Assembly: GCA_903900705.1 (NCBI GenBank)
Contig: CAIUOG010000055.1
Location: 1 to 64,000, forward strand
DNA from: an uncultured Acidobacteriia bacterium
GTDB lineage: Bacteria > Acidobacteriota > Terriglobia > Bryobacterales > Bryobacteraceae
Reading direction: 5' to 3'
Length of the DNA stretch: 64,000 bases
The notes under the pieces were generated by a model. The model was given only the letters and a program-made list of their open reading frames with translations, was not told where the DNA came from and did no database searches. Below are positions 1 to 64,000 of the stretch, piece by piece. Each line of letters starts with the position of its first letter. The first letter of the stretch is position 1. A program made the position numbers and the translations under genes.

Positions 1-81
1 AATAACTTCTACCAGTTCGGCAGAAACTGGGTACCGCAGTATTCGGTCGGCGTGGGCTGGAGTTTCGGTCGCGGCGAATAG
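1..81 (+). CDS. C-terminal end of an outer-membrane protein (partial)
   Basis: The first 26 codons of the window are open and end in a TAG at 79-81. The peptide is rich in alternating aromatic and polar residues (motif YSVGVGWSFGRGE at its end), which looks like the last strands of an outer-membrane beta-barrel. The gene starts outside the window, so its family cannot be named. A strong hairpin terminator follows directly, which supports a real gene end here. Confidence 0.55.
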   Translation, partial: NNFYQFGRNWVPQYSVGVGWSFGRGE

Positions 82-90
82 AGTAATAGA

Positions 91-122
91 AAAGGACCCG
101 GATTTCTCCGGGTCCTTTTTCC
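91..122. terminator. Intrinsic terminator, probably bidirectional
   Basis: A perfect 10-bp GC-rich inverted repeat (92-101 with 108-117, 6-nt loop) is followed by a run of T on the plus strand and preceded by a run of A, so it can end the plus-strand gene at 81 and also the minus-strand gene at 139. Confidence 0.85.
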
Positions 123-138
123 TTTTCCAGAATAATTC

Positions 139-1527
139 TTACTGCTTGATGATCTGACCGTCGCGCTTCCGGAGTTCGCCCCAGCCGCCATTGAGGTTGC
201 TCCGTCCACCCACGCCGCTGCTGGGGGCGCGTCCGCTGTCAGCCCCGGACTGGAACGGGAACTTCGCGGCAGCCTTCTCATCCACTTCGATTCCCCAACC
301 CGGCTTGGTGCTGGGCCAGATGTAGCCGTCTTCCAGCACGGGACAGCCGTGAAACACTTCGCGGGAATTGGCATTGAAGGCGGAGTATTCCTGCACGCCG
401 AAGTTGTAGCTGACAACGTCGAGCGTGACATTCGCCATGTGGCCGATGGGTGAGACGTCCCCCGGACCGTGCCACGCGGTTTTCACGCCGAAATGCTCGC
501 CCAGAATCGCAATCTTGCGGCACGGCGTGAAGCCGCCCGCTTGAGAGACGTGAACGCGGATATAGTCGATCAGCCGTTCGGCCATCAGCGGGGTCCACTC
601 GTGCGGACTGTTGAAGAGTTCACCCATCGCCAGAGGTGTGGCGCACTGCTGTTTGATCAGCCGGAAATACGAGATATCTTCGGGAGACAACACATCTTCG
701 AGGAACAGCAGCTTGAACTTCTCCACATCTTTCGCAAACTGCACCGCCTGATTGGGCGTGACGCGCTCATGCACGTCATGCAGCAGGTTGATTTCTTCCC
801 CCAACTGGGTGCGGCAGGCATCGAAAAGCTTCAGCGCGCGGCGAATGTAAGGCAGTGGTTCGAAAACCGCGCCATCGTGCAAACCCTTCACGGCGGGAAC
901 GGCATTCGCGCCGCCGCGCCCGCCCGCGCCGTAACCGTCATAGCCCGGGGTATTGACCTGCACGCGGACGTTGCGGAAGCCCTGCTCCATGAACATCTTT
1001 GCCTGATCGATGGTCTGCTGGATTTCGGCTCCCGAAGCATGCGTGTAGGCATCCGCCGCTTCCCGGCACTTACCGCCCACCAAATCGTATACCGGCATTT
1101 TCGCCATGCGGCCCTTGATGTCCCAAAGCGCCTGATCCACGCCGCTGATGGCGTTGTTCAGCACCGGGCCGTTTTTCCAGTAGGAACTGTCGTAGCAGAG
1201 CTGCCAGGTGTCCTCAATCCGGTCCACGGGGTGGTTCAGCAGCAATGGCTTGAGATAACGCTCGACCGCGGGCTTCACGAGATCAGCACGCTGGGTAAAC
1301 GTGGCGCAGCCGTAGCCATAAAGACCATCCTGGTCGGTAAGAATCTTCACCACCGACAGCCGGACTCCGGCGGGCGCGGTTTCAATCACCTGAATGTCTT
1401 TGATCTTCGGCGCGGGCAGGCCGCGAACGGCCTTCTCCACAGCCTGCTGGGCACGCTGCTCGCGGGGCGTAACGAGGCCCGCGAGGCCGGCGGCGGCGAT
1501 CGATTTCAGCACATTGCGACGCTTCAT
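139..1527 (-). CDS. Exported mandelate racemase/enolase superfamily protein, ManD/RspA-like
   Basis: 462 residues of the RspA/D-mannonate dehydratase branch of the enolase superfamily. The N-terminus has a Tat-like leader (KRRNVLKS followed by an Ala-rich stretch to about residue 26). Metal ligands are visible as D251 of the DVHER motif, E277 (LEDV) and E303 (MGELF), with catalytic-type H253 and H353 (WHGPGD). Family members dehydrate sugar acids; true substrate is not readable from sequence, and many RspA-like members have little activity on mannonate. The leader is unusual for this usually cytoplasmic fold but common in Acidobacteria. It is the last gene of the minus-strand run below ccmD, 24 bp away, yet is functionally unrelated to heme maturation. 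Confidence 0.85.
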   Translation of the reverse strand: MKRRNVLKSIAAAGLAGLVTPREQRAQQAVEKAVRGLPAPKIKDIQVIETAPAGVRLSVVKILTDQDGLYGYGCATFTQRADLVKPAVERYLKPLLLNHPVDRIEDTWQLCYDSSYWKNGPVLNNAISGVDQALWDIKGRMAKMPVYDLVGGKCREAADAYTHASGAEIQQTIDQAKMFMEQGFRNVRVQVNTPGYDGYGAGGRGGANAVPAVKGLHDGAVFEPLPYIRRALKLFDACRTQLGEEINLLHDVHERVTPNQAVQFAKDVEKFKLLFLEDVLSPEDISYFRLIKQQCATPLAMGELFNSPHEWTPLMAERLIDYIRVHVSQAGGFTPCRKIAILGEHFGVKTAWHGPGDVSPIGHMANVTLDVVSYNFGVQEYSAFNANSREVFHGCPVLEDGYIWPSTKPGWGIEVDEKAAAKFPFQSGADSGRAPSSGVGGRSNLNGGWGELRKRDGQIIKQ

Positions 1528-1551
1528 TGTGTTTTCAGAATTCTCCGTTTG

Positions 1552-1707
1552 TTAAGACTTTTCGCGGTCCTCCACCAGCGATTTGAGACGAGCGAGTTCC
1601 CGGTCAATGCGACGGCCGCGGCTGACCAGCGAGAGAACAAATGCCGTGATGATGATCCAGCCCGCCGAGTACCCGTAGAACAGGAACGTGAGATTCGTAA
1701 TGTCCAT
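1552..1707 (-). CDS. ccmD: CcmD-like small membrane protein
   Basis: A 51-residue ORF: one hydrophobic helix near residues 6-27 (FLFYGYSAGWIIITAF) followed by a charged helix (RRIDRELARLKSLVEDRE). This is the classic CcmD shape: one transmembrane segment and a basic/acidic cytoplasmic tail. CcmD stabilises heme-loaded CcmE on the CcmABC complex. It lies directly after ccmC in the same direction, the usual place for ccmD. Too short for simple ORF calling, identified from position and topology rather than strict sequence identity. Confidence 0.8.
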   Translation of the reverse strand: MDITNLTFLFYGYSAGWIIITAFVLSLVSRGRRIDRELARLKSLVEDREKS

Positions 1708-1775
1708 CTGGTTTGAAGACCCCCTGATTCTATAACAGTGAATGCACGAACACGAAAAGCGATAAGTGATAAATC

Positions 1776-2456
1776 TTAGGCCGCATGCAACTCGCGGCGA
1801 AGCGAGTCGATTTCACGCTGGCTGGTTTCCTGATGCATGCGCACCAGCACCAGCGCGGTGCCGATGAGGAACAACGCGAGAATGCCGATGCCGAACGGCG
1901 CTTTGAACATGGGCGCCATCTGGCCGGTTTCGAGCACCGGTCCCGGATGCTGCGTGCGGACATTAGGCAACCGGATCGCCATCAACACGAGCGGAATATC
2001 GGCATAAGCGAAGATGGCGACAATCGAGGACAGGCTGGCCCGCTGCGTCGGCTCCGCGATTGCAGGGCGGATGAGCAGATAGCCCAGATAGAGCAGGAAG
2101 CACATCAGCTGCGACGTCATGCGCAGATCCCACGCCCACCAGATGCCCCACTGGTTGCGGCCCCAGATGCTGCCGGTCACCAGGTTCAACAGGATGAGCA
2201 TGGTGCCCACTTCAATGCAGGAAACGGTGATCGAGTCCCAGATAAAGTTCTTGGTGGCCAGAAACAGGATCGCCGTAATCAGCGCGACCGTGTAGAAGAT
2301 ATCGGCGTTGATGGCGGCCGGAACGTGGATGAAGATGATCCGGTAGACAGCGCCCTGCATGGCTTCGTCCGGAAGCTTGTTGAAGACGGTGTTCAGATTG
2401 AAGATCATGACCAGTGCGCCCAGCAGGCCCAGCAGGTAGACAGCTTTTTCACGCAT
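1776..2456 (-). CDS. ccmC: Heme exporter permease CcmC
   Basis: 226 residues, six predicted membrane helices. The tryptophan-rich heme-handling motif WGIWWAWD is at about residues 103-110, and the flanking external histidines expected of CcmC (H44 in IFIHVP and the one in TQHPGP near residue 170) are present. CcmC loads heme onto CcmE in the periplasm as part of the CcmABCD release complex. Preceded by ccmB (18-bp gap) and followed by ccmD, all on the minus strand. Confidence 0.95.
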   Translation of the reverse strand: MREKAVYLLGLLGALVMIFNLNTVFNKLPDEAMQGAVYRIIFIHVPAAINADIFYTVALITAILFLATKNFIWDSITVSCIEVGTMLILLNLVTGSIWGRNQWGIWWAWDLRMTSQLMCFLLYLGYLLIRPAIAEPTQRASLSSIVAIFAYADIPLVLMAIRLPNVRTQHPGPVLETGQMAPMFKAPFGIGILALFLIGTALVLVRMHQETSQREIDSLRRELHAA

Positions 2457-2474
2457 AGTGGACTCCTCCCAATA

Positions 2475-3158
2475 TCAAAACACTAATACAAAATCGATCA
2501 GATAGAGCGCCAGCGAAGTATAGATCAGATCGAAGCCGATCAGCAGGCGCAGCGAAGAAAGATTGTCGCCGGTCATCGATTCGCCGCCCAGCAGCGCGGT
2601 GGTGGTGCCCATGGCGCCGATCAGGAGCGGGATCAAAATGGGATACAGCAGCACCGGCAGCATGAGTTCGCGCAGCCGGACGTTGACGGTAACGGCGCTG
2701 AACGCGGTACCGACCACGGTAATGCCCCAGGTGGCGAGCAGGATTACAATCGCGAGCGAGCCGAACGACTCGGTCCAGCGAATGTTGTAGAACAGGCCGA
2801 AGACTGGCAGCGAGATCATTTCCACAATGATCAGCAGGCAGAAGGCGGCGACGGCTTTACCCAGAAAAATAGCCCAGCCGGGGGCGGGCGAAGAGATCAG
2901 CACGTCCAGACAATCGTTCGGAATCTCGCGAGCAAAACCGCGATTCACGATGAGCGCGCCGGCGAAGGAGTAGACCAGCCAGAGCAGACCGCCGGAGATG
3001 GCGTAGAGTTCTTCCCGTCCGAGGTCGAAGGCAAAGCTGAACAGCACCAGGATAACGAGTGAGAACGAGGCTGCCGCGTTGATGGATTCCTTGGTGCGCA
3101 GTTCGGTGCGGAGGTCTTTCTGCGCGATGGCCCAGGCGGTGAGAAGTCCGTGTTTCAT
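2475..3158 (-). CDS. ccmB: ABC transporter permease CcmB
   Basis: 227 residues with about six hydrophobic segments; N-terminal region (AIAQKDLRTELRTKE) matches the cytoplasmic start typical of CcmB. CcmB is the membrane partner of the ATPase CcmA; together with CcmC and CcmD they release holo-CcmE. The start codon overlaps the ccmA stop by 4 bp (ATGA), indicating translational coupling. Confidence 0.93.
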   Translation of the reverse strand: MKHGLLTAWAIAQKDLRTELRTKESINAAASFSLVILVLFSFAFDLGREELYAISGGLLWLVYSFAGALIVNRGFAREIPNDCLDVLISSPAPGWAIFLGKAVAAFCLLIIVEMISLPVFGLFYNIRWTESFGSLAIVILLATWGITVVGTAFSAVTVNVRLRELMLPVLLYPILIPLLIGAMGTTTALLGGESMTGDNLSSLRLLIGFDLIYTSLALYLIDFVLVF

Positions 3159-3829
3159 TGCTGGCGTTCACCGTAAGTGCGATAGAGCCAGCCGGGGTCG
3201 GCCAGCATCTCCGGCGTTTGCGGCCCTTTGTGGACGATCTGGCCGCGTTCGAGCAGCGCCACATTGGTAGCCAGTTCCATGGCTTCCCGGATCTGGTGGG
3301 TCGACATGATGATGGTGGCGCCGTTGTGCAAGGCCGACTGCAGCAGGGACTGCAGGACCGCGATAGCCTTGTCATCGAGCGACGTAAACGGCTCGTCGAG
3401 CAGCAGGACTTCCGGATTGTGCAGAAATGCGCGCGCCACAGCCAGCCGCTGGCGCATGCCGCGGGAGAACTCACGGGCCATGCCGTCTTTCACGCGCGCA
3501 AGGCCAACCCGTTCGAGCGCGGCGATGGCGGCTTTGGCGGGATCGTCCACGCCCTGCAACTGGCCGAAAAGGGTCAGGTTCTCGTAGGCCGAAAGATCGT
3601 CGTAGACGCCAATGCCGTGGCCCAGATAGCCGATACGCCCGTTGATCTTCACTTCGCCTTTAGTGGGTCTGGAGAGGTTCGCCAGGATCCGGAGCAGCGT
3701 GGTCTTCCCCGCCCCGTTGCGCCCCAGAAGAGCAAGGCAGGAACCGGACGTGACTTCAAGATCGGCTCCGCGCAGCGCCGGATAGTCGCCGAAATACTTC
3801 CAGACGCGCTCAGCCGCGACCGCGAGCAT
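3155..3829 (-). CDS. ccmA: Heme exporter ATP-binding protein CcmA
   Basis: 224-residue ABC ATPase: Walker A GRNGAGKTT at residues 36-44, signature FSRGMRQRL at 121-129 (SRGM replaces the canonical LSGGQ, as is usual in CcmA), Walker B LLLDEP at 142-147, and an H-loop (STHQ). It powers release of heme-CcmE from CcmC. The gene's start lies 20 bp inside the end of the preceding accessory gene, and its end overlaps ccmB, so it is embedded in one operon. Confidence 0.95.
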   Translation of the reverse strand: MLAVAAERVWKYFGDYPALRGADLEVTSGSCLALLGRNGAGKTTLLRILANLSRPTKGEVKINGRIGYLGHGIGVYDDLSAYENLTLFGQLQGVDDPAKAAIAALERVGLARVKDGMAREFSRGMRQRLAVARAFLHNPEVLLLDEPFTSLDDKAIAVLQSLLQSALHNGATIIMSTHQIREAMELATNVALLERGQIVHKGPQTPEMLADPGWLYRTYGERQQ

Positions 3830-4913
3830 GCTTAGAAGCTTTCGTTTCCTGGACGGGTGAGTAGGAGTCGCCTTCGATCGGGTTGCCTTTGCGGTATAGG
3901 ATGATGAAGCCGAGGATCAGCATGCCGAGCACACTGCCGAGCAGGTATTTCACCGCGTTCAGCTGCGTACCAAGATCAGAAGCGCCGCTGACCAGGCTGT
4001 AGAGCTTGGGCATGTTCATGCCGAGCGCGGGCTGGCCGCCGCCGCCGGAACTCTGTCCGCCCTCCTGCTGCGCGCCGGCGTTGGGATCACTCAGTGTGCC
4101 GGTGCCTTCCACCGTGAACTTCATGACGTTCCCGGTCACGCCCCAGATGGTCGCCTGGGTACGAGGCTCCTGACCGAGGTTTTGCAGCGTGTCGCCCTTA
4201 AAGGTGACGCCGACGGGAGCGATTACACGGGTGTTCCCACCCTTGGTGATGATTTCGTTTTCGAAAATGCCAGGGCTTCGGAAGGGCATGGACCACTGGA
4301 GATCCACGCGGGACTCGCCGGGCTTAATCGGGAAGTCGAGCTTGAACGTATTGGGGCGGGAGCCTGGATCCGGCGCCTTGCGGACCGGCAGACCACCCGG
4401 GGCGAGCGCATTCACTTCCACCTTGCCCTGCGCGAGAGCGGGGAGGGCGAACTGGAGAGTGCCGTGATCGGGGTCGTTCCAGGTCGTCTTACCGTCGTTC
4501 TTAAAGACGTAACTTTCGCTCACGTTCACGTTGCCGTCGGCCGAGGGTTCAAGCAGGATCATGTGCTGATCCACCTTGGCGTCACCCTGCTTCTTCGAGG
4601 ATTCGAAGACCGGGATTTCCACGCCGGTACCGGGCGTGCCGGGAGGCAGCATTTTGTTGTACTGCACGCCGCCATAGACGGCCTGCAGGAGCAGCGGTCC
4701 CGGACCAGCGGGGACTTCTTTCGTGATCTGGAATTTCCCCTGCGCGTCGGTCTTCACGCTGTCGATGAATTGTGGCCCCTGCTGCGTCGGCTGGAAGAGG
4801 GTTACGGTCGCGCCGGCGGCGGGTTTGCCTGTGGTGGAGTTCATCACCACGCCGTCAACGGCAGCGCTGGCCATCAGGCCTGAGAGAAGGAACAGAAGAA
4901 CGGTAAACTTCAT
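3810..4913 (-). CDS. Exported, C-terminally anchored protein with carboxypeptidase-regulatory-like domain, in ccm operon
   Basis: About 367 residues. A signal peptide (MKFTVLLFLLSGLMASA) leads into a beta-sandwich of the carboxypeptidase-regulatory-like/Cna-B type (residues ~20-100, pattern VDGVVMNSTTGKPAAGATV), a second beta-rich part, a Gly/Gln-rich linker, one membrane helix near residue 325 (LLGSVLGMLILGFIIL) and a short cytoplasmic tail. No heme or thiol motif is visible. The ATG at 4911-4913 overlaps the upstream TGA (ATGA), which decides this start over a longer reading. Its position between ccmH and ccmA with overlaps on both sides suggests a role in, or co-regulation with, cytochrome c assembly; function unknown. 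Confidence 0.75.
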   Translation of the reverse strand: MKFTVLLFLLSGLMASAAVDGVVMNSTTGKPAAGATVTLFQPTQQGPQFIDSVKTDAQGKFQITKEVPAGPGPLLLQAVYGGVQYNKMLPPGTPGTGVEIPVFESSKKQGDAKVDQHMILLEPSADGNVNVSESYVFKNDGKTTWNDPDHGTLQFALPALAQGKVEVNALAPGGLPVRKAPDPGSRPNTFKLDFPIKPGESRVDLQWSMPFRSPGIFENEIITKGGNTRVIAPVGVTFKGDTLQNLGQEPRTQATIWGVTGNVMKFTVEGTGTLSDPNAGAQQEGGQSSGGGGQPALGMNMPKLYSLVSGASDLGTQLNAVKYLLGSVLGMLILGFIILYRKGNPIEGDSYSPVQETKASKHARGRG

Positions 4914-5341
4914 TGCGTCACTTCCATCGGCTTGCCGCATTCGCCACAGAACTTCAGGGCTTTTTCGAAGGTCGCGCCGCAGCTGGGGCAGGAGTTCTTT
5001 TTCGGTTCCGGGGCTTTTGGCTCCGGCTTTGGTGCGACAGCCGGTTTGGACGCCGTGGTTAATCCCATCTCCGCCTTGATACGGTCCGTTTCTTCCAGAA
5101 CGCGCGCGAGTTCTTTCTGCAACTGCAACTTGGAGGACTGATAGTCTTCGTCAGAGAGTTTGTCCACGCGGTACTCGAACTGGAGGTCGCGCAGGTTCTC
5201 ATAGATCGACGCCTTCCTTTCGTCCAGATGACGGAATGGGGAAACCGGGGTCGGTTTCGGAAGGTCTTTCATTCGGATGAGCAGCAGGAAACCGATCATT
5301 CCGGCTCCCATCACTGCTCCAACAATCAGGCTCGGGTCCAT
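4910..5341 (-). CDS. Membrane-anchored coiled-coil zinc-ribbon protein in ccm operon (CcmI-like position)
   Basis: 143 residues: an N-terminal membrane helix (SLIVGAVMGAGMIGFLLLI, ~4-22), a charged helical region rich in Glu/Leu (~40-90) with the pattern ENLRDLQFEYRVDKLSDEDY that recalls the N-terminal part of CcmI, a Pro/Lys linker and a C-terminal zinc ribbon CPSCG...CGECG (4 Cys). CcmI is a chaperone that presents apocytochromes to the heme lyase; the helical part and operon position fit a reduced CcmI-like role, whereas the zinc ribbon is atypical. It is followed with a 4-bp overlap by the next gene and sits 16 bp after ccmH. Confidence 0.7.
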   Translation of the reverse strand: MDPSLIVGAVMGAGMIGFLLLIRMKDLPKPTPVSPFRHLDERKASIYENLRDLQFEYRVDKLSDEDYQSSKLQLQKELARVLEETDRIKAEMGLTTASKPAVAPKPEPKAPEPKKNSCPSCGATFEKALKFCGECGKPMEVTQ

Positions 5342-5357
5342 TTGCGGGGAAAGTCTT

Positions 5358-5852
5358 TCAGTCCAGCTTTTCTAAGTCTTTATCGATCTGGGCGCGGTAT
5401 TTCGCCAGCACCGGATCGTCGTCCAGGTGCGCTCCGGCAGTGGCGGGAGTCAGGTGTTTGGTGCCGCGCAGTTTCTTCAGCACAATCCAGAGGACTCCGC
5501 CGCCGGCGAGAAGTCCCAGATAAGGAATTACCCAGAAGAAGGAGTTCGGATCCGCGCGGAAAATTGCCTGGCCGTACTCGCGGATGAAGCTGGCGATCAC
5601 CTGATCGTCATTCATACCCGCGCGCTGCATCTTGTAGATCTTCGTCCGCGCCGGCTTACAAAAGTGGCACTGGCCCGAAGACATATTGCAATTGACGTTT
5701 TCCTGGCAGGCGCCACACTGGCAGGCAATGTGGACGCCGACACGCTTAACGTCGTCACTTTCAATTTCCGATGCCGATTGCGCCAGAGCCGCGACGGCCA
5801 GGGCCAGAACCAGCAACGCGCGCTTCAGCAGTTTAAGCTTCGACCGGTGCAT
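5358..5852 (-). CDS. ccmH: Cytochrome c maturation protein CcmH (atypical cysteine pattern)
   Basis: 164 residues: signal peptide (to about residue 25), a periplasmic CcmH helical domain with cysteines C44, C46, C49, C55, C62 and C65, the conserved C-terminal part of that domain (DDQVIASFIREYG), and a membrane helix near residues 112-133. Canonical CcmH reduces apocytochrome disulfides through a single LRCxxC motif; here a C46-x2-C49 pair is present with an added C62-x2-C65 pair. Start overlaps the end of ccmF by 20 bp. No thioredoxin-like CcmG is encoded in the operon. Confidence 0.85.
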   Translation of the reverse strand: MHRSKLKLLKRALLVLALAVAALAQSASEIESDDVKRVGVHIACQCGACQENVNCNMSSGQCHFCKPARTKIYKMQRAGMNDDQVIASFIREYGQAIFRADPNSFFWVIPYLGLLAGGGVLWIVLKKLRGTKHLTPATAGAHLDDDPVLAKYRAQIDKDLEKLD

Positions 5853-7839
5853 TCTTCTTCGCCATTCCTACAACTTCGGTGCGGGCATAAGACCGCGCGA
5901 CTTTGGCCGGTACCAGCGCCACTAAGGTGCCACCAATCAGGACCAGAACGCCGATCCAGATCCAGTCCACCAACGGGAAGACATAGGCCTGCAGCGTCGC
6001 CTTGTCGCCCTGCCGGGCGGCGTAGTTGATGTAGAGATCTTCGTTCAGGCGGCTGCGCAATGCCACAATTGCCGTGGCCTGCTGAGCGGCCTTATAAAAG
6101 CGCCGGGTGGGTTCGAGCGTCTCGATATGCTGACCGTTTTTCGAAACGTCCAGAATCGCGGTCTCCCACTGATAGTTCGGCGTGTCGCCCTCGGTCAGAT
6201 CCATCACCTTGAGGGTGTAAGCGCCCACCTGCATGACGCCGCCCTTATCCACTTCACCCACAGAGGTCTGGTTAAACGGGTGTCCGCTGTAACCGATGAA
6301 CATGAACACGATACCCATGTGCACCAGATAGCCACCATAGCGGCGCGTGTTGCGATGCGTCAGTTCCACCACGGCCTGGGCGAAGCTGATATTCATCTTT
6401 TCTTTGATCGCCCTCGAGCCGCGGAAGAACTCCATCACGATGGTGGCCGCGACGAAGAAGCAGAGGCTGAGCGAGATGATCGAGTAGGCGTACCGCATGC
6501 CGCCGGCGAGCAGTGCCCCGGCCACAACCAGCATGCCGATACCCGGAATCTGGAAGTTTTTCCGGATGCTTTCGATTGACGTCCGACGCCAGGCGAAGAG
6601 CGGACCAACGCCGGTGAGGAACAGCAGGAACAGGCCGATCGGGACCATCAGGCGGTTAAACCAAACGGCGTCGAGCGAGATTTTTTCGTTCGAGAACTTT
6701 TCCGTGATGACGGGGAAGAGCGTGCCCCAGAGGACGGCGAAGCAACTGGCCAGCAGGATCAGGTTGTTAAACAGGAAGCTCGACTCGCGGGAAACGACGC
6801 TCTCTAGTTCGGCTTCGCTCTTCAGATAGTTCAGGCGATCGATGATGAGCCAGACCACGGCTGCGATGCCGAGCGCGAGGAACGAGACAAAGTATTTGCC
6901 GATGGGCGACTCCGCGAACGCGTGGACGGAGCTCACAATGCCGGAACGAGTGAGGAACGTGCCGAAAATGCACAGGAAGAAGGTGGTGGAGACCAGTACC
7001 ATGTTCCAGACCTTCATCATGCCCTTCTTTTCCTGCATCATGACCGAGTGCAGGAAGGCCGTGCCCGCAAACCAGGGCAGAATCGAGGCGTTTTCCACCG
7101 GATCCCACATCCAGTAGCCGCCCCAGCCCAGAACGTGATACGCCCATGCGGAACCGAGCGCGACGCCGATGCTCTGGAACAGCCAGGTCACCAGAGTCCA
7201 CCGACGGGTCGTCAGAATCCAGCTGTCACCCGGGACTTTTTCGATCAGCGAGGCAATCGCGAAGGCGAACGGAACCGCGAAACCGACGTAGCCCAGATAC
7301 AGGAACGGCGGATGAATCACCATCGCCCAGTACTGCAGCAGCGGGTTCAGGCCCATGCCATCGGCCACGGACGTTACAACTTTATCGACGGCCAACACCT
7401 GGAAGGGGCTCACTACGAGGGTATTCAGCGTGAGGAAGAACAGCTGAATCGCGGAGAGAATCGCGACCACCCAGGGAAGCAGGTTCCGGTGCCGGCCTCG
7501 CGTGGTGAAGATCACAACGGCGCCGTAGGTGGAAAGCAGGAAGCTCCAGAAAAGGAGCGAACCTTCCTGACCACCCCACCAGGCGGCGAACTTGAAGAAC
7601 GGCGGCATGTCGCGGTTGGTGTGCGAGGCGACATAGGCCATTCTGTAGTCGCCCGTAATCAGCGAGTACACCAGAATGCCGGATGCCACGGTCACGAGGA
7701 ACCACACGGCCAGCACAGCGCGCTCGGCGCTTAAGGTGAGAAAGGGTTTCCGTTTCAGCCGTCCGACCACGCTCGCCACAATGGCGTAGAGCGAGATACA
7801 AAGGGCTAGCAGCAGAGCGAGAGCGCCTACATTTTCCAT
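5833..7839 (-). CDS. ccmF: Heme lyase subunit CcmF
   Basis: 668 residues with 14-15 hydrophobic segments, matching the family's ~650. The WWD-type heme motif (GWGGYWMWDPVENAS, about residues 232-250) and the flanking conserved histidines (e.g. VIHPPFLY, about 175) are clear. CcmF transfers heme from CcmE to apocytochrome CXXCH motifs with CcmH and CcmI. It lies 49 bp after ccmE and overlaps ccmH, so ccmE-F-H form one transcription unit. Confidence 0.95.
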   Translation of the reverse strand: MENVGALALLLALCISLYAIVASVVGRLKRKPFLTLSAERAVLAVWFLVTVASGILVYSLITGDYRMAYVASHTNRDMPPFFKFAAWWGGQEGSLLFWSFLLSTYGAVVIFTTRGRHRNLLPWVVAILSAIQLFFLTLNTLVVSPFQVLAVDKVVTSVADGMGLNPLLQYWAMVIHPPFLYLGYVGFAVPFAFAIASLIEKVPGDSWILTTRRWTLVTWLFQSIGVALGSAWAYHVLGWGGYWMWDPVENASILPWFAGTAFLHSVMMQEKKGMMKVWNMVLVSTTFFLCIFGTFLTRSGIVSSVHAFAESPIGKYFVSFLALGIAAVVWLIIDRLNYLKSEAELESVVSRESSFLFNNLILLASCFAVLWGTLFPVITEKFSNEKISLDAVWFNRLMVPIGLFLLFLTGVGPLFAWRRTSIESIRKNFQIPGIGMLVVAGALLAGGMRYAYSIISLSLCFFVAATIVMEFFRGSRAIKEKMNISFAQAVVELTHRNTRRYGGYLVHMGIVFMFIGYSGHPFNQTSVGEVDKGGVMQVGAYTLKVMDLTEGDTPNYQWETAILDVSKNGQHIETLEPTRRFYKAAQQATAIVALRSRLNEDLYINYAARQGDKATLQAYVFPLVDWIWIGVLVLIGGTLVALVPAKVARSYARTEVVGMAKKNAPVEA

Positions 7840-7888
7840 ATGTTCGGTAGATTCCTGGCGGACAGAACTTCTTTAAAATTATAAGGAC

Positions 7889-8353
7889 TTACAGCGCGGA
7901 ACGGTAGGACGAAGACTGACCTTCAGCGGGCACAATCTTCTTCTGCAGTCCGTCGGGAGCCATGCCGGGCTTCGGCGCATACTTTGAGGCGCACTTGGCC
8001 TGCACTTCCTGCGCGTGGAACAGACCATTCGAATCAAGGCGGCCACCGGCCAGCGCCTGCGCCCCGTCTTTAAAGGTATCCGGCAGCGGATCGCGTCCCT
8101 CGTAAACCACCGGGAGGACCAGAGATTCCTGCACAAGGTTAAAGCGCACGGTACCCGAACCGCGCACGATGGAGTCTTTCTGCACATCGCCGCCGACGCG
8201 AACGCGCCTTGTGGCAGCGTTGTTTCCGAGCTTGTGGAGTTCCGTGATGGTGACGTAGTACGTCTTCGAACTGCTGATGGTGGAGGTAGCCAACCACAGA
8301 AGTGAACTGACGATGATCGCCATCAGTGCCGCGAACTTTCCGTATTTTTTCAT
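7889..8353 (-). CDS. ccmE: Heme chaperone CcmE, CXXXY variant
   Basis: 154 residues: one N-terminal membrane anchor (residues ~8-25) and an OB-fold periplasmic domain (VRVGGDV, VRFNL, VVYEG, LAGGRLDSNGLFHA). In the classical protein a His in HxxxY binds heme covalently; here the equivalent site is C121-ASK-Y125, i.e. a CXXXY form. This variant is known from sulfate reducers and archaea (the so-called System I*). An AAAAAATACGG-type leader and GGAGAGGGA ribosome site precede the ATG. First gene of the ccm block. Confidence 0.92.
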   Translation of the reverse strand: MKKYGKFAALMAIIVSSLLWLATSTISSSKTYYVTITELHKLGNNAATRRVRVGGDVQKDSIVRGSGTVRFNLVQESLVLPVVYEGRDPLPDTFKDGAQALAGGRLDSNGLFHAQEVQAKCASKYAPKPGMAPDGLQKKIVPAEGQSSSYRSAL

Positions 8354-8415
8354 TGTCCCTCTCCTACTTAAGTATAGCGTCGGGCGCTATTCAATATAGC
8401 CCCTCGCCATTTTCC

Positions 8416-9075
8416 TTACATCCGGCCATGCAGGTCGGCATGGCAAAGGAGGCACGCACTCTGCGGATCGCTCAGACCTGCCCAGGCGACTGCAAAATTC
8501 TGGTCCCGCGTGCTCCAGGAAAATACGTTCGTGCCCCGCTCCGTTGCCACTCTGGTAAATAAGTGCTTCGAAGTTGCGCCTGCGTTCCAGAACGCAGATC
8601 GTTTTTTTCGAGAGACCAGAAGCGTTGCCGAATCGTCGTTTCCAATATGATATGCCACTGCTGCAATCAGAGTGCCACGCAGTTCCACAAGCTTCGCGCC
8701 GAGTAAATGAACCTTCCCAGGAGCCGCAGAGGGGAGCTCCAGTTCAATATTTCCTTTACTTTTCAACCACTTCACGATCACCCTGGGGTCGTCGGACTGC
8801 AGGGACACCCCCTGTGCGGCATCGGCCAGAACCCGTAGGTCCTGGCTGGTGAGCTGCGCCATATCGCGCAGGCCGCCCTGCGCCTGCCAAAACAGCGCCA
8901 CGCTTGCCAGCAGCACGGTCGCGGCCAGTGCCAGCCAGACCGGAAGCTGGCTCCGTACCGGCGGCGACGCCTGCCGCGCCGGGGACTGAATCCGGTCCCA
9001 AAGACCCTCGGGAGCCATTACGGGAGGGAACTGGCTGGCCAGTTCCATTTCGAGCCAGGGCTTGCTTTCAGCCAT
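8416..9075 (-). CDS. Putative membrane anti-sigma factor with a C-terminal CXXCH motif
   Basis: 219 residues. A cytoplasmic N-terminal part (~1-45), one membrane helix (~47-64, VWLALAATVLLASVALFW), then a periplasmic domain that ends with SACLLCHADLHGRM, a single c-type heme motif close to the C-terminus. It directly follows an ECF sigma factor (3-bp gap), the usual arrangement of a sigma/anti-sigma pair, and precedes ccmE. No zinc-binding HxxxCxxC anti-sigma motif is seen in the N-terminus, so the anti-sigma role rests on topology and position. The heme motif suggests heme or redox sensing (inference). Confidence 0.65.
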   Translation of the reverse strand: MAESKPWLEMELASQFPPVMAPEGLWDRIQSPARQASPPVRSQLPVWLALAATVLLASVALFWQAQGGLRDMAQLTSQDLRVLADAAQGVSLQSDDPRVIVKWLKSKGNIELELPSAAPGKVHLLGAKLVELRGTLIAAVAYHIGNDDSATLLVSRKKRSAFWNAGATSKHLFTRVATERGTNVFSWSTRDQNFAVAWAGLSDPQSACLLCHADLHGRM

Positions 9076-9078
9076 CGC

Positions 9079-9648
9079 TTACTTCCTCCTGCCGGCCAGG
9101 CGAACCAGCCGGCGTTCCAGAACCTTATGTACTCTGCTCAGCCGGGACGCTATGGTTCCCGCCGAACAGCCCAGAATCGCTGCAATTTCTTCGTAAGAAA
9201 GCCCTTCGGTATACCGCAGGACGATGACCATCCGCTGGTCCGGCGGCAGGCTCTCCACCACTTCCCGGATATGGGCGCTCATCTCCGCCCGCAGGACGTC
9301 ATCCAGAGCACTCGCCTCGGGCGCGGGCATCAGATCGAGAAAACCCTCCACCAGCGGCGTGAGGCGGCGGGTCTTCCGCTTCTGGTCGAAACAGGCATTG
9401 ACGACCAGGCGGTAGAGCCAGGAATCGAAACTGGCCTCGCCGCGAAAACTGCCGATGGAAGCGAAGAGCTTCAAAAAGGTGTCCTGCGCGATGTCCTGCG
9501 CGACCGCCGGATCGCCGCTGTAGCGGAGTGCGATCGAATACACCTTGTCTTTATAGCGGTCGAAGAGGGCGCGGAAAGCGTCGGAATCCGGGCGCGAGGC
9601 CTTCCGGCAGCGTTCCACCAATTCCTGTTGTGATTCTTCGAGCACCAT
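9079..9648 (-). CDS. ECF-type RNA polymerase sigma factor
   Basis: 189 residues from the ATG at 9646-9648: sigma region 2 (FRALFDRYKDKVYSIALRY ... AQDIAQDTFLKLFASIG) at ~24-70 and region 4 (LPPDQRMVIVLRYTEGLSYEEIA) at ~125-175 with a helix-turn-helix. A longer reading upstream exists but would run into the neighbouring gene's 3' end and has no sigma-like sequence, so the internal ATG is preferred. Paired with the anti-sigma-like protein and followed by the ccm genes, which makes it a candidate regulator of cytochrome maturation. Confidence 0.9.
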   Translation of the reverse strand: MVLEESQQELVERCRKASRPDSDAFRALFDRYKDKVYSIALRYSGDPAVAQDIAQDTFLKLFASIGSFRGEASFDSWLYRLVVNACFDQKRKTRRLTPLVEGFLDLMPAPEASALDDVLRAEMSAHIREVVESLPPDQRMVIVLRYTEGLSYEEIAAILGCSAGTIASRLSRVHKVLERRLVRLAGRRK

Positions 9649-9707
9649 TTGCCAGGCTTCCGAGACCCTGAACAATTGAGACGCCGCAGCCCGCCCGAAT
9701 CTTCCTT

Positions 9708-10388
9708 TTATTTGTGCTTCTTTTTCAAAACGGCGCCGGCGACCATCACTCCGGCGGCGCAAAGGCCCTGAATGAGCAGACTGACCGGGTGCGAAAGGTG
9801 CAGAAGCGCTTCCACCCACGGGTCCCCCAGAATCATTTCGCCGCCCACACGGCCAAGAATCGCCGCTCCGATCCAGATCACAATCGGATACCGGTCCATG
9901 AGTTTTGATAACAGGCTGCTGGCAAAAACCACAAAAGTGATGCTCAGGCCGAGTCCCAGAATCAGCAGGAGCAGATTTCCTTTGGATGCGGCGGCCACGG
10001 CCAGAATGTTGTCGACCGACATGGTGACGTCCGCCACCAGAATCAGCCAGATGGCCTGACGCAGGCTCTTTGCCACGGGCGCGTTTTCATCCCCGCCGGA
10101 GCCCTCGGTCAGCAGTTTCACAGCGATCCAGAGGATGAACAGTCCGCCGATCAGCTTGAGAAGGCTGAGTTGCAGAAGCCTTGCCGCAAAAAACGTGAGG
10201 ATGATGCGCAGCACTACCGCGCCACCCGCGCCCGCCGTAATTCCCAGTTGTCGCTGCTTCGGCGGCAGTGATTTCACCGCCATCGCAATCAGCACGGCAT
10301 TGTCCCCGGCCAGGAGGACATCGATCAGGATGATCGACAGGGTATCGAAGAGGAAGCCGCCGCTCGTCACTGGCAAAGACAGGTCCAA
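9708..10388 (-). CDS. TerC/YjbE-family integral membrane protein
   Basis: About 226 residues with seven hydrophobic helices and the family's acidic intramembrane motifs IDVLLAGDNAV (near residue 22) and VADVTMSVDNILA (near residue 120). TerC-family proteins are linked to metal (Mn2+) export or metalation of exported proteins. No ATG is available at the right place: a TTG at 10386-10388 gives an N-terminus DLSLP that fits the family, with a GTG at 10368-10370 as alternative; longer readings upstream lack family similarity. Confidence 0.85.
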   Translation of the reverse strand: MDLSLPVTSGGFLFDTLSIILIDVLLAGDNAVLIAMAVKSLPPKQRQLGITAGAGGAVVLRIILTFFAARLLQLSLLKLIGGLFILWIAVKLLTEGSGGDENAPVAKSLRQAIWLILVADVTMSVDNILAVAAASKGNLLLLILGLGLSITFVVFASSLLSKLMDRYPIVIWIGAAILGRVGGEMILGDPWVEALLHLSHPVSLLIQGLCAAGVMVAGAVLKKKHK

Positions 10389-10494
10389 GAAACTATTGTG
10401 CCTTGCACTCCGGTTCGACGGCGGATACGGAGCGCGTCGGGAACCGCCACCTCCTGTCCGGACCGGCTGGGCAGCGGGCAGGGCATGAGTTTCC

Positions 10495-10830
10495 TTATTG
10501 TCTATGTCGACGGAAAGACGGTGAAGAACGCGCCGAGGCCGCCAATGCCGCACCCGCGAAAGCCGGCGCGAACGCGACCAGCGCAGCGAACGGGAAGCCG
10601 TGACCGGCTGGCCAGGGCGCCCGCAGGATGCCCCCCTGGACGAGAAGTTCACTGAGGGGGACAGCGGAACCGGTGCAGAGTGCGGCGGGCAGCCACGGCG
10701 TTCGACAAACCGAGGTCCCCGCCGCCGCGAGAGCCGCCACACAACCGAGGACAACGGGGATTTCATCGGTGTGGGTGTGGATGAACCCCGTTGCGATCGC
10801 ACAGAACAGGAGGGTGGCGGCGTGCCTCAT
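10495..10830 (-). CDS. Small polytopic membrane protein of unknown function
   Basis: 111 residues, Ala-rich with two to three hydrophobic segments (residues ~3-17, 24-42, 80-97) and a basic C-terminus. The sequence TGFIHTHTDEIPVVLG near the N-terminus looks non-random and the ATG is well placed, but I do not recognise the family. It lies upstream of and in the same direction as the TerC-like gene. Confidence 0.5.
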   Translation of the reverse strand: MRHAATLLFCAIATGFIHTHTDEIPVVLGCVAALAAAGTSVCRTPWLPAALCTGSAVPLSELLVQGGILRAPWPAGHGFPFAALVAFAPAFAGAALAASARSSPSFRRHRQ

Positions 10831-10873
10831 GCTTCCTACTATAAAGTACTTTCTCGTGACAAATGAGTGGATC

Positions 10874-13825
10874 TTAGAATGTCAGTCTTCCGAACACCTG
10901 CACCTGCCGCGGAGTACCCGACCCGACCGGTGATGTGTTGACCGGAGCGAGGATTCTGCCGAAGTTGCTGGTCGAACTGATATTGGCGCCCGGCGCGGCC
11001 AACTGCGGGTGGTTGGCCAGGTTGAAGACTTCGAAACCGAACTCGGCGCCCAGGTGTTCCCGGAGCCGCGTTTTCTTTGACAGCGCGGTATTGATCTGGA
11101 ACAGTCCGGGAGCGCGCAGCGCATTACGCCCGAGGTTTCCCCATGTGCCGGCGGCCGGGACAGAGAATGCCGCGGAATTGAGCCACAGGCCGGCGGTCCC
11201 ATAGTCGAGATAGAGCGGGACGCCGGGCACCAGGTTGGGGCGCTGCGTTGAAAGAACATTGCCATCGAGCACGGCGGAAGCCGCACGGGTCACGGTGACA
11301 TTGACCGGCAGGCCGCCGCGGGCCGTCGCCGTTCCGCTCCACTGCCAGCCACCATACCAGTGATTGCGTCCCAGCGGGATCTGGTAGGCGACGTTGGTGG
11401 TGAAGACCTGCCGCACGTCATAAGAACTGCTGGCTCGTTCACAGGACCGGCAGGCCACGTTCTGCGGTGCGCCATCGGAGCCGCCGCCACCGGACGATCC
11501 ATCGTTAATCGCATGGGAGAACATGTAGTTGGCCCGGAACAACAGCCCGTGCCAGTTGTTCACCTGCAAGGTGCTCACCAGACCGTGGAAGTTTGCGACA
11601 CCGTCTTCGCCGCGAACGTCAATATCCTGACTGAGAGTGGGAAACGGCGCTTTGCCGGTTGCTGGATTGACCACGTTGACATAGGTCCGCGAGAAGACAT
11701 GGGAATTCTCCTGGCCGTTGTAGCCCACCTGCAGCGTGACGTTCTTCATCAGAGCCTGCTGGATATTCAGGCCCCACTGCTGGCTCGTCACATTTTTGTG
11801 ATTGCGGGGCATGGAACGGGGCGCGGCGGCCAGCGCGGCGGTCGGGTTGATAAAGGGATCGAATGGGAACGACAAACCCGGTGTGGACGCCGCCGTCATG
11901 GTGTAGCGGACCGCGTCATTGTTGGCCGGGCTGTACTGATCGCCCAACTGCGCATCGCCGTAGAAGATGCCGCCACCGGCGCGAATCACCGTTCTGCCTT
12001 TCATCGACTCGGGCGCCCAGGCGAAGCTCAGGCGCGGCGCCAAGTTCAGTGTCGGCGGGAAAGCAAAGGCGGAGCCCACCGGGCAGTAGCCACCGCAGCT
12101 CTGCACATCGAAGGGGATATCGCGATTGAAACGCTCTTTGAAAGCGTTGAAGAACTCATAGCGCAGCCCAATGTTGGCGGTAAAGGTGGGACTTACTTTC
12201 CATTCGTCCTGCACGTAGCCGAAGTACTCGATCTTGCGCATCCCCTTCGTTGGCAGTTCACCGGACCCGGCCAGGGTGTTCAGCTTGTCGTTCTGAAAAT
12301 CCGTCAGGCTGGCGTAGCTCGCGGTGCCGTCGGAAAGGTTGAAATCGTGAATCATCAGCTGGACCCGGCGGATTTCAACACCGGCTTTCAGCGTGTGCGC
12401 TCCGCGCAGCGTGGTCATCTGATCGATGATGGACTGCGAAATCCCCATCGCGATCCGGCGGTTGCCGCCGGGGATCGACGAGAGTGACGGAATGCTGATG
12501 GTGGCCTGCGCACCGCTTGGAATCGAATGCAGTGGCTGCGCATAGTTTGCGCCGATGCGGAGTTCGTTGGTGGTATTCGGGTTCACCAGATACAAAAAAT
12601 CGAATAAGCCGCTGGTGGGGGCATCCAGGTTGCGCGTCCCGTAAGGCAGGGCGGCGTTGGGCGCGAAGATATTTGTGGTGTTTCCGCTGGCACGGAAGTA
12701 GGCAGTGAGCTTGTCGCTGAAGCGGTGGTCGATGCGGACCAGCCCCGTGTGCTCATCCTGGGTGGAAAGGCCGATGCCGGTCCATTGCGCCACGTTCGGA
12801 TTCACCACGCCGCCGGTCACTACCGGAGTCTGTCCCTGCGGATAGAGTGCAAGCAGCGGCTGGACGGCAGCCACGGCCTTGGCACGGAAGGAATCGGTAG
12901 GCACAAAAGCGATCTGCGTAATCGATTGGCGTTGCACGAGGCCTTCGTACGAAAGGAAGAAAAACGTCTTGTTCTTATAGACCGGGCCGCCGATGGTGGC
13001 GCCGAACTGATTCATGCGGAACGGGGGCACGGTCTTGCCGTCAAACGGGCTGCGGGAATCGAGGTCGCTGTTCCGCAGGTATTCGAACAGGCTACCCCGG
13101 AAGTCGTTCGTGCCTCCCTTGGACACGATCTCAATCTGTCCGGCCGGCGCGCCGCCGGTTTCCGCGGTATAGAGCTGCGAGTTGACGCGGAACTCGGCGA
13201 TGGCATCTTCCGAAATCTGCATGCGGCTTTTGCTCTCGGCCTGGTTACGGACCGACGTGGCGTCCACGCCATCAATGCGGAAGTTGTTGTCGTCTCCGCC
13301 CTGGCCGAAGAAGCGGACGCTGGAGCCGTTGCCCGCGCCCAGGTCAATCGCGCCCGGCGTCAGCACCATCAGGCCACCCCAGTTGCGACCGTTGATGGGA
13401 AGCTGACTGATTTGGGTGTTGTTGAAGGTGGCGCCGGTCGCCGCCGTATTACGAACCAGATCACTCTCGGAAACCACGTCGACGGAACTGCCCACCGCCG
13501 CCACTTCGAGCGAGAAATTGAGCGTGCGGGTTTCCCCCACGCTCAGATCGGTTTCGGTGCGGATCTCGCGAAAACCATCCTTTTGAGTATCGAAGACAAT
13601 ATGTCCCACAGGCAGACCGACAATCAGGAATACGCCCGACCCGTTGGTGGTGGCGGTACGTTTCAGGCCGGTCTCGGGATACGTGAGCGTGACTTTCGCA
13701 TCCGGCACGGAGGCTCCGGTCGGGTCGAGCAGCGTTCCGGTGACGGAGGCTTTATCGATCTGGGCTGATGCAATCAGCCCGCTGAACGACAGGGCACACA
13801 ACAAGCGCACGAATCTCAGTGTCAT
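10874..13825 (-). CDS. TonB-dependent receptor, Oar-like, with carboxypeptidase-regulatory-like N-terminus
   Basis: 983 residues. Signal peptide to about residue 22 (cleavage near SAQ), a carboxypeptidase-regulatory-like domain (~25-105, VTGTLLDPTGASVPDAKVT), a plug domain (QLPINGRNW ... FFGQGGDDNNFRIDGVD) and a large beta-barrel ending in FGRLTF with terminal Phe, the outer-membrane assembly signal. These receptors, expanded in Acidobacteria, take up large or chelated substrates. The PepSY protein 32 bp upstream in the same direction points to iron/siderophore or heme use here. Lengths agree with the family (~1000). Confidence 0.9.
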   Translation of the reverse strand: MTLRFVRLLCALSFSGLIASAQIDKASVTGTLLDPTGASVPDAKVTLTYPETGLKRTATTNGSGVFLIVGLPVGHIVFDTQKDGFREIRTETDLSVGETRTLNFSLEVAAVGSSVDVVSESDLVRNTAATGATFNNTQISQLPINGRNWGGLMVLTPGAIDLGAGNGSSVRFFGQGGDDNNFRIDGVDATSVRNQAESKSRMQISEDAIAEFRVNSQLYTAETGGAPAGQIEIVSKGGTNDFRGSLFEYLRNSDLDSRSPFDGKTVPPFRMNQFGATIGGPVYKNKTFFFLSYEGLVQRQSITQIAFVPTDSFRAKAVAAVQPLLALYPQGQTPVVTGGVVNPNVAQWTGIGLSTQDEHTGLVRIDHRFSDKLTAYFRASGNTTNIFAPNAALPYGTRNLDAPTSGLFDFLYLVNPNTTNELRIGANYAQPLHSIPSGAQATISIPSLSSIPGGNRRIAMGISQSIIDQMTTLRGAHTLKAGVEIRRVQLMIHDFNLSDGTASYASLTDFQNDKLNTLAGSGELPTKGMRKIEYFGYVQDEWKVSPTFTANIGLRYEFFNAFKERFNRDIPFDVQSCGGYCPVGSAFAFPPTLNLAPRLSFAWAPESMKGRTVIRAGGGIFYGDAQLGDQYSPANNDAVRYTMTAASTPGLSFPFDPFINPTAALAAAPRSMPRNHKNVTSQQWGLNIQQALMKNVTLQVGYNGQENSHVFSRTYVNVVNPATGKAPFPTLSQDIDVRGEDGVANFHGLVSTLQVNNWHGLLFRANYMFSHAINDGSSGGGGSDGAPQNVACRSCERASSSYDVRQVFTTNVAYQIPLGRNHWYGGWQWSGTATARGGLPVNVTVTRAASAVLDGNVLSTQRPNLVPGVPLYLDYGTAGLWLNSAAFSVPAAGTWGNLGRNALRAPGLFQINTALSKKTRLREHLGAEFGFEVFNLANHPQLAAPGANISSTSNFGRILAPVNTSPVGSGTPRQVQVFGRLTF

Positions 13826-13857
13826 ATTCTTTTAACCGTTCCTGTTTGGTGTTCTGG

Positions 13858-14988
13858 TCAGGCAACCGGAACAGGCTCGGCGGCCGGCCGGGCGGACTTT
13901 GCTGCGGGGACGCGGCGGCGTTTGGGGAGCCACCAGAGCAGGAAGCCGCTCACAAATAGCACCGGCGTCATCAGGCCGGACAGACCGGCGATGATTCGGA
14001 AGGCCAGCCCACCCCACTCGTCGTAGTGCAAACTCGCCATTCCCTGGACGATCTTCGTACCGGCGGCCTTCCCGCCATAGAGATCCACATTGAGAACCTT
14101 GCCGGTACTGCCGGAGACTGTGACCACGTTGTTGCCGAGTTCGCGGAAATCGCCGGGACGCCACATGCGGACCTGGACGGGTCCGCCCCCTTCGGGCAGC
14201 CGGATCTCGCGTATGCTGCCATCGGGAAGCGCCGCGCGCGCCGCCGTCACCCAGGCGGTCAGGCCCGCAGGCTCACCGGGCGTGCCGTTCTTCGGCGGGC
14301 GCGGTGGGCGCGCTTCGGTCGGAATCGGGACGACGACAGCGAGCATGCCGCGCATCGTCTGCGGGAACGCCAGCCAGAGACCAGTGAACGCTTCCACGGT
14401 GAGCAGAATTGCCGCCAGAATACCGATGGCGCGATGCAGTTCGCGCGGCGTCCGTGCCGATAAACGCGGCGTGATCAGGAACGCGGTGCGTAAGTTCGGT
14501 CGGGAAAGCAGCCAGAGACCGAGTCCGCTCAGGCTGCTGATCAGCATCACGAGCCCCATCCAGCCAGTGGCGCGGCGGCCCGTTTTGCCGCTGAGAAGGT
14601 TGTGGTGCAGATCGACGGTCCAGTCCATCCAGCTGAAGTTGATGGTGCCGAGGATGCGGTCGGAGCAGGCGTCGTAAATCACATGCTTAAACAGGATCGG
14701 GTCTTCGGTCGCCATCCGGAAGCGGTAACGGGTATCGGAACCAACGGGTCCGTAGACGCGGTTGAGTTCCGTGCCGGTGATGGCGCTCGCGGCCTTCGCG
14801 GCGCGGTCCCAGTCCGGAGAGGCAACGCAACTTGCCACCGGAGGCGCGGCGGGAGAAAGCAGACTCGCCAGAGGAGGGCGAAGAGCGACCAGGCCTCCGG
14901 TGAAACCCATCAGACAGATTACGAGACCACCGATGAGTCCCAGCCAGACATGTGTCCAGCGCACCAAAGCCCGAAGACCACGTTTCAT
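13858..14988 (-). CDS. PepSY-associated transmembrane protein (iron-uptake reductase type)
   Basis: 376 residues with four membrane helices (about residues 11-33, 148-166, 195-215, 335-355) and two PepSY-like periplasmic parts. The first periplasmic loop and following helix carry the conserved WTVDLHHNLL segment, and HRAIG and SLHYDEWGG supply further histidines. Members reduce or help import ferric chelates brought in by TonB receptors. It is the first gene of the pair with the receptor at 10874-13825. Two candidate heme or metal histidines lie in membrane-proximal positions, as in the family. Confidence 0.88.
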   Translation of the reverse strand: MKRGLRALVRWTHVWLGLIGGLVICLMGFTGGLVALRPPLASLLSPAAPPVASCVASPDWDRAAKAASAITGTELNRVYGPVGSDTRYRFRMATEDPILFKHVIYDACSDRILGTINFSWMDWTVDLHHNLLSGKTGRRATGWMGLVMLISSLSGLGLWLLSRPNLRTAFLITPRLSARTPRELHRAIGILAAILLTVEAFTGLWLAFPQTMRGMLAVVVPIPTEARPPRPPKNGTPGEPAGLTAWVTAARAALPDGSIREIRLPEGGGPVQVRMWRPGDFRELGNNVVTVSGSTGKVLNVDLYGGKAAGTKIVQGMASLHYDEWGGLAFRIIAGLSGLMTPVLFVSGFLLWWLPKRRRVPAAKSARPAAEPVPVA

Positions 14989-15115
14989 CAGCAGTTAGTT
15001 TGGCAGCTTTGTATTTCAGTGTGATGAAAAGCACAGACCGAAGGCACGGCTCGTTCGAGAGCCGAAAGTGCGGTGAAATCTCCGCCAACCGGGCAGATGC
15101 GAGATAATCCGGAAT
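14989..15115. promoter_or_regulatory. Divergent promoter region between PepSY gene and S9 peptidase
   Basis: 127 bp between two divergent start codons. A GATAAT at 15103-15108 resembles a -10 box but is only 8 bp from the plus-strand ATG, so it would give a very short leader. No Fur-box-like palindrome was evident by eye. Confidence 0.3.
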
Positions 15116-17134
15116 ATGCGCAGTCTGGCGTGGCTGGTCCTCGCACTCTCCACTTTCCCCCCTTTCGCCCTTGCGCAGAAGCGCCCTTTCGATGCCGAGG
15201 CCCTTCTTCGGATACAGCGAGCCGGTGACCCGCAGCTCTCGCCCGATGGCAAGACTGTGGCCTTCAGCGTGAGCGTGCCGGACGTAGCCAACAACCGCTC
15301 GGCGCACAGCGTCTGGACTGTTCCGCTGGCTGGCGGCGCGCCCAGGAAACTGGTGGATCTGGCGGATCGCCCCCGCTGGTCGCCCGACGGCGGCCGTATC
15401 TTTTACACTGGCACCACCGGAGGCTCGTCGCAGATCTGGAGCATGAACCCGGATGGTTCGGACCAGCAGCAGATCACCCACCTCGCGACCGAAGCCTCCG
15501 GCGAGACGCTCGCGGCCGACGGCAAATATATGGTCGTGACCAGCGACGTCTACCCTGAATGCGGCGCGGACGATGCCTGCAATGTCAAACAAATCGAGGC
15601 GGAGAAGAACTCGAAAGTCAAAGCCCGCCTGATCACCGGCCTGCTCTACCGGCACTGGACCGCATGGCAGGGCAAAACCCGGAGCCATCTGCTGTCCGTG
15701 TCTCTCACCTCCGGCAAGGTAGTCGATCTCTCGCCCGGCGACAAAGTGGTCCCGCCGTTTTCTCTTGGAGGACCGGACGATTACGCGATTTCGCCTGACA
15801 GCCGGGAAGTCTGCTTCACGATGAACGTGGACCCGGTTGCCGCCACCAGCACCAACAGCGATCTGTATGTGGTGCCCATTGCGGGCGGCGTGGCGCAAAA
15901 GGTAACCGCCAATGCCGGCGCGGACATTTCACCGGCTTATTCGCCGGACGGAAAGTTCCTCGCCTACCGTTCGCAGCCACGTGGAGGCTACGAAAGCGAT
16001 AAGTGGCGGCTGATCGTCCTCGAACGCGCCAGCGGCAAGCTGACATTGCCGACCGATGCCGTCGACCGCTCCGTGGAGAGTTTCGTCTGGTCGCCCGACT
16101 CGAAGCGTCTGTTCTTCGGCACCATCGACCGGGGACACCAGGCCATCCAGTTCGTCGGCGTGGAAGGGGGCGCGGTGCGGGTCGCGGTGAGCGGCAGTAA
16201 TACCCTCGATGACCTGCAATTCACGCCGGACGGCAAGACGCTCGTTTTCACCCGCCAGAGCGGAGACAGCCCCGTTGAGATCTGCAAAGCCACCTCAAAC
16301 GGCGGATCAGCTATTGCACTCACCCATCTGAATGACGACCTGCTGAGCCAGTACCAGCTGACCCCTTATGAAGACTTCTGGGTGGAAGGCGCGGATAAGG
16401 CGCAGATTCAGAGCTTTCTGGTCAAGCCCCCGGCCTTCGATCCGAAGAAGAAATACCCGGTGCTGATGCTGATCCACGGCGGGCCACAGGGCGAGTGGGG
16501 AGAGAGCTGGACCTACCGCTGGAATGCGCAGGTTTTCGCCGGCGCGGGCTATGTCGTTGTCATGCCAAATCCCCACGGTTCATTTGGTTACGGACAGAAG
16601 TTCACAGATGACATTAACCAGGATTGGGGCGGTAAACCCTACGACGATCTGATGGCGGTAGCCGACTATGCGGCCAAACTTCCGTATGTGGACGCCGACA
16701 GAATGGCTGCGGCCGGCGGTTCCTATGGCGGCTACATGATTAATTGGATTCTGGGCCATACGACGCGCTTTAAATGCCTGATCTCGCATGCGGGCGTCTA
16801 TGACCTGCGCAGTGAGGCCGAGTCCACCGAAGAACTGTGGTTCCCCACGTGGGAATTCGGAGGCATGCCCTGGGACAATCCGGAGGTGTACGACCGCTGG
16901 TCCCCCAGCAAGTTCGTGAAGGAGTTCCGTACCCCGACGCTCGTCATCCACGGCGAACTCGATTTCCGCATCCCCTACAGCCAGGGCATGGCCCTCTTTA
17001 CCGCCCTGCAGTTGCAAAAGGTACCGTCTGAAATGCTGATGTTCCCCGACGAAGGGCACTGGGTGCTGAAGCCGCAGAACAGCGCGCTTTGGTACAAGAC
17101 CTTCCTCGGCTGGGTTGATCGCTGGACAAAATAG
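15116..17134 (+). CDS. Exported S9-family prolyl oligopeptidase/acylaminoacyl peptidase
   Basis: 672 residues: signal peptide (~1-19), a WD40/TolB-like beta-propeller (LSPDGKTVAFSVS, RWSPDGGRIFYT, YSPDGKFLAYRS repeats, ~30-420) and a C-terminal alpha/beta hydrolase. The catalytic triad is visible: Ser in GGSYGGY (~535), Asp in HGELDFR (~614) and His in DEGHW (~646). Secreted or periplasmic, it cleaves short peptides. Cysteines at CGADDACN may form a disulfide, consistent with export. Confidence 0.93.
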   Translation: MRSLAWLVLALSTFPPFALAQKRPFDAEALLRIQRAGDPQLSPDGKTVAFSVSVPDVANNRSAHSVWTVPLAGGAPRKLVDLADRPRWSPDGGRIFYTGTTGGSSQIWSMNPDGSDQQQITHLATEASGETLAADGKYMVVTSDVYPECGADDACNVKQIEAEKNSKVKARLITGLLYRHWTAWQGKTRSHLLSVSLTSGKVVDLSPGDKVVPPFSLGGPDDYAISPDSREVCFTMNVDPVAATSTNSDLYVVPIAGGVAQKVTANAGADISPAYSPDGKFLAYRSQPRGGYESDKWRLIVLERASGKLTLPTDAVDRSVESFVWSPDSKRLFFGTIDRGHQAIQFVGVEGGAVRVAVSGSNTLDDLQFTPDGKTLVFTRQSGDSPVEICKATSNGGSAIALTHLNDDLLSQYQLTPYEDFWVEGADKAQIQSFLVKPPAFDPKKKYPVLMLIHGGPQGEWGESWTYRWNAQVFAGAGYVVVMPNPHGSFGYGQKFTDDINQDWGGKPYDDLMAVADYAAKLPYVDADRMAAAGGSYGGYMINWILGHTTRFKCLISHAGVYDLRSEAESTEELWFPTWEFGGMPWDNPEVYDRWSPSKFVKEFRTPTLVIHGELDFRIPYSQGMALFTALQLQKVPSEMLMFPDEGHWVLKPQNSALWYKTFLGWVDRWTK

Positions 17135-17159
17135 TACACCAAACGACTGGAATCCAATA

Positions 17160-18557
17160 GTGAGAATCATCCTTTTAGTGGCGGGCCTGATCGTCCTGCT
17201 GGCGGCGGCCCCGCTGGCTTTGCTGGTACTTTCAACCGAGACGGTGCTGAAGCTCGACCCCGCGCCGAAAATCATCGGCTTCCAGACGCCGCTTCACATC
17301 CATGTGGAAAATTCGCACGGCGCGCGCTGGATCACCGTCGATGTGAAACAAGATGGCAAATCGCATGAAACGCGCGTGGCGCAGGCCAAGGAACAACACA
17401 TGTTCCCGGACCGTCACGTCAAGCCGCAGGACGTGACGATCAATCTGGGTAAGCAATCCACGCCAGACCTGCATGATGGCAAAGCCACGGTGACCGTGAC
17501 CGCCGTCTCCAATGACTTCCGCGGCAAAAGCAACTCGGCGTCGATCGAAGTCGAGGTGATGACCGCCCCGCCCCGCATTTCGGCCGATGGCGCGCAGCAT
17601 TACATCAACCAGGGCGGCTCCGAAATGGTGACCTTCACGCCAGGCGGCGCATGGACCGAAGCCGGCGTCCGGGTGGGAGACTACACCTTCCGCAGTTTCC
17701 CTCTGCCCAACCACCCCGGCCAGTACTTCAGCCTCTTCGCCATGTTCTGGAGCCTGCCGGTGGACACGCCGTTCTCCGTCTATGCGTCGAACCCGACCGG
17801 CGCGACGGCGAAGGCCGGCTTCTGGACAAAAATCTTCCCGAAGCAGTTCCGTAAAAGCACCATTGCCCTCGAAAACATGAACCTGGAGCGCATGGTCGGC
17901 GGCATCGACCCCGATGGCAAGATCCCTGGCGATCTGGTGCAGCGGTTCGTTTACATCAACAACGAAATGCGCAAGCAGAACAACAAGACGCTCGCCGATC
18001 TCCGATTCCAGTCGGAACAGAAGTTCCTCTGGACCGGCGCGTTTCTGCCCATGGTCGATTCCACTGTGGAATCCCGATTCGCCGATGATCGCACGTATAC
18101 GTGGCAAGGCAAGAAGGTCGACGAACAGACCCACCTGGGCTTCGATCTTGCCAAACTCGCGCACTCGCCGATCCCGGCATCGAACGACGGTAAGGTCGTG
18201 TGGGCGGATAACCTGGGGATCTACGGCAACTGCATCGTCATCGACCATGGCTTCGGTCTGATGACCATCTACGGGCACCTGAGCGAGTTCCTGGTGAAGA
18301 AGGGGGAAATGGTCAGGAAGGCGCAGGTCATCGGCAAGACCGGTACGACCGGTCTTGCGGGAGGCGACCATCTGCACTTCAGCATGATGGTGGATGGCGT
18401 ACAGGTGAACGCGGTCGAATGGTGGGATCCGCACTGGATCCGGGACCGGATTCTCAGCAGGATGGACGTGACCATGCCGGAAGAAGCCGTAAAAGGCGGC
18501 TATCCCCAGCGGACAAACCAGCCGACATCCCGCAAGGTGAGAAAGAAGCACCGGTAA
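17160..18557 (+). CDS. Membrane-anchored M23-family metallopeptidase
   Basis: 465 residues from GTG 17160-17162, which gives an N-terminal signal anchor (RIILLVAGLIVLLAAAPLALLVL). A beta-sandwich region (~30-250) is followed by the LytM/M23 domain with zinc ligands in HLGFD (~323) and HLHF (~403) and the typical YGHLSE and GKTGTTGLAGGDH segments. It cuts peptidoglycan cross-links or secreted peptides. A TTG 45 bp upstream would overlap the previous gene and adds no signal sequence, so the GTG is preferred. Probably cotranscribed with the S9 peptidase gene (25-bp gap). Confidence 0.88.
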   Translation: MRIILLVAGLIVLLAAAPLALLVLSTETVLKLDPAPKIIGFQTPLHIHVENSHGARWITVDVKQDGKSHETRVAQAKEQHMFPDRHVKPQDVTINLGKQSTPDLHDGKATVTVTAVSNDFRGKSNSASIEVEVMTAPPRISADGAQHYINQGGSEMVTFTPGGAWTEAGVRVGDYTFRSFPLPNHPGQYFSLFAMFWSLPVDTPFSVYASNPTGATAKAGFWTKIFPKQFRKSTIALENMNLERMVGGIDPDGKIPGDLVQRFVYINNEMRKQNNKTLADLRFQSEQKFLWTGAFLPMVDSTVESRFADDRTYTWQGKKVDEQTHLGFDLAKLAHSPIPASNDGKVVWADNLGIYGNCIVIDHGFGLMTIYGHLSEFLVKKGEMVRKAQVIGKTGTTGLAGGDHLHFSMMVDGVQVNAVEWWDPHWIRDRILSRMDVTMPEEAVKGGYPQRTNQPTSRKVRKKHR

Positions 18558-18809
18558 ATGGGTCAGGTCCGGACAGCCGAATGCGAAACGATCGACCGGG
18601 AACTGCGAGCGCTGTTCCCGGCCGATGTCGAAATCGAGAGCCAGAAAGACACCTACTCGGAGGACTACATCATCTGGGTAACGGCGGCGGATGTGGTGCA
18701 CCCCATCCGAATCACGGTCGAGGAGTATGAGGCCGAAGACTGGAAAGCCAACGTGCGGCAGGCTGTGCGATTGTTAACGGCGGAGACCGATACCGGGGAA
18801 GACGCCTGA
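18558..18809 (+). CDS. Small hypothetical protein
   Basis: 83 residues, acidic, mixed alpha/beta pattern (IDRELRALFP ... DVEIESQKDTYSEDYIIWVTAADVVHPIRITVEEYE). It starts with ATG immediately after the stop of the M23 gene, indicating coupling. I do not recognise the family. The last 36 bp overlap the end of the convergent amidohydrolase gene. Confidence 0.6.
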   Translation: MGQVRTAECETIDRELRALFPADVEIESQKDTYSEDYIIWVTAADVVHPIRITVEEYEAEDWKANVRQAVRLLTAETDTGEDA

Positions 18810-20162
18810 CACGATCTGGCCGCCTTTGACCACGGGCACGCCATTCACAATCACGTAAGGAATGCCCTCGGCATAGTGCGCCGGGTTGTCGTAGGTGGCC
18901 TTGTCTTCAATGTGCGCGGCGTCAAAGACCGTAATATCGGCGTTCGCACCCACCCGAATCCGCCCGATATTCGGAAGATTCAGCCGCTGCGCGGGAAGAA
19001 TCGTCATCTTGCGCAGCCCTTCCATCAGCGACATGGCCTTCTGTTCCCGCACATACCGCGCCAGCACACGCGAATAAGTCCCGGCCGCGCGCGGGTGGCC
19101 TTTGCCGTTGGTGATGATCCCGTCACTGGCGATAATCACGCCGGGATGCGTCACAGCCAGCTTTACCACGTTCTCCGGCATGTGGTGCAGTACGACCCAG
19201 CCGCCCTGTTCGCGGTACTTCTTAAAAGTCGCTTCGGTGAGGCGTTCGCCGGTAAGGGGCCACTGCAAGTCGGCGTAGCTGATGGTCAGCCGCTCCTGCC
19301 AGCCGGGATCAAAGATCGCGCTCTGAATCTCCGTCATGCCGGCAGTGTAGGGGTAGCATTCGGTGGTGACGTCCACCCCGTGTTTCTTCGCACGATCGAT
19401 CATTTCGAGCGCCATCGGCGTCTGCCGGAAAGCCATGCTCGGGATATGCACGATGTGGACGGAAGCCCCGGTCGCGGCCGCGTTGCCGATCATCTCCTGC
19501 AGTGAATCGATCACGCCCGGCTCAATAGGGCCCGGATTGCGCATGTGGACGTAAATAGGGGTTTTCCGCTCCGCGGCGAGGGTAAACAGATCGTAGATCT
19601 CTTCCCGGCTCGATTTCGGGAAGTAAGCAATCCCCATGCCGATCCCGAGCGCACCCTGACTAAGCCCCTGGCGCACATTATCCAGAATCTGGCGCGCCTC
19701 GGGCCTGGTGGTGGCGCGATTCACCGCGTTGTCGCGCGGCAGAAAAGTGCCGGTGTCATGCATGACGGCCATCTGTGCCGGGATATGGCCCGACGTTGCC
19801 CCGAAATTCACCAGCGCTTTGCCGGCGCGCTCACGGTACCAGGCGTCCACCGGCCACGCGCCCACTTCCATTTCCAGGGCCGTGGTGACGCCGTCACGCG
19901 CCTTGTAACGGTAGTTTTCTGCGTCCTGTCCGTGGGAATGGATATCGATGAAGCCGGGCGCGACGATCAGCCCTTTGGCGTCAATCGTCTGCCGGCCCTT
20001 CAGTGGCTTTGCCGAAATGGCTTTGATTTTGCCGGCGCTGATGCCGATGTTGCGAACGGCGTCGAGGCCGGACTCGGGGTCCATGACGTGGCCGTTTGCG
20101 ACCACAAGATCGTAATCCTGAGCCGCCAGCAGGCACGGGAGCAACAGCAGCAGAAAGCGCAT
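18774..20162 (-). CDS. Exported amidohydrolase, N-acyl-D-amino-acid deacylase type
   Basis: 462 residues: short signal peptide (MRFLLLLLPCLLAAQ), a composite N/C-terminal beta-sandwich and a TIM-barrel amidohydrolase core. Metal ligands are in IDIHSHGQD (~75-83), with H in YVHMRN, HIVHIP and the terminal Asp in IIASDGI. The DIHSHGQD and GLRKMTILPAQRL motifs are typical of D-aminoacylases/dihydroorotase-like hydrolases. It likely removes acyl groups from N-acyl-D-amino acids in the periplasm; the precise substrate is inferred. Confidence 0.85.
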   Translation of the reverse strand: MRFLLLLLPCLLAAQDYDLVVANGHVMDPESGLDAVRNIGISAGKIKAISAKPLKGRQTIDAKGLIVAPGFIDIHSHGQDAENYRYKARDGVTTALEMEVGAWPVDAWYRERAGKALVNFGATSGHIPAQMAVMHDTGTFLPRDNAVNRATTRPEARQILDNVRQGLSQGALGIGMGIAYFPKSSREEIYDLFTLAAERKTPIYVHMRNPGPIEPGVIDSLQEMIGNAAATGASVHIVHIPSMAFRQTPMALEMIDRAKKHGVDVTTECYPYTAGMTEIQSAIFDPGWQERLTISYADLQWPLTGERLTEATFKKYREQGGWVVLHHMPENVVKLAVTHPGVIIASDGIITNGKGHPRAAGTYSRVLARYVREQKAMSLMEGLRKMTILPAQRLNLPNIGRIRVGANADITVFDAAHIEDKATYDNPAHYAEGIPYVIVNGVPVVKGGQIVSGVFPGIGLRR

Positions 20163-20181
20163 AAACTGGCCGGATTGCCTG

Positions 20182-21627
20182 CTAGGCGCCGGCTTTTTTG
20201 CCGGCGCGAACCAACTGATCGATGTTCACGAAGTCGGTCGGATAATTGCCGGTGTAGCAGGCGTAGCAGTAGGAACCGCGTCCGATCTTGTCCGGATCAT
20301 CGGCCACCGCGCGGTTCAGACCGGCGAGCGACAGATAGGCGAGGGAATCTGCCTCAATGTAGCGGCGAATCTCATCAATCGTACTGTTCGCGGCGATCAG
20401 TTCACTCTTGTTCGGGGTGTCCACGCCGTAGAAACAGGGCGAAACGGTGGGCGGGCAGGAGATCCGCAGGTGGACTTCACGCGCGCCCGCCTGGCGAACC
20501 ATGCGGACAATTTTGCGGCTGGTGGTGCCGCGCACAATCGAATCATCCACCAGAATTACGCTCTTGCCTTCGAGCAGACTGCGGATCGGATTCAGCTTCA
20601 GCTTCACACCGAAATCGCGGATCGCCTGCGAAGGTTCGATAAACGTACGGCCCACGTAGTGGTTGCGGATCAGCGCCTGGCGGTAGGGCAGACCCGACTC
20701 GGCGGCATAACCCAGGGCGGCCGCGTTGCCGGAATCCGGCACGGGGACCACGATATCGGCAGCGGCCGGAGCTTCACGGGCCAGCAGGACGCCCATCAGT
20801 TCGCGCGAAGTCTGCACCGAACGACCGAAAACCAGCGAATCCGGGCGGGCGAAATACACATGCTCGAAAACGCACTGCGAGCGCGGCTTCTCCGGCGCAA
20901 AACGTTCGCGGCTGACGCCTTCCGGCCCTACAATCACCATCTCGCCGGGCTGAACGTCGTTCAGGTAAACCGCGTTCAGAAGATCAAAGGCGCAGGTTTC
21001 CGAGGCAAACACATGGGCGTGCGAACCGCCAATTTCCAACTGGCCCATAGCCAGTGGACGGAACCCGTAGGGATCGCGGGCCACGATGATGCGGTCTTCG
21101 GCGAGGAATACAAGAGAAAACGCGCCTTCCAGTTGCAGCAGCGCGTCGCGCAAAGCCGCGGCCAGCGTCTTTTCGCGGGAATGCGCCACCAGATGCAGAA
21201 TGACTTCGGTATCGCTGGATGCCTGAAAAATCGCGCCGCGGTCTTCCAGATCCTTGCGCAGTTCCGCGGCATTCGTGATGTTGCCGTTGTGCGCCACCGC
21301 AATCCGGCCTTTGTTGCAGTGCACGGAGAACGGCTGGGCGTTGCGCGCCACCGTGTCGCCGGTAGTGGAGTACCGCGTGTGACCGATGGCCAGCGTTCCA
21401 GGCAGGCCCTTCAGAACATCGTTCGTAAAGATGTCCGACACATGGCCCATCTGTTTCGTGGTGTTGATGACCCCACCGCTGCTGCTGGAGATGCCGGCGC
21501 TTTCCTGGCCGCGATGCTGCAGAGCGTAGAGCGAAAGATACGCGAGTTTAGAGGCTTCGGGATGGCCGTAGATGGCTACGACGCCGCATTCTTCGTGCAA
21601 CTTGTCAAACTGAAGATCTTCATGCAT
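20182..21627 (-). CDS. purF: Amidophosphoribosyltransferase PurF
   Basis: 481 residues. Ntn-hydrolase glutaminase domain begins after an 11-13 residue propeptide at C14 of [10 protein letters not shown], then [10 protein letters not shown]; the PRPP-binding site [13 protein letters not shown] is at ~355-367 and C-terminal Fe-S-type cysteines (CPPTVSPC and CYACYTG) are present. It makes 5-phosphoribosylamine from PRPP and glutamine, the first committed purine step. Overlaps purL by 8 bp. Confidence 0.97.
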
Positions 21628-23848
21628 GGAGTGTTTTCAGAAGAGCCGGTAAGCCTGTTTCAAACGTCTGCTTCAGATCGGAAACCGCCACGTCGATCAA
21701 CAGGGCGCCCCCGTCATTCGCAATCTGTAACCGCGAATTCATTGTAACCCCAATTACGCCGCCATCCACCCCGTGCCGTAACATTATTTGCGCAATTTGT
21801 TCCGGAGCGGAGGTGGAAATCAGGATCCTGGAGGGCGCTTCGCCGAACAGTTCAAACTCGGCGCGATCCACGCCCGGCACGGTGACGCGCGCTCCGATGG
21901 CGCCGGTGCAGGCTTCGCTCAGCGTTACGGCGAGACCACCATCGCTCAGGTCGTGCGCGGATTCCGCAAGGCCCGCCGCAACGATTTCGCGCATCGCATC
22001 GTGCACGCGCTTCTCGTAGTCCATATCGAGAGCCGGAGGCAGACCCCACAGATTATTGAGGATCACCTTGGCGTATTCACCCGAACCAAAGCGTTGCGCA
22101 TCGGTCCGCCGGAAGCCGCCCAGCAGCACGAGGCTCGCGCCTTCGCGCCGGAAGGCAATCGGAACGGGAGCGGCGGTCTTCATGAGACCGATAATGCCGA
22201 GGACAGGGGTGGGATAAATCCCCTCACCCAGCGTTTCGTTGTAAAGACTGACGTTGCCTCCGGTAATCGGCGCGTCGAAGTGCGAGCAGGCCTCGGCGAT
22301 GCCTTCAATCGCTTCCACCAGCTGCGCCATGATTTCGGGCCGTTCCGGGTTCCCGAAGTTCAGATTGTTGGTTGCCGCCATCGGTTCGGCGCCCACCGTC
22401 GCGAGATTGCGGCAGCATTCGGCAACCGCGAGTTTCGCGCCTTCCCGGGGGTCGAGATAGCAGTAGCGTCCGTTGCCATCGAGAGACATGGCGATCGACT
22501 GGTCGGTTTCCTTCACACGCACCACGGCCGCATCCGCGCCCGGTCCGGCCAGGGTGTTGGTCCGGACCTGATAGTCGTACTGTTCCCAGATCCAGCGTTT
22601 CGAACAGAGATCCGGGGAGCCCACCAGACGGAGCAGGTCGGCATTCAGATCCGACGAAGCGGGGATTTCCGCCGGCGGGTCGAGAGGCGCCTTCCGGAAT
22701 GGCGGCACATTGTGGGGACGGTCGTACTTCGGAGCCTCATCCGCCAGCGCCGGATTCGGAATTTCGGCCTCTAACTTGCCCTTGTGCCGGATGCGCAGAT
22801 TGCCGTCCGGTGTGACGGTCCCGATAGTGACGGCATCGAGGCCCCACTTGCGGAACACGCGGAAGACTTCCTCTTCCCTGCCCTTTTCGGCCACCAGCAG
22901 CATGCGTTCCTGGGACTCGGAAAGCAGCATCTCATAGGCCGTCATGCCAGGTTCCCGCTGCGGAACCAGATCGAGATCAATGTCGATCCCCACGCCACCG
23001 CGACTGCCCATCTCGCAGGAGGACGACGTGAGCCCCGCCGCGCCCATGTCCTGAATGGCGACGATCGCTCCGGTCTTCATGGCCTCAATGCAGGCTTCCA
23101 GCAGCAGCTTTTCGAGGAACGGGTCACCTACCTGCACGTTGGGGCGCTTCTGTTTCGATTCTTCCGTGAACTCCGCGCTCGCCATCGACGCGCCGTGAAT
23201 ACCGTCCCGGCCCGTCTTCGCGCCCACATAAATCACCGGATTGCCGATGCCCGACGCCTTCGCGTAAAAAACCTCGTTCTCTTTGCAAACGCCGAGAGCA
23301 AAAACGTTCACCAGCGGATTGCCGGAATAGCAGTCTTCAAAGAGACACTCGCCACCCACTGTGGGAACGCCAAAGCAGTTGCCGTAGTGCGCGATGCCGC
23401 TCACCACGCCGGTGAGAATCTGCTGGTTAAGGACGGAGGTTGCCGTGCCTTCCGGCCGGCCGAACCGAAGCGAATCGAGCACAGCAATGGGCCGCGCGCC
23501 CATGGTGAAGATGTCCCGCAGAATGCCGCCGACGCCCGTTGCCGCCCCCTGGAACGGTTCAATGTAGCTCGGGTGATTGTGGGATTCGATCTTGAAAGCC
23601 ACCACCCAGCCACCGCCGATGCCGACCACGCCGGCATTTTCGCCGGGGCCCTGCACCACATACTTGCCGGTGGTGGGCAGCTTCCGAAGGTGGATGCGTG
23701 AACTCTTGTAGGAACAATGCTCGCTCCACATCACGCTGAAGACGCCGAGTTCGGTATAGCTCGGCTCACGGCCAAGAAGGGAGACGATCTTGTCGTACTC
23801 GCCCTGGGTCAGTTGGTGCTGAGCGATCAGCTCCGGAGTCATCTTCAT
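21620..23848 (-). CDS. purL: Phosphoribosylformylglycinamidine synthase subunit PurL
   Basis: 742 residues, length of the small (PurQ/PurS-dependent) PurL type. Recognisable segments: [11 protein letters not shown] (~40), [19 protein letters not shown] with catalytic His (~91-97), [21 protein letters not shown] and [13 protein letters not shown]. It converts FGAR to FGAM with ammonia from PurQ. Overlaps purQ upstream by 4 bp (ATGA) and purF downstream by 8 bp. Confidence 0.97.
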
Positions 23849-24519
23849 TTGGTCAGAACCGGGATATTGGCAAGCATCGATTGGAAAATTCCGAGACCGT
23901 CAGTGGAACCCATCAGCGGGTCACAGGCGCGTTCGGGGTGCGGCATCATCCCGAGGACGTTGCGCTCGCGATTCAGAATGCCTGCGATATCGCGGGCTGA
24001 GCCGTTAGGGTTCTCCAGATACCGAAACGCCACGCGATCCTCCGCTTCGAGCTCATCCAGCGTGCGCTGGTCGGCAAAGTACTGGCCTTCGCCGTGCGCG
24101 ATGGGGATCCGCAGCACCTGGCCTTTAGAAAGTTTCGAGGTAAACGGTGAATCTGCGGTTTCAGTCCGCAGCGCCACCTCTTTGCAGATGAAGCGCAACC
24201 CGACGTTGCGCAGCAGTGCACCCGGCAGCAGACCCGCTTCCACCAGGATCTGGAAGCCGTTGCAGACGCCGATCACCAGTCCGCCATCCGCCGCGAAATT
24301 CTTCACGGCCTGCATCACCGGCGAGAAGCGCGCGATGGCGCCGCAGCGAAGGTAGTCGCCGTAGGAGAAGCCGCCGGGAAGCACCACGGCATCCACATCG
24401 CCTAAAGTATGGGAGTCATGCCAGATGAACTCGGCGTGACCTTTCAGATTCTGGTGAATGGCGTACCACGCATCGTGGTCGCAATTACTGCCCGGGAAAA
24501 CGAGGACGCCGACTTTCAT
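23845..24519 (-). CDS. purQ: Phosphoribosylformylglycinamidine synthase glutaminase subunit PurQ
   Basis: 224 residues, class I glutamine amidotransferase. Nucleophile Cys in [10 protein letters not shown] (~87), catalytic His/Glu in PHPER (~196-200), and N-terminal [12 protein letters not shown] typical of PurQ. It feeds ammonia to PurL. First gene of the pur operon on the minus strand; a purS gene is not found next to it. Confidence 0.96.
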
Positions 24520-24569
24520 GTGGGGAAATTTCAGTTTAGCAACAGGTGCCTGACGCTCCTTGGAAGGGG

Positions 24570-25541
24570 CTACCGGTTTCCCTTCCCAAATACCAGTACC
24601 CTCCCGTGCAGCGCGTCCGCCAGATAAACCCGGCCCTTCGCATCCACATGAATGGCATCCACCCGCTGCATCTGGTCAAGGCCGTCGCCTCTCTGTCCAA
24701 ATGATGTCACCGGGTGGCCCGCTTCGTCGTAAATCCGGACCACCATATGACCGGCATCCACCACCGCACAGCCGGACAACCGTTCATCGCACACAAATGG
24801 ACCCGGCACGCGAATGTCGTCCCATCTCGTCTCGCCCCGCAGCTTTCCCGCCGGACTGAATTCCTCCACCAGATTGGGGAAGCTGCCCAGTACATCCACC
24901 TGATTGCGTATTACCGACAACCAGACCGGCTGGTGCATTTCCCGCGGCAAGTGGAAGAAGGCGGTCTGCTCCCCTTCCCGGTTGAGGGTCACGACGCATT
25001 GCTTTCCCGCGTCCAGCACGAACAACGCGCTGCCATCGGCGGACAGCGCCAGGGAGACCGGGGTTTCCAGCAGTCGCCCGGCGCGCCGCGGAATCAGTGT
25101 CCGGTCGAACTCACCGGTCTCGTCAAAGACATATACACCGCCCGTCGCCGCATCCGCCAGATAGATGCGCCCCACCGCGTCTGCGATCATTCCCGAAGGG
25201 GATTGCAACGTGGCCTCACCAACGCGCCGGATCTCGCGGTAGGTACCCGGTTCCGGATCGAAGACATGCACCGATCCGGTTCCGCTGTCAGAGATCCAGA
25301 CCCGACCCTGGCGATCTGTCACCACGGACTGCGGCGAGCCGATGCCCCACGGAAATTCTCCCCGCCCGAACGCCGTATTCGCCGCCTTGCGGTTCAGAAC
25401 CTTCGGCGGATGGATTCCGCCACGGGTCCCAAACGTATATAAATGGCGGTACTGTGTTTCGCCCCGCGATTCCCGTGCCTCACGCTCCTGGCCGGACGCG
25501 GCGAGCACCAGCAACATCAGGCCGAAAGGGACGGTGCGCAT
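24570..25541 (-). CDS. Exported NHL-repeat beta-propeller protein
   Basis: 323 residues: signal peptide (~1-17) and about six NHL blades ([68 protein letters not shown]). The domain is a scaffold or ligand-binding propeller and carries no catalytic motif. The ATG lies 3 bp after the stop of the 12-heme cytochrome gene, so it is the last gene of that operon. Function in electron transfer is inferred from context only. Confidence 0.85.
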
Positions 25542-25544
25542 GGG

Positions 25545-27341
25545 TTAGTAAGTTCGGGGATTGTGATTGTCGCCATGGCAGACCAGATAGCAGCCGCGGG
25601 TCGCTCCGGTGTTGAAATACCCGTAGTACGTCGTGGCACGGCTTACAACGCCGGTATCGAAATTGATCATGGCATGGTTGGCCGATGAGTTTCCGCCGAT
25701 GACGCCGTGCGGGTCGTGGCAGGTGGTGCATCCGTAACTGCGGTGATTGTCGTGGGGGCTGATGTTGGCGACAGTCGTGAGATTGTGGCACTTATTGCAC
25801 ATTGCCGACGCGGCATTGGAGTTTCCGGAGGAGCCCCCCAACGTCTCCTGATACAGCGTGAATTGCAGTAAATGCGGGAAAGTGGAGCCGTGCGGACCAT
25901 CGGGCCCGGTGCTGCTGATGGTGCGTGAGGCGTTGTTATTGTGGCAGTCGGTGCAGTAGATCAGGGATGTCTTCGTGAGGGGCCGGCTGGTGATATTCGC
26001 GCCATTGATATCAGTCACATACGGGCGCAGGGAGGAATTGCCGGTGTTCGCCACGCTGTTCCCCATGACGTTGTGCCCGATTGTGGAAGTGAATTTCAGC
26101 CGCAGGTTGTACTGGTCGGGAGGTGTCGGGGGCGGAGCGGTGTAGGTTGCCGGCAGAGGGCCTTCGAGATAACGTCCCGCCGTGCGTCCGTAAGAGCTGG
26201 TGGTAGGTTTGTTCGTGCTGTCCGCGTGGCACTTGAGACAAACCTGATACTCCTTCGTGGCCGGGACCTGGGAGCCCGTCGTGTCATATCCGCTGACGCC
26301 CGTCAGACTGAGCGGCAGCGCGGGTGGAAGCGGAAAGCCCGGCTGCGCCTGAGCCGCGTGATCGTTATGGCAGTCTTCGCACTCGGCGTGGCGCGTCGAG
26401 TTCACAGGCAGCGTCTCCGCCGCATCGTGTGCCCCGGTGACAGTCAAAGTGGGGTGCGAATATGTTTTACTGAACTCCGCCATCACATTGAGCGGCGCGG
26501 GCGAGACGTTCGCACCACTGTGGCAGGGGCTGCAATTCGCCTCTTCCTTCGCACGCAGATCCCGCGGTCCCGTGCCGTTCTGATGCGCCCCGTGACAGTT
26601 GGAACAGGCATTCGCGGCCACCGTGCCGTAAGCGCCAAATCCCGCAGTGGTGGGCACGGTGCTGGTCACGGTGGCGTGCGCTCCGCTGGTCCATCCGTTC
26701 AGAATATTGGGTTGCGGGCGAGTGGAATCATGGCATGCGGTACAGAGCGCGCCCGCGGCATTGGACCGGACCAGAAAATTCTTCGCCACGGCATCCTTGT
26801 TCTGCACATGAGGGTCGTGGCAGGTGGTGCATTCCACCTTTCCGCTGACCAGCAGCACGGTCGGATCCTTGCTCGCGGGACTGCTGCCGAAAAGTCCCGA
26901 GAATAGCTGACCGTTGTCCACGGGAGTCATGCTCACCGGGTGACTGGTTGCCAGATTGGCGCCGAAGACATCCCCCGGAGTCATGGAACCCGTTGTGGTG
27001 ATGGTCCCCTGCGCCACCGTCAGACCTACTGCAACTGTGCCGTCATGGCAGCTCAGACAGAGCTTTGAGGAACCGGCCGAAGGGGTCTGCGTGCCGGAGA
27101 CATAAGTGCTGCTCGTATAAGTAGTATAGGTCTGGACCGACAGTTTGTGATCCCACAGGGGAGTCACATTCGGCGTGATGTTGTGTGGAGCGTGGCAGAT
27201 AATACACGCGTCTATGGCCGCCGATTTCACCGGCCCTGTTCCGGCGGCAGTCAGGTCATGCTGACTCCCGATCACCGCGATCTTACTGCTCGCGCCGTAA
27301 GCACACACCGGGATCAGCAGCAGAGCCACACACAACCTCAT
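25545..27341 (-). CDS. Dodecaheme c-type cytochrome (secreted)
   Basis: 598 residues with signal peptide (~1-16). Heme motifs in order: CIICH, CLSCH, CTTCH, CTACH, CSNCH, CSPCH, CEDCH, CLKCH, CTDCH, CNKCH, CTTCH and a final CX3CH (CYLVCH), i.e. eleven standard plus one spaced variant. Ser/Thr/Gly-rich linkers are typical of exported outer-membrane or extracellular cytochromes. Its first ~205 residues repeat the layout of the tetraheme protein at 30258 (HDL, CHAPHN, LW, CLSCHDG, SHPV, CHDPH, NFLVRSN). Start has GGAGG 8 bp upstream and overlaps the NHL gene stop by 4 bp. Confidence 0.93.
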   Translation of the reverse strand: MRLCVALLLIPVCAYGASSKIAVIGSQHDLTAAGTGPVKSAAIDACIICHAPHNITPNVTPLWDHKLSVQTYTTYTSSTYVSGTQTPSAGSSKLCLSCHDGTVAVGLTVAQGTITTTGSMTPGDVFGANLATSHPVSMTPVDNGQLFSGLFGSSPASKDPTVLLVSGKVECTTCHDPHVQNKDAVAKNFLVRSNAAGALCTACHDSTRPQPNILNGWTSGAHATVTSTVPTTAGFGAYGTVAANACSNCHGAHQNGTGPRDLRAKEEANCSPCHSGANVSPAPLNVMAEFSKTYSHPTLTVTGAHDAAETLPVNSTRHAECEDCHNDHAAQAQPGFPLPPALPLSLTGVSGYDTTGSQVPATKEYQVCLKCHADSTNKPTTSSYGRTAGRYLEGPLPATYTAPPPTPPDQYNLRLKFTSTIGHNVMGNSVANTGNSSLRPYVTDINGANITSRPLTKTSLIYCTDCHNNNASRTISSTGPDGPHGSTFPHLLQFTLYQETLGGSSGNSNAASAMCNKCHNLTTVANISPHDNHRSYGCTTCHDPHGVIGGNSSANHAMINFDTGVVSRATTYYGYFNTGATRGCYLVCHGDNHNPRTY

Positions 27342-28315
27342 TCCGACTTCCTCCGGAAGTGAAATACCTGCACACGGCGGTTCAGCGAATCCGCCACATA
27401 CATCACATTACGGCTGTCGATGGAAATACCGGAAGGCAACTGAAACTGGCCCGCCTGATTTCCGGTCGAACCGAAATAGTACAGCAGGTGGCCCTGCTGG
27501 TCGAATACCTGAACGGTCTCAAACAATGCATCCACCACATAGAGGTTTCCTTCGCTGTCGACGGCGATCCCCTTGGGCCGGTTCAGCGTGCCCGACGTGT
27601 TCCCCGGCTCGCCGAACGCGCTGACAAACTCACCCTCAGTGGTCAGGGTCTGGACGCGGAAATTCATGGAATCGACCACATGGAGGCGACCGGCGGATAA
27701 CGTGAGAGACGTCGGAAAATTGAACTCTCCTTCCGCCCTGCCACGCTTTCCGATCACACGTACCAGCGCGCCATCGGTACGAAAAACCAGGACCTGATGG
27801 CGCAGCGTATCGGCCACATACAAACGCCGCGCCGCGCGATCGAGAGCCATGCCCGTAGGGCGTTGCAGAGCAGTCGGCCCGGTACCGCCGATAAACCGGA
27901 GGAACTTGCCCCTGGTATCGAACACCAGGATTTTCCGGCGCACGGAATCCGAAACGTAAATATCGTCGTTCGAATCGCACGCCACATCGATCGGTGACTC
28001 AAATGTACTGCCACGCGGACCTTTCAGAAACTGGTATTTCTGCTTCTCGAAGTCATAAACGTGGACCCCCTTCTGCCCAGGGTCCGCTACCATCAAGCGT
28101 CCTCTGCTGTCCTGCGCGACCCCATACGGTCTTGTAACCTCCGGACGGTCCGGCGGCCCCACAATCCACTCGAAGACCTTCGGCAGAAAACTACGTGGCC
28201 GGGTGAACTCCCGGACCGAGGGAATCGTGCGCCAATACTCGATGCCGGCATGCGTGGTGGCGCCCGGTAACGGCAGGCAGGCAAGGAACCACAGGATGGC
28301 GGCGCGGGTTTTCAT
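27338..28315 (-). CDS. Exported NHL-repeat beta-propeller protein
   Basis: 325 residues: signal peptide (~1-19) and six NHL blades such as GVAQDSRGRLMVADPGQKGVHVY, GMALDRAARRLYVADTLRHQVLVF and GIAVDSEGNLYVVDALFETVQVF. Both ends overlap its neighbours by 4 bp (beta-barrel upstream, 12-heme cytochrome downstream), so its product is made in step with them. Likely periplasmic or extracellular; may act as a scaffold of the cytochrome complex (inference). Confidence 0.87.
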   Translation of the reverse strand: MKTRAAILWFLACLPLPGATTHAGIEYWRTIPSVREFTRPRSFLPKVFEWIVGPPDRPEVTRPYGVAQDSRGRLMVADPGQKGVHVYDFEKQKYQFLKGPRGSTFESPIDVACDSNDDIYVSDSVRRKILVFDTRGKFLRFIGGTGPTALQRPTGMALDRAARRLYVADTLRHQVLVFRTDGALVRVIGKRGRAEGEFNFPTSLTLSAGRLHVVDSMNFRVQTLTTEGEFVSAFGEPGNTSGTLNRPKGIAVDSEGNLYVVDALFETVQVFDQQGHLLYYFGSTGNQAGQFQLPSGISIDSRNVMYVADSLNRRVQVFHFRRKSE

Positions 28316-30204
28316 AGAAGCTTCGCGTTCCTTGAAATTCGCAGATACACACGACCGCGACGTGTCTCGGGATAGGTAGTGAAGGTCGTGAAGATCTGGC
28401 TCGAATCGGTGAATCCCATGTCCATCTGAATGCGCCGAAAATGGTAGGTCAGGTGCATGTCCAGAATCTGGAAGTCATTATTAATCACGCCATCGAGATG
28501 TTGCAGGGAATGCGTCCACAGCAATGAAATCTCCAGCTTCCTGACGGGCGTCGCGTGCAGCGTAATTGCCAGAGCACGCAGGTCGCTCGGCACGGGCCGG
28601 AGCACCCCGGCCAGCACAGAGCCCACCGCAATGTCACCGTAAAGCTGACTGTACAGCGGCAGAGAACTCCCCAGATTACTGTTGAGCGTGGCCGACATCT
28701 GCAACAGCGGATGCTCGATACCGAAGCGCCCCGTATAGCCTTTGCTCAGAAACGCACTGCCGCCGCTTTCGAAATTTCCCTGCTGCCAGCCGCCACCGGC
28801 GCGCACGCCCAGGCGTCCAAACAGATGCTGTGAGATGCTGCCTTCCGCCGAAAAGCTTCGGTCCGTGACCGGCTGCATATTCTGAAGGCTCTCGCTGTTC
28901 CCGTGCACCGAACCATCAAACTGCGTTGCGCCCGCTTTGCCTGCCTGAAACGAGACGAGATAGTTATCTCCGGCGAGCCGCCCCGACTGGCCTGTGACAG
29001 AGCCGCTGCCCAGTTCCCGGGCATATTGCCCCGAGACGTTCAGCCACTCAAATCTCTTGCTGTAAGTAACTCCGGCCGAGGCAGATGTGTAACTCCCGTT
29101 CACGGCGCCATCGGCGGGCGGAGTAAACACGCTGCTATGGTCCGCGCGCCCGTAGAGGCTGAGCTCTTTCGTCACCTGAAACGAAGTGGTGCCATTGAAA
29201 TTGAGACTGCCGATAGAGCGTTCGAGCAGGGCGAGCGTGGACGTGTCAGGCAAGACAGTTCCGGGGCCACCTGTTCCGAGTCCGCCGACGACGGAATTCA
29301 GCAACTGCCCGGATACGTTCGACGAATAGCCGGCATGCAACGCCGTCTTCCAGCGCCTCCGCTGAAATAGCCGGATATTCCCGTTTGCATAACTCGTCGT
29401 CAGATTAATGGGCATTCCCAGCAACACATTTGCGGTGGACTGCCGCCCGCCATCGAGATAAACTTCGGAATCGGTCCATACCGTGCGACGCGCCGATCCC
29501 TGATTCTGGTAAAGACGCTGCTGTAGCGCCGAGGTATTAATGACTCCCGCTGAGGGCGCGAACAGATCCGATTTCTGAGTCTGAATGTGACTGAAGCCCT
29601 CAATATCCCAGCCGTGCCAGTAATACTTCATGTCGGAGTTGAAGTGGTTCACGTGTGACGCGTAATCAGGGAGTCCCGCAATGCCGGAGTTCGACCCGAC
29701 CGAGCCGATACCCCAGTCGATCGTGATCGCCGGAAGGTCATGATACTTCACATTCCACGTCAGGCCCAAATCACTGTTTCGTGTTGCCAGGCGATAGGCC
29801 GACACCTGTGACAGGCTTCCGAAGTAGACGTCGGAAACGCGCAGATTCGAATAACGGAAGGTAAGAGGCGAGAGTCTCCGGAGCGCGGTGATGCGCATGG
29901 AGATGCCGTTACCGCCCTGAAAGCCCGCCTCACTGGCCTGCGGGCCGTAAACGAATTCCGGCTGCAGAGTGAAATTCAGAAAGTCCGGACTCATGTAATA
30001 ACCGTTAACGTCCAGAGAGATGCTGGCCGGCACAAAGTTGACCTTCTGATTTACCTGGCCGCGGGTCCAAGTCTCATAGTAGCCTGACGAGAAAACGCCA
30101 GACACGGTAAGTGGCACCGTCTGCGCGATTATCGCCGACGGCGACAGCAGACAGGTCAGGGTCAATAGAATTCTTTTGTCGAAATCAGTCATCTTCAGGT
30201 CCAT
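28312..30204 (-). CDS. Outer-membrane beta-barrel protein, candidate porin of a porin-cytochrome conduit
   Basis: 630 residues. Signal peptide ends near residue 28 (SAIIAQ), then a long run of amphipathic beta-strands with aromatic girdles and Asn/Ser/Gly turns (about 26 strands expected), and a terminal strand RVYLRISRN near the end. No heme motif and no CxxC. Size resembles MtrB/PioB/OmbB porins, which hold a multiheme cytochrome across the outer membrane; homology to these could not be verified. It lies between the tetraheme cytochrome gene (53 bp upstream) and an NHL gene (4-bp overlap). A second ATG 12 bp in is an alternative start. Confidence 0.8.
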   Translation of the reverse strand: MDLKMTDFDKRILLTLTCLLSPSAIIAQTVPLTVSGVFSSGYYETWTRGQVNQKVNFVPASISLDVNGYYMSPDFLNFTLQPEFVYGPQASEAGFQGGNGISMRITALRRLSPLTFRYSNLRVSDVYFGSLSQVSAYRLATRNSDLGLTWNVKYHDLPAITIDWGIGSVGSNSGIAGLPDYASHVNHFNSDMKYYWHGWDIEGFSHIQTQKSDLFAPSAGVINTSALQQRLYQNQGSARRTVWTDSEVYLDGGRQSTANVLLGMPINLTTSYANGNIRLFQRRRWKTALHAGYSSNVSGQLLNSVVGGLGTGGPGTVLPDTSTLALLERSIGSLNFNGTTSFQVTKELSLYGRADHSSVFTPPADGAVNGSYTSASAGVTYSKRFEWLNVSGQYARELGSGSVTGQSGRLAGDNYLVSFQAGKAGATQFDGSVHGNSESLQNMQPVTDRSFSAEGSISQHLFGRLGVRAGGGWQQGNFESGGSAFLSKGYTGRFGIEHPLLQMSATLNSNLGSSLPLYSQLYGDIAVGSVLAGVLRPVPSDLRALAITLHATPVRKLEISLLWTHSLQHLDGVINNDFQILDMHLTYHFRRIQMDMGFTDSSQIFTTFTTYPETRRGRVYLRISRNAKLL

Positions 30205-30257
30205 CTGAGTTAAAGGCCCGGGTGGACGGCAAGTCAGCCGCCCACCCGATCATCGGC

Positions 30258-30911
30258 CTACAGGTGACAGGTGGTGCAGTGCGAGGCCGAATTCGCCTGG
30301 CGAAGGTAGTTTGTGTTGACGTCGTTGTGTGGATCGTGACAGGTCGCGCATTGCATCGTGTTGCTCGATCCATACAGGGGCAGCGTGGAGGAGACCGTGG
30401 CAACGGCCTGAAGCGAAGAATTCTTAGTCGGATCATACGGCAGGTTCACCGGATGATCGTTGGTCAGACCGAGTGATTCGAAGGCGCCGGTTCCAAACGA
30501 CGCACGGGAGCCTACCTGGTTCTTCGTCTGCATGGCAGGCGAGAAACTGGAGGTGACGCCATCGTGACAACTCAGACACAGCAGCGAGTACATACGAACA
30601 TCGGTCGATGTCGTCAGTGCGCTGCCGCCCAGTTCAACAGCTTTGTTCTGCATGGTATTCGAGTCATAAACCCCGAATGTGTTGGAAGATGCCGGAAAAC
30701 TGCGGGACCAAAGCAGGATGAGACCAGTGCCTTGCGTTCCACCGTTGGCGGAGGAGCCATTGTGCGGCGCGTGGCAGGACTTGCAACCATTACCGCCGAT
30801 ATCGTGAGTCGACCCGGCAAGGCCGGATTTGGGCAGGTTCGGCGCAGCGCCCGGCATGGAAATCGTTCCCATCCCCAAGAGGATGGCAAGTGTGAAATAC
30901 CTGTACTTCAT
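30258..30911 (-). CDS. Tetraheme c-type cytochrome, OmcE-like layout
   Basis: 217 residues from the ATG at 30909-30911, chosen because GAAGGAGAG lies 8 bp before it and the signal peptide (MKYRYFTLAILLGMGTISM) starts there; a longer reading has no such site. Four CXXCH motifs: CKSCH, CLSCH, CATCH and the terminal CTTCH. The mature part has nine histidines: four proximal plus STHD, CHAPH, NDHP, CHDPH and SHCTTCH, enough for bis-His ligation of all four hemes. Short, Ser/Thr/Gly-rich and without a membrane anchor. The layout resembles Geobacter OmcE-type filament cytochromes (recollection, not a search). Confidence 0.9.
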   Translation of the reverse strand: MKYRYFTLAILLGMGTISMPGAAPNLPKSGLAGSTHDIGGNGCKSCHAPHNGSSANGGTQGTGLILLWSRSFPASSNTFGVYDSNTMQNKAVELGGSALTTSTDVRMYSLLCLSCHDGVTSSFSPAMQTKNQVGSRASFGTGAFESLGLTNDHPVNLPYDPTKNSSLQAVATVSSTLPLYGSSNTMQCATCHDPHNDVNTNYLRQANSASHCTTCHL

Positions 30912-31004
30912 GAATAATCTCTCCTTCAGAATTGAAAAGCACAATCAGTTTTTTATTGCGTTCCGGAACTTCGTCCGAACACGCGTTGACCGGGGATGAA
31001 TGCG

Positions 31005-32108
31005 TTACTTTGCGGCCTTCACCTCCTTTTTATCCGCTGCTTCCGGCTGTGGCAGGTACTGGAATACCTGAATCCGCCCATGGAACATCTCGGTTGTATA
31101 GATGCGGTCCTGTGGATCAATCCACAGTCCTGTCACCAGCGCGAATTCGCCGCGCCCCGCGCCAAGTGTTCCCACCGCAAGCAAAGGCTGACCTTCGCGG
31201 GAAAGGATCTGAAAGTTATTGAATTCCGCATCCGCCACGTAGACGTGCCCCTGAGAATCGACCGCGATGCCCTTCGGTCGGATGAACTCGCCGGGCCGAT
31301 CCCCCTGCGCGCCAAAAGACCGCAGAAACCGACCGTTGGTGTCCAGAACCTGCACTCTGTAATTGCCGGTATCGGCAACGTAGACGTTGCCCTCGTGGTC
31401 TACCGCTACGTTCGTTGGCCCGGTGAAACGGCCCTTTTCTTTCTTTCCGGGAGTACTGGGACCACCCATTTCGCCTAATAACTCCATGGTCTTCGTATCG
31501 AAGACAACAATCTTGTTTTGCTTTGCATCCGCCACATAAAGTTTGTTGCGGCTCTTATCGATGGCAATGCCGCCGGGACGACCCAGAGCGCTGGTCCCGA
31601 AGTGGGCAATCGGCTGCCCGTTCGAAGCGAAACAAACAATGGTATGAAGGTCGGCGTCAGAGACAAACAGGCGGTCTGTGCTGTCGAGAGCGACTCCGGC
31701 TGGTAAAGACAGAGGGGCCCTACTGCTCGACTCGCGCGTCTCTACGATTCGGTTTACCGGATCGATCACATAGACCAGCTTCAGTTCCGTGTCGGCGGTA
31801 TAGATGCGCCCCCGGGAATCCGTCGCGATGCCGTAAGGTTTCCGCAGTTCCTGCTTCTCATCCGCCGTCTTGGTGCCGGTCACCTTATCGAGCCAGCTGT
31901 TTTTCTTAGCTTCCGGTTTTTTGACTTTTGCCATGTCGGTATATTCCGCGAGCCAGCGAACGCGCGGAGGATCGGGCGGCAGGGGCCAGGTAAGATCGGC
32001 GGTGGCGGTGCCCGGGATGACCGGACCTTTTTTGTTGTCGGCCGCGCGCAGGAGCAGGCAAAGGACGCCAAGCATGATCAGGGCATGCAGGCAGGAACTG
32101 AATTTCAT
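31005..32108 (-). CDS. Exported NHL-repeat beta-propeller protein
   Basis: 367 residues. Signal peptide (~1-22), a Pro-rich stretch (LTWPLPPDPPRVRWLAEYTD) that recurs in NHL proteins associated with multiheme cytochromes in other phyla, then six NHL blades (GIATDSRGRIYTADTELKLVYVID, GIAIDKSRNKLYVADAKQNKIVVFD, GIAVDSQGHVYVADAEFNNFQIL) and a Lys-rich C-terminus. Its ATG overlaps the stop of the heptaheme gene by 4 bp. Confidence 0.88.
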   Translation of the reverse strand: MKFSSCLHALIMLGVLCLLLRAADNKKGPVIPGTATADLTWPLPPDPPRVRWLAEYTDMAKVKKPEAKKNSWLDKVTGTKTADEKQELRKPYGIATDSRGRIYTADTELKLVYVIDPVNRIVETRESSSRAPLSLPAGVALDSTDRLFVSDADLHTIVCFASNGQPIAHFGTSALGRPGGIAIDKSRNKLYVADAKQNKIVVFDTKTMELLGEMGGPSTPGKKEKGRFTGPTNVAVDHEGNVYVADTGNYRVQVLDTNGRFLRSFGAQGDRPGEFIRPKGIAVDSQGHVYVADAEFNNFQILSREGQPLLAVGTLGAGRGEFALVTGLWIDPQDRIYTTEMFHGRIQVFQYLPQPEAADKKEVKAAK

Positions 32109-32752
32109 TTATGACACCTCAGACAAAGGGATTCGAAAGTTTCGGTCTCTGTGACCAGTAACTGGCTGCTCTTATCGGTGCTGTGCGGGTCATGGCAGGT
32201 CAGGCAGCTGATCGCCGGCCATTCCTTGTCTTCCTTTCGGGACACGGGATGATTGGAAACGGGATGACCGCGCCCTTCGCTAAGGGCGATCGTCTTTGCG
32301 GACCCGCTTGCGCCCGCCAGGTGACATCCCAGACACAGCTTGTTTGGCTCAGCGGTTTTCAGCATGAGCCCCCCACTGGCGTGGGGATCGTGGCAGAATG
32401 TGCAATCCTGGGCGACCGGGGCATGCACAAATTCCTTCGCAGCCTTCCCGGCATGGCAGGCCGAACACAACTCCGTCACTTTGGCCGCAAGGTAGAACTC
32501 CCCGGGCTTGGGCTTTGGATTCTCGCCATGCGTCACGTGGCAGGCGTCACATCCGCCCCCCATAGCCGGATGGAGATTCTTCGCAGACGTGGCGGGTCGC
32601 AGCAGTGTGTGGCATCCCAGACAGGCCTCATCCGTGCCGATGTTGCCCGTCGCGGCGCCCGCGGCAGCCAGCAAGAGGCTAACCAGCGAGAACAGACGGC
32701 ATATCACGAACGGCGATATCGGCATAGAACGGGAAGCGCGCCTTCCTGGCAT
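32105..32752 (-). CDS. Heptaheme c-type cytochrome
   Basis: 215 residues with seven CXXCH motifs (CLGCH, CDACH, CSACH, CTFCH, CLGCH, CLTCH, CLRCH) and several CHDPH segments of the doubled-CXXCH family. The start at 32752 has AAGGA seven bases upstream; an internal ATG (32723-32725) lacks a ribosome site but begins the signal-peptide core (LFSLVSLLLAAAGAATG). The protein is probably periplasmic. It is the first gene of the minus-strand unit and lies next to a divergent promoter region. Confidence 0.9.
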   Translation of the reverse strand: MPGRRASRSMPISPFVICRLFSLVSLLLAAAGAATGNIGTDEACLGCHTLLRPATSAKNLHPAMGGGCDACHVTHGENPKPKPGEFYLAAKVTELCSACHAGKAAKEFVHAPVAQDCTFCHDPHASGGLMLKTAEPNKLCLGCHLAGASGSAKTIALSEGRGHPVSNHPVSRKEDKEWPAISCLTCHDPHSTDKSSQLLVTETETFESLCLRCHK

Positions 32753-32892
32753 CGCTAAGTCCTTAAGTGTTTCGGCGCAGCCCTGGAAATATATCCAGCG
32801 TCACAAAAAGTGGTAAAGAAATTTTTCAGTGAGCTTATATTTTTTGTTCTCCCTCAGCACTCTTGCTTAGTGTGTGGGAAGGTTGGGAGTCA
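32753..32892. promoter_or_regulatory. AT-rich divergent promoter region of the cytochrome cluster
   Basis: 140 bp between the heptaheme gene (minus) and the 23-heme gene (plus). The region 32805-32850 is strikingly AT-rich against its surroundings and contains TTATAT (32835-32840) as a possible -10 for the plus strand and a short hairpin CTGGA/TCCAG near 32793-32808. No FNR-type TTGAT-N4-ATCAA or obvious sigma-54 box was seen. Confidence 0.4.
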
Positions 32893-34827
32893 ATGCGGAG
32901 ACCTGCCGGAATTCGCCTGGCACCAGGCATTCTCCTCATAGTGGCGGCGAGTCTTCAGGCTCAGATTTCACCGGGTCCGCTGTCCCTCGCCCATGCTTCA
33001 CTCGAAGGCGTCACGAAGTGCGCCAACTGTCACGACTTCGGCGCGGGAACCAAGCGATTTCGCTGTCTGGAATGTCATTTGGAAATCAAACAAAGGCTCG
33101 ACACCCACACCGGGTTTCACACGCGCGCCGTCAAACCCCTTCCCGGCGAGGCCGACTGCGCACGTTGTCACATGGAGCATAACGGACAGTCATTCGCCCT
33201 GACCCGGTTGGATCGGCGACACTTCGATCACGTCGCGCAGACCGGCTTTGCGCTCGAAGGAAAGCACCTCGGGCAGAAGTGCGAGTCCTGTCACAACGCA
33301 AAGAACCTTCCCTCGGAAGCTCGCTCCGTTATTAAGGTGAAAGATCCGGCGCGCAGCTTTCTGGGCCTGAGGCGCGACTGCGCAGGTTGCCATAAGGACA
33401 TACACGCCGGCCAGTTGGGAGCCGCCTGCTCCAACTGCCACAATCAGGACTCCTGGTCGCAGGCGCCGGGCTTCAATCACGCCCGCACGCCGTTCCAACT
33501 CACCGGACTGCATCAGTCTGTCGCCTGCGCAAAGTGCCACCTGCCGCAGCGGCAGGCTTCGGCGGAAAAGCAACTGCTTTTCAAGGGGCTATCCTTTTCG
33601 GGTTGCCAATCCTGCCACAACGATCCCCACCGCGGCGGCTTCAAAGACGCGAAAGTACGTGGCGGTTGCGAGACCTGTCACACTACCGCGGGCTGGAAGA
33701 GCAACCGCCCCGCGTCCGGCTTCGACCACGCGAATACGAAGTTTCCGCTAACCGGGGCTCACGCGGCGAAGGCGTGTGCGCAGTGTCATAAAGACAGCGA
33801 TTTCCACCGCCCGATTCCGCACGACAAGTGCGGCGACTGCCATCAGGATGTTCACAGCGGCCAGTTCACCGCCCGGCCCCAGGGCTCCGATTGCGCCTCG
33901 TGCCACAACGACATATCTTTCAAACCGCCTCTGTTTAACCGCGAAACCCACCGCACCGCCGCTTTTCCGCTCACCGCCATGCATGAGCGAGTCGCCTGCG
34001 CCGCCTGTCACAAAGCCGAAGGAAAGGCGACCGTCTGGGAGACCCGACTGTTGCAATGCGCCGGTTGTCACCAGGATGTTCACGCGGGCCAGTTCGAGGC
34101 GGCGCCCTGGACCAACCAGTGTTCTCTCTGCCACAACCAGTCCGGCTTCGACCGTAACTCTTTCTCGGTTGAACGTCACGCTATGACCAGGTTCGCACTC
34201 AAGGGCCGTCATGAAAAAGTCTCTTGTGAATCCTGTCACAAAGTACTCAATCCCGCTCCCGGCTTCCTCGCGAAAGTGAGTACGCCCGCCCGGCAATTCC
34301 GGTTCCCCTCCCGCGCCTGCAATACCTGCCACGCCGATCCGCATCGGCAGGGGCAAAAAGTCGCAGCCTGTGAAAATTGCCACACGGAGGCCTCGTGGAC
34401 TTCGTCTTTGCCTTTCGATCACAAGACGACGCGTTTTCCGCTTACGGGACGACATGTCCGCGTCAATTGCAACCAGTGTCATAACCCGGTCAGCCCTGGC
34501 GGCAGCGCCATTGCAAAGCTGGCGCCGGCGTTTTCTTCCACGCCAACGCTCTGTTCCGGCTGCCACAAGGACCCCCACGGAGGCCAGTTCCGCAAGGGCC
34601 AGGGGCGCCCGGATGCGCCCGAAGAGGAATGTTCCAATTGCCACACCACCTCCGGATGGGGCGGGGCCGATTTTGACCATGAAAAAACCCGCTATCCGCT
34701 CGACCGGGCACATATGAACGTTCCCTGCGCAAAGTGCCACAAGAATGCTCTCGGCGCGGAACGGGATTCCTCCGCCCGCATTCGGATGTTCCGGGGAACG
34801 GCCATGGAGTGCGTCTCATGCCACTGA
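32893..34827 (+). CDS. 23-heme c-type cytochrome built from triheme repeats
   Basis: 644 residues; the ATG at 32893 precedes a signal peptide (RLAPGILLIVAASLQAQ), and a TTG ten codons upstream has no signal advantage. It carries 23 CXXCH motifs, the last one at the extreme C-terminus (CVSCH then stop). After four N-terminal hemes, hemes 5-22 fall into six consecutive triheme units of about 75-87 residues, each CxxCHxDxHxGQF ... CxNCH ... FxHxxTxFPLTGxH ... CxxCH. No membrane anchor other than the signal; likely a long periplasmic wire. Followed with a 10-bp overlap by a membrane protein gene. Confidence 0.95.
   Translation: MRRPAGIRLAPGILLIVAASLQAQISPGPLSLAHASLEGVTKCANCHDFGAGTKRFRCLECHLEIKQRLDTHTGFHTRAVKPLPGEADCARCHMEHNGQSFALTRLDRRHFDHVAQTGFALEGKHLGQKCESCHNAKNLPSEARSVIKVKDPARSFLGLRRDCAGCHKDIHAGQLGAACSNCHNQDSWSQAPGFNHARTPFQLTGLHQSVACAKCHLPQRQASAEKQLLFKGLSFSGCQSCHNDPHRGGFKDAKVRGGCETCHTTAGWKSNRPASGFDHANTKFPLTGAHAAKACAQCHKDSDFHRPIPHDKCGDCHQDVHSGQFTARPQGSDCASCHNDISFKPPLFNRETHRTAAFPLTAMHERVACAACHKAEGKATVWETRLLQCAGCHQDVHAGQFEAAPWTNQCSLCHNQSGFDRNSFSVERHAMTRFALKGRHEKVSCESCHKVLNPAPGFLAKVSTPARQFRFPSRACNTCHADPHRQGQKVAACENCHTEASWTSSLPFDHKTTRFPLTGRHVRVNCNQCHNPVSPGGSAIAKLAPAFSSTPTLCSGCHKDPHGGQFRKGQGRPDAPEEECSNCHTTSGWGGADFDHEKTRYPLDRAHMNVPCAKCHKNALGAERDSSARIRMFRGTAMECVSCH
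33379..34740 (+). repeat. Six tandem triheme repeat units within the 23-heme gene
   Basis: The conserved HxGQF/HxGGF segment after the first heme of each unit falls at codons 33403, 33628, 33853, 34081, 34342 and 34576, giving spacings of 75, 75, 76, 87 and 78 residues. Each unit holds three CXXCH motifs and one FxLTGxH segment. The repeats are diverged at DNA level, so they are old internal duplications rather than a recent array. Confidence 0.9.
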
Positions 34828-35768
34828 TACAGGAACGTCCCGTCACCCCGGCGTCGCGTCCGGGAAAAGTCCGGTCAGATACGCGACAGCCAGTTACCCT
34901 GCTAGTCGCGGTTGCTCTGGCGGTGATTCTGGTCGCCGCACTGGTCGTCACCGGCTTTCCCTACTACACGCTGCCGCCCGAGGAAAGGCCATTGTCACCG
35001 CTCCATGCGCTACTGCGCTCCAGCGGAATCATCGGCCTGAAATTGGGTATCCTCGGCGTTCTGCTGTTTGGCGTCCTGTTCCTTTATCCGCTGCGGAAGC
35101 GCTGGAAATGGCTGGCCGGAATCGGCAACACCCGCCGGTGGCTGAACGCTCATGTCTTTGTCGGAATCACCGCGCCCATCGTCATCACGTTCCATGCCGC
35201 ATTTAAGTCGCACGGGCTTGCCGGCGTTGCGTACTGGATCATGGTCATCGTGGCCTGCAGCGGCTTCGTGGGCCGCTATCTCTATGCGAAAATTCCCCGC
35301 CGCCTCAACGCGGTGAAACTCGACGCCGCTGAACTTGAAGCAGTGACAGCCACTCTCACTTCCCAGGTCGGCGCACAGGGCCTTTTCAGCGCCGCTGACT
35401 TCCTCCCGCTTCTCAATATCCCTTCGGCCGAGGAAATCCGTTCCCTGAACCTCCTCCATGCCTGGTGGATCATGCTACGTCTCGATGTCGCCCGTCCGTT
35501 CCAGGTGGGCCGCCTTCGCCGTCGCGTCCTCGCCGGTTCCCGCAAGTGGACCACCCTCGGCGGACTGCTTTCCTCCCATGACCAAACCGTGGAATCCATC
35601 GTCAGCAACGTCCGCCGGCTGGCCGGGCTCAGAACCGCCACCGCTTTTCTGCACAAAACCGAGCGCGTCTTCCACCTTTGGCACGTCATCCATCGGCCCT
35701 TCAGCCTGTCTTTTGTCGTGCTGGTGGTGATTCACGTGTGCGTCGCGTTATCCGTAGGAGTTCGCTGA
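34818..35768 (+). CDS. Integral membrane diheme cytochrome b-like protein
   Basis: 316 residues from the ATG at 34818-34820 (overlapping the upstream gene by 10 bp); a longer upstream reading would lie inside the cytochrome gene. Helices at ~27-48, 68-90, 111-130, 139-153 and 292-313. Two helices each carry a H-x13-H pair (H112/H126 and H292/H306), the pattern of transmembrane diheme ferric reductase/NOX-type proteins; no flavin domain is attached, but the next gene supplies a flavoprotein. Likely passes electrons from the cytoplasm or quinone pool to the 23-heme cytochrome (inference). Confidence 0.8.
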   Translation: MPLIQERPVTPASRPGKVRSDTRQPVTLLVAVALAVILVAALVVTGFPYYTLPPEERPLSPLHALLRSSGIIGLKLGILGVLLFGVLFLYPLRKRWKWLAGIGNTRRWLNAHVFVGITAPIVITFHAAFKSHGLAGVAYWIMVIVACSGFVGRYLYAKIPRRLNAVKLDAAELEAVTATLTSQVGAQGLFSAADFLPLLNIPSAEEIRSLNLLHAWWIMLRLDVARPFQVGRLRRRVLAGSRKWTTLGGLLSSHDQTVESIVSNVRRLAGLRTATAFLHKTERVFHLWHVIHRPFSLSFVVLVVIHVCVALSVGVR

Positions 35769-35775
35769 AGCCGCC

Positions 35776-37110
35776 ATGCCGGATACCTGGGGCTTCTACG
35801 CCTTCTACTCCGTAATTCTGCTGATCCCGATGGTCTGGTACATCCGCCGGCAGTTGCATCGCGAGAAACAGGTCCGCGAGGCCGCGGCCAAAGGCCAGGT
35901 GTTTACCGAAGCGCCGCTTGGGTTTCATCCGCAGATTGACGTCTCCCATTGCATCGGCTGCCAGGGCTGCACCTCCGTTTGTCCGGAAGGGCAGGTGCTC
36001 GGCATGGTGGGCGGAAAGGCAGCCGTGGTCAGGCCGTGGCGTTGTATCGGGCACAGCCTCTGTTCGGAAGCCTGCCCGGTGGGGGCCATCAGGATGGTGC
36101 GCGCTGCGCCCGGAATCAATGCCCGGCTACCCTTTCTCACCGAGGAGTTCGAAACTTCTGTTCCCAACCTTTACATCGCCGGCGAACTCGGAGGTCTGGC
36201 CCTGATCCGGAATGCCGTGCAACAGGGCGCCGAATGCATTGATGTCATTGCCGCCCGGCTCGCCGCCGCGCCCGACCGCGGCGCCGCGGCGATTACAGAC
36301 GTGATTATCGCCGGCGCCGGACCCGCCGGCATCAGCGCCGGCCTTCGAGCTCTTGAACTCGGACTGAGCTTCCTCGTCCTGGAACGCGATGAGGTGGGCG
36401 GGACGATCACCAAATATCCCCGCCAGAAGCTGGTCATGACGACAACGTTCAGCTTCCCGCTCTACCCACCGGAAAAGAAACGGCAGTTATCCAAGGAATA
36501 TATCGTCGATTTCTTCCGGACCGTGACAGCACGACCCGATTTCTCCATTCGCGCTCACGAAGAAGTGAAGAATATCCACGCCAACCCGGACGGTACGCTC
36601 ACCGTATCCACAGGCACTTCCCACTACCAGTGCCGCGCCGTGATTCTCGCCATGGGCCGCGCCGGTTCACCCAACAAGCTGGGAATCCCGGGCGAGGAAC
36701 TCGCCAAGGTGATGTACCGGCTGATTGAGGCGGATCACTATACGAACCGGAGAATTCTGGTCGTCGGCGGTGGCGACAGCGCGGTGGAGGCGGCCATGGG
36801 CCTCGCCATGCAACCGGGCAACAAGGTCACCCTCTCCTACAGGCGCAGTGAGTTCGCCCGTATCAAAGAGCGGAATGCGCAGAGGCTCGAAAGTGAGATT
36901 CGTGCGCGCCGAATTGAAGTTCTCTTCAATTCAGCACCGGTCGCGATCACCCAGGACACCGTCTCAATTCAAACGCCGGAAGGTATCCTTGAACTACCCA
37001 ACGACTACGTCTGGGTCTTCGCCGGCGGCGCGGCACCGGACGACTTCCTGAAGAAGATCGGCATCCACTACGGCCCCCGGGATCTGACGCGGGAAACCGT
37101 GCTCAGCTAA
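35776..37110 (+). CDS. Membrane-tethered ferredoxin/FAD-NAD(P) oxidoreductase fusion
   Basis: 444 residues: an N-terminal membrane helix (~8-22), an Fe-S domain with one canonical motif C59-x2-C62-x2-C65-x3-C69-P and a second C90-x2-H93-x2-C96-x3-C100-P in which His replaces one Cys, then a thioredoxin-reductase-like flavoprotein with FAD (IIAGAGPAGISAG, ~179-191) and NAD(P) (LVVGGGDSAVEAAMG, ~330-344) Rossmann motifs. The redox-active CxxC of true thioredoxin reductase is absent. Starts 7 bp after the b-type membrane protein and is probably the cytoplasmic electron input module (inference). Confidence 0.88.
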   Translation: MPDTWGFYAFYSVILLIPMVWYIRRQLHREKQVREAAAKGQVFTEAPLGFHPQIDVSHCIGCQGCTSVCPEGQVLGMVGGKAAVVRPWRCIGHSLCSEACPVGAIRMVRAAPGINARLPFLTEEFETSVPNLYIAGELGGLALIRNAVQQGAECIDVIAARLAAAPDRGAAAITDVIIAGAGPAGISAGLRALELGLSFLVLERDEVGGTITKYPRQKLVMTTTFSFPLYPPEKKRQLSKEYIVDFFRTVTARPDFSIRAHEEVKNIHANPDGTLTVSTGTSHYQCRAVILAMGRAGSPNKLGIPGEELAKVMYRLIEADHYTNRRILVVGGGDSAVEAAMGLAMQPGNKVTLSYRRSEFARIKERNAQRLESEIRARRIEVLFNSAPVAITQDTVSIQTPEGILELPNDYVWVFAGGAAPDDFLKKIGIHYGPRDLTRETVLS

Positions 37111-38152
37111 GCGGTTCGCCGTTCTCCGTCTCTGAGAACCTGCGCTGGATAGACTCGATTTCCTGGTCGTCAATGGCGTTGAAACACCGGACAATGTCCG
37201 GGTCGAGATGCGTACCGCTGACCCGTCGAATTTCTTCGCGCGCCGCGGCAAGGGTTCCCGCTTTGCGGTAGGGCCGGTTCGAACAAATCGCGTCTAAGGT
37301 GTCGGAAATCGCGAATATCCGGGCATTCAGGGGAATGTCCGTGCCGGCCAGAGCGTTCGGATAACCGGAGCCATTGAACCGCTCATGGTGACAAAGCACC
37401 AGGGCGCGCTCGGCGTCGAAATCCGGAACCTCGGAGAGCAGGCTCGCGCCAATCGAAGGATGCAGGCGCATCAGCCGCCACTCCTCGTCCGTGAGACGAC
37501 CGGGTTTATCGATAACATTTTGCGGGATGGCCACCTTGCCGATATCGTGCAGCAAAGCACCGGTTTCGAGTTGCTGCAGGGGCACACCCGCCAGACCGTA
37601 GCGCTGTCCGATCAGACGGGCGATCGCCGCCACGCGCTGCGAATGCTGCAGTGTCTCGAAGCGCCGGGTTCCCAGCGTGTCAAGCAACGGCAGGAGACGT
37701 CCGGACACGTCGCCGCCCGGGCCGCTTGCCGAAGCCAGAAACGCGCGTACCTGCACGCGCGCCGCCTCTTCGTTCCAGACCGCTCCGCTGCGAAGGTACT
37801 TCGCAACCGCGGCGACCAGATCCTCCTCGGTGACGGGCTTGAACAGATACTCGGTCGCTTTACCGCGCCAGGCATCCATCGCGAGAGGCTGGTCGTATAA
37901 CCCGGAGAGCAAGAGAAAGGGAAGATCGGGAATCGTCTCGCGCACGCGGCTCAGGAACTCTATGCCGTTCATCTCCGGCATCCGGATGTCGGAAACGATC
38001 AGCGCCACCTCATCGCCATGGTCCGCCAGGTACTCCAGCGCTTCCCGGCAATTCCCGAAACTCAGACAGTTGTAGCCGTTATCGGACAGGACGCAGGTCA
38101 GGTATTCCCTGACCATGTCCTCGTCGTCAACCAGCAGGATCCGATGGCGCAT
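37103..38152 (-). CDS. Response regulator with HD-GYP phosphodiesterase domain
   Basis: 349 residues. Receiver domain (~3-120) with phospho-acceptor Asp in VSDIRMPEMNG (~55) and Lys in YLFKPV (~106); a linker; HD-GYP domain with HD in ALLHDIGK (~202) and the GYP loop as HHERFNGSGYP. HD-GYP proteins hydrolyse cyclic di-GMP. No histidine kinase is adjacent. Convergent with the flavoprotein gene, overlapping by 8 bp at the 3' ends. Confidence 0.93.
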   Translation of the reverse strand: MRHRILLVDDEDMVREYLTCVLSDNGYNCLSFGNCREALEYLADHGDEVALIVSDIRMPEMNGIEFLSRVRETIPDLPFLLLSGLYDQPLAMDAWRGKATEYLFKPVTEEDLVAAVAKYLRSGAVWNEEAARVQVRAFLASASGPGGDVSGRLLPLLDTLGTRRFETLQHSQRVAAIARLIGQRYGLAGVPLQQLETGALLHDIGKVAIPQNVIDKPGRLTDEEWRLMRLHPSIGASLLSEVPDFDAERALVLCHHERFNGSGYPNALAGTDIPLNARIFAISDTLDAICSNRPYRKAGTLAAAREEIRRVSGTHLDPDIVRCFNAIDDQEIESIQRRFSETENGEPLS

Positions 38153-38277
38153 CTATTAGACTCAGTTTAAGCTACTATCGGCAGATTACACCCAAAACCT
38201 CACCGGATGGGTCTGGGATAACTTCAGATGTCGCCGCGTCAGCCGCAACACCCTGCTTGTTTGTAAGCCTGCGCCTC

Positions 38278-38589
38278 TTATTTTTTCAGCGTGCGGAGGA
38301 AAGCAACCACATCATCGGCATTGACCGACTTCACCGGCTTCATTTTGCCTTTGCCTTCCGAAATTACCTTCGCCAGATCTCCGTCTGCCTTGCCTTGTAC
38401 TTCCGCGGAACCAAGGTCCGGGATGGTGACGCTCAGCATCTTGGCGATTGCCGGGTTTCCCGCGCCTGTTGCTCCGTGGCAGCCCTTACAGGACTTGTCA
38501 AACGCGGCGCCGCCGGCCTTTGCATCGGCTCCAAAACCAGCCACTGCCAGCGCGAGGGTGGCCACCGCGATCATCATGATTTTTTTCAT
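38278..38589 (-). CDS. Small monoheme cytochrome c (class I)
   Basis: 103 residues. ATG at 38587-38589 preceded by GAAAGGA 8 bp upstream; signal peptide (MKKIMMIAVATLALAVAGFGA). One CXXCH (CKGCH) and a distal Met in KMKPVK, the layout of soluble periplasmic class I c-type electron carriers. A longer start seven codons upstream lacks a ribosome site. It could shuttle electrons for the sulfite-dehydrogenase pair at 39997-41725, but is not adjacent to it. Confidence 0.9.
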   Translation of the reverse strand: MKKIMMIAVATLALAVAGFGADAKAGGAAFDKSCKGCHGATGAGNPAIAKMLSVTIPDLGSAEVQGKADGDLAKVISEGKGKMKPVKSVNADDVVAFLRTLKK

Positions 38590-38697
38590 CTCTATTTTTC
38601 CTTTCGGCACTTCCGTTTTCCCGCAGGCACAGTTCGGCTCCCCGCGCGGTACCTTGGCACCTGCACCTCAAGGGCCATCACAAGATGCCGGAATCCC

Positions 38698-38732
38698 GGA
38701 CTGCGTCTCCAGTGCGCGATCCTCCGCAGTCC
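38698..38732. promoter_or_regulatory. GC-rich hairpin in intergenic leader
   Basis: Between the cytochrome c gene (minus) and the trans-sulfuration gene (plus) there is a 244-bp intergenic stretch holding a perfect 8-bp inverted repeat (38698-38705 with 38725-38732) and a second one (38777-38783 with 38790-38796). It could be a structured leader of either gene. No known riboswitch consensus was matched by eye. Confidence 0.35.
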
Positions 38733-38833
38733 ATTTAGCGCAGCCTGGTGCGCCATTCCGCGCAAGGGAGCCGTATTTCCGTCTCTCCGGACGGAATGAT
38801 ACTATTTCAGATAGACATTAGGATATTTCCAGA

Positions 38834-39979
38834 ATGAGCCATTTCAAGACCCTCGCCATCCACGCCGGTCAGCAGCCCGACCCCACCTATGGCGCGGTTG
38901 TGCCCCCCATTTTCCAAAGCTCCACCTACGCCTTCCGAGCCCCCGGCGAGGCGCGCACTTTCGACTATTCCCGCAGCGGCAACCCCACCCGTCACGCGCT
39001 CGAAACCTGCCTTGCGGCTCTCGAAGGCGGTACAAATGGGTTCGCTTTTTCGACTGGAATGGCAGCCGAAACCACCGTTCTGATGCTCTTCCAGCCCGGC
39101 GACTCCATCCTGGTCCATAACGACATCTATGGCGGCACCTATCGCCTCTTCAATACCGTCTTCCGTCAGGCAGGGCTGAACCCGGAATTTGTCGACCTGC
39201 GCGACCCGGCCGCCCTCCGGGCCGCCATCACGCCACAAACCAAAGCCATCTGGATCGAGACGCCCACCAACCCGCTCATGAACCTGGTGGATCTGGCCGC
39301 CGTCGCACAGGAAGCGGGAAGCAACGGGCTCATCACCATCTGCGATAACACGTTTCTGTCGCCCTACTTCCAGCGTCCGTTGTCGTTGGGCATTGACGTT
39401 GTAGTGCATTCAACAACGAAATACATCAACGGCCATTCGGATGTGGTGGGAGGCGCCGCCATCGTCGGGAGGGTTGACCTCGCGCAGCGCATAGGATATC
39501 TCCAGAACGCACTCGGTACCGTGCAGGCGCCCTCCGACTGTGCCCTGGTGCTGCGCGGCATCCGCACCCTCGCCATCCGCATGGAAGAACACAACCGCAA
39601 CGCGCTGCGCGTGGCGCACTGGCTGGAAGCGCATCCCAAAGTGGAAGCCGTGCTGCATCCAGGACTGCCTTCACATCCCCAGCACGCTCTCGCGCAACGG
39701 CAGATGTCCGGCTATGGCGGGACGTTCTCTTTCAAAGTGCGCGGCGGGCGCGAAGAGGTCTTTCGGTTGCTGCGGAGCACCCGGCTGTTCACGCTCGCGG
39801 AATCGCTGGGAGGCGTGGAATCACTGATCGAACACCCCCGGACGATGACGCACGCATCCCTTGCGCCGGAAATCCTCGACCGCATGGGTATCACGGAGAA
39901 TGTGGTGCGCGTATCAGTTGGAATTGAAGACGCCGACGACCTGGTCGAAGACCTCACCACCGCCTTTAAAGCGGTCTGA
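38834..39979 (+). CDS. PLP-dependent trans-sulfuration enzyme (cystathionine gamma-synthase/lyase type)
   Basis: 381 residues of the Cys/Met metabolism PLP family. Hallmarks: SRSGNPTR (~51-58) for phosphate binding, the Schiff-base Lys in HSTTKYINGH (~195) and SLGGVESLIEHP (~318). It may act as cystathionine gamma-synthase (Met synthesis) or cystathionine gamma-lyase (Cys, H2S release); the sequence alone does not separate these. Convergent with the sulfite-dehydrogenase pair, whose substrate could arise from sulfur amino acid breakdown. Confidence 0.9.
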   Translation: MSHFKTLAIHAGQQPDPTYGAVVPPIFQSSTYAFRAPGEARTFDYSRSGNPTRHALETCLAALEGGTNGFAFSTGMAAETTVLMLFQPGDSILVHNDIYGGTYRLFNTVFRQAGLNPEFVDLRDPAALRAAITPQTKAIWIETPTNPLMNLVDLAAVAQEAGSNGLITICDNTFLSPYFQRPLSLGIDVVVHSTTKYINGHSDVVGGAAIVGRVDLAQRIGYLQNALGTVQAPSDCALVLRGIRTLAIRMEEHNRNALRVAHWLEAHPKVEAVLHPGLPSHPQHALAQRQMSGYGGTFSFKVRGGREEVFRLLRSTRLFTLAESLGGVESLIEHPRTMTHASLAPEILDRMGITENVVRVSVGIEDADDLVEDLTTAFKAV

Positions 39980-39996
39980 AACGCGCGCCCGAACTT

Positions 39997-40527
39997 TCAG
40001 CGTTTCGCCTTGATGTCCGGACGTGAGTCCGGCACAAAACCGTCGCGATTCGGCATCACCACCTTCGGCAGCGTCTGCGCGTTCATCTCTTCATTGCGCT
40101 GCACGATGCCGTTCAGGAACAGTATGTAGGCCGTCACGGCATACACATCGTTGGGCGGCAGAATATGGGGCGTGTTGAACGGCATGGCGCGGTTGATGTG
40201 ATCGAAGACCGTCGTCGCGTAGGGCCAGTAGCTGCCCACCGTCTTCTTTGGCTTAGCCGTCGCGAGGCTTCCGATGCCGCCCACCAGCGCGGGATAGGCG
40301 CCGGGCCGCCCCTGTCCGCCCTCGTTGTGACAAACCACGCACCGGCTTTTGAAGACCACCTCGCCCTGAACAGCAGTTCCCTTCCCCGCCGGAAGGCCCG
40401 TTCCATCCGGCAAGATGGTGATGTCCATGGCGCGAACCTCTTCGGGCGTTGCCGGACGCCCCAGGCCATGCGGCTGCGCATTCAGCAGAGTGGCCAACGC
40501 GAGGCAGCTAAGCAGGAATCGAGACAT
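39997..40527 (-). CDS. Exported monoheme cytochrome c, sulfite dehydrogenase subunit (SorB/SoxD-like)
   Basis: 176 residues: signal peptide (~1-17) and one CXXCH (RCVVCH) around residue 62, with a downstream Met in AMPFNTPHILPPNDV typical of class I c-type subunits of sulfite dehydrogenase. Overlaps the end of the molybdoenzyme gene by 20 bp, so the two are made together. It accepts electrons from the Mo centre (family knowledge). Confidence 0.85.
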   Translation of the reverse strand: MSRFLLSCLALATLLNAQPHGLGRPATPEEVRAMDITILPDGTGLPAGKGTAVQGEVVFKSRCVVCHNEGGQGRPGAYPALVGGIGSLATAKPKKTVGSYWPYATTVFDHINRAMPFNTPHILPPNDVYAVTAYILFLNGIVQRNEEMNAQTLPKVVMPNRDGFVPDSRPDIKAKR

Positions 40528-41725
40528 GCGTCACCTCCCCGTTTGCGTGTACTTTCCATGGCTTGATGGCATTGTAGTGGTACCCGCTGTTCAGCCCGCG
40601 AACAGCCACCAGTTCCTCGCGCGTGGGTTGCAGATAGCCCGTCTCATCGGTGCAGCGGCACTGGATCACGGTTTCCTGCCCATCCCATATCCATGGCAGC
40701 CGAAAGGCCGTCAGCGCCTGCGAAAGCACCGGCTCCCGCAGCGTGGCGACCGCCCAGGTCTGCCCACCGTTCAGCGAAACCTCCACCTTTTCGATCTTCC
40801 CGCGCCCTGACCAGGCGAGACCCACAATCTCATGAAAGCCCGGCTTCAGCTTCTGGCCGCCCGAAGGCCGCGTGATGACGGAACGCGCCTCCATCACGAA
40901 GGTGAACATCTCAGCCTTGCCGTCCCGGCGCAGTTCGGTGTAATAGGCCGTCTCTTTGCTGGACATGGCGGGCTGATCAAGAACGTTCAGCCGTCGCAGC
41001 CACTTCACGTTCATGTTGCCTTCGAACCCCGGCAGAATTAGCCGCAGCGGATAGCCCTGCTCCGGCCGCAGAGCCTCGCCGTTCTGCCCATAGACGAGCA
41101 GCGCGTCCGACATCACTTTTTCCATCGGAATACTGCGCGCCAGCCGGCAGTTGTCCGCGCCTTCCGCGATCACCCACTTCGCCTCGGGTTTCACGCCCGA
41201 TTCCTGAAGCAGAACGCGCAGCGGCACACCGGTCCATTCCGCGCCGCTCACCAGGCCGTGGCTCTGCTGCACGTCGGGTGTCGGCACGCCGCGCTGGTCG
41301 CCGATGTTGTTCCCGCCGCATTCGAGAAAACAAATGCGGGAGACCGCCGGGAAGCGCCGGATATCGTCGATCGTGAAGACCAGCGGCGTCTCCACAAGGC
41401 CATGCACGAGGAGCGTGTGCGTGGCCGGATCGAGCGCGGGCACTCCCGCATGGTGCCGCTCGAAATGCAGGGACGAAGGCGTGATCCATCCCGGAAACAG
41501 GTCGCCCAAAGGCGTGCGGCTGGACCCGGTGCCGGAGCTGGCCGATAAATCCCGAATGGCGCGCAGGGGCTTTTCCAGTGGAGACCGCTCTCCGTACGGG
41601 CGCATGTTGGCCGCCGGAGAGGCCTCCGGCGCAGCCGCCGCCGGTGCGCCTCCCGGTTTCCCGCAGGAAGTCAGCGCCGCCGCCCCGGCGCTGGCCGCCA
41701 GAAACTGCCGCCTGCTTTTCGCCAT
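40508..41725 (-). CDS. Tat-exported sulfite oxidase-family molybdoenzyme (SoxC/SorA-like)
   Basis: 405 residues: Tat signal (KSRRQFLAAS) followed by a lipoprotein-like cysteine (LTSC, C21), the molybdopterin domain with the Mo-ligand C136 in FLECGGNN, and a C-terminal Mo-co dimerisation domain (KVEVSLNGGQTW, YLQPTREEL). Oxidises sulfite to sulfate in the periplasm and passes electrons to cytochrome c of the neighbouring gene. First gene of the pair. Confidence 0.88.
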   Translation of the reverse strand: MAKSRRQFLAASAGAAALTSCGKPGGAPAAAAPEASPAANMRPYGERSPLEKPLRAIRDLSASSGTGSSRTPLGDLFPGWITPSSLHFERHHAGVPALDPATHTLLVHGLVETPLVFTIDDIRRFPAVSRICFLECGGNNIGDQRGVPTPDVQQSHGLVSGAEWTGVPLRVLLQESGVKPEAKWVIAEGADNCRLARSIPMEKVMSDALLVYGQNGEALRPEQGYPLRLILPGFEGNMNVKWLRRLNVLDQPAMSSKETAYYTELRRDGKAEMFTFVMEARSVITRPSGGQKLKPGFHEIVGLAWSGRGKIEKVEVSLNGGQTWAVATLREPVLSQALTAFRLPWIWDGQETVIQCRCTDETGYLQPTREELVAVRGLNSGYHYNAIKPWKVHANGEVTHVSIPA

Positions 41726-41727
41726 GT

Positions 41728-43953
41728 TTACTTCGCGGCCCCCAGCACTTTGGTGGCGGCGTCAATCTGCCCCGCGAATGCCTTCAGTACAGCGGCGGCA
41801 ATCGGAATCTGCTGCTCGGCTTCCGACCAGCGGCGCTCCTCAATCGCTTCCCGCACACCGGGAATCGTCTTCACCCCATAACCGGTGTAGAAGCCCGGCG
41901 CATAGATCTGATGCCGGAACCAGGGCCGCCGCGGCAGACCCTCCTCGCGCAAAAGCACGCGCTCCGTATTCATCAGAATCTGATCCAGAGCCTTGCGTGA
42001 TTCGAGCGGCAACGGCCCGCGCAGCGCTTTTTCCTTCTCATTGAAGGCCGTCGAACTCCGCTCCAGTTCCGCGATCGCATTCTGCAGGGGCGCGAAGCTC
42101 AGAAAGGGCACAGGATCTTTGGGGGCGGGCGCGACATACCGGTCATGCGGATCACTCACCAGTTCGCGCACGTGATCGGCCAGGAGCTGGTTCGATTCCG
42201 CAGTGTCGGCGCGCATCTTATCGGCCAGCTTCGTCAGTTCGTCCACATAGCCTTTTACGGCGCGCACAAAGCCATCGAAGCGCACCGGCAGGGTATCAGC
42301 CTCCGCCAGCCGCATGGTCGCGCGCCCGCCCAGCTGTGCCAGCGCCACCGCGTACTGGAAGTCCGGATCGTCGAACTTCACGAAGTGATCGTAGGAATCG
42401 TAGATGGAGTGATAGACACCGCCGCTTGCATCCTCTCCGCCAAATCCAATCGATAGAGTGGCAATCCCCAGGTGCTGCAGAAACGGCGTAAAGTCTGAAC
42501 CTGACCCGAGCGCGCCCAGAGCCAGATCGCCCTTCTCTTTGCGCCCCATGACGGTACCGATCGCCCGCCGTCTCGCCTGCGCCGAGACGTTCTTTTCCGG
42601 ATCATTCACATCGCCCGCCGCCTCATTGATGAAATGCTCCAGCGTGTGTGACCCTGCCAGTTCCACAAATCCGCGGCCATTGTCGTCGGAATTGACGTAA
42701 GCCACCGCATGCTTCCGCAGTTCCGCCGCATGTGTTTCCGCCCATTCCGTGGACCCCAGCAGCATAGGCTCCTCGCCATCCCACACGGTGTAGATGATGG
42801 ACCGTTTCGGCTTCCAGCCCGCCTTCGCGAGTTCGCCCACGGCGCGGGCCTCTTCCATCATCGGCACCAGTCCGCTCAAAGGGTCAGAAGCGCCAAACAC
42901 CCAGCCATCATGATGGTTGCCGCGAATCACCCATTCGTCGCCCAGTTCTCCACCCGGCAGGCGCGCAATTACGTCATAAGCGGGCGTCAGTTTCCAGTCG
43001 AATTCCAGTTGCAGATGGACGGTCGCGGGCCCCGGCCCGAGGTGATAGGTGAGCGGCAGGGCTCCGCGGAAACCGCGCGGCGCAACGGGCCCGCCGAGCG
43101 CTTTCAGCAGGGGCATCGCGTCTTCGTACGAAATCGGCAGCACCGGAATCTTCGTGATGCTTTCGGCCTTTTCCTTCGTCAGGCGGGGCGCATCTTTCGT
43201 CGCGCCAATACCGGGCGTGAGCGGATCGCCGGGATACAGTGGCATGTCAAGCACGCTGCCCCGCTGCGCGCCCGAGGCAGAACGGAAGCCGCCCTTCGGA
43301 TAAGCATCGCCCACAAAGTAACCGTCCTCATGCGGGTCGGAGTAGATGAGGCAGCCAATTGCGCCGTGCTCCGCCGCCACTTTGGGCTTGATGCCGCGCC
43401 AGGAATTGCCGTAACGCGCGATCACGATTTTGCCTTTCACATCGATTCCGCGCTCCGCCAGCGCATCATAGTCGCCAGGCAAGCCGTAGTTGACGTAAAC
43501 GAGCTGACCGGTGACATTGCCGTCGACTGAGTAAGCGTTATAGACGGGCAGCTGATCCTGCCGCACACCCGAGGTGGAATCTTCTTCGAGAACAGGTTCT
43601 TCCAGCTTCGCGACAAACTTATCGGGCGAAGTCATTTCCAGCTTCCGCAGCTTTGGCGTCGGGAACAGAGGATAGAAGGTTTCTATCTCCACCTGGTAGC
43701 CCCAGGACTGGAACCGGGCCGCCACGAACTCGGCCACCTCTTTGCCCGCCGGCGACCCCAGGTGATGCGGCTTCGCGGACAGCCTCTTGAGCCATTGCTG
43801 CAGGTTGCCCCGCTGCAGCGAGGCATCGAAGGTTTTCTCGCGCGCCAACTGCGCCGCTGCGCCGGAATCAGAGAACCCGGCAAGAGCGCGCGGAGCGGGC
43901 GACTGCGCGGACAGTGCCGCAACCAAAAGGACGATTACGCCAAATCGAAGCAT
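41728..43953 (-). CDS. Exported M28 family peptidase, glutamate carboxypeptidase II-like
   Basis: 741 residues from the ATG at 43951-43953, which starts a signal peptide (MLRFGVIVLLVAALSAQ); longer readings upstream would run into the divergent gene. Contains a PA domain (~150-300), the M28 zinc core (NHHDGWVFGASDP, WDGEEPMLLGSTEW, YVNSDDNGRGF, SIYDSYDHF) and a C-terminal transferrin-receptor-like dimerisation domain. Likely cleaves peptides with acidic residues in the periplasm. Confidence 0.92.
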   Translation of the reverse strand: MLRFGVIVLLVAALSAQSPAPRALAGFSDSGAAAQLAREKTFDASLQRGNLQQWLKRLSAKPHHLGSPAGKEVAEFVAARFQSWGYQVEIETFYPLFPTPKLRKLEMTSPDKFVAKLEEPVLEEDSTSGVRQDQLPVYNAYSVDGNVTGQLVYVNYGLPGDYDALAERGIDVKGKIVIARYGNSWRGIKPKVAAEHGAIGCLIYSDPHEDGYFVGDAYPKGGFRSASGAQRGSVLDMPLYPGDPLTPGIGATKDAPRLTKEKAESITKIPVLPISYEDAMPLLKALGGPVAPRGFRGALPLTYHLGPGPATVHLQLEFDWKLTPAYDVIARLPGGELGDEWVIRGNHHDGWVFGASDPLSGLVPMMEEARAVGELAKAGWKPKRSIIYTVWDGEEPMLLGSTEWAETHAAELRKHAVAYVNSDDNGRGFVELAGSHTLEHFINEAAGDVNDPEKNVSAQARRRAIGTVMGRKEKGDLALGALGSGSDFTPFLQHLGIATLSIGFGGEDASGGVYHSIYDSYDHFVKFDDPDFQYAVALAQLGGRATMRLAEADTLPVRFDGFVRAVKGYVDELTKLADKMRADTAESNQLLADHVRELVSDPHDRYVAPAPKDPVPFLSFAPLQNAIAELERSSTAFNEKEKALRGPLPLESRKALDQILMNTERVLLREEGLPRRPWFRHQIYAPGFYTGYGVKTIPGVREAIEERRWSEAEQQIPIAAAVLKAFAGQIDAATKVLGAAK

Positions 43954-44002
43954 GATCGATGATAACGAAAACGGTCCGCATCCCGCGCTAAACTGGGCCG
44001 AT

Positions 44003-45397
44003 ATGTCCCGCGCCATCGCTCTCTTTCTGTTCGCCACAGTAGCCGCCACAGCCCAGACACCGGACTGGAACAAAGTCAACCCGGAAGCGCTGCAGCACTT
44101 TCAGTCGCTCATCCGCATTGACACGACAGACCCGCCGGGCAACGAAACGCGCGTCGTGGAATACCTGAAAAGAGTGCTCGACGCCGAGGGCATCCCGAAC
44201 ATGGTGGTTGCAAAAGACCCCGCCCGCGCCAATCTCATCGCCAGACTCAAAGGCAATGGAAGCAAGCGTCCGCTGCTCATCATGGCCCACAGCGATACGG
44301 TCAAAGTGGATCTGGCCAAGTGGACGTTCCCGCCCTTCAGCGCCACTCTCAACGGCGGATATGTGTATGGCCGCGGCGCGCTCGATGACAAGAGCAATCT
44401 CTTCGCCGCGCTGACCGTGATGCTGCTGCTGAAGCGGAACCATGTCCCCCTGGATCGTGACGTGATCTTCGTCTGCGAAGCCGGTGAGGAAGCCGCCACC
44501 GGGCCTGGCATTCAGTATCTGGTGGAAGAGCACTGGAAAGATATGGATGCCGAAATCGCGCTCGCCGAAGGTGGCGGGGTACGGCGGGCGAAGGGGAAGA
44601 TCGCTTACTCGCTGGTGCAGACCACCGAAAAACAGCCGCGGTCCATGACGCTGGTGGCTCACGGTCCTTCCGGACACGGTTCCCGTCCGCTGCGCACCAA
44701 TGCCGTGCTGCATCTCTCCCGCGCAGTGGAGAAGGTTGCGATGTGGGATCCGCCGATGCGCTTCAACGACACGACCCGCTACTATTTCGAGAAGCTCGCC
44801 ACCCTGAGCGACCCCGAAGATGCCGCGCGCTACAAGGGCCTCTTCGACCCACAGAAATCGGCTGCGATCCGCGAATACCTGGCCGAGAATGACCCGGGCG
44901 CTTACTCGATGCTGCACACCTCCATCTCCCCGAACATCTTTCAGGGGGGCTATCAGGTAAACGTGATTCCGTCCGAGGCCAAAGCCACGCTCGACGTCCG
45001 CGCGCTGCCCGATGAGGACATGCCAGCCTTCATCGAACTGATGAAGAAGGAAATCAATGATCCGAATGTGGAAGTGATCCCGAACACAACCAACCAGCGC
45101 CCCGGCGCCGCGCCGTCCCGCATCGACAGCCCCGCGTTCAAGTCTCTCGAAGCAGCTTACGCGAAGGTCTATAATTCGGTCACCTTACCGGTGATGGCCA
45201 CCGGTGCGACCGACATGGCCTTCCTGCGCGCCAAAGGCGTGCAGTGCTACGGCATCGGGGCCATGGCCGATATCGAAGACGCACCCAAGGGTTTCGGCGC
45301 GCACAGCGATCAGGAACGCATCCTCGAAGAGGCTGTCTACAAGCACCTGCGGTTCTATTGGGAAGCGGTCACGTCTATCGCGGGTTCGAAGAAGTAG
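44003..45397 (+). CDS. Exported M20/M25/M40 family metallopeptidase
   Basis: 464 residues from the ATG at 44003 (start of signal peptide MSRAIALFLFATVAATAQ); a longer reading antisense to the M28 gene is rejected. Zinc-binding motifs MAHSDTV, GRGALDDKS and EAGEEAAT (bases ~44280-44500), a dimerisation domain and the terminal His (GAHSDQE). Likely a dipeptidase or carboxypeptidase, probably acting with the divergent M28 peptidase 49 bp away. Confidence 0.92.
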   Translation: MSRAIALFLFATVAATAQTPDWNKVNPEALQHFQSLIRIDTTDPPGNETRVVEYLKRVLDAEGIPNMVVAKDPARANLIARLKGNGSKRPLLIMAHSDTVKVDLAKWTFPPFSATLNGGYVYGRGALDDKSNLFAALTVMLLLKRNHVPLDRDVIFVCEAGEEAATGPGIQYLVEEHWKDMDAEIALAEGGGVRRAKGKIAYSLVQTTEKQPRSMTLVAHGPSGHGSRPLRTNAVLHLSRAVEKVAMWDPPMRFNDTTRYYFEKLATLSDPEDAARYKGLFDPQKSAAIREYLAENDPGAYSMLHTSISPNIFQGGYQVNVIPSEAKATLDVRALPDEDMPAFIELMKKEINDPNVEVIPNTTNQRPGAAPSRIDSPAFKSLEAAYAKVYNSVTLPVMATGATDMAFLRAKGVQCYGIGAMADIEDAPKGFGAHSDQERILEEAVYKHLRFYWEAVTSIAGSKK

Positions 45398-45429
45398 ACC
45401 AGCAATGCGGCGGCAGCTGCTTTGTCCCG

Positions 45430-46908
45430 TCAGACCGGATAGTTCGGCGAATGCAGTTGCGATTTCACTCTTAGCTGCAGCTTTCCATCCTTCACCCAGG
45501 CGGGGCCGCGGGACTCCAGTTCCTTCACCATCCGTCCGCGCCACAGAGCCAGTTCCGCAGTCCATGTCGATTCGGCGGAGAGGTCCCGCAACTCACTGGG
45601 ATCCGCCGCCAGATCGAACAACTGTTCCTGGCCCGTCATGGCATGGAAGATGTACTTTTTCTTGCCGTCGGTGAGCGCGTTCCAGTGGTTCTCAGCGGCA
45701 TAGCAAACGTCGTGCTCCAGGTCGATCCACTCCCGCCACGGGGCCTTCGGATCGCTCGCGATGCGCAGCAGACTCTTTCCATCCACCGCCGCCGGAATCG
45801 CCACGCCCGCCGCCTCAAGCAGCGTCGGCAGCACGTCCCGAATCTCCACCGGGTGCTCCGCCACCTGGCCGCCGCGAATTTTTGCCGGCCAGTGTATGAT
45901 CATCGGAATCCGGGCTGATCCCTCATACGCGTAACTCTTCCGCCAGAGATTATGGTCGCCCAGCATGTCGCCGTGATCCGCCAAAAACACCACCAGCGTA
46001 TTCTCCAGCCAGCCCCGCTTGTTCAGAGCGTCCAGAATCCTGCCGAACTGCTCATCCACAAAACTGACTGATCCCGCGTAACCCTGCCGCGAAAGCCTTA
46101 CCTGGTCTTTGCCGAGATCTCCATGCCAGGGCGCGGGTCCGGCGTCGGACCGCGGCGCATAACCAGCCGCCCAGGCGCCCACATTCGCCTGTGGCAAGGC
46201 TGCTTTCTCATAACGGTCCCACCATCGCCTGGGCGGATCATAGGGGCTATGTGGCCGCTCAAAGGAAACCTTCAGAAAGAAAGGCTCGGGCTTCTGGTAT
46301 TCCTCCAGAAAACGTACGGCAGTGTCGCCAATCCACGCCGTGGGATGCAGCCGTTCCGGTAGTGCGTAGGGCTTCGCATCGTACCCGTTCCAGTCAATGC
46401 CTGTCGCATCCGGATTCAGCGTGGGCGCTTCTGAATAAAACCACGAGCGGTAATCGCTCCGGAAGTCCGGCGACTCTTCCCGGCCCGATTCATCGAGCAG
46501 CAACTGCTGAAACCCGTGCGCGGCGCGCTGCGAATGGTAATGCATTTTGCCGATGCCGCACGTGTAATACCCGGCATCGCGCAGCAACCGCGGCAATTCG
46601 ACCGGCAGCGTTGGAGCTACCGCTCCGTAGCCCAGCAGACCGTGCTTCCAGGGGGACATGCCAGTGAGCAGGGCCGACCGCGCGGGCGTGCAGGTCGGGG
46701 TGGACGAATACGCGTGCCGGAAGCGAATACCGCCCGCCGCCAAGCGGTCCATATGCGGCGTAATCAGCGCCGCGTTGCCGGCGGCGTGAGTCCAGTCGCC
46801 CCGATGCTGATCCGACATCAGAATCAGCAGATGGGGCCGCGTCCCGGCGGCGGACGCCCCGGCGCATGCCGCCGCCAGGCCTGCCTTCAGAAAGCCTCTT
46901 CGCTCCAT
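45430..46908 (-). CDS. Exported Cys-type sulfatase
   Basis: 492 residues. Starts at the ATG 46906-46908 with a Tat-like leader (ERRGFLKAG), overlapping the previous stop by 1 bp. The formylglycine motif is CTPAR with C73, metal ligands SDQHRGDW and LADHGDMLG. The sulfatase hydrolyses sulfate esters, for example of sulfated polysaccharides or sulfolipids. A radical-SAM or FGE maturase is needed and is not in this window. Confidence 0.93.
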   Translation of the reverse strand: MERRGFLKAGLAAACAGASAAGTRPHLLILMSDQHRGDWTHAAGNAALITPHMDRLAAGGIRFRHAYSSTPTCTPARSALLTGMSPWKHGLLGYGAVAPTLPVELPRLLRDAGYYTCGIGKMHYHSQRAAHGFQQLLLDESGREESPDFRSDYRSWFYSEAPTLNPDATGIDWNGYDAKPYALPERLHPTAWIGDTAVRFLEEYQKPEPFFLKVSFERPHSPYDPPRRWWDRYEKAALPQANVGAWAAGYAPRSDAGPAPWHGDLGKDQVRLSRQGYAGSVSFVDEQFGRILDALNKRGWLENTLVVFLADHGDMLGDHNLWRKSYAYEGSARIPMIIHWPAKIRGGQVAEHPVEIRDVLPTLLEAAGVAIPAAVDGKSLLRIASDPKAPWREWIDLEHDVCYAAENHWNALTDGKKKYIFHAMTGQEQLFDLAADPSELRDLSAESTWTAELALWRGRMVKELESRGPAWVKDGKLQLRVKSQLHSPNYPV

Positions 46909-48362
46909 TACTTTAATCCCGGCCCTTTCCGTGCGCTCTCTTCCGGCAGGCGCTGCTTCGTCGAACTTCGCCATTCTTCGAGCGGCGGTGCGCCGATTCC
47001 CGCGAACCACTCCGACATCTCTTTGTGAAAAGCTTCCCGCTGCTTCGCCCAGGCAGGCAGCCCGATCACATCCCGCGTCTCCCCTGGATCCGCCTCCAGA
47101 TCATACATTTCTGAGCGCCAGCCTTCCGCGCGTTCCAGATACTTGAGGTTCTTCGTCCGGATGCCGCGCACGTGGGCATACTCGAAATACAAGCGATCCC
47201 GCCAGGCAACCGGCGTCGCCCCCTGCAGGAAACCAGCGTAGCTCCGCCCGACCCGCCTCTTGTCGGACGCGGTGGCCAGTCCCAGATATTCCAGAATCGT
47301 GGGGAAGTAATCGTACGACGACACCATTCCCTCCGGTGCGATGCCAGCCTTCACCCGGCCCGGATGATTCCAGATCAGGGGCACGCGCAACGACTCTTCA
47401 TACAGATTAAACGGCACTGTTCCATTGCCTTTTCCCCACACGCCGTGATGCCCGGCGTTCCAGCCCTGATCGGCCGTGAAGATGACCAGAGTATCCTCCC
47501 GCAGGCCCATCTCTTCCAGCTTCCTGACTACGCGCCCTACGTTTGCATCCGCCCCCGTAATCAGCGCGGAATAGGCCAGTTTCGGCTCCCGCCTGCCAAA
47601 CAGGCCTTTCAGCCCGGGATTCTGATCCCGGCTCATCGGCACGTCCGGATAACAGGGGAACCGCGATTCCGCATAAGGCTTCCGGTAGGCTTCGGGCTGA
47701 TAGTCGTAAGGAGTGTGCGGCGCATAGAACGGCACCAGCAGATAGAAAGGACGATCTTTGTTTTCGGGCAGCTTTTGCCCTTCGAGGAATTCGAGCGCGA
47801 GGTCACCAACAATGTCGGTTTTATAGCCGGGAATTTTCCGCTTTTTCCCGTTGACCACAAATTCCGGGTCACGGTAGGCGCCGCCCCCGCCCGGTACGGA
47901 CGCCCAGTATTCAAAGCCCGCCTGCGCCTGATCGTCATGCCCCATGTGCCACTTCCCGCACATGCCGAGGCGGTAGCCGTTGCGCGCCAGCACCTCCGTG
48001 TAGGTCTCATGCCCTTCCAGCCAACGGCGGCTGGTGGGACCAAAGCTGTCTTCGGGAATGATCCAGTCCTGCACGCCGTGGGTGGAAGGCAGGGTGCCGG
48101 TCATGTACGTCATGCGGCTCGGCGAGCAGACGGGCGTACACGCGAAGGCATTGCGGAAACGCGCTCCGCCCGCCGCCAGACGGTCGATGTTGGGAGTCCT
48201 GATATCCGGGCAGCCATAAGCGCCCGTGGCCCACGCCCCGTGGTCGTCCGTCATGAACATCACCACGTTCGGACGCCGCGCGGCGCCCTGCGCCAATCCC
48301 GCCAAACCGTATGCCGATCCACCGAGAGCCGCCACCGCTTCACGGCGCGAAAGAGTAGCCAT
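46908..48362 (-). CDS. Exported Cys-type sulfatase
   Basis: 484 residues with a leader (LSRREAVAALGGSAYGLAG), formylglycine motif CSPSR (C79), metal ligands MTDDHGAW and FTADQGWNAGHHG. Clear ribosome site GAGGG six bases before the ATG. Forms a two-gene operon with the next sulfatase, whose start overlaps its TAA. Confidence 0.93.
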   Translation of the reverse strand: MATLSRREAVAALGGSAYGLAGLAQGAARRPNVVMFMTDDHGAWATGAYGCPDIRTPNIDRLAAGGARFRNAFACTPVCSPSRMTYMTGTLPSTHGVQDWIIPEDSFGPTSRRWLEGHETYTEVLARNGYRLGMCGKWHMGHDDQAQAGFEYWASVPGGGGAYRDPEFVVNGKKRKIPGYKTDIVGDLALEFLEGQKLPENKDRPFYLLVPFYAPHTPYDYQPEAYRKPYAESRFPCYPDVPMSRDQNPGLKGLFGRREPKLAYSALITGADANVGRVVRKLEEMGLREDTLVIFTADQGWNAGHHGVWGKGNGTVPFNLYEESLRVPLIWNHPGRVKAGIAPEGMVSSYDYFPTILEYLGLATASDKRRVGRSYAGFLQGATPVAWRDRLYFEYAHVRGIRTKNLKYLERAEGWRSEMYDLEADPGETRDVIGLPAWAKQREAFHKEMSEWFAGIGAPPLEEWRSSTKQRLPEESARKGPGLK

Positions 48363-48421
48363 AGAGATCCCTCAAGAATACTAATGCCGCCGGCATTCCG
48401 GTTTCCGATACAATCCCTGAT

Positions 48422-48652
48422 ATGTCGAAATGGGTTCTACGGATTGGCATCGCGTGCCTGGCCGCCAGCGTACTGCTGTACCTTGCTTTGAAGACTTTCG
48501 GCTCGGAACCGGATGACCGCCTCCGGATAGCCGGTCACACGCTCACCGGGGTTGTGCCGATCTCCATGGCTCTGGCGGGCGTGGCGGTGGTCTTCATCGT
48601 TGCGTCGAGCGTCATCGACCGGATCACGATCTCAGACCACTCCCACCACTGA
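48422..48652 (+). CDS. Small two-helix membrane protein
   Basis: 76 residues: helices ~5-24 and ~44-65, charged loop between them and a His-rich C-terminus (DHSHH). Family not recognised. Divergent from the sulfatase operon. Confidence 0.6.
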   Translation: MSKWVLRIGIACLAASVLLYLALKTFGSEPDDRLRIAGHTLTGVVPISMALAGVAVVFIVASSVIDRITISDHSHH

Positions 48653-48678
48653 GGCGCCGCGGTATTAAGACTGCCGGA

Positions 48679-48807
48679 TTACGACTCCTGCCGCTCCGGC
48701 TCCCACGGATCGAATTCATCCCGCACGATCCGGTCCTCCCGATCGACTTTCCGTTCCTGTTCAATCCGGAAATCCCGTTCCACGCGCTCTTCACGACCGT
48801 CAGGCAT
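48679..48807 (-). CDS. Very small, highly charged protein (42 residues)
   Basis: 42 residues, almost entirely Arg, Glu, Asp and Gln with no hydrophobic core (pattern MPDGREERVERDFRIEQER...), preceded by AGGAG at ideal spacing and ending in TAA. The strong ribosome site and composition suggest translation; no family recognised. It would be an intrinsically disordered or coiled-coil peptide. Confidence 0.5.
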   Translation of the reverse strand: MPDGREERVERDFRIEQERKVDREDRIVRDEFDPWEPERQES

Positions 48808-48872
48808 CACAGCTCCTGATTCCAGTTTAGATCCATGCTTTTAACCTCAGCCTCGCGCATAATGGAACGAGC

Positions 48873-49106
48873 ATGCCGCACGTTTCCATCAAACTCTATC
48901 CCGGCCGCACCGAAGAGCAGAAACAGCAGCTCACCGAGCAAATCGTGCAGGACCTCATGAAGTTCCTCAACAGCAAAGAAGCCTCGATTTCCGTGGCCTT
49001 CGAGGAAGTCAGCCCCGCCGACTGGCCTGAGCGGGTCTACCGTCCCGAAATCCTGCAGAAGCCGGAGACACTTTACAGAAAGCCCGGATACAACCCCTTC
49101 GAGTAG
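48873..49106 (+). CDS. pptA: 4-oxalocrotonate tautomerase-like protein, PptA family
   Basis: 77 residues with Pro immediately after the start Met (catalytic base of the tautomerase superfamily) and the family pattern LNSKEASISVAFEEV and KPGYNPFE. Length and sequence layout match E. coli PptA/YdcE. Catalyses keto-enol tautomerisation of unknown physiological substrates. Confidence 0.85.
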   Translation: MPHVSIKLYPGRTEEQKQQLTEQIVQDLMKFLNSKEASISVAFEEVSPADWPERVYRPEILQKPETLYRKPGYNPFE

Positions 49107-49108
49107 CG

Positions 49109-49513
49109 CTATTTCTTCTTCTTCGCTTTACGCTCCGCCTGCGCCGCGGCGTTGGCGGCCACCGCCGCGCGAATGAGTTGCTGAAAGGCCGCTTCGTCGA
49201 GCTTCCCGCCCTGGCGGATGTCGATCGCGCGGCGCACATTCCCTTCGAGGCTCGAATTGAACAGCTTGTCTGGATCGTCGAGCGATGCCCCGCGATGGAA
49301 CGTGAGCTTCACCACCTGTTTATAAGTTTCACCGGTGCAAATGCCGCCGTCGTGTTCCCAGACGGGTGTCCCCATCCACTTCCATTCCTCCCGCACATCG
49401 GGGACGGCCTGGTGGATCAGCTTCCGGACGTAGGCGAGGGTCTCGCCCCGCCAGTCTGCCAGATCCGCAATTCGCTGCGTGATTTTTTCCGTGGCTTCCG
49501 TGGGCGGTTTCAT
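49109..49513 (-). CDS. DUF1801-family protein
   Basis: 134 residues with the DUF1801 layout (ETLAYVRKLIHQAVPDVREEWKWMGTPVW, KVVKLTFHRGASLDDP) and an Ala/Lys-rich C-terminal tail. Role unknown, often an ABC/AHSA1 neighbour. Starts adjacent to the AHSA1 stop, last gene of a three-gene operon. Confidence 0.85.
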   Translation of the reverse strand: MKPPTEATEKITQRIADLADWRGETLAYVRKLIHQAVPDVREEWKWMGTPVWEHDGGICTGETYKQVVKLTFHRGASLDDPDKLFNSSLEGNVRRAIDIRQGGKLDEAAFQQLIRAAVAANAAAQAERKAKKKK

Positions 49514-49915
49514 TCAATCAATTCTCTCCAGGACGTTTTCCAGGGAGCTGATAAACCGCGGCCAGCCAGCCTGCGCGCCCTGGTAGAAGTGCGGCTGATC
49601 CGGAGAGAAGCCCGTGTGTTCCATGCGGAGATGGGTTCCGGAACCGGTGGGAGTCAGCGTCCATATCACGGTACTTTTCAGTCCGAATCCACCCCACGAA
49701 TAGGCCAAAGTTTTATGCGGTTCGACAGTCACAACCTGACATTCCACTCCGCCCCAGTCGGCTCGGAAATGAAACGCGTGCCCCACCTCCGGCAGGAAGT
49801 CATTCTTCATCAGCCACGCCCCGATGAGATGGGGCTGGGTGAGCGCGCGCCAGATCTTTTCGGGAGCGTAAGGAAACTCGCGTTCCACGACGACAGACAG
49901 GGATTCAGCAGACAT
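49514..49915 (-). CDS. SRPBCC/AHSA1-family protein
   Basis: 133 residues: START-like fold with PYAPEKIWRALTQPHLIGAWL and TWTLTPTGSGTHLRMEHTG-type strands. Such proteins bind hydrophobic ligands or act as Hsp90-like cochaperones. Middle gene of the arsR-AHSA1-DUF1801 operon. Confidence 0.88.
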   Translation of the reverse strand: MSAESLSVVVEREFPYAPEKIWRALTQPHLIGAWLMKNDFLPEVGHAFHFRADWGGVECQVVTVEPHKTLAYSWGGFGLKSTVIWTLTPTGSGTHLRMEHTGFSPDQPHFYQGAQAGWPRFISSLENVLERID

Positions 49916-49918
49916 GGT

Positions 49919-50242
49919 TTATTGATCCATCCTTTTCAGCAGGTCTTCCAACTGGTCAAGTTTTCCGTGCCAGAAGCGGCTGTAGAACTGAAGCCAGTCG
50001 AGCAGCGGAACCAACGCGCGCGGACGAGCGCTGTAATGCGTCTCGCGTCCGGCGGGGCGGGCATCCACCAGACCTGCCTCCCGCAGGATGCCGAGATGCT
50101 TGGACACGGCGGGCTGTGACACACCCGAATGTTCGGTCAGCATCCGAACGGTCTGCGACCCTTCCCGGCTCAGCCGCTCGAAAAGCGCGCGGCGGGTAGG
50201 ATCGGCAAGCGATTTGAAGAGTGCGTCCGGGGCGGCTTGCAT
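49919..50242 (-). CDS. ArsR-family winged-helix transcriptional repressor
   Basis: 107 residues, wHTH: LFKSLADPTRRALFERLSR, SGVSQPAVSKHLGILREAGLV, GRETHYSARP. No CVC metal motif, so probably of the non-metal type often paired with AHSA1 genes. First gene of the operon and likely self-regulating; palindromes CCAT/ATGG (50275-50288) and AGTTG/CAACT near 50293-50303 lie just upstream. Confidence 0.9.
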   Translation of the reverse strand: MQAAPDALFKSLADPTRRALFERLSREGSQTVRMLTEHSGVSQPAVSKHLGILREAGLVDARPAGRETHYSARPRALVPLLDWLQFYSRFWHGKLDQLEDLLKRMDQ

Positions 50243-50298
50243 GGAGAACAGATAACTCGTTGGCTATGCATAAACCATAACCGGATGGTGATTAGTTG

Positions 50299-51222
50299 TC
50301 AACTCAGCCGGTAGCAGTTTTTCGCATTCCCGGCAAAGAATTTCGCGGAAGAGTCCGGCCCTTTTTCGGTGACGTAGGAATGAACGATGCGGAACACGAC
50401 CGCGTAGGGCGCGATTCGGTCGCTCACCGGCCAGTTGCTGCCGTACATCACGCGGTCTTCCCCAAACAGATCCCATAATTCGTCCAGCGTTTGCCGGTAA
50501 GCGGCCGGATTCACGACAGGCTTGCCTTCCACCTGCCGCACCACGCCCGACACTTTGCTGTAGACCTGCGGCACCTTCGCCAGATCGCGCATGGCCGCAC
50601 GGGTATCCTCGGTTTTTTGCCAGCCGCCGGGCAGGTCCGCCATGTGGTCGATGGCGATCCGCAACCCGGGCAACCGATGGCTCAGTTGCGCGAGAGCCGC
50701 CACCATCGGGAAGTTCCCGATGGCATCGATCATCAGTCCGCGGTCCTCCATCCGACGAAGGTCGTCCACAAACGCGGGTTGCCGCACGCCCGCCACCAAA
50801 GCCGCCTCATTGAGCCGGATGCCCCGGAAAAGCGGGTTCGACGCAAACCGCGCGAGGTGCCCGGCAAACGCCTTCGTTCCGGGCTCCAGATGCCCGACGA
50901 AGCCGGCAATTACCGGATGATTCCGGGCCAGATCGAGAATCCACTGATTGTCTTCGAGCAGCGGACTGGCCTCCACGACTACCGCCGCGGTGACGCCGGA
51001 CGACCGCGTGACTTCGAGGAATCCTGGAGGCATGGTGGGCTGATACAAAACGGGGTCGCTTTTCGGAGGCCACGGCACACCCTGTGGACGAGTGGGGTCG
51101 TAAAGGTGAATGTGCGTGTCGATCATGGGAACCGGCGCGGCCCCGGAACAGGGGAGAACGCCCAGAACAGGCGCGGTCAGCATGGCGCCGCAAAAGCCGC
51201 GTCGGGTGAGAGGTCCGGTCAC
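50299..51222 (-). CDS. Exported amidohydrolase, TIM-barrel lactonase-like
   Basis: 307 residues starting at GTG 51220-51222, with a Tat-like leader (RRGFCGAML) and the amidohydrolase signature MIDTHIHLYD (~33-42), followed by HL, IDHMAD and YGSNWPV motifs of the L-fuconolactonase/PDC hydrolase family. Exact substrate not readable. The start has no ATG alternative giving a leader. Confidence 0.85.
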   Translation of the reverse strand: MTGPLTRRGFCGAMLTAPVLGVLPCSGAAPVPMIDTHIHLYDPTRPQGVPWPPKSDPVLYQPTMPPGFLEVTRSSGVTAAVVVEASPLLEDNQWILDLARNHPVIAGFVGHLEPGTKAFAGHLARFASNPLFRGIRLNEAALVAGVRQPAFVDDLRRMEDRGLMIDAIGNFPMVAALAQLSHRLPGLRIAIDHMADLPGGWQKTEDTRAAMRDLAKVPQVYSKVSGVVRQVEGKPVVNPAAYRQTLDELWDLFGEDRVMYGSNWPVSDRIAPYAVVFRIVHSYVTEKGPDSSAKFFAGNAKNCYRLS

Positions 51223-51354
51223 AGTGGGATTATAGCCCTCGCGGAAGCCGAATGATTTACCAGAGTTAATACCGCACCCCTAACCTGAGTCATCATTCAG
51301 GAAATCCCGGGTAATAACCTTGGTAAACCAACCCTCCAAGTTAACCAAAGATGT

Positions 51355-51389
51355 ATTGAATCCTCCTTATATGCACTCTACGATTCAAT
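51355..51389. promoter_or_regulatory. Inverted repeat over the promoter of the glycan operon
   Basis: A perfect 8-bp inverted repeat (ATTGAATC at 51355-51362, GATTCAAT at 51382-51389) flanks a TTATAT (51367-51372) that resembles a -10 box, with the start codon at 51408 and GGAGA before it. Further short repeats with TTGGTAAACCAA occur just upstream (51320-51331). Consistent with an operator or a leader hairpin. Confidence 0.4.
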
Positions 51390-51407
51390 TACGAGTCGGA
51401 GACGAAA

Positions 51408-52382
51408 ATGAACCTGCAAAACGAGAGATTCTTCATTACCGGAGCTACCGGATTCGTCGGTTCGTGTCTCGCCCGCAAGCTCGTGGAGATCGGCTGCGAA
51501 GTCCATATCCTGATTCGGGCCCAGGCAAAAAGATGGCGGCTGCAGGGAATTGAGGAAAAGCTCCATATCCATATCGGCGACATGAATAACGCCGAGCAAC
51601 TCCGCGACCTTGTCAGCGACATTCAGCCCACCGTCATTTACCACCTGGCCGTGCACGGCGCTTACCCGACCCAGAATGACGCCGATCAGATCATTCTCAC
51701 CGATGTCTTCGGCACGTGGAACCTGCTCAAAGCCTGTTCCGAGGTGGACTACAAGGTCTTCATCAACACCGGCAGTTCTTCCGAATACGGCGCCAAACAG
51801 CAGGCGATGCGCGAGAGCGACCTGCTGGAACCGAACAGTTACTACGCGGTCGCCAAATCCGCGCAGTCCCTGGTTTGCCAGCACATGGCGCGCGCCGACC
51901 GCCGGCCGATCAATACCTTCCGCCTGTTCAGCGTCTACGGCCCTTACGAAGAGCCCACGCGACTGGTGCCTACGCTGATCCGCCGCTGCCTCGAAGGCCG
52001 TTCGCTCGACATGGTTTCGCCGGACACGGCCCGAGACTTCATTCATGTGGATGACGTGGTCGCCGCCTATCTGCAGGTGGGCCAGCTCAATCTGCAGTGC
52101 GGCGAGGTCTTTAATATCGGCACGGGTGTGCAGACGACCATGCGTGAAATCGTGCGCGCCGCCATGAACTCCACGCATCGCACTGTGAAGGTCGCCTGGG
52201 GCACCATGCCCGCCCGCACGTGGGATTCCGATATCTGGCTCGCCGACATCACCAAGGTGCGCCGGGTGCTGAAGTGGTCGCCCAAAATCTCCCTTCCGGA
52301 AGGGATCGAGAAGACCACCGCCTGGTTCCGCGAATATGACGCCGCGCAGAGTGAGGCCGCGGCACAGGCGGTCTGCGCATGA
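51408..52382 (+). CDS. NAD-dependent epimerase/dehydratase (nucleotide-sugar type)
   Basis: 324 residues of the extended SDR family: TGATGFVGS (~11-19) for NAD, catalytic Y146-x3-K150 (YYAVAKS), and the sugar-binding GRSLDMVSPDTARDFIHVDDV. Acts on a nucleotide sugar. ATG has GGAGA upstream. First gene of the operon; next start overlaps by 4 bp (ATGA). Confidence 0.9.
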   Translation: MNLQNERFFITGATGFVGSCLARKLVEIGCEVHILIRAQAKRWRLQGIEEKLHIHIGDMNNAEQLRDLVSDIQPTVIYHLAVHGAYPTQNDADQIILTDVFGTWNLLKACSEVDYKVFINTGSSSEYGAKQQAMRESDLLEPNSYYAVAKSAQSLVCQHMARADRRPINTFRLFSVYGPYEEPTRLVPTLIRRCLEGRSLDMVSPDTARDFIHVDDVVAAYLQVGQLNLQCGEVFNIGTGVQTTMREIVRAAMNSTHRTVKVAWGTMPARTWDSDIWLADITKVRRVLKWSPKISLPEGIEKTTAWFREYDAAQSEAAAQAVCA

Positions 52383-53296
52383 TCACCACCACCTGCGCGG
52401 TCTGCGAAACAGACGCGGCGGACCAGGAAGTTTACGCGGACACTCTCCCGCATGACGCCGCCACCAGTGCCCGATTCTCCGCGCGCAGGACACCGGACCG
52501 AGTCCATTACCGCATGGTCCGCTGTGGCAATTGCGGCCTTCTGCGCTCCAACCCCATCCTTTCCGATGAGGAACTCGCCAGCCTTTACCGCGAAAGTACG
52601 CTGACCTACGAAGACGAAGCCACCTTCGCCCGCCGCACGTACGGCAACTATCTGCGGCAGTGCATTTCCTCCCTGCCGGCCGGCATTGAACCTCGCCAGG
52701 CCCGACTGCTCGAAATCGGCTGCGGCAATGGCTTCTTTCTCGATCAGGCTCTGCAGAGCGGCTTTGGGGACGTGGCCGGTGTGGAACCCAGTCTCGACGC
52801 GGTGGCTCTCGCGCCCGATTCAGTGCGCCATAAGATTGTCACGGACATCTTTCGCGACGGGCTTTTCCCGGCAAACCATTTCGACATCGTCTGCGCCTTC
52901 CAGGTCTTCGACCACCTCGCGCATCCGAATGAAGTGCTGCAAAGCTGCCGCAAGGTGCTGAAACCCGGCGGACTCGCGCTGTTCATCAATCACGACGTGG
53001 GCGCGTGGACCAATCGGATGCTGGGCTCCCGCAGCCCGGTCATTGACATCGAACATATCTATCTCTTCGACACCTCCACCATGGCGAAGATCTTCCGCAA
53101 GAACGGCTTCGAGGTTCTGAACGTATTCCCGGTGGAAAACTCCTACCCGTTGTATTACTGGGCGAAAATGGCGCCGCTGCCCAAAAACTGGAAGGAAAAG
53201 ATGATCCCCGCCCTCAAGAAGACCAGCCTGGGGCGCGTGGAATTGGCCTGGAAGGCCGGCAATCTGGGTCTGGTGGCGCGAATCGGAGGGGCTTAA
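52379..53296 (+). CDS. SAM methyltransferase with N-terminal zinc motif
   Basis: 305 residues. N-terminal CAVC...CGNC zinc-binding pattern (~6-9 and ~49-52), SAM site LLEIGCGNGFFLDQ (~103-116) and HLAHPNEVLQSCRKVLKPGG. This architecture occurs in sugar C-methyltransferases, so a methylated sugar is plausible. Its stop abuts the ATG of the transketolase gene. Confidence 0.88.
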   Translation: MITTTCAVCETDAADQEVYADTLPHDAATSARFSARRTPDRVHYRMVRCGNCGLLRSNPILSDEELASLYRESTLTYEDEATFARRTYGNYLRQCISSLPAGIEPRQARLLEIGCGNGFFLDQALQSGFGDVAGVEPSLDAVALAPDSVRHKIVTDIFRDGLFPANHFDIVCAFQVFDHLAHPNEVLQSCRKVLKPGGLALFINHDVGAWTNRMLGSRSPVIDIEHIYLFDTSTMAKIFRKNGFEVLNVFPVENSYPLYYWAKMAPLPKNWKEKMIPALKKTSLGRVELAWKAGNLGLVARIGGA

Positions 53297-54121
53297 ATGA
53301 CTCTGGAAGCGATTGCACGTTCCGTCCGCTCGAAGGTGGTCCGGATGGCCCACTTCGGCAAAACCCCGCACGTCGGCTCGGCGCTCTCCTGCGTTGACCT
53401 TCTGGTGGGGCTCTACTTCGACCGTCTCAATGTGGATCCGGAGCAGCCGGCGCATCCCCGGCGTGACCGCTTCATCCTCAGCAAAGGGCACGGCTGCATG
53501 GCGCTCTACGCCACGCTCGCCGAACGCGGGTTCTTCCCGGAAGCGGTGCTGGAGGAATATGCGCGCGACGGCGGACGTCTTGCCGAACACCCGGGGCCAC
53601 ACTGTGTGCCGGGCGTCGAGCTGGCCACCGGCTCGCTGGGCCACGGCCTGTCAGTCGGAGCGGGACTCGCGCTTGCGGCAAAGATCAGTGGACAGGACTA
53701 TCGGACTTTTGTCCTGCTGAGCGACGGCGAATGCGAAGAAGGCAGCATCTGGGAAGCCGCCCTGTTTGCACCCGCCCGCAATCTGGACAATCTGACGGTC
53801 ATCATCGACTACAACAAGTGGTCAGCCATGGACCGTACCCATCAGAGGCTCGCCCCGCTCGGCAGAAAGTGGGAGGCCTTCGGCTGGGACACCATTGAAA
53901 TCGACGGGCACGACATGACGTCGGTCACAGGCGCGCTGGCGTTATCGGGAAACCCCACGGCGATCATTGCCCATACCGTCAAGGGCAAGGGAGTGTCGTT
54001 CATGGAAGATGATCTTGAATGGCATTACCGTCCGCCCACGAAGGCGGACCTCGAACGGGCACTCGCCGAAATCGGGGCGGCGGAAGCAAAGCGGGAAATC
54101 AAAGTGGAGGTGATGGCATGA
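53297..54121 (+). CDS. Transketolase N-terminal subunit
   Basis: 274 residues carrying the ThDP-binding half: MAHFGKTPHVGSALS, FILSKGHGCMALY, GSLGHGLSVGAGLALA and the ThDP motif LSDGECEEGSIWEAA...NLTVIIDYNKW. Forms a complete transketolase with the next gene. Split transketolases in such clusters often serve sugar biosynthesis rather than central metabolism. Confidence 0.92.
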   Translation: MTLEAIARSVRSKVVRMAHFGKTPHVGSALSCVDLLVGLYFDRLNVDPEQPAHPRRDRFILSKGHGCMALYATLAERGFFPEAVLEEYARDGGRLAEHPGPHCVPGVELATGSLGHGLSVGAGLALAAKISGQDYRTFVLLSDGECEEGSIWEAALFAPARNLDNLTVIIDYNKWSAMDRTHQRLAPLGRKWEAFGWDTIEIDGHDMTSVTGALALSGNPTAIIAHTVKGKGVSFMEDDLEWHYRPPTKADLERALAEIGAAEAKREIKVEVMA

Positions 54122-55047
54122 GAAACGCCTTCATTCGCGGCCTTACCGCGCTCGCAGCGAAAGACCCGTCGGTGGTCTTCCTCACCGCCGACCTCGGCTT
54201 CAAACTGTTTGACGATTTCGCTGCCCGCTTTCCAGGCCGTTTCATGAATGTCGGCGTGGCGGAAGCGAACATGATCGGCGTCGCGGCCGGGCTTGCGCTC
54301 GGTGGCTACCGGCCGTTCGTTTACTCCATCGTCCCCTTCGCCACGCTGCGCTGTTTCGAACAGATCCGCAATGATGTCTGTTACAACAAGGTGCCCGTGA
54401 CGGTGGTGGGCGTCGGCGGTGGTTTCGCGTATGGCCCCAACGGCCCCACGCACCACGCCACCGAAGACATCGCGGTGATGCGCAGCCTGCCGAACCTGAC
54501 CGTGGTGTGCCCCGGTGACCCTGTGGAAGCGGAACTGGCCGTCATGGCTATCGGCGAACAGCAGGGACCAACCTATCTGCGACTGGGCCGCGCGGGTGAT
54601 CCCGTGGTCCACACCACGAAGCCGGACTTCTGTCTGGGCAAGGCCATCACGTTGCAGCGCGGCTCGGATTGTTCTTTGATCTCCACGGGGGGCATGTTGC
54701 CGGTCGCAATGGAAGCCGCGGAATTGCTGAGAGGCGAGATCAGTTGCCAGGTCGTCAGCATGCATACGGTCAAGCCACTCGACGGCATCGCCCTCCGGGA
54801 CTGCTGCCGCGAAACGCAGGCCATCTTTACGCTCGAAGAACACAGCCTTACCGGGGGCTTCGGCTCCGCGGTCGGCGAATGGCTTGCTGGTCACAGGATG
54901 CAGACGCCGCTGCACAGCTTCGGCTCACGCGACAGTTTTCTTCACGTAAGCGGCAGCCAGGACTATCTGCGCGAGGCGTCGGGCATCTCCGCCCGACAGA
55001 TCGCGCAAACCATTCGTCTCCGGATGAGCGAGACGGCACTGGCCTGA
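54118..55047 (+). CDS. Transketolase C-terminal subunit
   Basis: 309 residues: pyrimidine-binding half and C-terminal domain (FLTADLGFKLFDDF, FMNVGVAEANMIGVAAGLA, YGPNGPTHHATEDIAVMRSLPNLTVVCPGDPVE, IFTLEEHSLTGGFGSAV). The ATG at 54118 overlaps the previous TGA (ATGA); a longer reading upstream lies inside the N-subunit. Partner of the gene before it. Confidence 0.92.
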   Translation: MRNAFIRGLTALAAKDPSVVFLTADLGFKLFDDFAARFPGRFMNVGVAEANMIGVAAGLALGGYRPFVYSIVPFATLRCFEQIRNDVCYNKVPVTVVGVGGGFAYGPNGPTHHATEDIAVMRSLPNLTVVCPGDPVEAELAVMAIGEQQGPTYLRLGRAGDPVVHTTKPDFCLGKAITLQRGSDCSLISTGGMLPVAMEAAELLRGEISCQVVSMHTVKPLDGIALRDCCRETQAIFTLEEHSLTGGFGSAVGEWLAGHRMQTPLHSFGSRDSFLHVSGSQDYLREASGISARQIAQTIRLRMSETALA

Positions 55048-55049
55048 CT

Positions 55050-56075
55050 ATGTTGACCAACCGAATGATTTCAGTGGTGGTGGCCTGTTACCGGGACGCG
55101 GGCAGCGTTCAGGAAATGTACCGTCGTCTCCGGCTGATGCTTGACCAGACGACACCGCGCTGGGAAATCATCTACGTAAATGACAACAGCCCGGACAATG
55201 CCGACGAAGTGCTCACCGAGTTGGCGCGGCTCGATTCCCGGGTAACCGTGATCACCCACAGCCGCAACTTCGGCTCTCAGATGGCCTTCACGAGCGGCAT
55301 GAAAAAGGCCCGGGGAGAAGGGGTCGTCCTCATGGACGGCGACCTGCAGGATCCCCCGGAGGTGATCCCGGACCTGGTCCGAAAATGGGAAACCGGATTC
55401 GAAGTCGTTTACGGAGTCCGCGAGCGACGCAGGGAAAGCCGGCCCATGGAAGCGGCCCGCAAGATGTTTTACCGGATCTACCGCCGCATGTCGTACCTTG
55501 ACATGCCACTCGACGCCGGCGACTTCTCCATCATGAGCCGCTGCGTGGTGGATGCCCTGCTGCTGCTGCCCGAGCGGGATCGGTTTCTGCGCGGCCTGCG
55601 CGCCTGGGTGGGATACAGGCAGACCGGAGTGCCGTATGTGCGCCCGGAACGCTTCTCCGGCGAATCCACCAACTCGTTCAGCGATAACATTCGCTGGGCG
55701 AAGCGTGGCATCCTTTCGTTCTCCTACAGGCCGCTCGAAATGGTTTCCATCCTTGCGTTCATGGTGACGGTGCTGGCCGGCATCGCCATCCTGGGCTATT
55801 TCCTCGCCTGGTTCCTGATTCCCAATGCGCCGCGTGGTTTCATGACGCTGCTGGTGGCCGTGCTGTTTCTTGGGGCCGTACAACTGCTCAGCCTCAGCGT
55901 GATCGCCGAGTATCTTGGTAAGATCTTCGAGGAAGTGAAACAGCGTCCCCCGTTTATCGTGAAGAAGATCCTCAACGATCATTCGCAGGTTGATCGTTCG
56001 CTGGAAGCGATGGAACCGGTTCCGGTTAACCGGAATCCGGTGCGGGAAGCCATTTTCGCTGCCCTCGAAAGGTGA
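55050..56075 (+). CDS. Glycosyltransferase family 2, DPM1/GtrB-like, with two membrane helices
   Basis: 341 residues: GT2 fold with VVVACYRDAG, YVNDNSPDNAD, MDGDLQDPPE and a C-terminal pair of helices (~233-254 and 268-285), as in undecaprenyl-phosphate glycosyltransferases such as GtrB/ArnC. Makes polyprenyl-phosphate sugars for flipping and transfer by GT-C enzymes, which follow here. Start ATG 55050, 2 bp after the previous stop. Confidence 0.9.
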   Translation: MLTNRMISVVVACYRDAGSVQEMYRRLRLMLDQTTPRWEIIYVNDNSPDNADEVLTELARLDSRVTVITHSRNFGSQMAFTSGMKKARGEGVVLMDGDLQDPPEVIPDLVRKWETGFEVVYGVRERRRESRPMEAARKMFYRIYRRMSYLDMPLDAGDFSIMSRCVVDALLLLPERDRFLRGLRAWVGYRQTGVPYVRPERFSGESTNSFSDNIRWAKRGILSFSYRPLEMVSILAFMVTVLAGIAILGYFLAWFLIPNAPRGFMTLLVAVLFLGAVQLLSLSVIAEYLGKIFEEVKQRPPFIVKKILNDHSQVDRSLEAMEPVPVNRNPVREAIFAALER

Positions 56076-57493
56076 TACCCGCCGTCGGATTCCTCACGGC
56101 GCTGTTCATCGCGCTCGTCGCTGGTCCTCTCGGTCGCCGGCTTTGGTTCGACGAGTTGTTCACGTTCTATATCGCGCAGGCCCCCAGCCTTGCCCGGCTG
56201 TTTGACGGCATCGCTCATGTTGACCTGAACCCGCCCCTGATTTATCTGCTGGTACGGCTGTTTCACCGCCTCGCGGGGACCTCCGAACTGATTACCAGGC
56301 TCCCCGCCGCGATCGGTTTCTACCTCGGCAGCATCGGAGTCCTCGTCTTTCTTCGTCGCCGGATCGGGGTGTTGTGGGGCACTGCGGCTGTCCTGCTGTT
56401 CTGGACCACCCCGTATTTCCGGCTCGCTACCCAGGCCCGCCCGTACGGACTGTTGTTCGGCTTCTTCGCCTTTTCCCTGGTCTCGTATGATCGCCGGTCG
56501 GTGAAAGGCCTTGCCATCGGCAACGCCGGCATGATGCTGAGCCACGTTTTCGCGCCCCTGTCGATCGCCGCGTTTGGCGCCGCGGAACTGTTCCGCACCA
56601 TGAAAACGCGCCGGATCGACTGGCGCGTCTGGGGTTCTCTGATACTGCCTCTTTTGATCAGTCTGGCCTATATCCCGGCAACCCGGAACTTTCAGAAGTT
56701 CTACTTTCCGGCTGCGTTTCAGGCCTCCGGCGACCAGATACTGCACTACTACGTCCGGCTGTTATTCCTGTACATGTATCCGGCCGGATTCCTTGGCATC
56801 GGCCTGGCTCTGGTGGCGCTGCCGTTCACAAAGTTCGTCCGTCGCGGGCTTCCCGGAGGCGGGGCCGCTATCCTCTGGTCTGTCGCGCTCCTGGTCACAC
56901 CGGTGGCGCTCAACCTCGTCCTGATGCGCTCCGGCGGAGCGTTCTGGGAGCGTTATTGCATGACTTCGGCCCTGGCTTTTTACCTCCTGGTAACTATAGG
57001 CCTTGGCTGGGTGACCGGCTTTCGGAAGAGTTCCGGCCTCGCCGCCTGTTTCGCCTTCGCGGCAGTGGCACTCGCGACCCCGTTCCCACCGGATAGCCAG
57101 TTGCCCGAGCCAAAAGCCCTGGAAGCGCTGCCCGGAGACCTGCCCATCGTCTCCGCCAGCGGCCTCAGCTTTCTGGAGATGGACCACTATCTGGGGAGCA
57201 GCCTGTTGTCCCGCGTGTACTATTTGGTCGACCGCCCGTCCGCCATCGCGTATGCGCACGCCACGATCTTTGAGAATCTGCCCACGGTTGCCCAGGACTT
57301 CCCGGTCCGCGCCCATGTGGAGGACTACCACAGCTTCGCAGCGGCCCACCGCCGCTTCCTCGTCATCGACCGGCCCGACTATATGGAAGACTGGCTCCTG
57401 CGCAAACTCTGCGATGACGGCGCCAGTATCCGACTGCGGTCCACGTTGCCGGGTCCGGAACGTGAGTTCCTGCTTTACGAGGTGAGCTTCTGA
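56072..57493 (+). CDS. Polytopic GT-C type glycosyltransferase-like protein
   Basis: 473 residues with about 9-10 membrane helices and the GT39/ArnT-like motif RLWFDELFTFYIA ... HVDLNPPLIYLLV near the N-terminus (Asp-Glu in the first extracellular loop). Uses a lipid-linked sugar from the GT2 product (inference). Starts at GTG 56072, overlapping the GT2 stop by 4 bp. Confidence 0.8.
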   Translation: MIPAVGFLTALFIALVAGPLGRRLWFDELFTFYIAQAPSLARLFDGIAHVDLNPPLIYLLVRLFHRLAGTSELITRLPAAIGFYLGSIGVLVFLRRRIGVLWGTAAVLLFWTTPYFRLATQARPYGLLFGFFAFSLVSYDRRSVKGLAIGNAGMMLSHVFAPLSIAAFGAAELFRTMKTRRIDWRVWGSLILPLLISLAYIPATRNFQKFYFPAAFQASGDQILHYYVRLLFLYMYPAGFLGIGLALVALPFTKFVRRGLPGGGAAILWSVALLVTPVALNLVLMRSGGAFWERYCMTSALAFYLLVTIGLGWVTGFRKSSGLAACFAFAAVALATPFPPDSQLPEPKALEALPGDLPIVSASGLSFLEMDHYLGSSLLSRVYYLVDRPSAIAYAHATIFENLPTVAQDFPVRAHVEDYHSFAAAHRRFLVIDRPDYMEDWLLRKLCDDGASIRLRSTLPGPEREFLLYEVSF

Positions 57494-59244
57494 TGCTGGC
57501 CATCATCAAGGCCATCGCGCTCGCTGGCTATGGCGGCTTTGGACTCTTTCTGGTCTGGATGGCCGCTACCCGACGAACGCCGCGGCTCCCGATCTCCGGC
57601 AAGATCCCTGGCCTTTTCTTCGGCCTGCTAACCGGCCTGATGCTGGTCCGCTTCGGCGTCAATAGCCCGCTTTACCTTGCAGGGGTAGCCAGCGCGACCG
57701 TGCTCTCCGCCATTTGGAACCGGCGGCAGGTGGTGTTTGCCGCTGGTGTTGCCACCCTCTCGCTGTCGCTCGCCTGGTGGCTCCAGCCCGAACAACAACC
57801 GCAGGGCTGGTGGCGACTGGCCCTCTTCATTCCGGCTACCGCGGCCATGCTGTTGGGCCTCAATCGTCCGGGGCGGGCCACGCGATGGGCGTATCTCGTG
57901 TTCGCTCTGGCGGGCATCACGCTGCTGACGGACTTCGCGGCTTTTGCGCCCGGCAGCCAGGCACTCGCATTCCTGGCGCATCACCAGGGCGCCTACATCG
58001 GTTCGGCACTCCACGTCCTTGCCGGGCTGGTTCCCTTTTATGACGTTCCGTTGCAGTATGGCCTGGGCCCCGCCCTCACCGTCGCGGCAGCCTGCAAGGT
58101 TGCGGGTTGCTGGAACGGCGTCGCCCTCCTCACGACGGCGGCCACGGTCCTGATGGGGTTGCTGATTCTCCGGATGGCAGCGGACGGGAAGCCCACCCTC
58201 GCCGCGACCGTCGCGGTCTTCGTCGCTGTCTTCCTCTGGCCCGGCTTCCCGGATCTGGGCACCATCACGGCAGCCACGCCCAGCGTGGGCGGCATGCGAT
58301 ACCTGCCGGTTACGCTGGTGGCGTATCTGTTGTTCGCGGGGTGGTTCCGCCTGGCCATAGTGGCGATGATCCCGGCGGTTCTCTGGTCGCCCGAGGTGGC
58401 ATTCATGACCATTGCGGTCTTCGGAGTCCATGAGACCGCGCGTCTGGGGCTCCTCCAATCCGCGGCGAAAACCTTCGTGATCGTGGCTGGAAGTTTCACC
58501 GCGCTCCTGCTGGTTCATCACCTGATTTACGGCGTCTGGATGCAGCCGGATGTAGTGATCGAATATATCCTGCATGTGCCGGGACCGCTGCCGATCGACC
58601 CACTGAGCGATTTCCTCTTCCTGGCCGCGGCGATGGCGCTTGCCGGGTGGACAGTCCTGCGGGAACAAGGGGACCGCCGCGCGCTGATCGTCGCCACCCT
58701 GCTGTTCGCCGCTTCGAGTTATTACCTGGGTCGAAGCCACCCGAACAACATCTGCAACCTGATGCCGTTCGTGGTGCTGGTGGCCCTGCGCGCCCGGCCA
58801 TCCCCGCTGGTCCGTCTGGGCATCGCGACTTCGATAGCCGCCATCACGCTCTCGTACTGGACGTATGTACCTTTTGGGATCGACCGCGCCGACCCGGTGG
58901 AGGTCCGAATCGCGAAGCTGGACCCGGGCATGAACGAGATCCGGAGCCACATCGCGAACCCGGACCGGCTGGGCATAGCAGATATCGGGCAGTCGCTCAA
59001 CCGACACCCCGATGAGAGCCTGGTCTGGACGCCGATGGATCCCTATTCGCTTTGGAGCTTCGTCCCTTCTGAGCGTCGGCGGCTCTACATTCGCCGCTCC
59101 GCCCAGCGACTGCGCCGGAGTGGCTGGGTGATTCTGCAGGGGGATGCGGCCAAACTGCTCAGCGAGTTCGAGGCTGGCTACAACGTTGCGGAACTGAGCA
59201 GGACGGGCGAGTACACGGTGGCGAAACTGATCCCTAAACCCTGA
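57493..59244 (+). CDS. Polytopic membrane protein, GT-C-like, unknown
   Basis: 583 residues with about 12 membrane helices and a soluble C-terminal part (~480-583). The hydrophobic pattern resembles oligosaccharyl-/glycosyltransferase-like inner-membrane proteins but I see no diagnostic motif. ATG overlaps the previous TGA by 1 bp, so it belongs to the glycan operon. Ends 11 bp into the convergent YdcF-like gene. Confidence 0.7.
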   Translation: MLAIIKAIALAGYGGFGLFLVWMAATRRTPRLPISGKIPGLFFGLLTGLMLVRFGVNSPLYLAGVASATVLSAIWNRRQVVFAAGVATLSLSLAWWLQPEQQPQGWWRLALFIPATAAMLLGLNRPGRATRWAYLVFALAGITLLTDFAAFAPGSQALAFLAHHQGAYIGSALHVLAGLVPFYDVPLQYGLGPALTVAAACKVAGCWNGVALLTTAATVLMGLLILRMAADGKPTLAATVAVFVAVFLWPGFPDLGTITAATPSVGGMRYLPVTLVAYLLFAGWFRLAIVAMIPAVLWSPEVAFMTIAVFGVHETARLGLLQSAAKTFVIVAGSFTALLLVHHLIYGVWMQPDVVIEYILHVPGPLPIDPLSDFLFLAAAMALAGWTVLREQGDRRALIVATLLFAASSYYLGRSHPNNICNLMPFVVLVALRARPSPLVRLGIATSIAAITLSYWTYVPFGIDRADPVEVRIAKLDPGMNEIRSHIANPDRLGIADIGQSLNRHPDESLVWTPMDPYSLWSFVPSERRRLYIRRSAQRLRRSGWVILQGDAAKLLSEFEAGYNVAELSRTGEYTVAKLIPKP

Positions 59245-59803
59245 CGCCGATCTTCCACAGTCCGTAGCCCACCGCCTGCCGGAACCAGAGCCACCACTTC
59301 CTGGGACCACTCAGATCGGCGGCTTCCCGGGGCGAGCCATAGACCGTAAAACCTTCCTGCCGCAGGATCCGCTTTACCCGGAACAGATGGTAGCCGTCGC
59401 TGACGATGATGCAGGAGCGCAGACCCATCCGGCGCAGGATTTCCGAGGCCGCTGAGAGCGACCAGGCAGTGCTGCCGCCCTCGTTCTCGACGATGATGGC
59501 TTCAGCCGGGATGCCGCGGTCAATCAGATAAGACCGGCCGACATCGCCTTCCGTAAAAGAGGGATCTCCACCCGGACCACCGGTGGTCATGATGTAGGGA
59601 GCCAGGCGCTGGCCGTAGAGATGGATAGCGTGGTCGAGCCGCAGCTTCAGGACGGGCGAGGGATGCCCACGATACTCCGCGGCGCCCATGACCATAATGA
59701 CGTCCGCCGGGCGAGCTTCATCGAGCGTGCTTTCCCGCCCGATCCGCGCGGAGAGCGCGATCAGGTAGCCGAGCACGAAAGTGACGAGTACCATGGCCAG
59801 CAA
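59234..59803 (-). CDS. YdcF/DUF218-family protein
   Basis: 189 residues: one N-terminal membrane helix and the DUF218 core with IMVMGAAEYRGHPSPVL, MTTGGPG, VENEGGSTAWSLSAA and IIVSDGYHLFR. Members include SanA/ElyC-type envelope proteins. Start is TTG 59801-59803 or ATG 59792-59794, three codons apart; unresolved. Convergent with the glycan operon. Confidence 0.85.
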   Translation of the reverse strand: MLAMVLVTFVLGYLIALSARIGRESTLDEARPADVIMVMGAAEYRGHPSPVLKLRLDHAIHLYGQRLAPYIMTTGGPGGDPSFTEGDVGRSYLIDRGIPAEAIIVENEGGSTAWSLSAASEILRRMGLRSCIIVSDGYHLFRVKRILRQEGFTVYGSPREAADLSGPRKWWLWFRQAVGYGLWKIGVRV

Positions 59804-59892
59804 AGCGGCCCCGCGCCTGAGGTAAGTTCCTATGATTTCTATATTCTAGGGGATAGGGCCTGCCCCTGGGGTATTCTGAGGTCACCAACACC

Positions 59893-60702
59893 TTGTCTCA
59901 ACACAATTTTCCATCCGCCCCCCGCGTCGAGAACATCACCAGCCCCGCGAATTCGCTGGTCAAAGAGATCCGGCGGGCCGCGGGCCGCGGCAGCCTCACC
60001 ACCGAAGGCCTCTGTATAGCCGAAAGCTTCCACCTGCTGGAAGAAGCTCTCCGCAGTGGCCGCGAGGTGCCGGCGGTCCTGGTGGCCGAATCGACCTATA
60101 AAGCTTCGGCCTTCGAATCCCTGGCGCGAGTCCTGATCCTGCCGGACGCCCTGTTTCAGACCATCAGCACCACGGAGGCGAGCCAGGGCGTGATCGCCCT
60201 CGTGAAGCCGCCTCGCTGGCAGGTGGCGGATGTGTTCCGGGGCAAGAGTCTGGTCGTTGTGCTGGACGGCATTCAGGACCCCGGCAATGCGGGCGCGATC
60301 ATCCGTGCCGCGGAAGCCTTCGGGGCCTCCGGAGCGATCTTCATGAAGGGTACGGCAAGTCCGGCGAATCCGAAGACTCTGCGCGCCTCCGCGGGCTCAT
60401 TGTTCCGGCTTCCGTACACAGCCGGGCACGACGCGGAGGCGACGCGGGACGCGCTGCAAAAGGAACGCGTCGTGGTCTTCGCGGCCATGCCCTACACCGG
60501 TTCAGAACACCTGGCGGAAGATGTGGATCTGACGCGGCGCTGCGCTCTGGTCATCGGCAGCGAGGGCCATGGGATCGGCCCGGAACTGATGTCGATCGCC
60601 GAGCCCGTCGCCGTACCCACCGCAGGCGTGGAGTCATTGAACGCCGCCGTCGCGGCCGCGGTACTGCTCTACGAAGCGAGGCGGCAGAGGGGCCCCGCAT
60701 GA
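59893..60702 (+). CDS. TrmH/SpoU-family RNA 2'-O-ribose methyltransferase
   Basis: 269 residues: N-terminal SpoU-substrate-binding domain (SPANSLVKEIRRAAGR) and SPOUT knot with LDGIQDPGNAGAIIRAAEAFGA, ALVIGSEGHGIGPEL and VPTAGVESLNAAVA. Modifies tRNA or rRNA. Starts at TTG 59893; no ATG fits better. Overlaps the next gene by 4 bp. Confidence 0.9.
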   Translation: MSQHNFPSAPRVENITSPANSLVKEIRRAAGRGSLTTEGLCIAESFHLLEEALRSGREVPAVLVAESTYKASAFESLARVLILPDALFQTISTTEASQGVIALVKPPRWQVADVFRGKSLVVVLDGIQDPGNAGAIIRAAEAFGASGAIFMKGTASPANPKTLRASAGSLFRLPYTAGHDAEATRDALQKERVVVFAAMPYTGSEHLAEDVDLTRRCALVIGSEGHGIGPELMSIAEPVAVPTAGVESLNAAVAAAVLLYEARRQRGPA

Positions 60703-62009
60703 GCCTGTTCGATGGCGAGGTCCTGGGCGGCCCCGGCCCAGAAGATCCGGACCAGAAGAGGCCTCTCGCCGACCGGCTTCGGCCGGTTTCTCTGGACGAT
60801 TATGCGGGGCAGGAACATGTTCTTGGTCCCGGGAAGCCCCTTCGCCGTCAGATCGAACAGGACCGCCTGACGTCCATCATTTTGTGGGGGCCGCCGGGAG
60901 TGGGCAAGACCACCCTCGCGCAGATCATCGCCCGCATGACGAAGAGCGAGTTTCTGCCCTTCAGCGCGGTGCTGAGCGGGATCAAAGAGATCAAAGGCGT
61001 GATGGCCGATGCCGAACGCCTGCGCAGACTTGGCCGGCGGACCATTCTTTTTGTGGATGAGATCCACCGCTTCAACCGCGCACAGCAGGACGCGTTTCTG
61101 CCCTATGTGGAAAAGGGCGATATTGTCCTGATCGGCGCGACTACTGAGAATCCGTCGTTTGAGGTGAACGCGGCGCTGCTCTCACGGTCGAAGGTTTACA
61201 TGCTGCGGGCGCTCACGAATGAAGAGATCGCCGGACTGCTGCGGAAGGCGCTCCCGCTGATTGGCGCAACGGCCTCAGAGGAGACGCTGGAGAAGATAGC
61301 GGAGGTCTCGAACGGGGATGCGCGTTCGGCTTACAACACCCTCGAAGTGGTGGCTGCCGCGAGTCCGGGCGGCGTAATTACCGACGAGGTGATGGCGGAT
61401 GCGCTGGGCCGCAAGGTTCTGCTTTACGACAAGAGTGGCGAGGAACACTATAATCTGATCTCCGCGCTTCATAAGTCCGTCCGGTCGAGCGATCCCGACG
61501 CCGCGCTTTACTGGCTGGCCCGGATGCTGGAATCGGGTGAGGACCGGATGTATATTGCGCGCCGGGTTGTGCGGATGTCGATCGAAGACATCGGTCTGGC
61601 CGATCCCCGTGCGATGGAGCAGTGCATCGCCATGCAGAAGACAGTTCATTTCCTCGGTATGCCGGAGGGGGATCTCGCGCTCGCGCAGGCGGTTCTTTAC
61701 CTCGCCGTGGCGCCGAAATCCGACGCTGCTTACAACGCGCTGGGCAGTGTGTTGAATGAGGTGCGGAACGGGCGCGCCGAACCGGTCCCGATGCACCTTC
61801 GCAATGCGCCGACCAAAGCGATGAAGAGTTGGGGATACGGCGATGGATATCAGCACGCGCATCAGTTCGAGGATGCGGTGAACGAGATGGAGTGCCACCC
61901 GGAGCCACTCGCCGGACGCCGTTGGTATCTGCCGACGGAGCGGGGCGTGGAGAAACGCATCAAAGAACGGATAGAGGAATTGCGCACGCGGCGTGGACAG
62001 CCGCTCTAA
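60699..62009 (+). CDS. rarA: Replication-associated recombination AAA+ ATPase RarA
   Basis: 436 residues: Walker A WGPPGVGKTT (~64-73), Walker B and sensor FVDEIHRFNRAQQDAFLP, IGATTENPSFEVN and the C-terminal MgsA domain (YALGSVLNEVR-type, HLRNAPTKAMK, GYGDGYQHAHQF). Acts at stalled forks. Translationally coupled to the SpoU gene by ATGA. Confidence 0.95.
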   Translation: MSLFDGEVLGGPGPEDPDQKRPLADRLRPVSLDDYAGQEHVLGPGKPLRRQIEQDRLTSIILWGPPGVGKTTLAQIIARMTKSEFLPFSAVLSGIKEIKGVMADAERLRRLGRRTILFVDEIHRFNRAQQDAFLPYVEKGDIVLIGATTENPSFEVNAALLSRSKVYMLRALTNEEIAGLLRKALPLIGATASEETLEKIAEVSNGDARSAYNTLEVVAAASPGGVITDEVMADALGRKVLLYDKSGEEHYNLISALHKSVRSSDPDAALYWLARMLESGEDRMYIARRVVRMSIEDIGLADPRAMEQCIAMQKTVHFLGMPEGDLALAQAVLYLAVAPKSDAAYNALGSVLNEVRNGRAEPVPMHLRNAPTKAMKSWGYGDGYQHAHQFEDAVNEMECHPEPLAGRRWYLPTERGVEKRIKERIEELRTRRGQPL

Positions 62010-62069
62010 GTCCTTTAGAAATAAGGCCAAAAAGACGTTTGCCGCTTTGCATGGTATCTTGAAAATGCC

Positions 62070-64000
62070 TTGCTTTATAAACGAATTTCACTGTCACTCA
62101 CCCTTGGGCTGGTCTGTTCCTGGAGCCTGTCGGCTCAGGCACTATACCGCAAGCCGCTGAAAGTATTGGGAGATCCGCAGTTTGTTGGCACGGCCAGCAA
62201 CCCTACACAGCTCACCACGAACGGACCGAACTGGGTGGAAGGCCGGGAATTCAGCCTCCCCTTCGGTGTGGCGCTCGACACTTCGGTGACGCCACCCAAC
62301 GTTTATATTTCCGACGCGGGCAACAACCGGGTACTCGGCTTTCAGTACGCCACGCAACTCAAGGCCGGCGCGGTGGCAGATGTCGTCATCGGGCAGGTGG
62401 ATAAATACGCCAATCTCCCGTCGACGCAGAATGGCCGCCCCACGACGGGGCTGAACCTTCCCTCCGGTCTGGCCTGTGATGCGTTTGGAAACCTTTATAT
62501 CGCCGACACTTCGAATAACCGGATTGTGCGCTATCCCCGACCGGTTTCGCAGCCCGCCGGACAGCAGTTTCCGGATCTGGTGATCGGCCAGACGTCTTTC
62601 TCGGGCCGCAGTGCGAACGCAAACGGGCTGACGGCAAGTTCGCTGTCTCTGGCCGGAACCACCGTCTCCCGGGCCGCCCTCGCATTCGATGCCCAGGGGA
62701 ATTTGTGGGTCGCAGATACCGGCAATAACCGGGTACTTCGCTACCCTGCTTCGGTGCTGAAAGCGAATCAGAACGGGCCGTCTGCCGACGTAGTTGTGGG
62801 GCAAAACGATTTCACTTCAAGAACGGCGCCGGTAAATTCCCAGAACACCAAGACCGCTCTGATCAACCCGCAGGGCATCGCATTTGATCCCGCCGGGAGG
62901 ATGTTCGTGACCGACGCGGCAGCGCGTGTAGTGGTTTATCCGGCAGGCGTGGCATCTGGTGGAGTCGCATTGAGGATTATCGGCCTGGATCCCAGTTTGC
63001 AGACGGTTGGCGGGACGACTCAGATCGCGTTGGCTGTGGGGACTCCCTTTGGCGTGACCGCAACCGCAGGCGGAATTATTGTGGCCGATACGGGCAATCA
63101 CCGCCTGATGGTTTACCCGCCGTTTGATTCGTGGCCTGTGGAATCTTCACAACTTTCCCCTTCCGCGAATGCCGTTATCGGGCAAACTTCGTACACGGCT
63201 AAGAAAGCAAATCAGGGCAATGGAGATGCTTCGGCGTCGTCGTTCAACACGCCGGTGGACCTCGCTGTTGCAGGTAACGAGTTGTATGCGGTGGATGGAC
63301 AGAATAACCGCGTACTGGTATTTCAGGTCAGCCCCTCCGGAGTGAGTGGCGCCGCGACAAGGGTGATCGGGCAATTGGATTTCCCCTATACCGGGGTCGA
63401 TTTGGTGGAAGGCAGGGAGTTCAACATCTTCTCAACGGGCGGCGCGAACGGCTCGGCGGTACTTGACCAGAGTTCCAATCCTCCTCATTTATATGTGGCG
63501 GACTCGCAGAACAACCGCATCCTGGGATTCAAGGATTTCAACAGTTTACAGAACGGGCAAAAGGCGGATCTTGTAATTGGCCAGCCCGATCTTCTTCGCA
63601 CAGTGGTGAATTATCCGTCGGGCGATCCCACGCAGCCGAACGCCCAGGGACTCCGATCCCCGACCTCGCTCGCCGTCGATTCGGCTGGCAACCTTTATGT
63701 GACGGACCTCGGGAATTCGCGGATCCTGCGCTTCCCCGCCCCGTTTGCCTCCGGTCAGACAGCGCTCGAAAATGCCGATCTTGTGCTGGGCCAGACCAGT
63801 TTCAATTCGATCGTAACGGACCCGAGCGAACGGACGATGAGCGCGCCGATTTCACTCGCTCTGACTGCGGATGCGGCCAACGCTTCCGTCAACAACAGCG
63901 GGTATCTGGTGGTGTCGGACGCCAGCCATAACCGTGTACTGTTCTTCCCCAAACCGTTCAGTAACGGCATGGCGGCGACGAAGGTACTGGGCTCCACGAA
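62070..64000 (+). CDS. Secreted NHL-repeat protein (partial, runs off window)
   Basis: At least 643 codons, no stop before the window ends. Begins at TTG 62070 with a signal peptide (LLYKRISLSLTLGLVCSW ... SAQA) and has repeated blades of the form LPSGLACDAFGNLYIADTSNNR, LAVDSAGNLYVTDLGNSRIL and NPQGIAFDPAGRMFVTDAAARVVVY, with a VIGQ-type motif after each. Typical large Solibacter-group NHL protein. It is unrelated by position to the cytochrome cluster. Confidence 0.85.
   Translation, partial: MLYKRISLSLTLGLVCSWSLSAQALYRKPLKVLGDPQFVGTASNPTQLTTNGPNWVEGREFSLPFGVALDTSVTPPNVYISDAGNNRVLGFQYATQLKAGAVADVVIGQVDKYANLPSTQNGRPTTGLNLPSGLACDAFGNLYIADTSNNRIVRYPRPVSQPAGQQFPDLVIGQTSFSGRSANANGLTASSLSLAGTTVSRAALAFDAQGNLWVADTGNNRVLRYPASVLKANQNGPSADVVVGQNDFTSRTAPVNSQNTKTALINPQGIAFDPAGRMFVTDAAARVVVYPAGVASGGVALRIIGLDPSLQTVGGTTQIALAVGTPFGVTATAGGIIVADTGNHRLMVYPPFDSWPVESSQLSPSANAVIGQTSYTAKKANQGNGDASASSFNTPVDLAVAGNELYAVDGQNNRVLVFQVSPSGVSGAATRVIGQLDFPYTGVDLVEGREFNIFSTGGANGSAVLDQSSNPPHLYVADSQNNRILGFKDFNSLQNGQKADLVIGQPDLLRTVVNYPSGDPTQPNAQGLRSPTSLAVDSAGNLYVTDLGNSRILRFPAPFASGQTALENADLVLGQTSFNSIVTDPSERTMSAPISLALTADAANASVNNSGYLVVSDASHNRVLFFPKPFSNGMAATKVLGST

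Follow-up and report, generated by a model that had tools for sequence, protein, structure and literature searches.

The window, by which we mean the whole 64,000-nucleotide stretch of DNA analysed here, from an uncultured Acidobacteriia bacterium, carries a minus-strand operon in which the genes for a 7-heme cytochrome, an NHL propeller (NHL1), a tetraheme cytochrome (TETRA), a large barrel, a second NHL propeller (NHL2), a 12-heme cytochrome (LONG) and a third NHL-repeat protein (NHL3) follow one another in this order, several of them with 4-nt overlaps (Table 1). TETRA starts at the ATG at 30911, and a ribosome-binding site (GGAGAG) lies just 5' of this codon. NHL1 has a counterpart at the same position in the sister locus L034 (59% identical), and NHL3 was not seen in the closest sister loci. 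On the plus strand, the 23-heme cytochrome has a homologue (42% identical) that directly adjoins LONG in the sister locus G133. A second, diverged tetraheme of G133 (L113:5464-6090), which is 37% identical to TETRA as compared with 54% for the copy in the cassette, also adjoins its 23-heme gene. The oxidoreductase 3' of the 23-heme gene of the window matches Pfam Pyr_redox_3 and Fer4, and the membrane protein matches no Pfam family above the cut-off; our guess is that the two may provide an inner-membrane electron entry. Further along the window, a TAT-like signal protein reading like a sulfite oxidase/SoxC-type molybdoenzyme is followed by a monoheme cytochrome c (39997-41725).

Table 1. Genes and features of the tetraheme locus, in window coordinates
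Feature	Position	Strand	Description
NHL3, third NHL-repeat protein	24570..25541	minus	323 aa; end of operon
LONG, 12-heme cytochrome	25545..27341	minus	598 aa; 11 CXXCH + 1 CXXXCH; OmcE-like head ~20-206, 8-heme tail
NHL beta-propeller 2 (NHL2)	27338..28315	minus	325 aa; 4-nt overlap with each neighbour
Large outer-membrane beta-barrel	28312..30204	minus	630 aa; ~25 strands, no plug domain, AlphaFold pLDDT 71.5
Strong hairpin	30220..30247	minus	10 nt past TETRA stop codon, before barrel gene
TETRA, OmcE-family tetraheme cytochrome	30258..30911	minus	217 aa; Sec signal, anchor-free; proposed filament subunit
NHL beta-propeller 1 (NHL1)	31005..32108	minus	367 aa; directly upstream of TETRA; Pfam NHL 7.4e-34
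7-heme doubled-CXXCH cytochrome	32105..32752	minus	215 aa; Pfam Paired_CXXCH_1 1.3e-25
23-heme cytochrome	32863..34827	plus	divergently transcribed
Membrane protein and Fe-S/flavin oxidoreductase	34734..37110	plus	343 aa and 444 aa; 3' of 23-heme gene

The mature part of TETRA, taken to start at residue 23 and preceded by a Sec signal, both judged by eye, comprises 195 residues, of which 34% are Ser, Thr or Gly. It contains four CXXCH motifs (CKSCH 43-47, CLSCH 112-116, CATCH 188-192 and CTTCH 212-216), and more than two such motifs arose in none of 100,000 shuffles of the mature sequence. Nine histidines are present (36, 47, 50, 116, 153, 192, 195, 211 and 216), and no lipobox-like signal is found among the 78 relatives of TETRA. 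These observations bear out the first-pass annotation, which had named no strand and had described an anchor-free, Ser/Thr/Gly-rich protein of about 200 mature residues with four heme motifs and nine histidines; the motifs that it listed (HD, CHAPH, LW, CLSCHDG, DHPV and CHDPH) all occur in TETRA. Its count of five non-proximal histidines stands as a count, but only four of the five are conserved in the family. H36, H153 and H195 are invariant in 59 of 59 sequences and H50 is present in 57 of 59, whereas H211, which adjoins the last CXXCH, is not conserved across the 59 sequences and is no feature of the family.

The likeness to OmcE, which the annotation had put forward without a computed match, is now a computed result. 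A single-sequence search of all PDB sequences with TETRA returned only two close relatives, 9YUQ (E 2e-12) and OmcE of Geobacter sulfurreducens (7TFS, E 5.5e-11), both matched over nearly the full length. A profile built from TETRA together with 58 of its homologues matches OmcE 7TFS at 1.4e-58 and 9YUQ at 6.6e-51, followed by MtrA at 3.7e-11 and OmcS at 2.9e-8. The suggestion that this likeness reflects the common look of multiheme cytochromes, that is, CXXCH bias and low complexity, draws on control comparisons, where alignments of generic multiheme proteins reach 6.8e-11 and 1.5e-8 against the family profile. We consider it very improbable, as the profile match to 7TFS surpasses that to the best-scoring solved protein from outside the family by some 47 orders of magnitude, and the non-heme residues LW, DG, HP and Y82 are also conserved in the TETRA family; the single-sequence and profile matches to OmcE in the PDB rule it out.

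Structural comparison points in the same direction. The AlphaFold monomer of TETRA, computed without heme, is of modest quality (pLDDT 63); with this limit, Foldseek against 350,542 chains places 7TFS first (E 4.8e-3, probability 0.97), and alignment of the same model to 7TFS with VIA-align gives Z 5.8 over 120 residues at TM 0.4, which is weak when taken alone. The structure search that the annotation had proposed as a check thus returned OmcE as the best match in the PDB, and a monomer fold unlike OmcE, which it had named as speaking against its reading, did not materialise. TETRA and OmcE are homologous over their whole length, carry four hemes in matching order, have no anchor and share the same eight conserved heme-ligand histidines, of which the four distal ones lie in HD, CHxPH, DHP and CHxxH. 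They differ in that identity is about 33% and the spacing from HD to the first CXXCH is very short in TETRA. On the strength of the sequence E-values, the profile gap to MtrA and OmcS, and 7TFS as the top structural match, TETRA belongs to the OmcE family. It is not a member of the OmcS family, given its four rather than six hemes and a profile match to OmcS that is weak (2.9e-8) and covers a short stretch; the hexaheme OmcS itself has no overall sequence likeness to OmcE. The closest solved single-sequence match, 9YUQ ('Putative multiheme cytochrome c'), has the same motifs as TETRA but falls in the tree beside a Desulfuromonadales sequence and apart from the window protein. A literature search returned no paper for 9YUQ, and from its 16 identical chains we can only guess that it forms a filament.

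Four hemes require four distal ligands. In published OmcE and OmcS filaments, one heme is ligated by a histidine of the neighbouring subunit (PMC9473688), and for OmcS, which has six hemes, the heme concerned is the last but one, heme 5 (PMC7096707). The only conserved histidines of TETRA outside the CXXCH motifs, H36, H50, H153 and H195, are the OmcE ligand set, which implies that the inter-subunit ligand is kept; no spare conserved ligand is left for closing all hemes within one subunit, the arrangement that the first-pass annotation had named as contrary to a filament. The donor in OmcS is, we presume, the second histidine of the first CHxxH motif, equivalent to H50 in TETRA. By analogy, H50 of TETRA would ligate heme 3 of a neighbouring subunit, in a manner shared with the OmcS nanowire, where a neighbouring subunit likewise supplies a heme ligand. 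TETRA would be exported and its subunits would then join head to tail, with H50 (in CHAPH, at heme 1) leaving its own subunit to serve heme 3 of the neighbour. Within the subunit, H195 would serve heme 1, H36 heme 2 and H153 heme 4, an assignment drawn from the OmcS/OmcE pattern rather than from coordinates. Head-to-tail ligation of this kind would produce one continuous heme chain. The H50 equivalent is missing, with Ser or Ala in its place, in two tetraheme relatives on very long branches (L095:19083-19637 and L111:5791-6366), and these two are candidates for non-polymerising or end-piece members.

The 60 nt immediately downstream of TETRA have a folding energy of -30 kcal/mol (z -3.3). Hairpins with z below -2 follow 48% of 77 tetraheme genes, the shares for NHL, LONG and barrel genes being 9%, 12% and 2%, and we propose that the hairpin lets TETRA be made in excess over the genes downstream of it. 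This observation bears indirectly on whether TETRA polymerises. It could be a non-polymerising OmcE-family carrier, at the surface or in the periplasm, that serves the adjoining porin-cytochrome complex. Geobacter has OmcS paralogues for which no filaments have been demonstrated (PMC12977616), and the operon holds conduit candidates of its own, the MtrA-like 7-heme protein and the barrel, so that electrons would not need a filament to leave the cell. Such a carrier is nonetheless an unlikely role for TETRA, as all four distal histidines including H50 are kept, leaving heme 3 of a monomer without a ligand if the OmcE pattern holds, the tetraheme-specific hairpin suggests excess production, and the protein has no anchor. 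Sequence cannot separate polymerising from non-polymerising members of the family, a caution that has been voiced by experts for OmcS (PMC12977616). Taken together, these features lead us to regard TETRA as probably a subunit of an OmcE-type extracellular cytochrome filament, and we infer that such filaments would conduct.

The neighbours of TETRA suggest how a filament might be supplied with electrons. The only solved relative of the 7-heme protein is MtrA (6r2q chain A, E 4.9e-10), and the barrel model aligns to MtrB (6r2q_B) with Z 17.4 and rmsd 5.5 over 447 residues, the most of any match, although TonB-dependent receptors tie with MtrB by Z. As MtrA is the only solved relative of the one protein and MtrB is among the structural matches of the other, the two likely form an MtrAB-like conduit. 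By comparison with MtrCAB-type conduits, the window protein has 7 hemes instead of 10, no MtrC homologue was seen, and the barrel does not separate MtrB from TonB-dependent receptors. From its model, we propose that the barrel may act as the porin of an electron conduit, as a secretion channel, or as both. The MtrA-like 7-heme protein would sit inside the barrel and feed electrons to the filament. Secreting the filament, assembling it or holding it would fall to the large barrel and the NHL proteins, which are often lipoproteins. At least 32 of 136 NHL propellers (L034-L112) start with a lipobox-like sequence, in many cases with a W/F-P-P-P motif behind it, and are likely outer-membrane lipoproteins.

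The gene set is widely conserved. A scan of species genomes yielded 531 relatives, from which 79 loci in about 20 phyla were kept, and gene maps show the set of MtrA-like 7-heme protein, NHL, tetraheme, barrel, NHL and 12-heme protein recurring in about 20 phyla. Many of the 79 loci are cut by contig ends; a tetraheme is present in 70, an NHL in 76 and LONG in 54, and in the 30 loci whose tetraheme is flanked by 7 kb or more on either side the figures are 30 for NHL, 26 for the barrel, 24 for LONG and 21 for all three, the tetraheme and LONG counts being biased upwards, since loci were picked by tetraheme or LONG head, and the NHL and barrel counts not. Exactly one barrel of the window's family is found by profile in 60 of the 79 loci, and an NHL gene adjoins the tetraheme in 54. 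The operon reading of the first-pass annotation, with an NHL gene, a barrel and longer cytochromes around the tetraheme, therefore extends across phyla, including the second NHL and the 12-heme protein. The order NHL1-tetraheme-barrel-NHL2-LONG is kept in the closest sister loci, L034, G133 and G060, and the last of these shares 90.6% DNA identity with L047 ('Terriglobia bacterium'); as G060 carries a same-class label, this puts the window in the class Terriglobia of the Acidobacteriota.

Closer to the window, the distribution is patchy. TETRA and its locus are absent from 18 genomes of the same genus, no tetraheme turned up in the other sampled members of the family, and one occurs in about 11% of sampled Acidobacteriota. 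The purine genes adjoining the locus are conserved in the genus, their neighbours, including the gene beside purQ, vary among congeners, and the GC content of the locus equals that of its flanks; both horizontal gain and repeated loss were considered as the cause of the absence in the 18 congeners. To the right of purQ in the same-genus sequences L127, L128 and L129 lies a gene with an outer-membrane-barrel-like C-terminus ending in Phe.

We compared the locus with those around known OmcE and OmcS relatives. The Geobacter comparison covers six loci of relatives, with OmcE at 53-65% identity, and does not include G. sulfurreducens itself. In these loci, an NHL gene lies upstream of OmcE and a gene of about 740-800 aa lies downstream, labelled barrel-like solely on account of its strand pattern and a C-terminal Phe and not matched by the barrel profile of the window's family; 8- and 10-heme cytochromes are also present, and some of the six carry a second NHL. 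NHL-tetraheme-barrel thus represents the core common to both locus types, with NHL2 and LONG as additions in the window type. LONG is absent from the Geobacter-like loci within the 10 kb examined, and may therefore not be needed for their OmcE filaments. The osc cluster, the companion of OmcS, has beta-propeller and channel-like proteins. A block of eight genes, it has been connected with maturation and secretion (PMC12977616). In Geoalkalibacter ferrihydriticus, the locus Ga0056053_02426-02431 brings together a homologue of OmcE, two NHL proteins and other multihemes; it was reported as the locus of a single genome, and the passage on it describes no 12-heme OmcE-headed protein (PMC12016550). 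In Geobacter-like genomes (L148-L153), OmcE relatives lie downstream of a conserved gene pair reading like ResB/CcsA cytochrome c maturation and adjoin glycosyltransferase-like genes, which fits the glycosylation of OmcE filaments.

The head of LONG is a complete OmcE-like domain that matches 9YUQ at E 5.6e-15 over residues 8-205 and is also found with the tetraheme as query. In a quick, midpoint-rooted tree, the LONG heads form one clade nested among the tetrahemes (SH-aLRT 97), and by sequence the head is of single origin. LONG is present in 28 of 396 Acidobacteriota genomes; we count 20 of these that also carry a short tetraheme, as compared with a base rate of about 11%. A reading of LONG as three fused OmcE modules was dropped, its tail not being specifically OmcE-like. 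In hhalign, LONG hemes 5-8 match the tetraheme in register at E 3.6e-15 and hemes 9-12 at 4.9e-6, but control doubled-CXXCH cytochromes score comparably to the former (6.8e-11 and 9.5e-15) and the latter match is weaker, so that only the head is claimed as OmcE-like.

The placement of CHxxH motifs suggests a possible function for LONG. Such motifs occur at hemes 1 and 3 in the 78 tetrahemes; in 52 LONG proteins they stand at hemes 1, 3, 5 and 7 and in most cases also at heme 11, even-numbered hemes almost never having one. If the CHxxH of heme n serves heme n-2, heme 5 of LONG does the job of the next subunit within one chain. Working from these sequences, we tentatively suggest that LONG is a terminal subunit, cap or anchor, of an OmcE-type filament, at an end (cell or tip) that we leave unspecified. 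The LONG head would give the histidine of its CHAPH to the last filament subunit, and the ligand of its own heme 3 would come from within LONG, from the CHxxH histidine of heme 5, so that the filament chain would end there and continue into the 8-heme tail. It is also conceivable, to a degree that we take seriously, that LONG is an independent extracellular cytochrome, or that it forms a filament of its own in which the head of one LONG would ligate heme 11 in the one that follows, much as in OmcS with its six hemes. The 19 non-proximal histidines of LONG, more than it needs, and the CHxxH at heme 11 would suit such a protein, as would a tail that is as similar to other doubled-CXXCH cytochromes as to the tetraheme and shows no special kinship with OmcE; by comparison, the proximity of LONG to a tetraheme in 24 of 30 well-flanked loci and the restriction of OmcE likeness to its head suit a protein that binds the tetraheme. 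Generalising the terminal-subunit reading, the 12-heme proteins might be dedicated nanowire end pieces, a filament subunit fused once to an 8-heme tail with the heme-5 CHxxH covalently replacing the next subunit, a proposal that we put forward with reserve. If this is true, these end pieces would give the wire its polarity and join it to an outer-membrane conduit or an acceptor in about 20 phyla.

In summary, TETRA joins the OmcE family as a new member, and its locus type adds an uncharacterised 12-heme partner with an OmcE head. LONG, with an OmcE-domain head and the ligand of the next subunit putatively built in, is a specific candidate for the piece that ends or anchors nanowires. As a genomic sign of nanowire capacity, the conserved locus serves better than cytochrome homology by itself, and it places this predicted capacity in the Acidobacteriota and in about 20 phyla.

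Follow-up and report, generated by a model that had tools for sequence, protein, structure and literature searches.

A conserved Acidobacteriota gene pair predicted to pass electrons from NAD(P)H to a multiheme cytochrome c

By analysing a 64,000-nucleotide stretch of DNA from an uncultured Acidobacteriia bacterium (contig CAIUOG010000055.1; this whole stretch is referred to as the window) we identified two consecutive genes, MEM and FLV, that together probably encode a two-subunit inner-membrane NAD(P)H : multiheme-cytochrome-c oxidoreductase. MEM would provide a two-heme path across the membrane and FLV the NAD(P)H-oxidising side, and the presumed electron acceptor of MEM is MHC23, the multiheme cytochrome encoded just upstream. 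Table 1 lists the features of the locus.

Table 1. Positions, in the window, of the genes, domains and motifs discussed in the text
Feature	Position	Strand	Remarks
MHC23	32893..34827	+	644 aa, 23 CXXCH, signal-peptide-like N-terminus; exported c-type cytochrome
MEM	34818..35768	+	316 aa, ATG to stop; membrane protein with five predicted helices, thought likely to carry electrons over two b hemes
MEM TM3 His pair	35151..35195	+	codons H112 35151-35153, H126 35193-35195; x13; invariant 121/121
MEM TM5 His pair	35691..35735	+	codons H292 35691-35693, H306 35733-35735; x13; invariant 121/121
MEM cytosolic loop TM4-TM5, enlarged	35283..35666	+	residues 156-283; family mean 18.5 K+R; side predicted from charge counts
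FLV	35776..37110	+	444 aa; membrane-anchored ferredoxin/flavin NAD(P)H oxidoreductase, activity predicted
FLV N-terminal membrane helix	35788..35844	+	residues 5-23, hydrophobic; predicted N-out/C-in; helix 2-39 in structure model
FLV two-cluster ferredoxin domain	35929..36078	+	second motif C-x2-H-x2-C-x3-C, His93 replaces second Cys
FLV FAD-domain tail motif (ETSVPNLYIAGE)	36142..36270	+	N-terminal to Rossmann fold, i.e. displaced
FLV FAD (GAGPAG) and NAD(P) (GGGDSA) domains	36292..37077	+	YpdA active-site Cys = Ala
Divergent outer-envelope operon	24570..32752	-	5-heme, NHL, 4-heme, 630-aa barrel-like, NHL, 11-heme, NHL

The MEM start codon lies inside the end of the MHC23 gene, with an overlap of 10 nt. 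MEM contains exactly two H-x13-H pairs, as originally predicted, and in an AlphaFold2 model built from 15 sequences (mean pLDDT 81, pTM 0.68) H112/H126 fall in a helix spanning residues 105-127 and H292/H306 in one spanning 278-315. Both pairs are kept in all of the 121 distinct MEM relatives, at identities down to ~25%, and since the four His columns are invariant across so many distinct homologues the pairs are not there by chance. The number and placement of these residues is that of the FRD family, in which the four His lie in TM3 and TM5 (PMC3591440), and their ligation of heme is predicted. The further claim that the spacing is as in NOX holds for TM3 only: NOX2 has x13 in TM3 (101/115) and x12 in TM5 (209/222) (PMC3591440). 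Hydropathy and the AlphaFold2 model both give MEM five helices and not the six of FRD/NOX proteins. MEM was originally said to have no flavin domain of its own, and none was detected with Pfam and NCBIfam profiles; the protein also has zero CXXCH motifs, in contrast to the c-heme-bearing inputs CbcL, ImcH and CymA. Among relatives, loop 2-3 averages 5.2 K+R per 15 residues and loop 4-5 18.5 K+R per ~128 residues, and by these charges we infer that both loops lie inside. With that placement TM3 and TM5 would each have their first His on the cytosolic side and their second near the periplasm, so that H112/H292 are predicted to hold a heme on the cytosolic side and H126/H306 one on the periplasmic side. 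Loop 4-5 is presumed to be the docking site for the dehydrogenase.

MEM represents a family without existing annotation. It reaches no Pfam or NCBIfam cut-off, searches of PDB sequences with the single sequence and with a profile returned nothing meaningful, and Foldseek with the MEM model gave no significant match to a solved fold, a result re-checked with VIA-align within Foldseek's own list. Cytochrome b561 (4o6y) was considered as a fold for MEM and rejected, its Z of 5.5 lying within the stated noise of the tool. The 121 sequences comprise 93 close, 18 intermediate and 10 distant relatives, the distant tier being homologous by profile comparison (hhalign 99.4%, E 1e-21). Relatives of MEM occur in 24/101 genomes of the same family and in 63/396 Acidobacteriota genomes. 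A search of contigs found them in 133 loci, 80 of which were retained; all of these are labelled Acidobacteriota save one record that is probably mislabelled. Some carriers of the cassette are in culture, among them Occallatibacter savannae AB23 (L124) and Acidobacteria AB60.

FLV begins seven bases past the MEM stop codon, the distance given in the original prediction, which also correctly assigned to it FAD, NAD(P) and Fe-S domains and a membrane helix of its own: the protein matches Fer4, Pyr_redox_3 and Pyr_redox_2 and has a hydrophobic N-terminal helix. It carries the GGGDSA motif and an invariant Arg, and its score against the YpdA profile TIGR04018 (174.5 bits) is below the cut-off of 339.9. 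The motif that normally ends the FAD domain stands in front of the Rossmann fold. When it is moved to the C-terminus, the YpdA score rises from 169.6 to 190 bits, the profile match reaches position 288 instead of 260, of 316, and the PDB matches lengthen likewise, which argues for a circular permutation of the FAD domain. As judged from these alignments, FLV is a YpdA/TrxR-type protein with a circularly permuted FAD domain. The active-site Cys of the YpdA GxGPCG motif is Ala in 81/87 distinct FLV sequences, and His stands in the second cluster motif in 82/87. Since the active-site Cys is replaced by Ala and a cluster Cys by His, bacillithiol reductase activity is unlikely, and electrons probably leave FLV via its Fe-S sites. 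The His makes the potential of the second cluster hard to predict.

We also compared the occurrence of the two genes. Of the 78 loci with room for it, 69 have FLV as the next gene after MEM and in the same orientation, and in six further loci it is found elsewhere in the locus, mostly near and convergent. With full-length FLV defined by more than 430 bits and MEM genomes counted at matches above ~170 bits, FLV is present in 29/41 MEM genomes of the phylum sample (396 Acidobacteriota) and in none of the ~355 others, and in 13/16 MEM genomes of the family sample (101 genomes) and in none of the other 85; the Fisher p values (9e-35 and 7e-14) ignore phylogeny, and the genomes counted are non-independent events. 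FLV genomes are thus a strict subset of MEM genomes (29/29 and 13/13), which excludes that homologues of the two genes never occur together. In one genome (G157) the sole FLV match falls short of full length. For three cassettes of the intermediate tier (L215, L221 and L226) FLV is encoded only at another place in the genome, and near MEM in L058, L102, L122, L041 and L043 no recognised dehydrogenase was found; both kinds of exception count against the proposed module. No fusion of MEM and FLV into a single ORF occurs in the 80 loci. An apparent 656-aa fusion in L031 and L055 was discarded, as it results from an out-of-frame start inside MEM.

In several cases the place of FLV is taken by other proteins. 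All of the 11 intermediate-tier genomes without FLV that were examined (L223, L227, L229, L231, L232 and L239-L244) carry, close to MEM, a gene for an FNR-type FAD/NAD/Fer2 protein, identified by scanning for FAD_binding_6, NAD_binding_1 and Fer2 in L229, L231 and L232 and assigned by BLAST in the others. This partner is unrelated to FLV and is still encoded separately from MEM in L223, L229, L231 and L232. The genome of the window itself holds a distant MEM paralogue (L046), where a NuoEF fusion, a cNMP/Fe-S protein, the MEM-like protein and a decaheme cytochrome are encoded in this order. In L216-L218 and L245-L250 a single ORF encodes both the MEM domain and a cNMP/4Fe-4S protein, and in 7/7 loci examined (L218, L245-L250) this fusion adjoins a second one joining an octaheme cytochrome c, a ferredoxin and an FLV-like domain; for the L218 neighbour, with its eight CXXCH, ferredoxin and FLV-like parts, an FHA domain was shown as well. 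In L219, FAD/NAD, cNMP and Fe-S domains are joined in a protein adjoining a MEM-like gene. In each of these independent arrangements MEM has its place between an NAD(P)H or Fe-S protein of the cytoplasm and a multiheme cytochrome c.

Most loci whose flanks are long enough include MHC23 in the cassette, and 49 of its 54 intact homologues have exactly 23 CXXCH. The usual gene order in relatives begins with MHC23 and a giant repeat cytochrome, whose intact genes encode 16 to 64 CXXCH; next come a 555-aa barrel-like protein and an exported protein of 270 aa, followed by MEM, FLV and often a TPR protein. The locus in the clade of the window lacks the genes for the giant cytochrome, the barrel and the 270-aa protein and has a divergent operon on its other side, an arrangement matched in L055-L058, L060, L061 and L063. 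This operon is likely to be the outer conduit paired with MEM-FLV in this clade; the outer-membrane barrels, both the 555-aa and the 630-aa protein, were assigned by eye. The inner module is constant and the outer module is exchanged between clades.

We infer the following topology, electron order, direction and independence of quinone for the module. FLV, held in the membrane by one helix, would oxidise cytoplasmic NAD(P)H at its FAD, for which the FAD and NAD(P) domains are present, and single electrons would cross its two Fe-S sites, whose sequence motifs leave the type of cluster a matter of prediction. The electrons would enter MEM at the putative cytosolic heme b (H112/H292), move to the periplasmic one (H126/H306) and be handed to MHC23. 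From there they may reach an exchangeable outer conduit, consisting of the giant cytochrome and barrel in most relatives and of the NHL/MHC/barrel operon here. MEM would be the fixed membrane link, and the dehydrogenase on the inside (FLV, an FNR-type protein, or NuoEF with a cNMP/Fe-S protein) would be interchangeable. Overall, reducing equivalents from the cytoplasm would be disposed of outside the cell, for example on metal oxides or humics, and quinone would be bypassed. Gene order and topology make outward flow from MEM to the 23-heme protein plausible. Two further considerations weigh against the module: an outward current across two hemes would run down the membrane potential, which makes the energetic benefit questionable, and some hosts are aerobic heterotrophs, for which the need to dispose of electrons outside the cell is not obvious. 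More tentatively, MEM may define a new phylum-wide class of diheme b proteins, non-homologous to the ferric-reductase family, that acts as an adaptor between interchangeable NAD(P)H dehydrogenases (YpdA-, FNR- and NuoEF-type) and giant multiheme conduits and so gives soil Acidobacteriota a quinone-independent outlet for electrons to the outside of the cell, possibly gated by second messengers (cNMP, FHA).

Whether MEM is instead related to the FRD family (PF01794) bears on its origin, and such kinship, possible yet somewhat doubtful, would be compatible with the NAD(P)H-oxidising module. Besides the putative His ligands in TM3 and TM5, sub-threshold PF01794 matches occur in 8/15 members (best 4.7e-5), a homologue in L152 passes the cut-off (30.9 versus 28 bits) and the H-x3-G-x9-H register aligns. 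However, MEM of the window has no PF01794 match at E 1, it has five helices instead of six and a 128-aa loop 4-5, and hhalign against PF01794 proteins of the relatives gives 0.4-34%. The resemblance of MEM to NOX is described here as one of analogy, and homology to the ferric-reductase/NOX family is unproven. The original proposal of a split transmembrane oxidoreductase has good support from adjacency, one-sided co-occurrence, partner swaps and Fe-S fusions.

Two other readings concern the function of the module. MEM may be a quinol oxidase or quinone reductase, comparable to the b-type part of CbcL, that connects the quinone pool with MHC23 and leaves to FLV a side function or an NAD(P)H-quinone link. 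The known inner-membrane inputs to extracellular electron transfer (EET), namely CymA, CbcL and ImcH, oxidise quinol, and the b-type domain of CbcL holds two hemes (PMC6295460); sub-threshold matches to PF01292 (cytochrome b561 / Ni-hydrogenase b subunit) are also seen in 6/15 MEMs. We nevertheless consider this reading improbable, as a quinol enzyme would need neither the unrelated NAD(P)H dehydrogenases that interchange beside MEM nor the Fe-S domains fused to its relatives. Moreover, MEM itself scores 11.1 bits against PF01292, below the cut-off of 30.1, and hhalign with PF01292 proteins of the relatives gives 1-2%. Very unlikely, in our view, is an inward chain in which donors outside the cell, Fe(II)/Mn(II) among them, reduce MHC23, then MEM and finally FLV, with NAD(P)H being made. 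Fe(II) and Mn(II) supply electrons at a potential too positive for NAD(P)+ reduction, and inward electron movement opposes the membrane potential. In addition, NuoEF and FNR-type partners commonly oxidise NAD(P)H. For an inward chain it can be said that no direction is readable from the sequence, that two-heme chains are reversible in principle and that related conduits run both ways (PMC6295460). On balance we favour the NAD(P)H : multiheme-cytochrome-c oxidoreductase, with electrons moving outward.

Acidobacteriota rank with the most abundant bacteria in soil. For most multiheme cytochromes of the phylum the substrate is unknown (PMC8100337), and in the open-licence literature we found no description of the MEM-FLV cassette in this phylum. 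The reviewed inner-membrane inputs to EET draw on quinol (PMC6295460); direct entry from NAD(P)H would, if true, alter the energy bookkeeping and offer an outlet for reductant at times of a reduced quinone pool. Through the fusions of MEM and the swaps of its partners, such wiring is predictable from genomes, and since the cassette is found in cultured strains the proposal is testable.

Several known systems resemble the module in part. CbcL, ImcH and CymA occupy the same position as MEM, between the inner membrane and a multiheme chain (PMC6295460), but they are quinol oxidases with c-hemes of their own, whereas MEM lacks c-hemes and is paired with NAD(P)H dehydrogenases. FLV shares its FAD and NADPH fold, at ~27% identity, with the bacillithiol disulfide reductase YpdA/Bdr and with TrxR (7a7b, 7a76), and differs from them in the missing active-site Cys, the permuted FAD domain and the additional ferredoxin domain and membrane helix. 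NOX/FRD proteins likewise have two bis-His pairs in TM3/TM5 and transfer single electrons from NAD(P)H to the outside (PMC3591440). They carry FNR-type FAD/NADPH domains on the same chain, however, whereas the dehydrogenase of the module is a separate, non-homologous chain of the YpdA/TrxR type, and MEM has no sixth helix and unproven sequence homology. The MsrQ-like clusters combine, in a similarly modular way, an NAD(P)H dehydrogenase (NAD-binding or NuoF), a diheme membrane protein and an exported acceptor (PMC8238504); here the acceptor is a multiheme c protein, not one flavinylated by ApbE, and MEM does not belong to PF01794 by cut-off. In MsrPQ-Fre a flavin-less membrane heme protein (YedZ/MsrQ, PF01794) works with a separate NAD(P)H flavoprotein and a periplasmic redox acceptor, and the MsrQ and Fre pair mimics the NOX architecture (PMC5676040). 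Compared with this system, MEM stands out by its full set of four His, its five helices and its large loop; FLV combines a permuted FAD domain of the YpdA type with Fe-S sites, and the presumed acceptor is a 23-heme cytochrome instead of MsrP.

In L218 and L245–L250, loci with distant relatives of the predicted bis-heme b carrier MEM, a single ORF of 1061–1175 aa combines eight CXXCH motifs, a ferredoxin domain and a flavoprotein domain like that of the oxidoreductase FLV, with an additional FHA domain in L218. These ORFs are adjoined by cNMP/4Fe-4S/MEM fusions. From their sequences, with domains checked against Pfam in L218 only, each would be a membrane-spanning redox protein carrying c-hemes and flavin on one chain. 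An added segment is also seen in an FLV subgroup (L036, L037, L038 and L040), where a zinc-ribbon-like CPxC...CPxCG stretch lies after the membrane helix and before the ferredoxin domain.

Within the MEM/FLV cassettes of L039, L069, L034 and L044, giant repeat cytochromes contain 57–74 CXXCH per single ORF of 1.5–1.8 thousand aa; that of L069 (74 CXXCH) may lack its start. The Acidobacteriota cassette was also found in L106 (CALQCC020000017.1), a record titled Bordetella parapertussis and almost certainly a mislabelled MAG.

Coordinates of the clusters and the fusion ORF
Locus	Positions	Strand	Content
L218	4105-7290		fusion ORF
L046 (window's own genome, C131)	5348-11379		genes for NuoEF, a cNMP/NuoG-like Fe-S protein, a MEM-like protein and a decaheme cytochrome, forming a paralogous cluster
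window	24570-32752	-	operon oriented divergently to MEM/FLV, in which genes for NHL-repeat, multiheme and barrel-like proteins alternate
window	1776-7839	-	cytochrome c maturation-like genes

The divergent operon looks like an outer-membrane conduit that brings its own NHL scaffold. Judged by eye, the maturation-like genes look like those for CcmA/B/C and CcmF type proteins. The paralogous L046 cluster is possibly a complex-I-like device passing electrons from NADH to cytochrome c.
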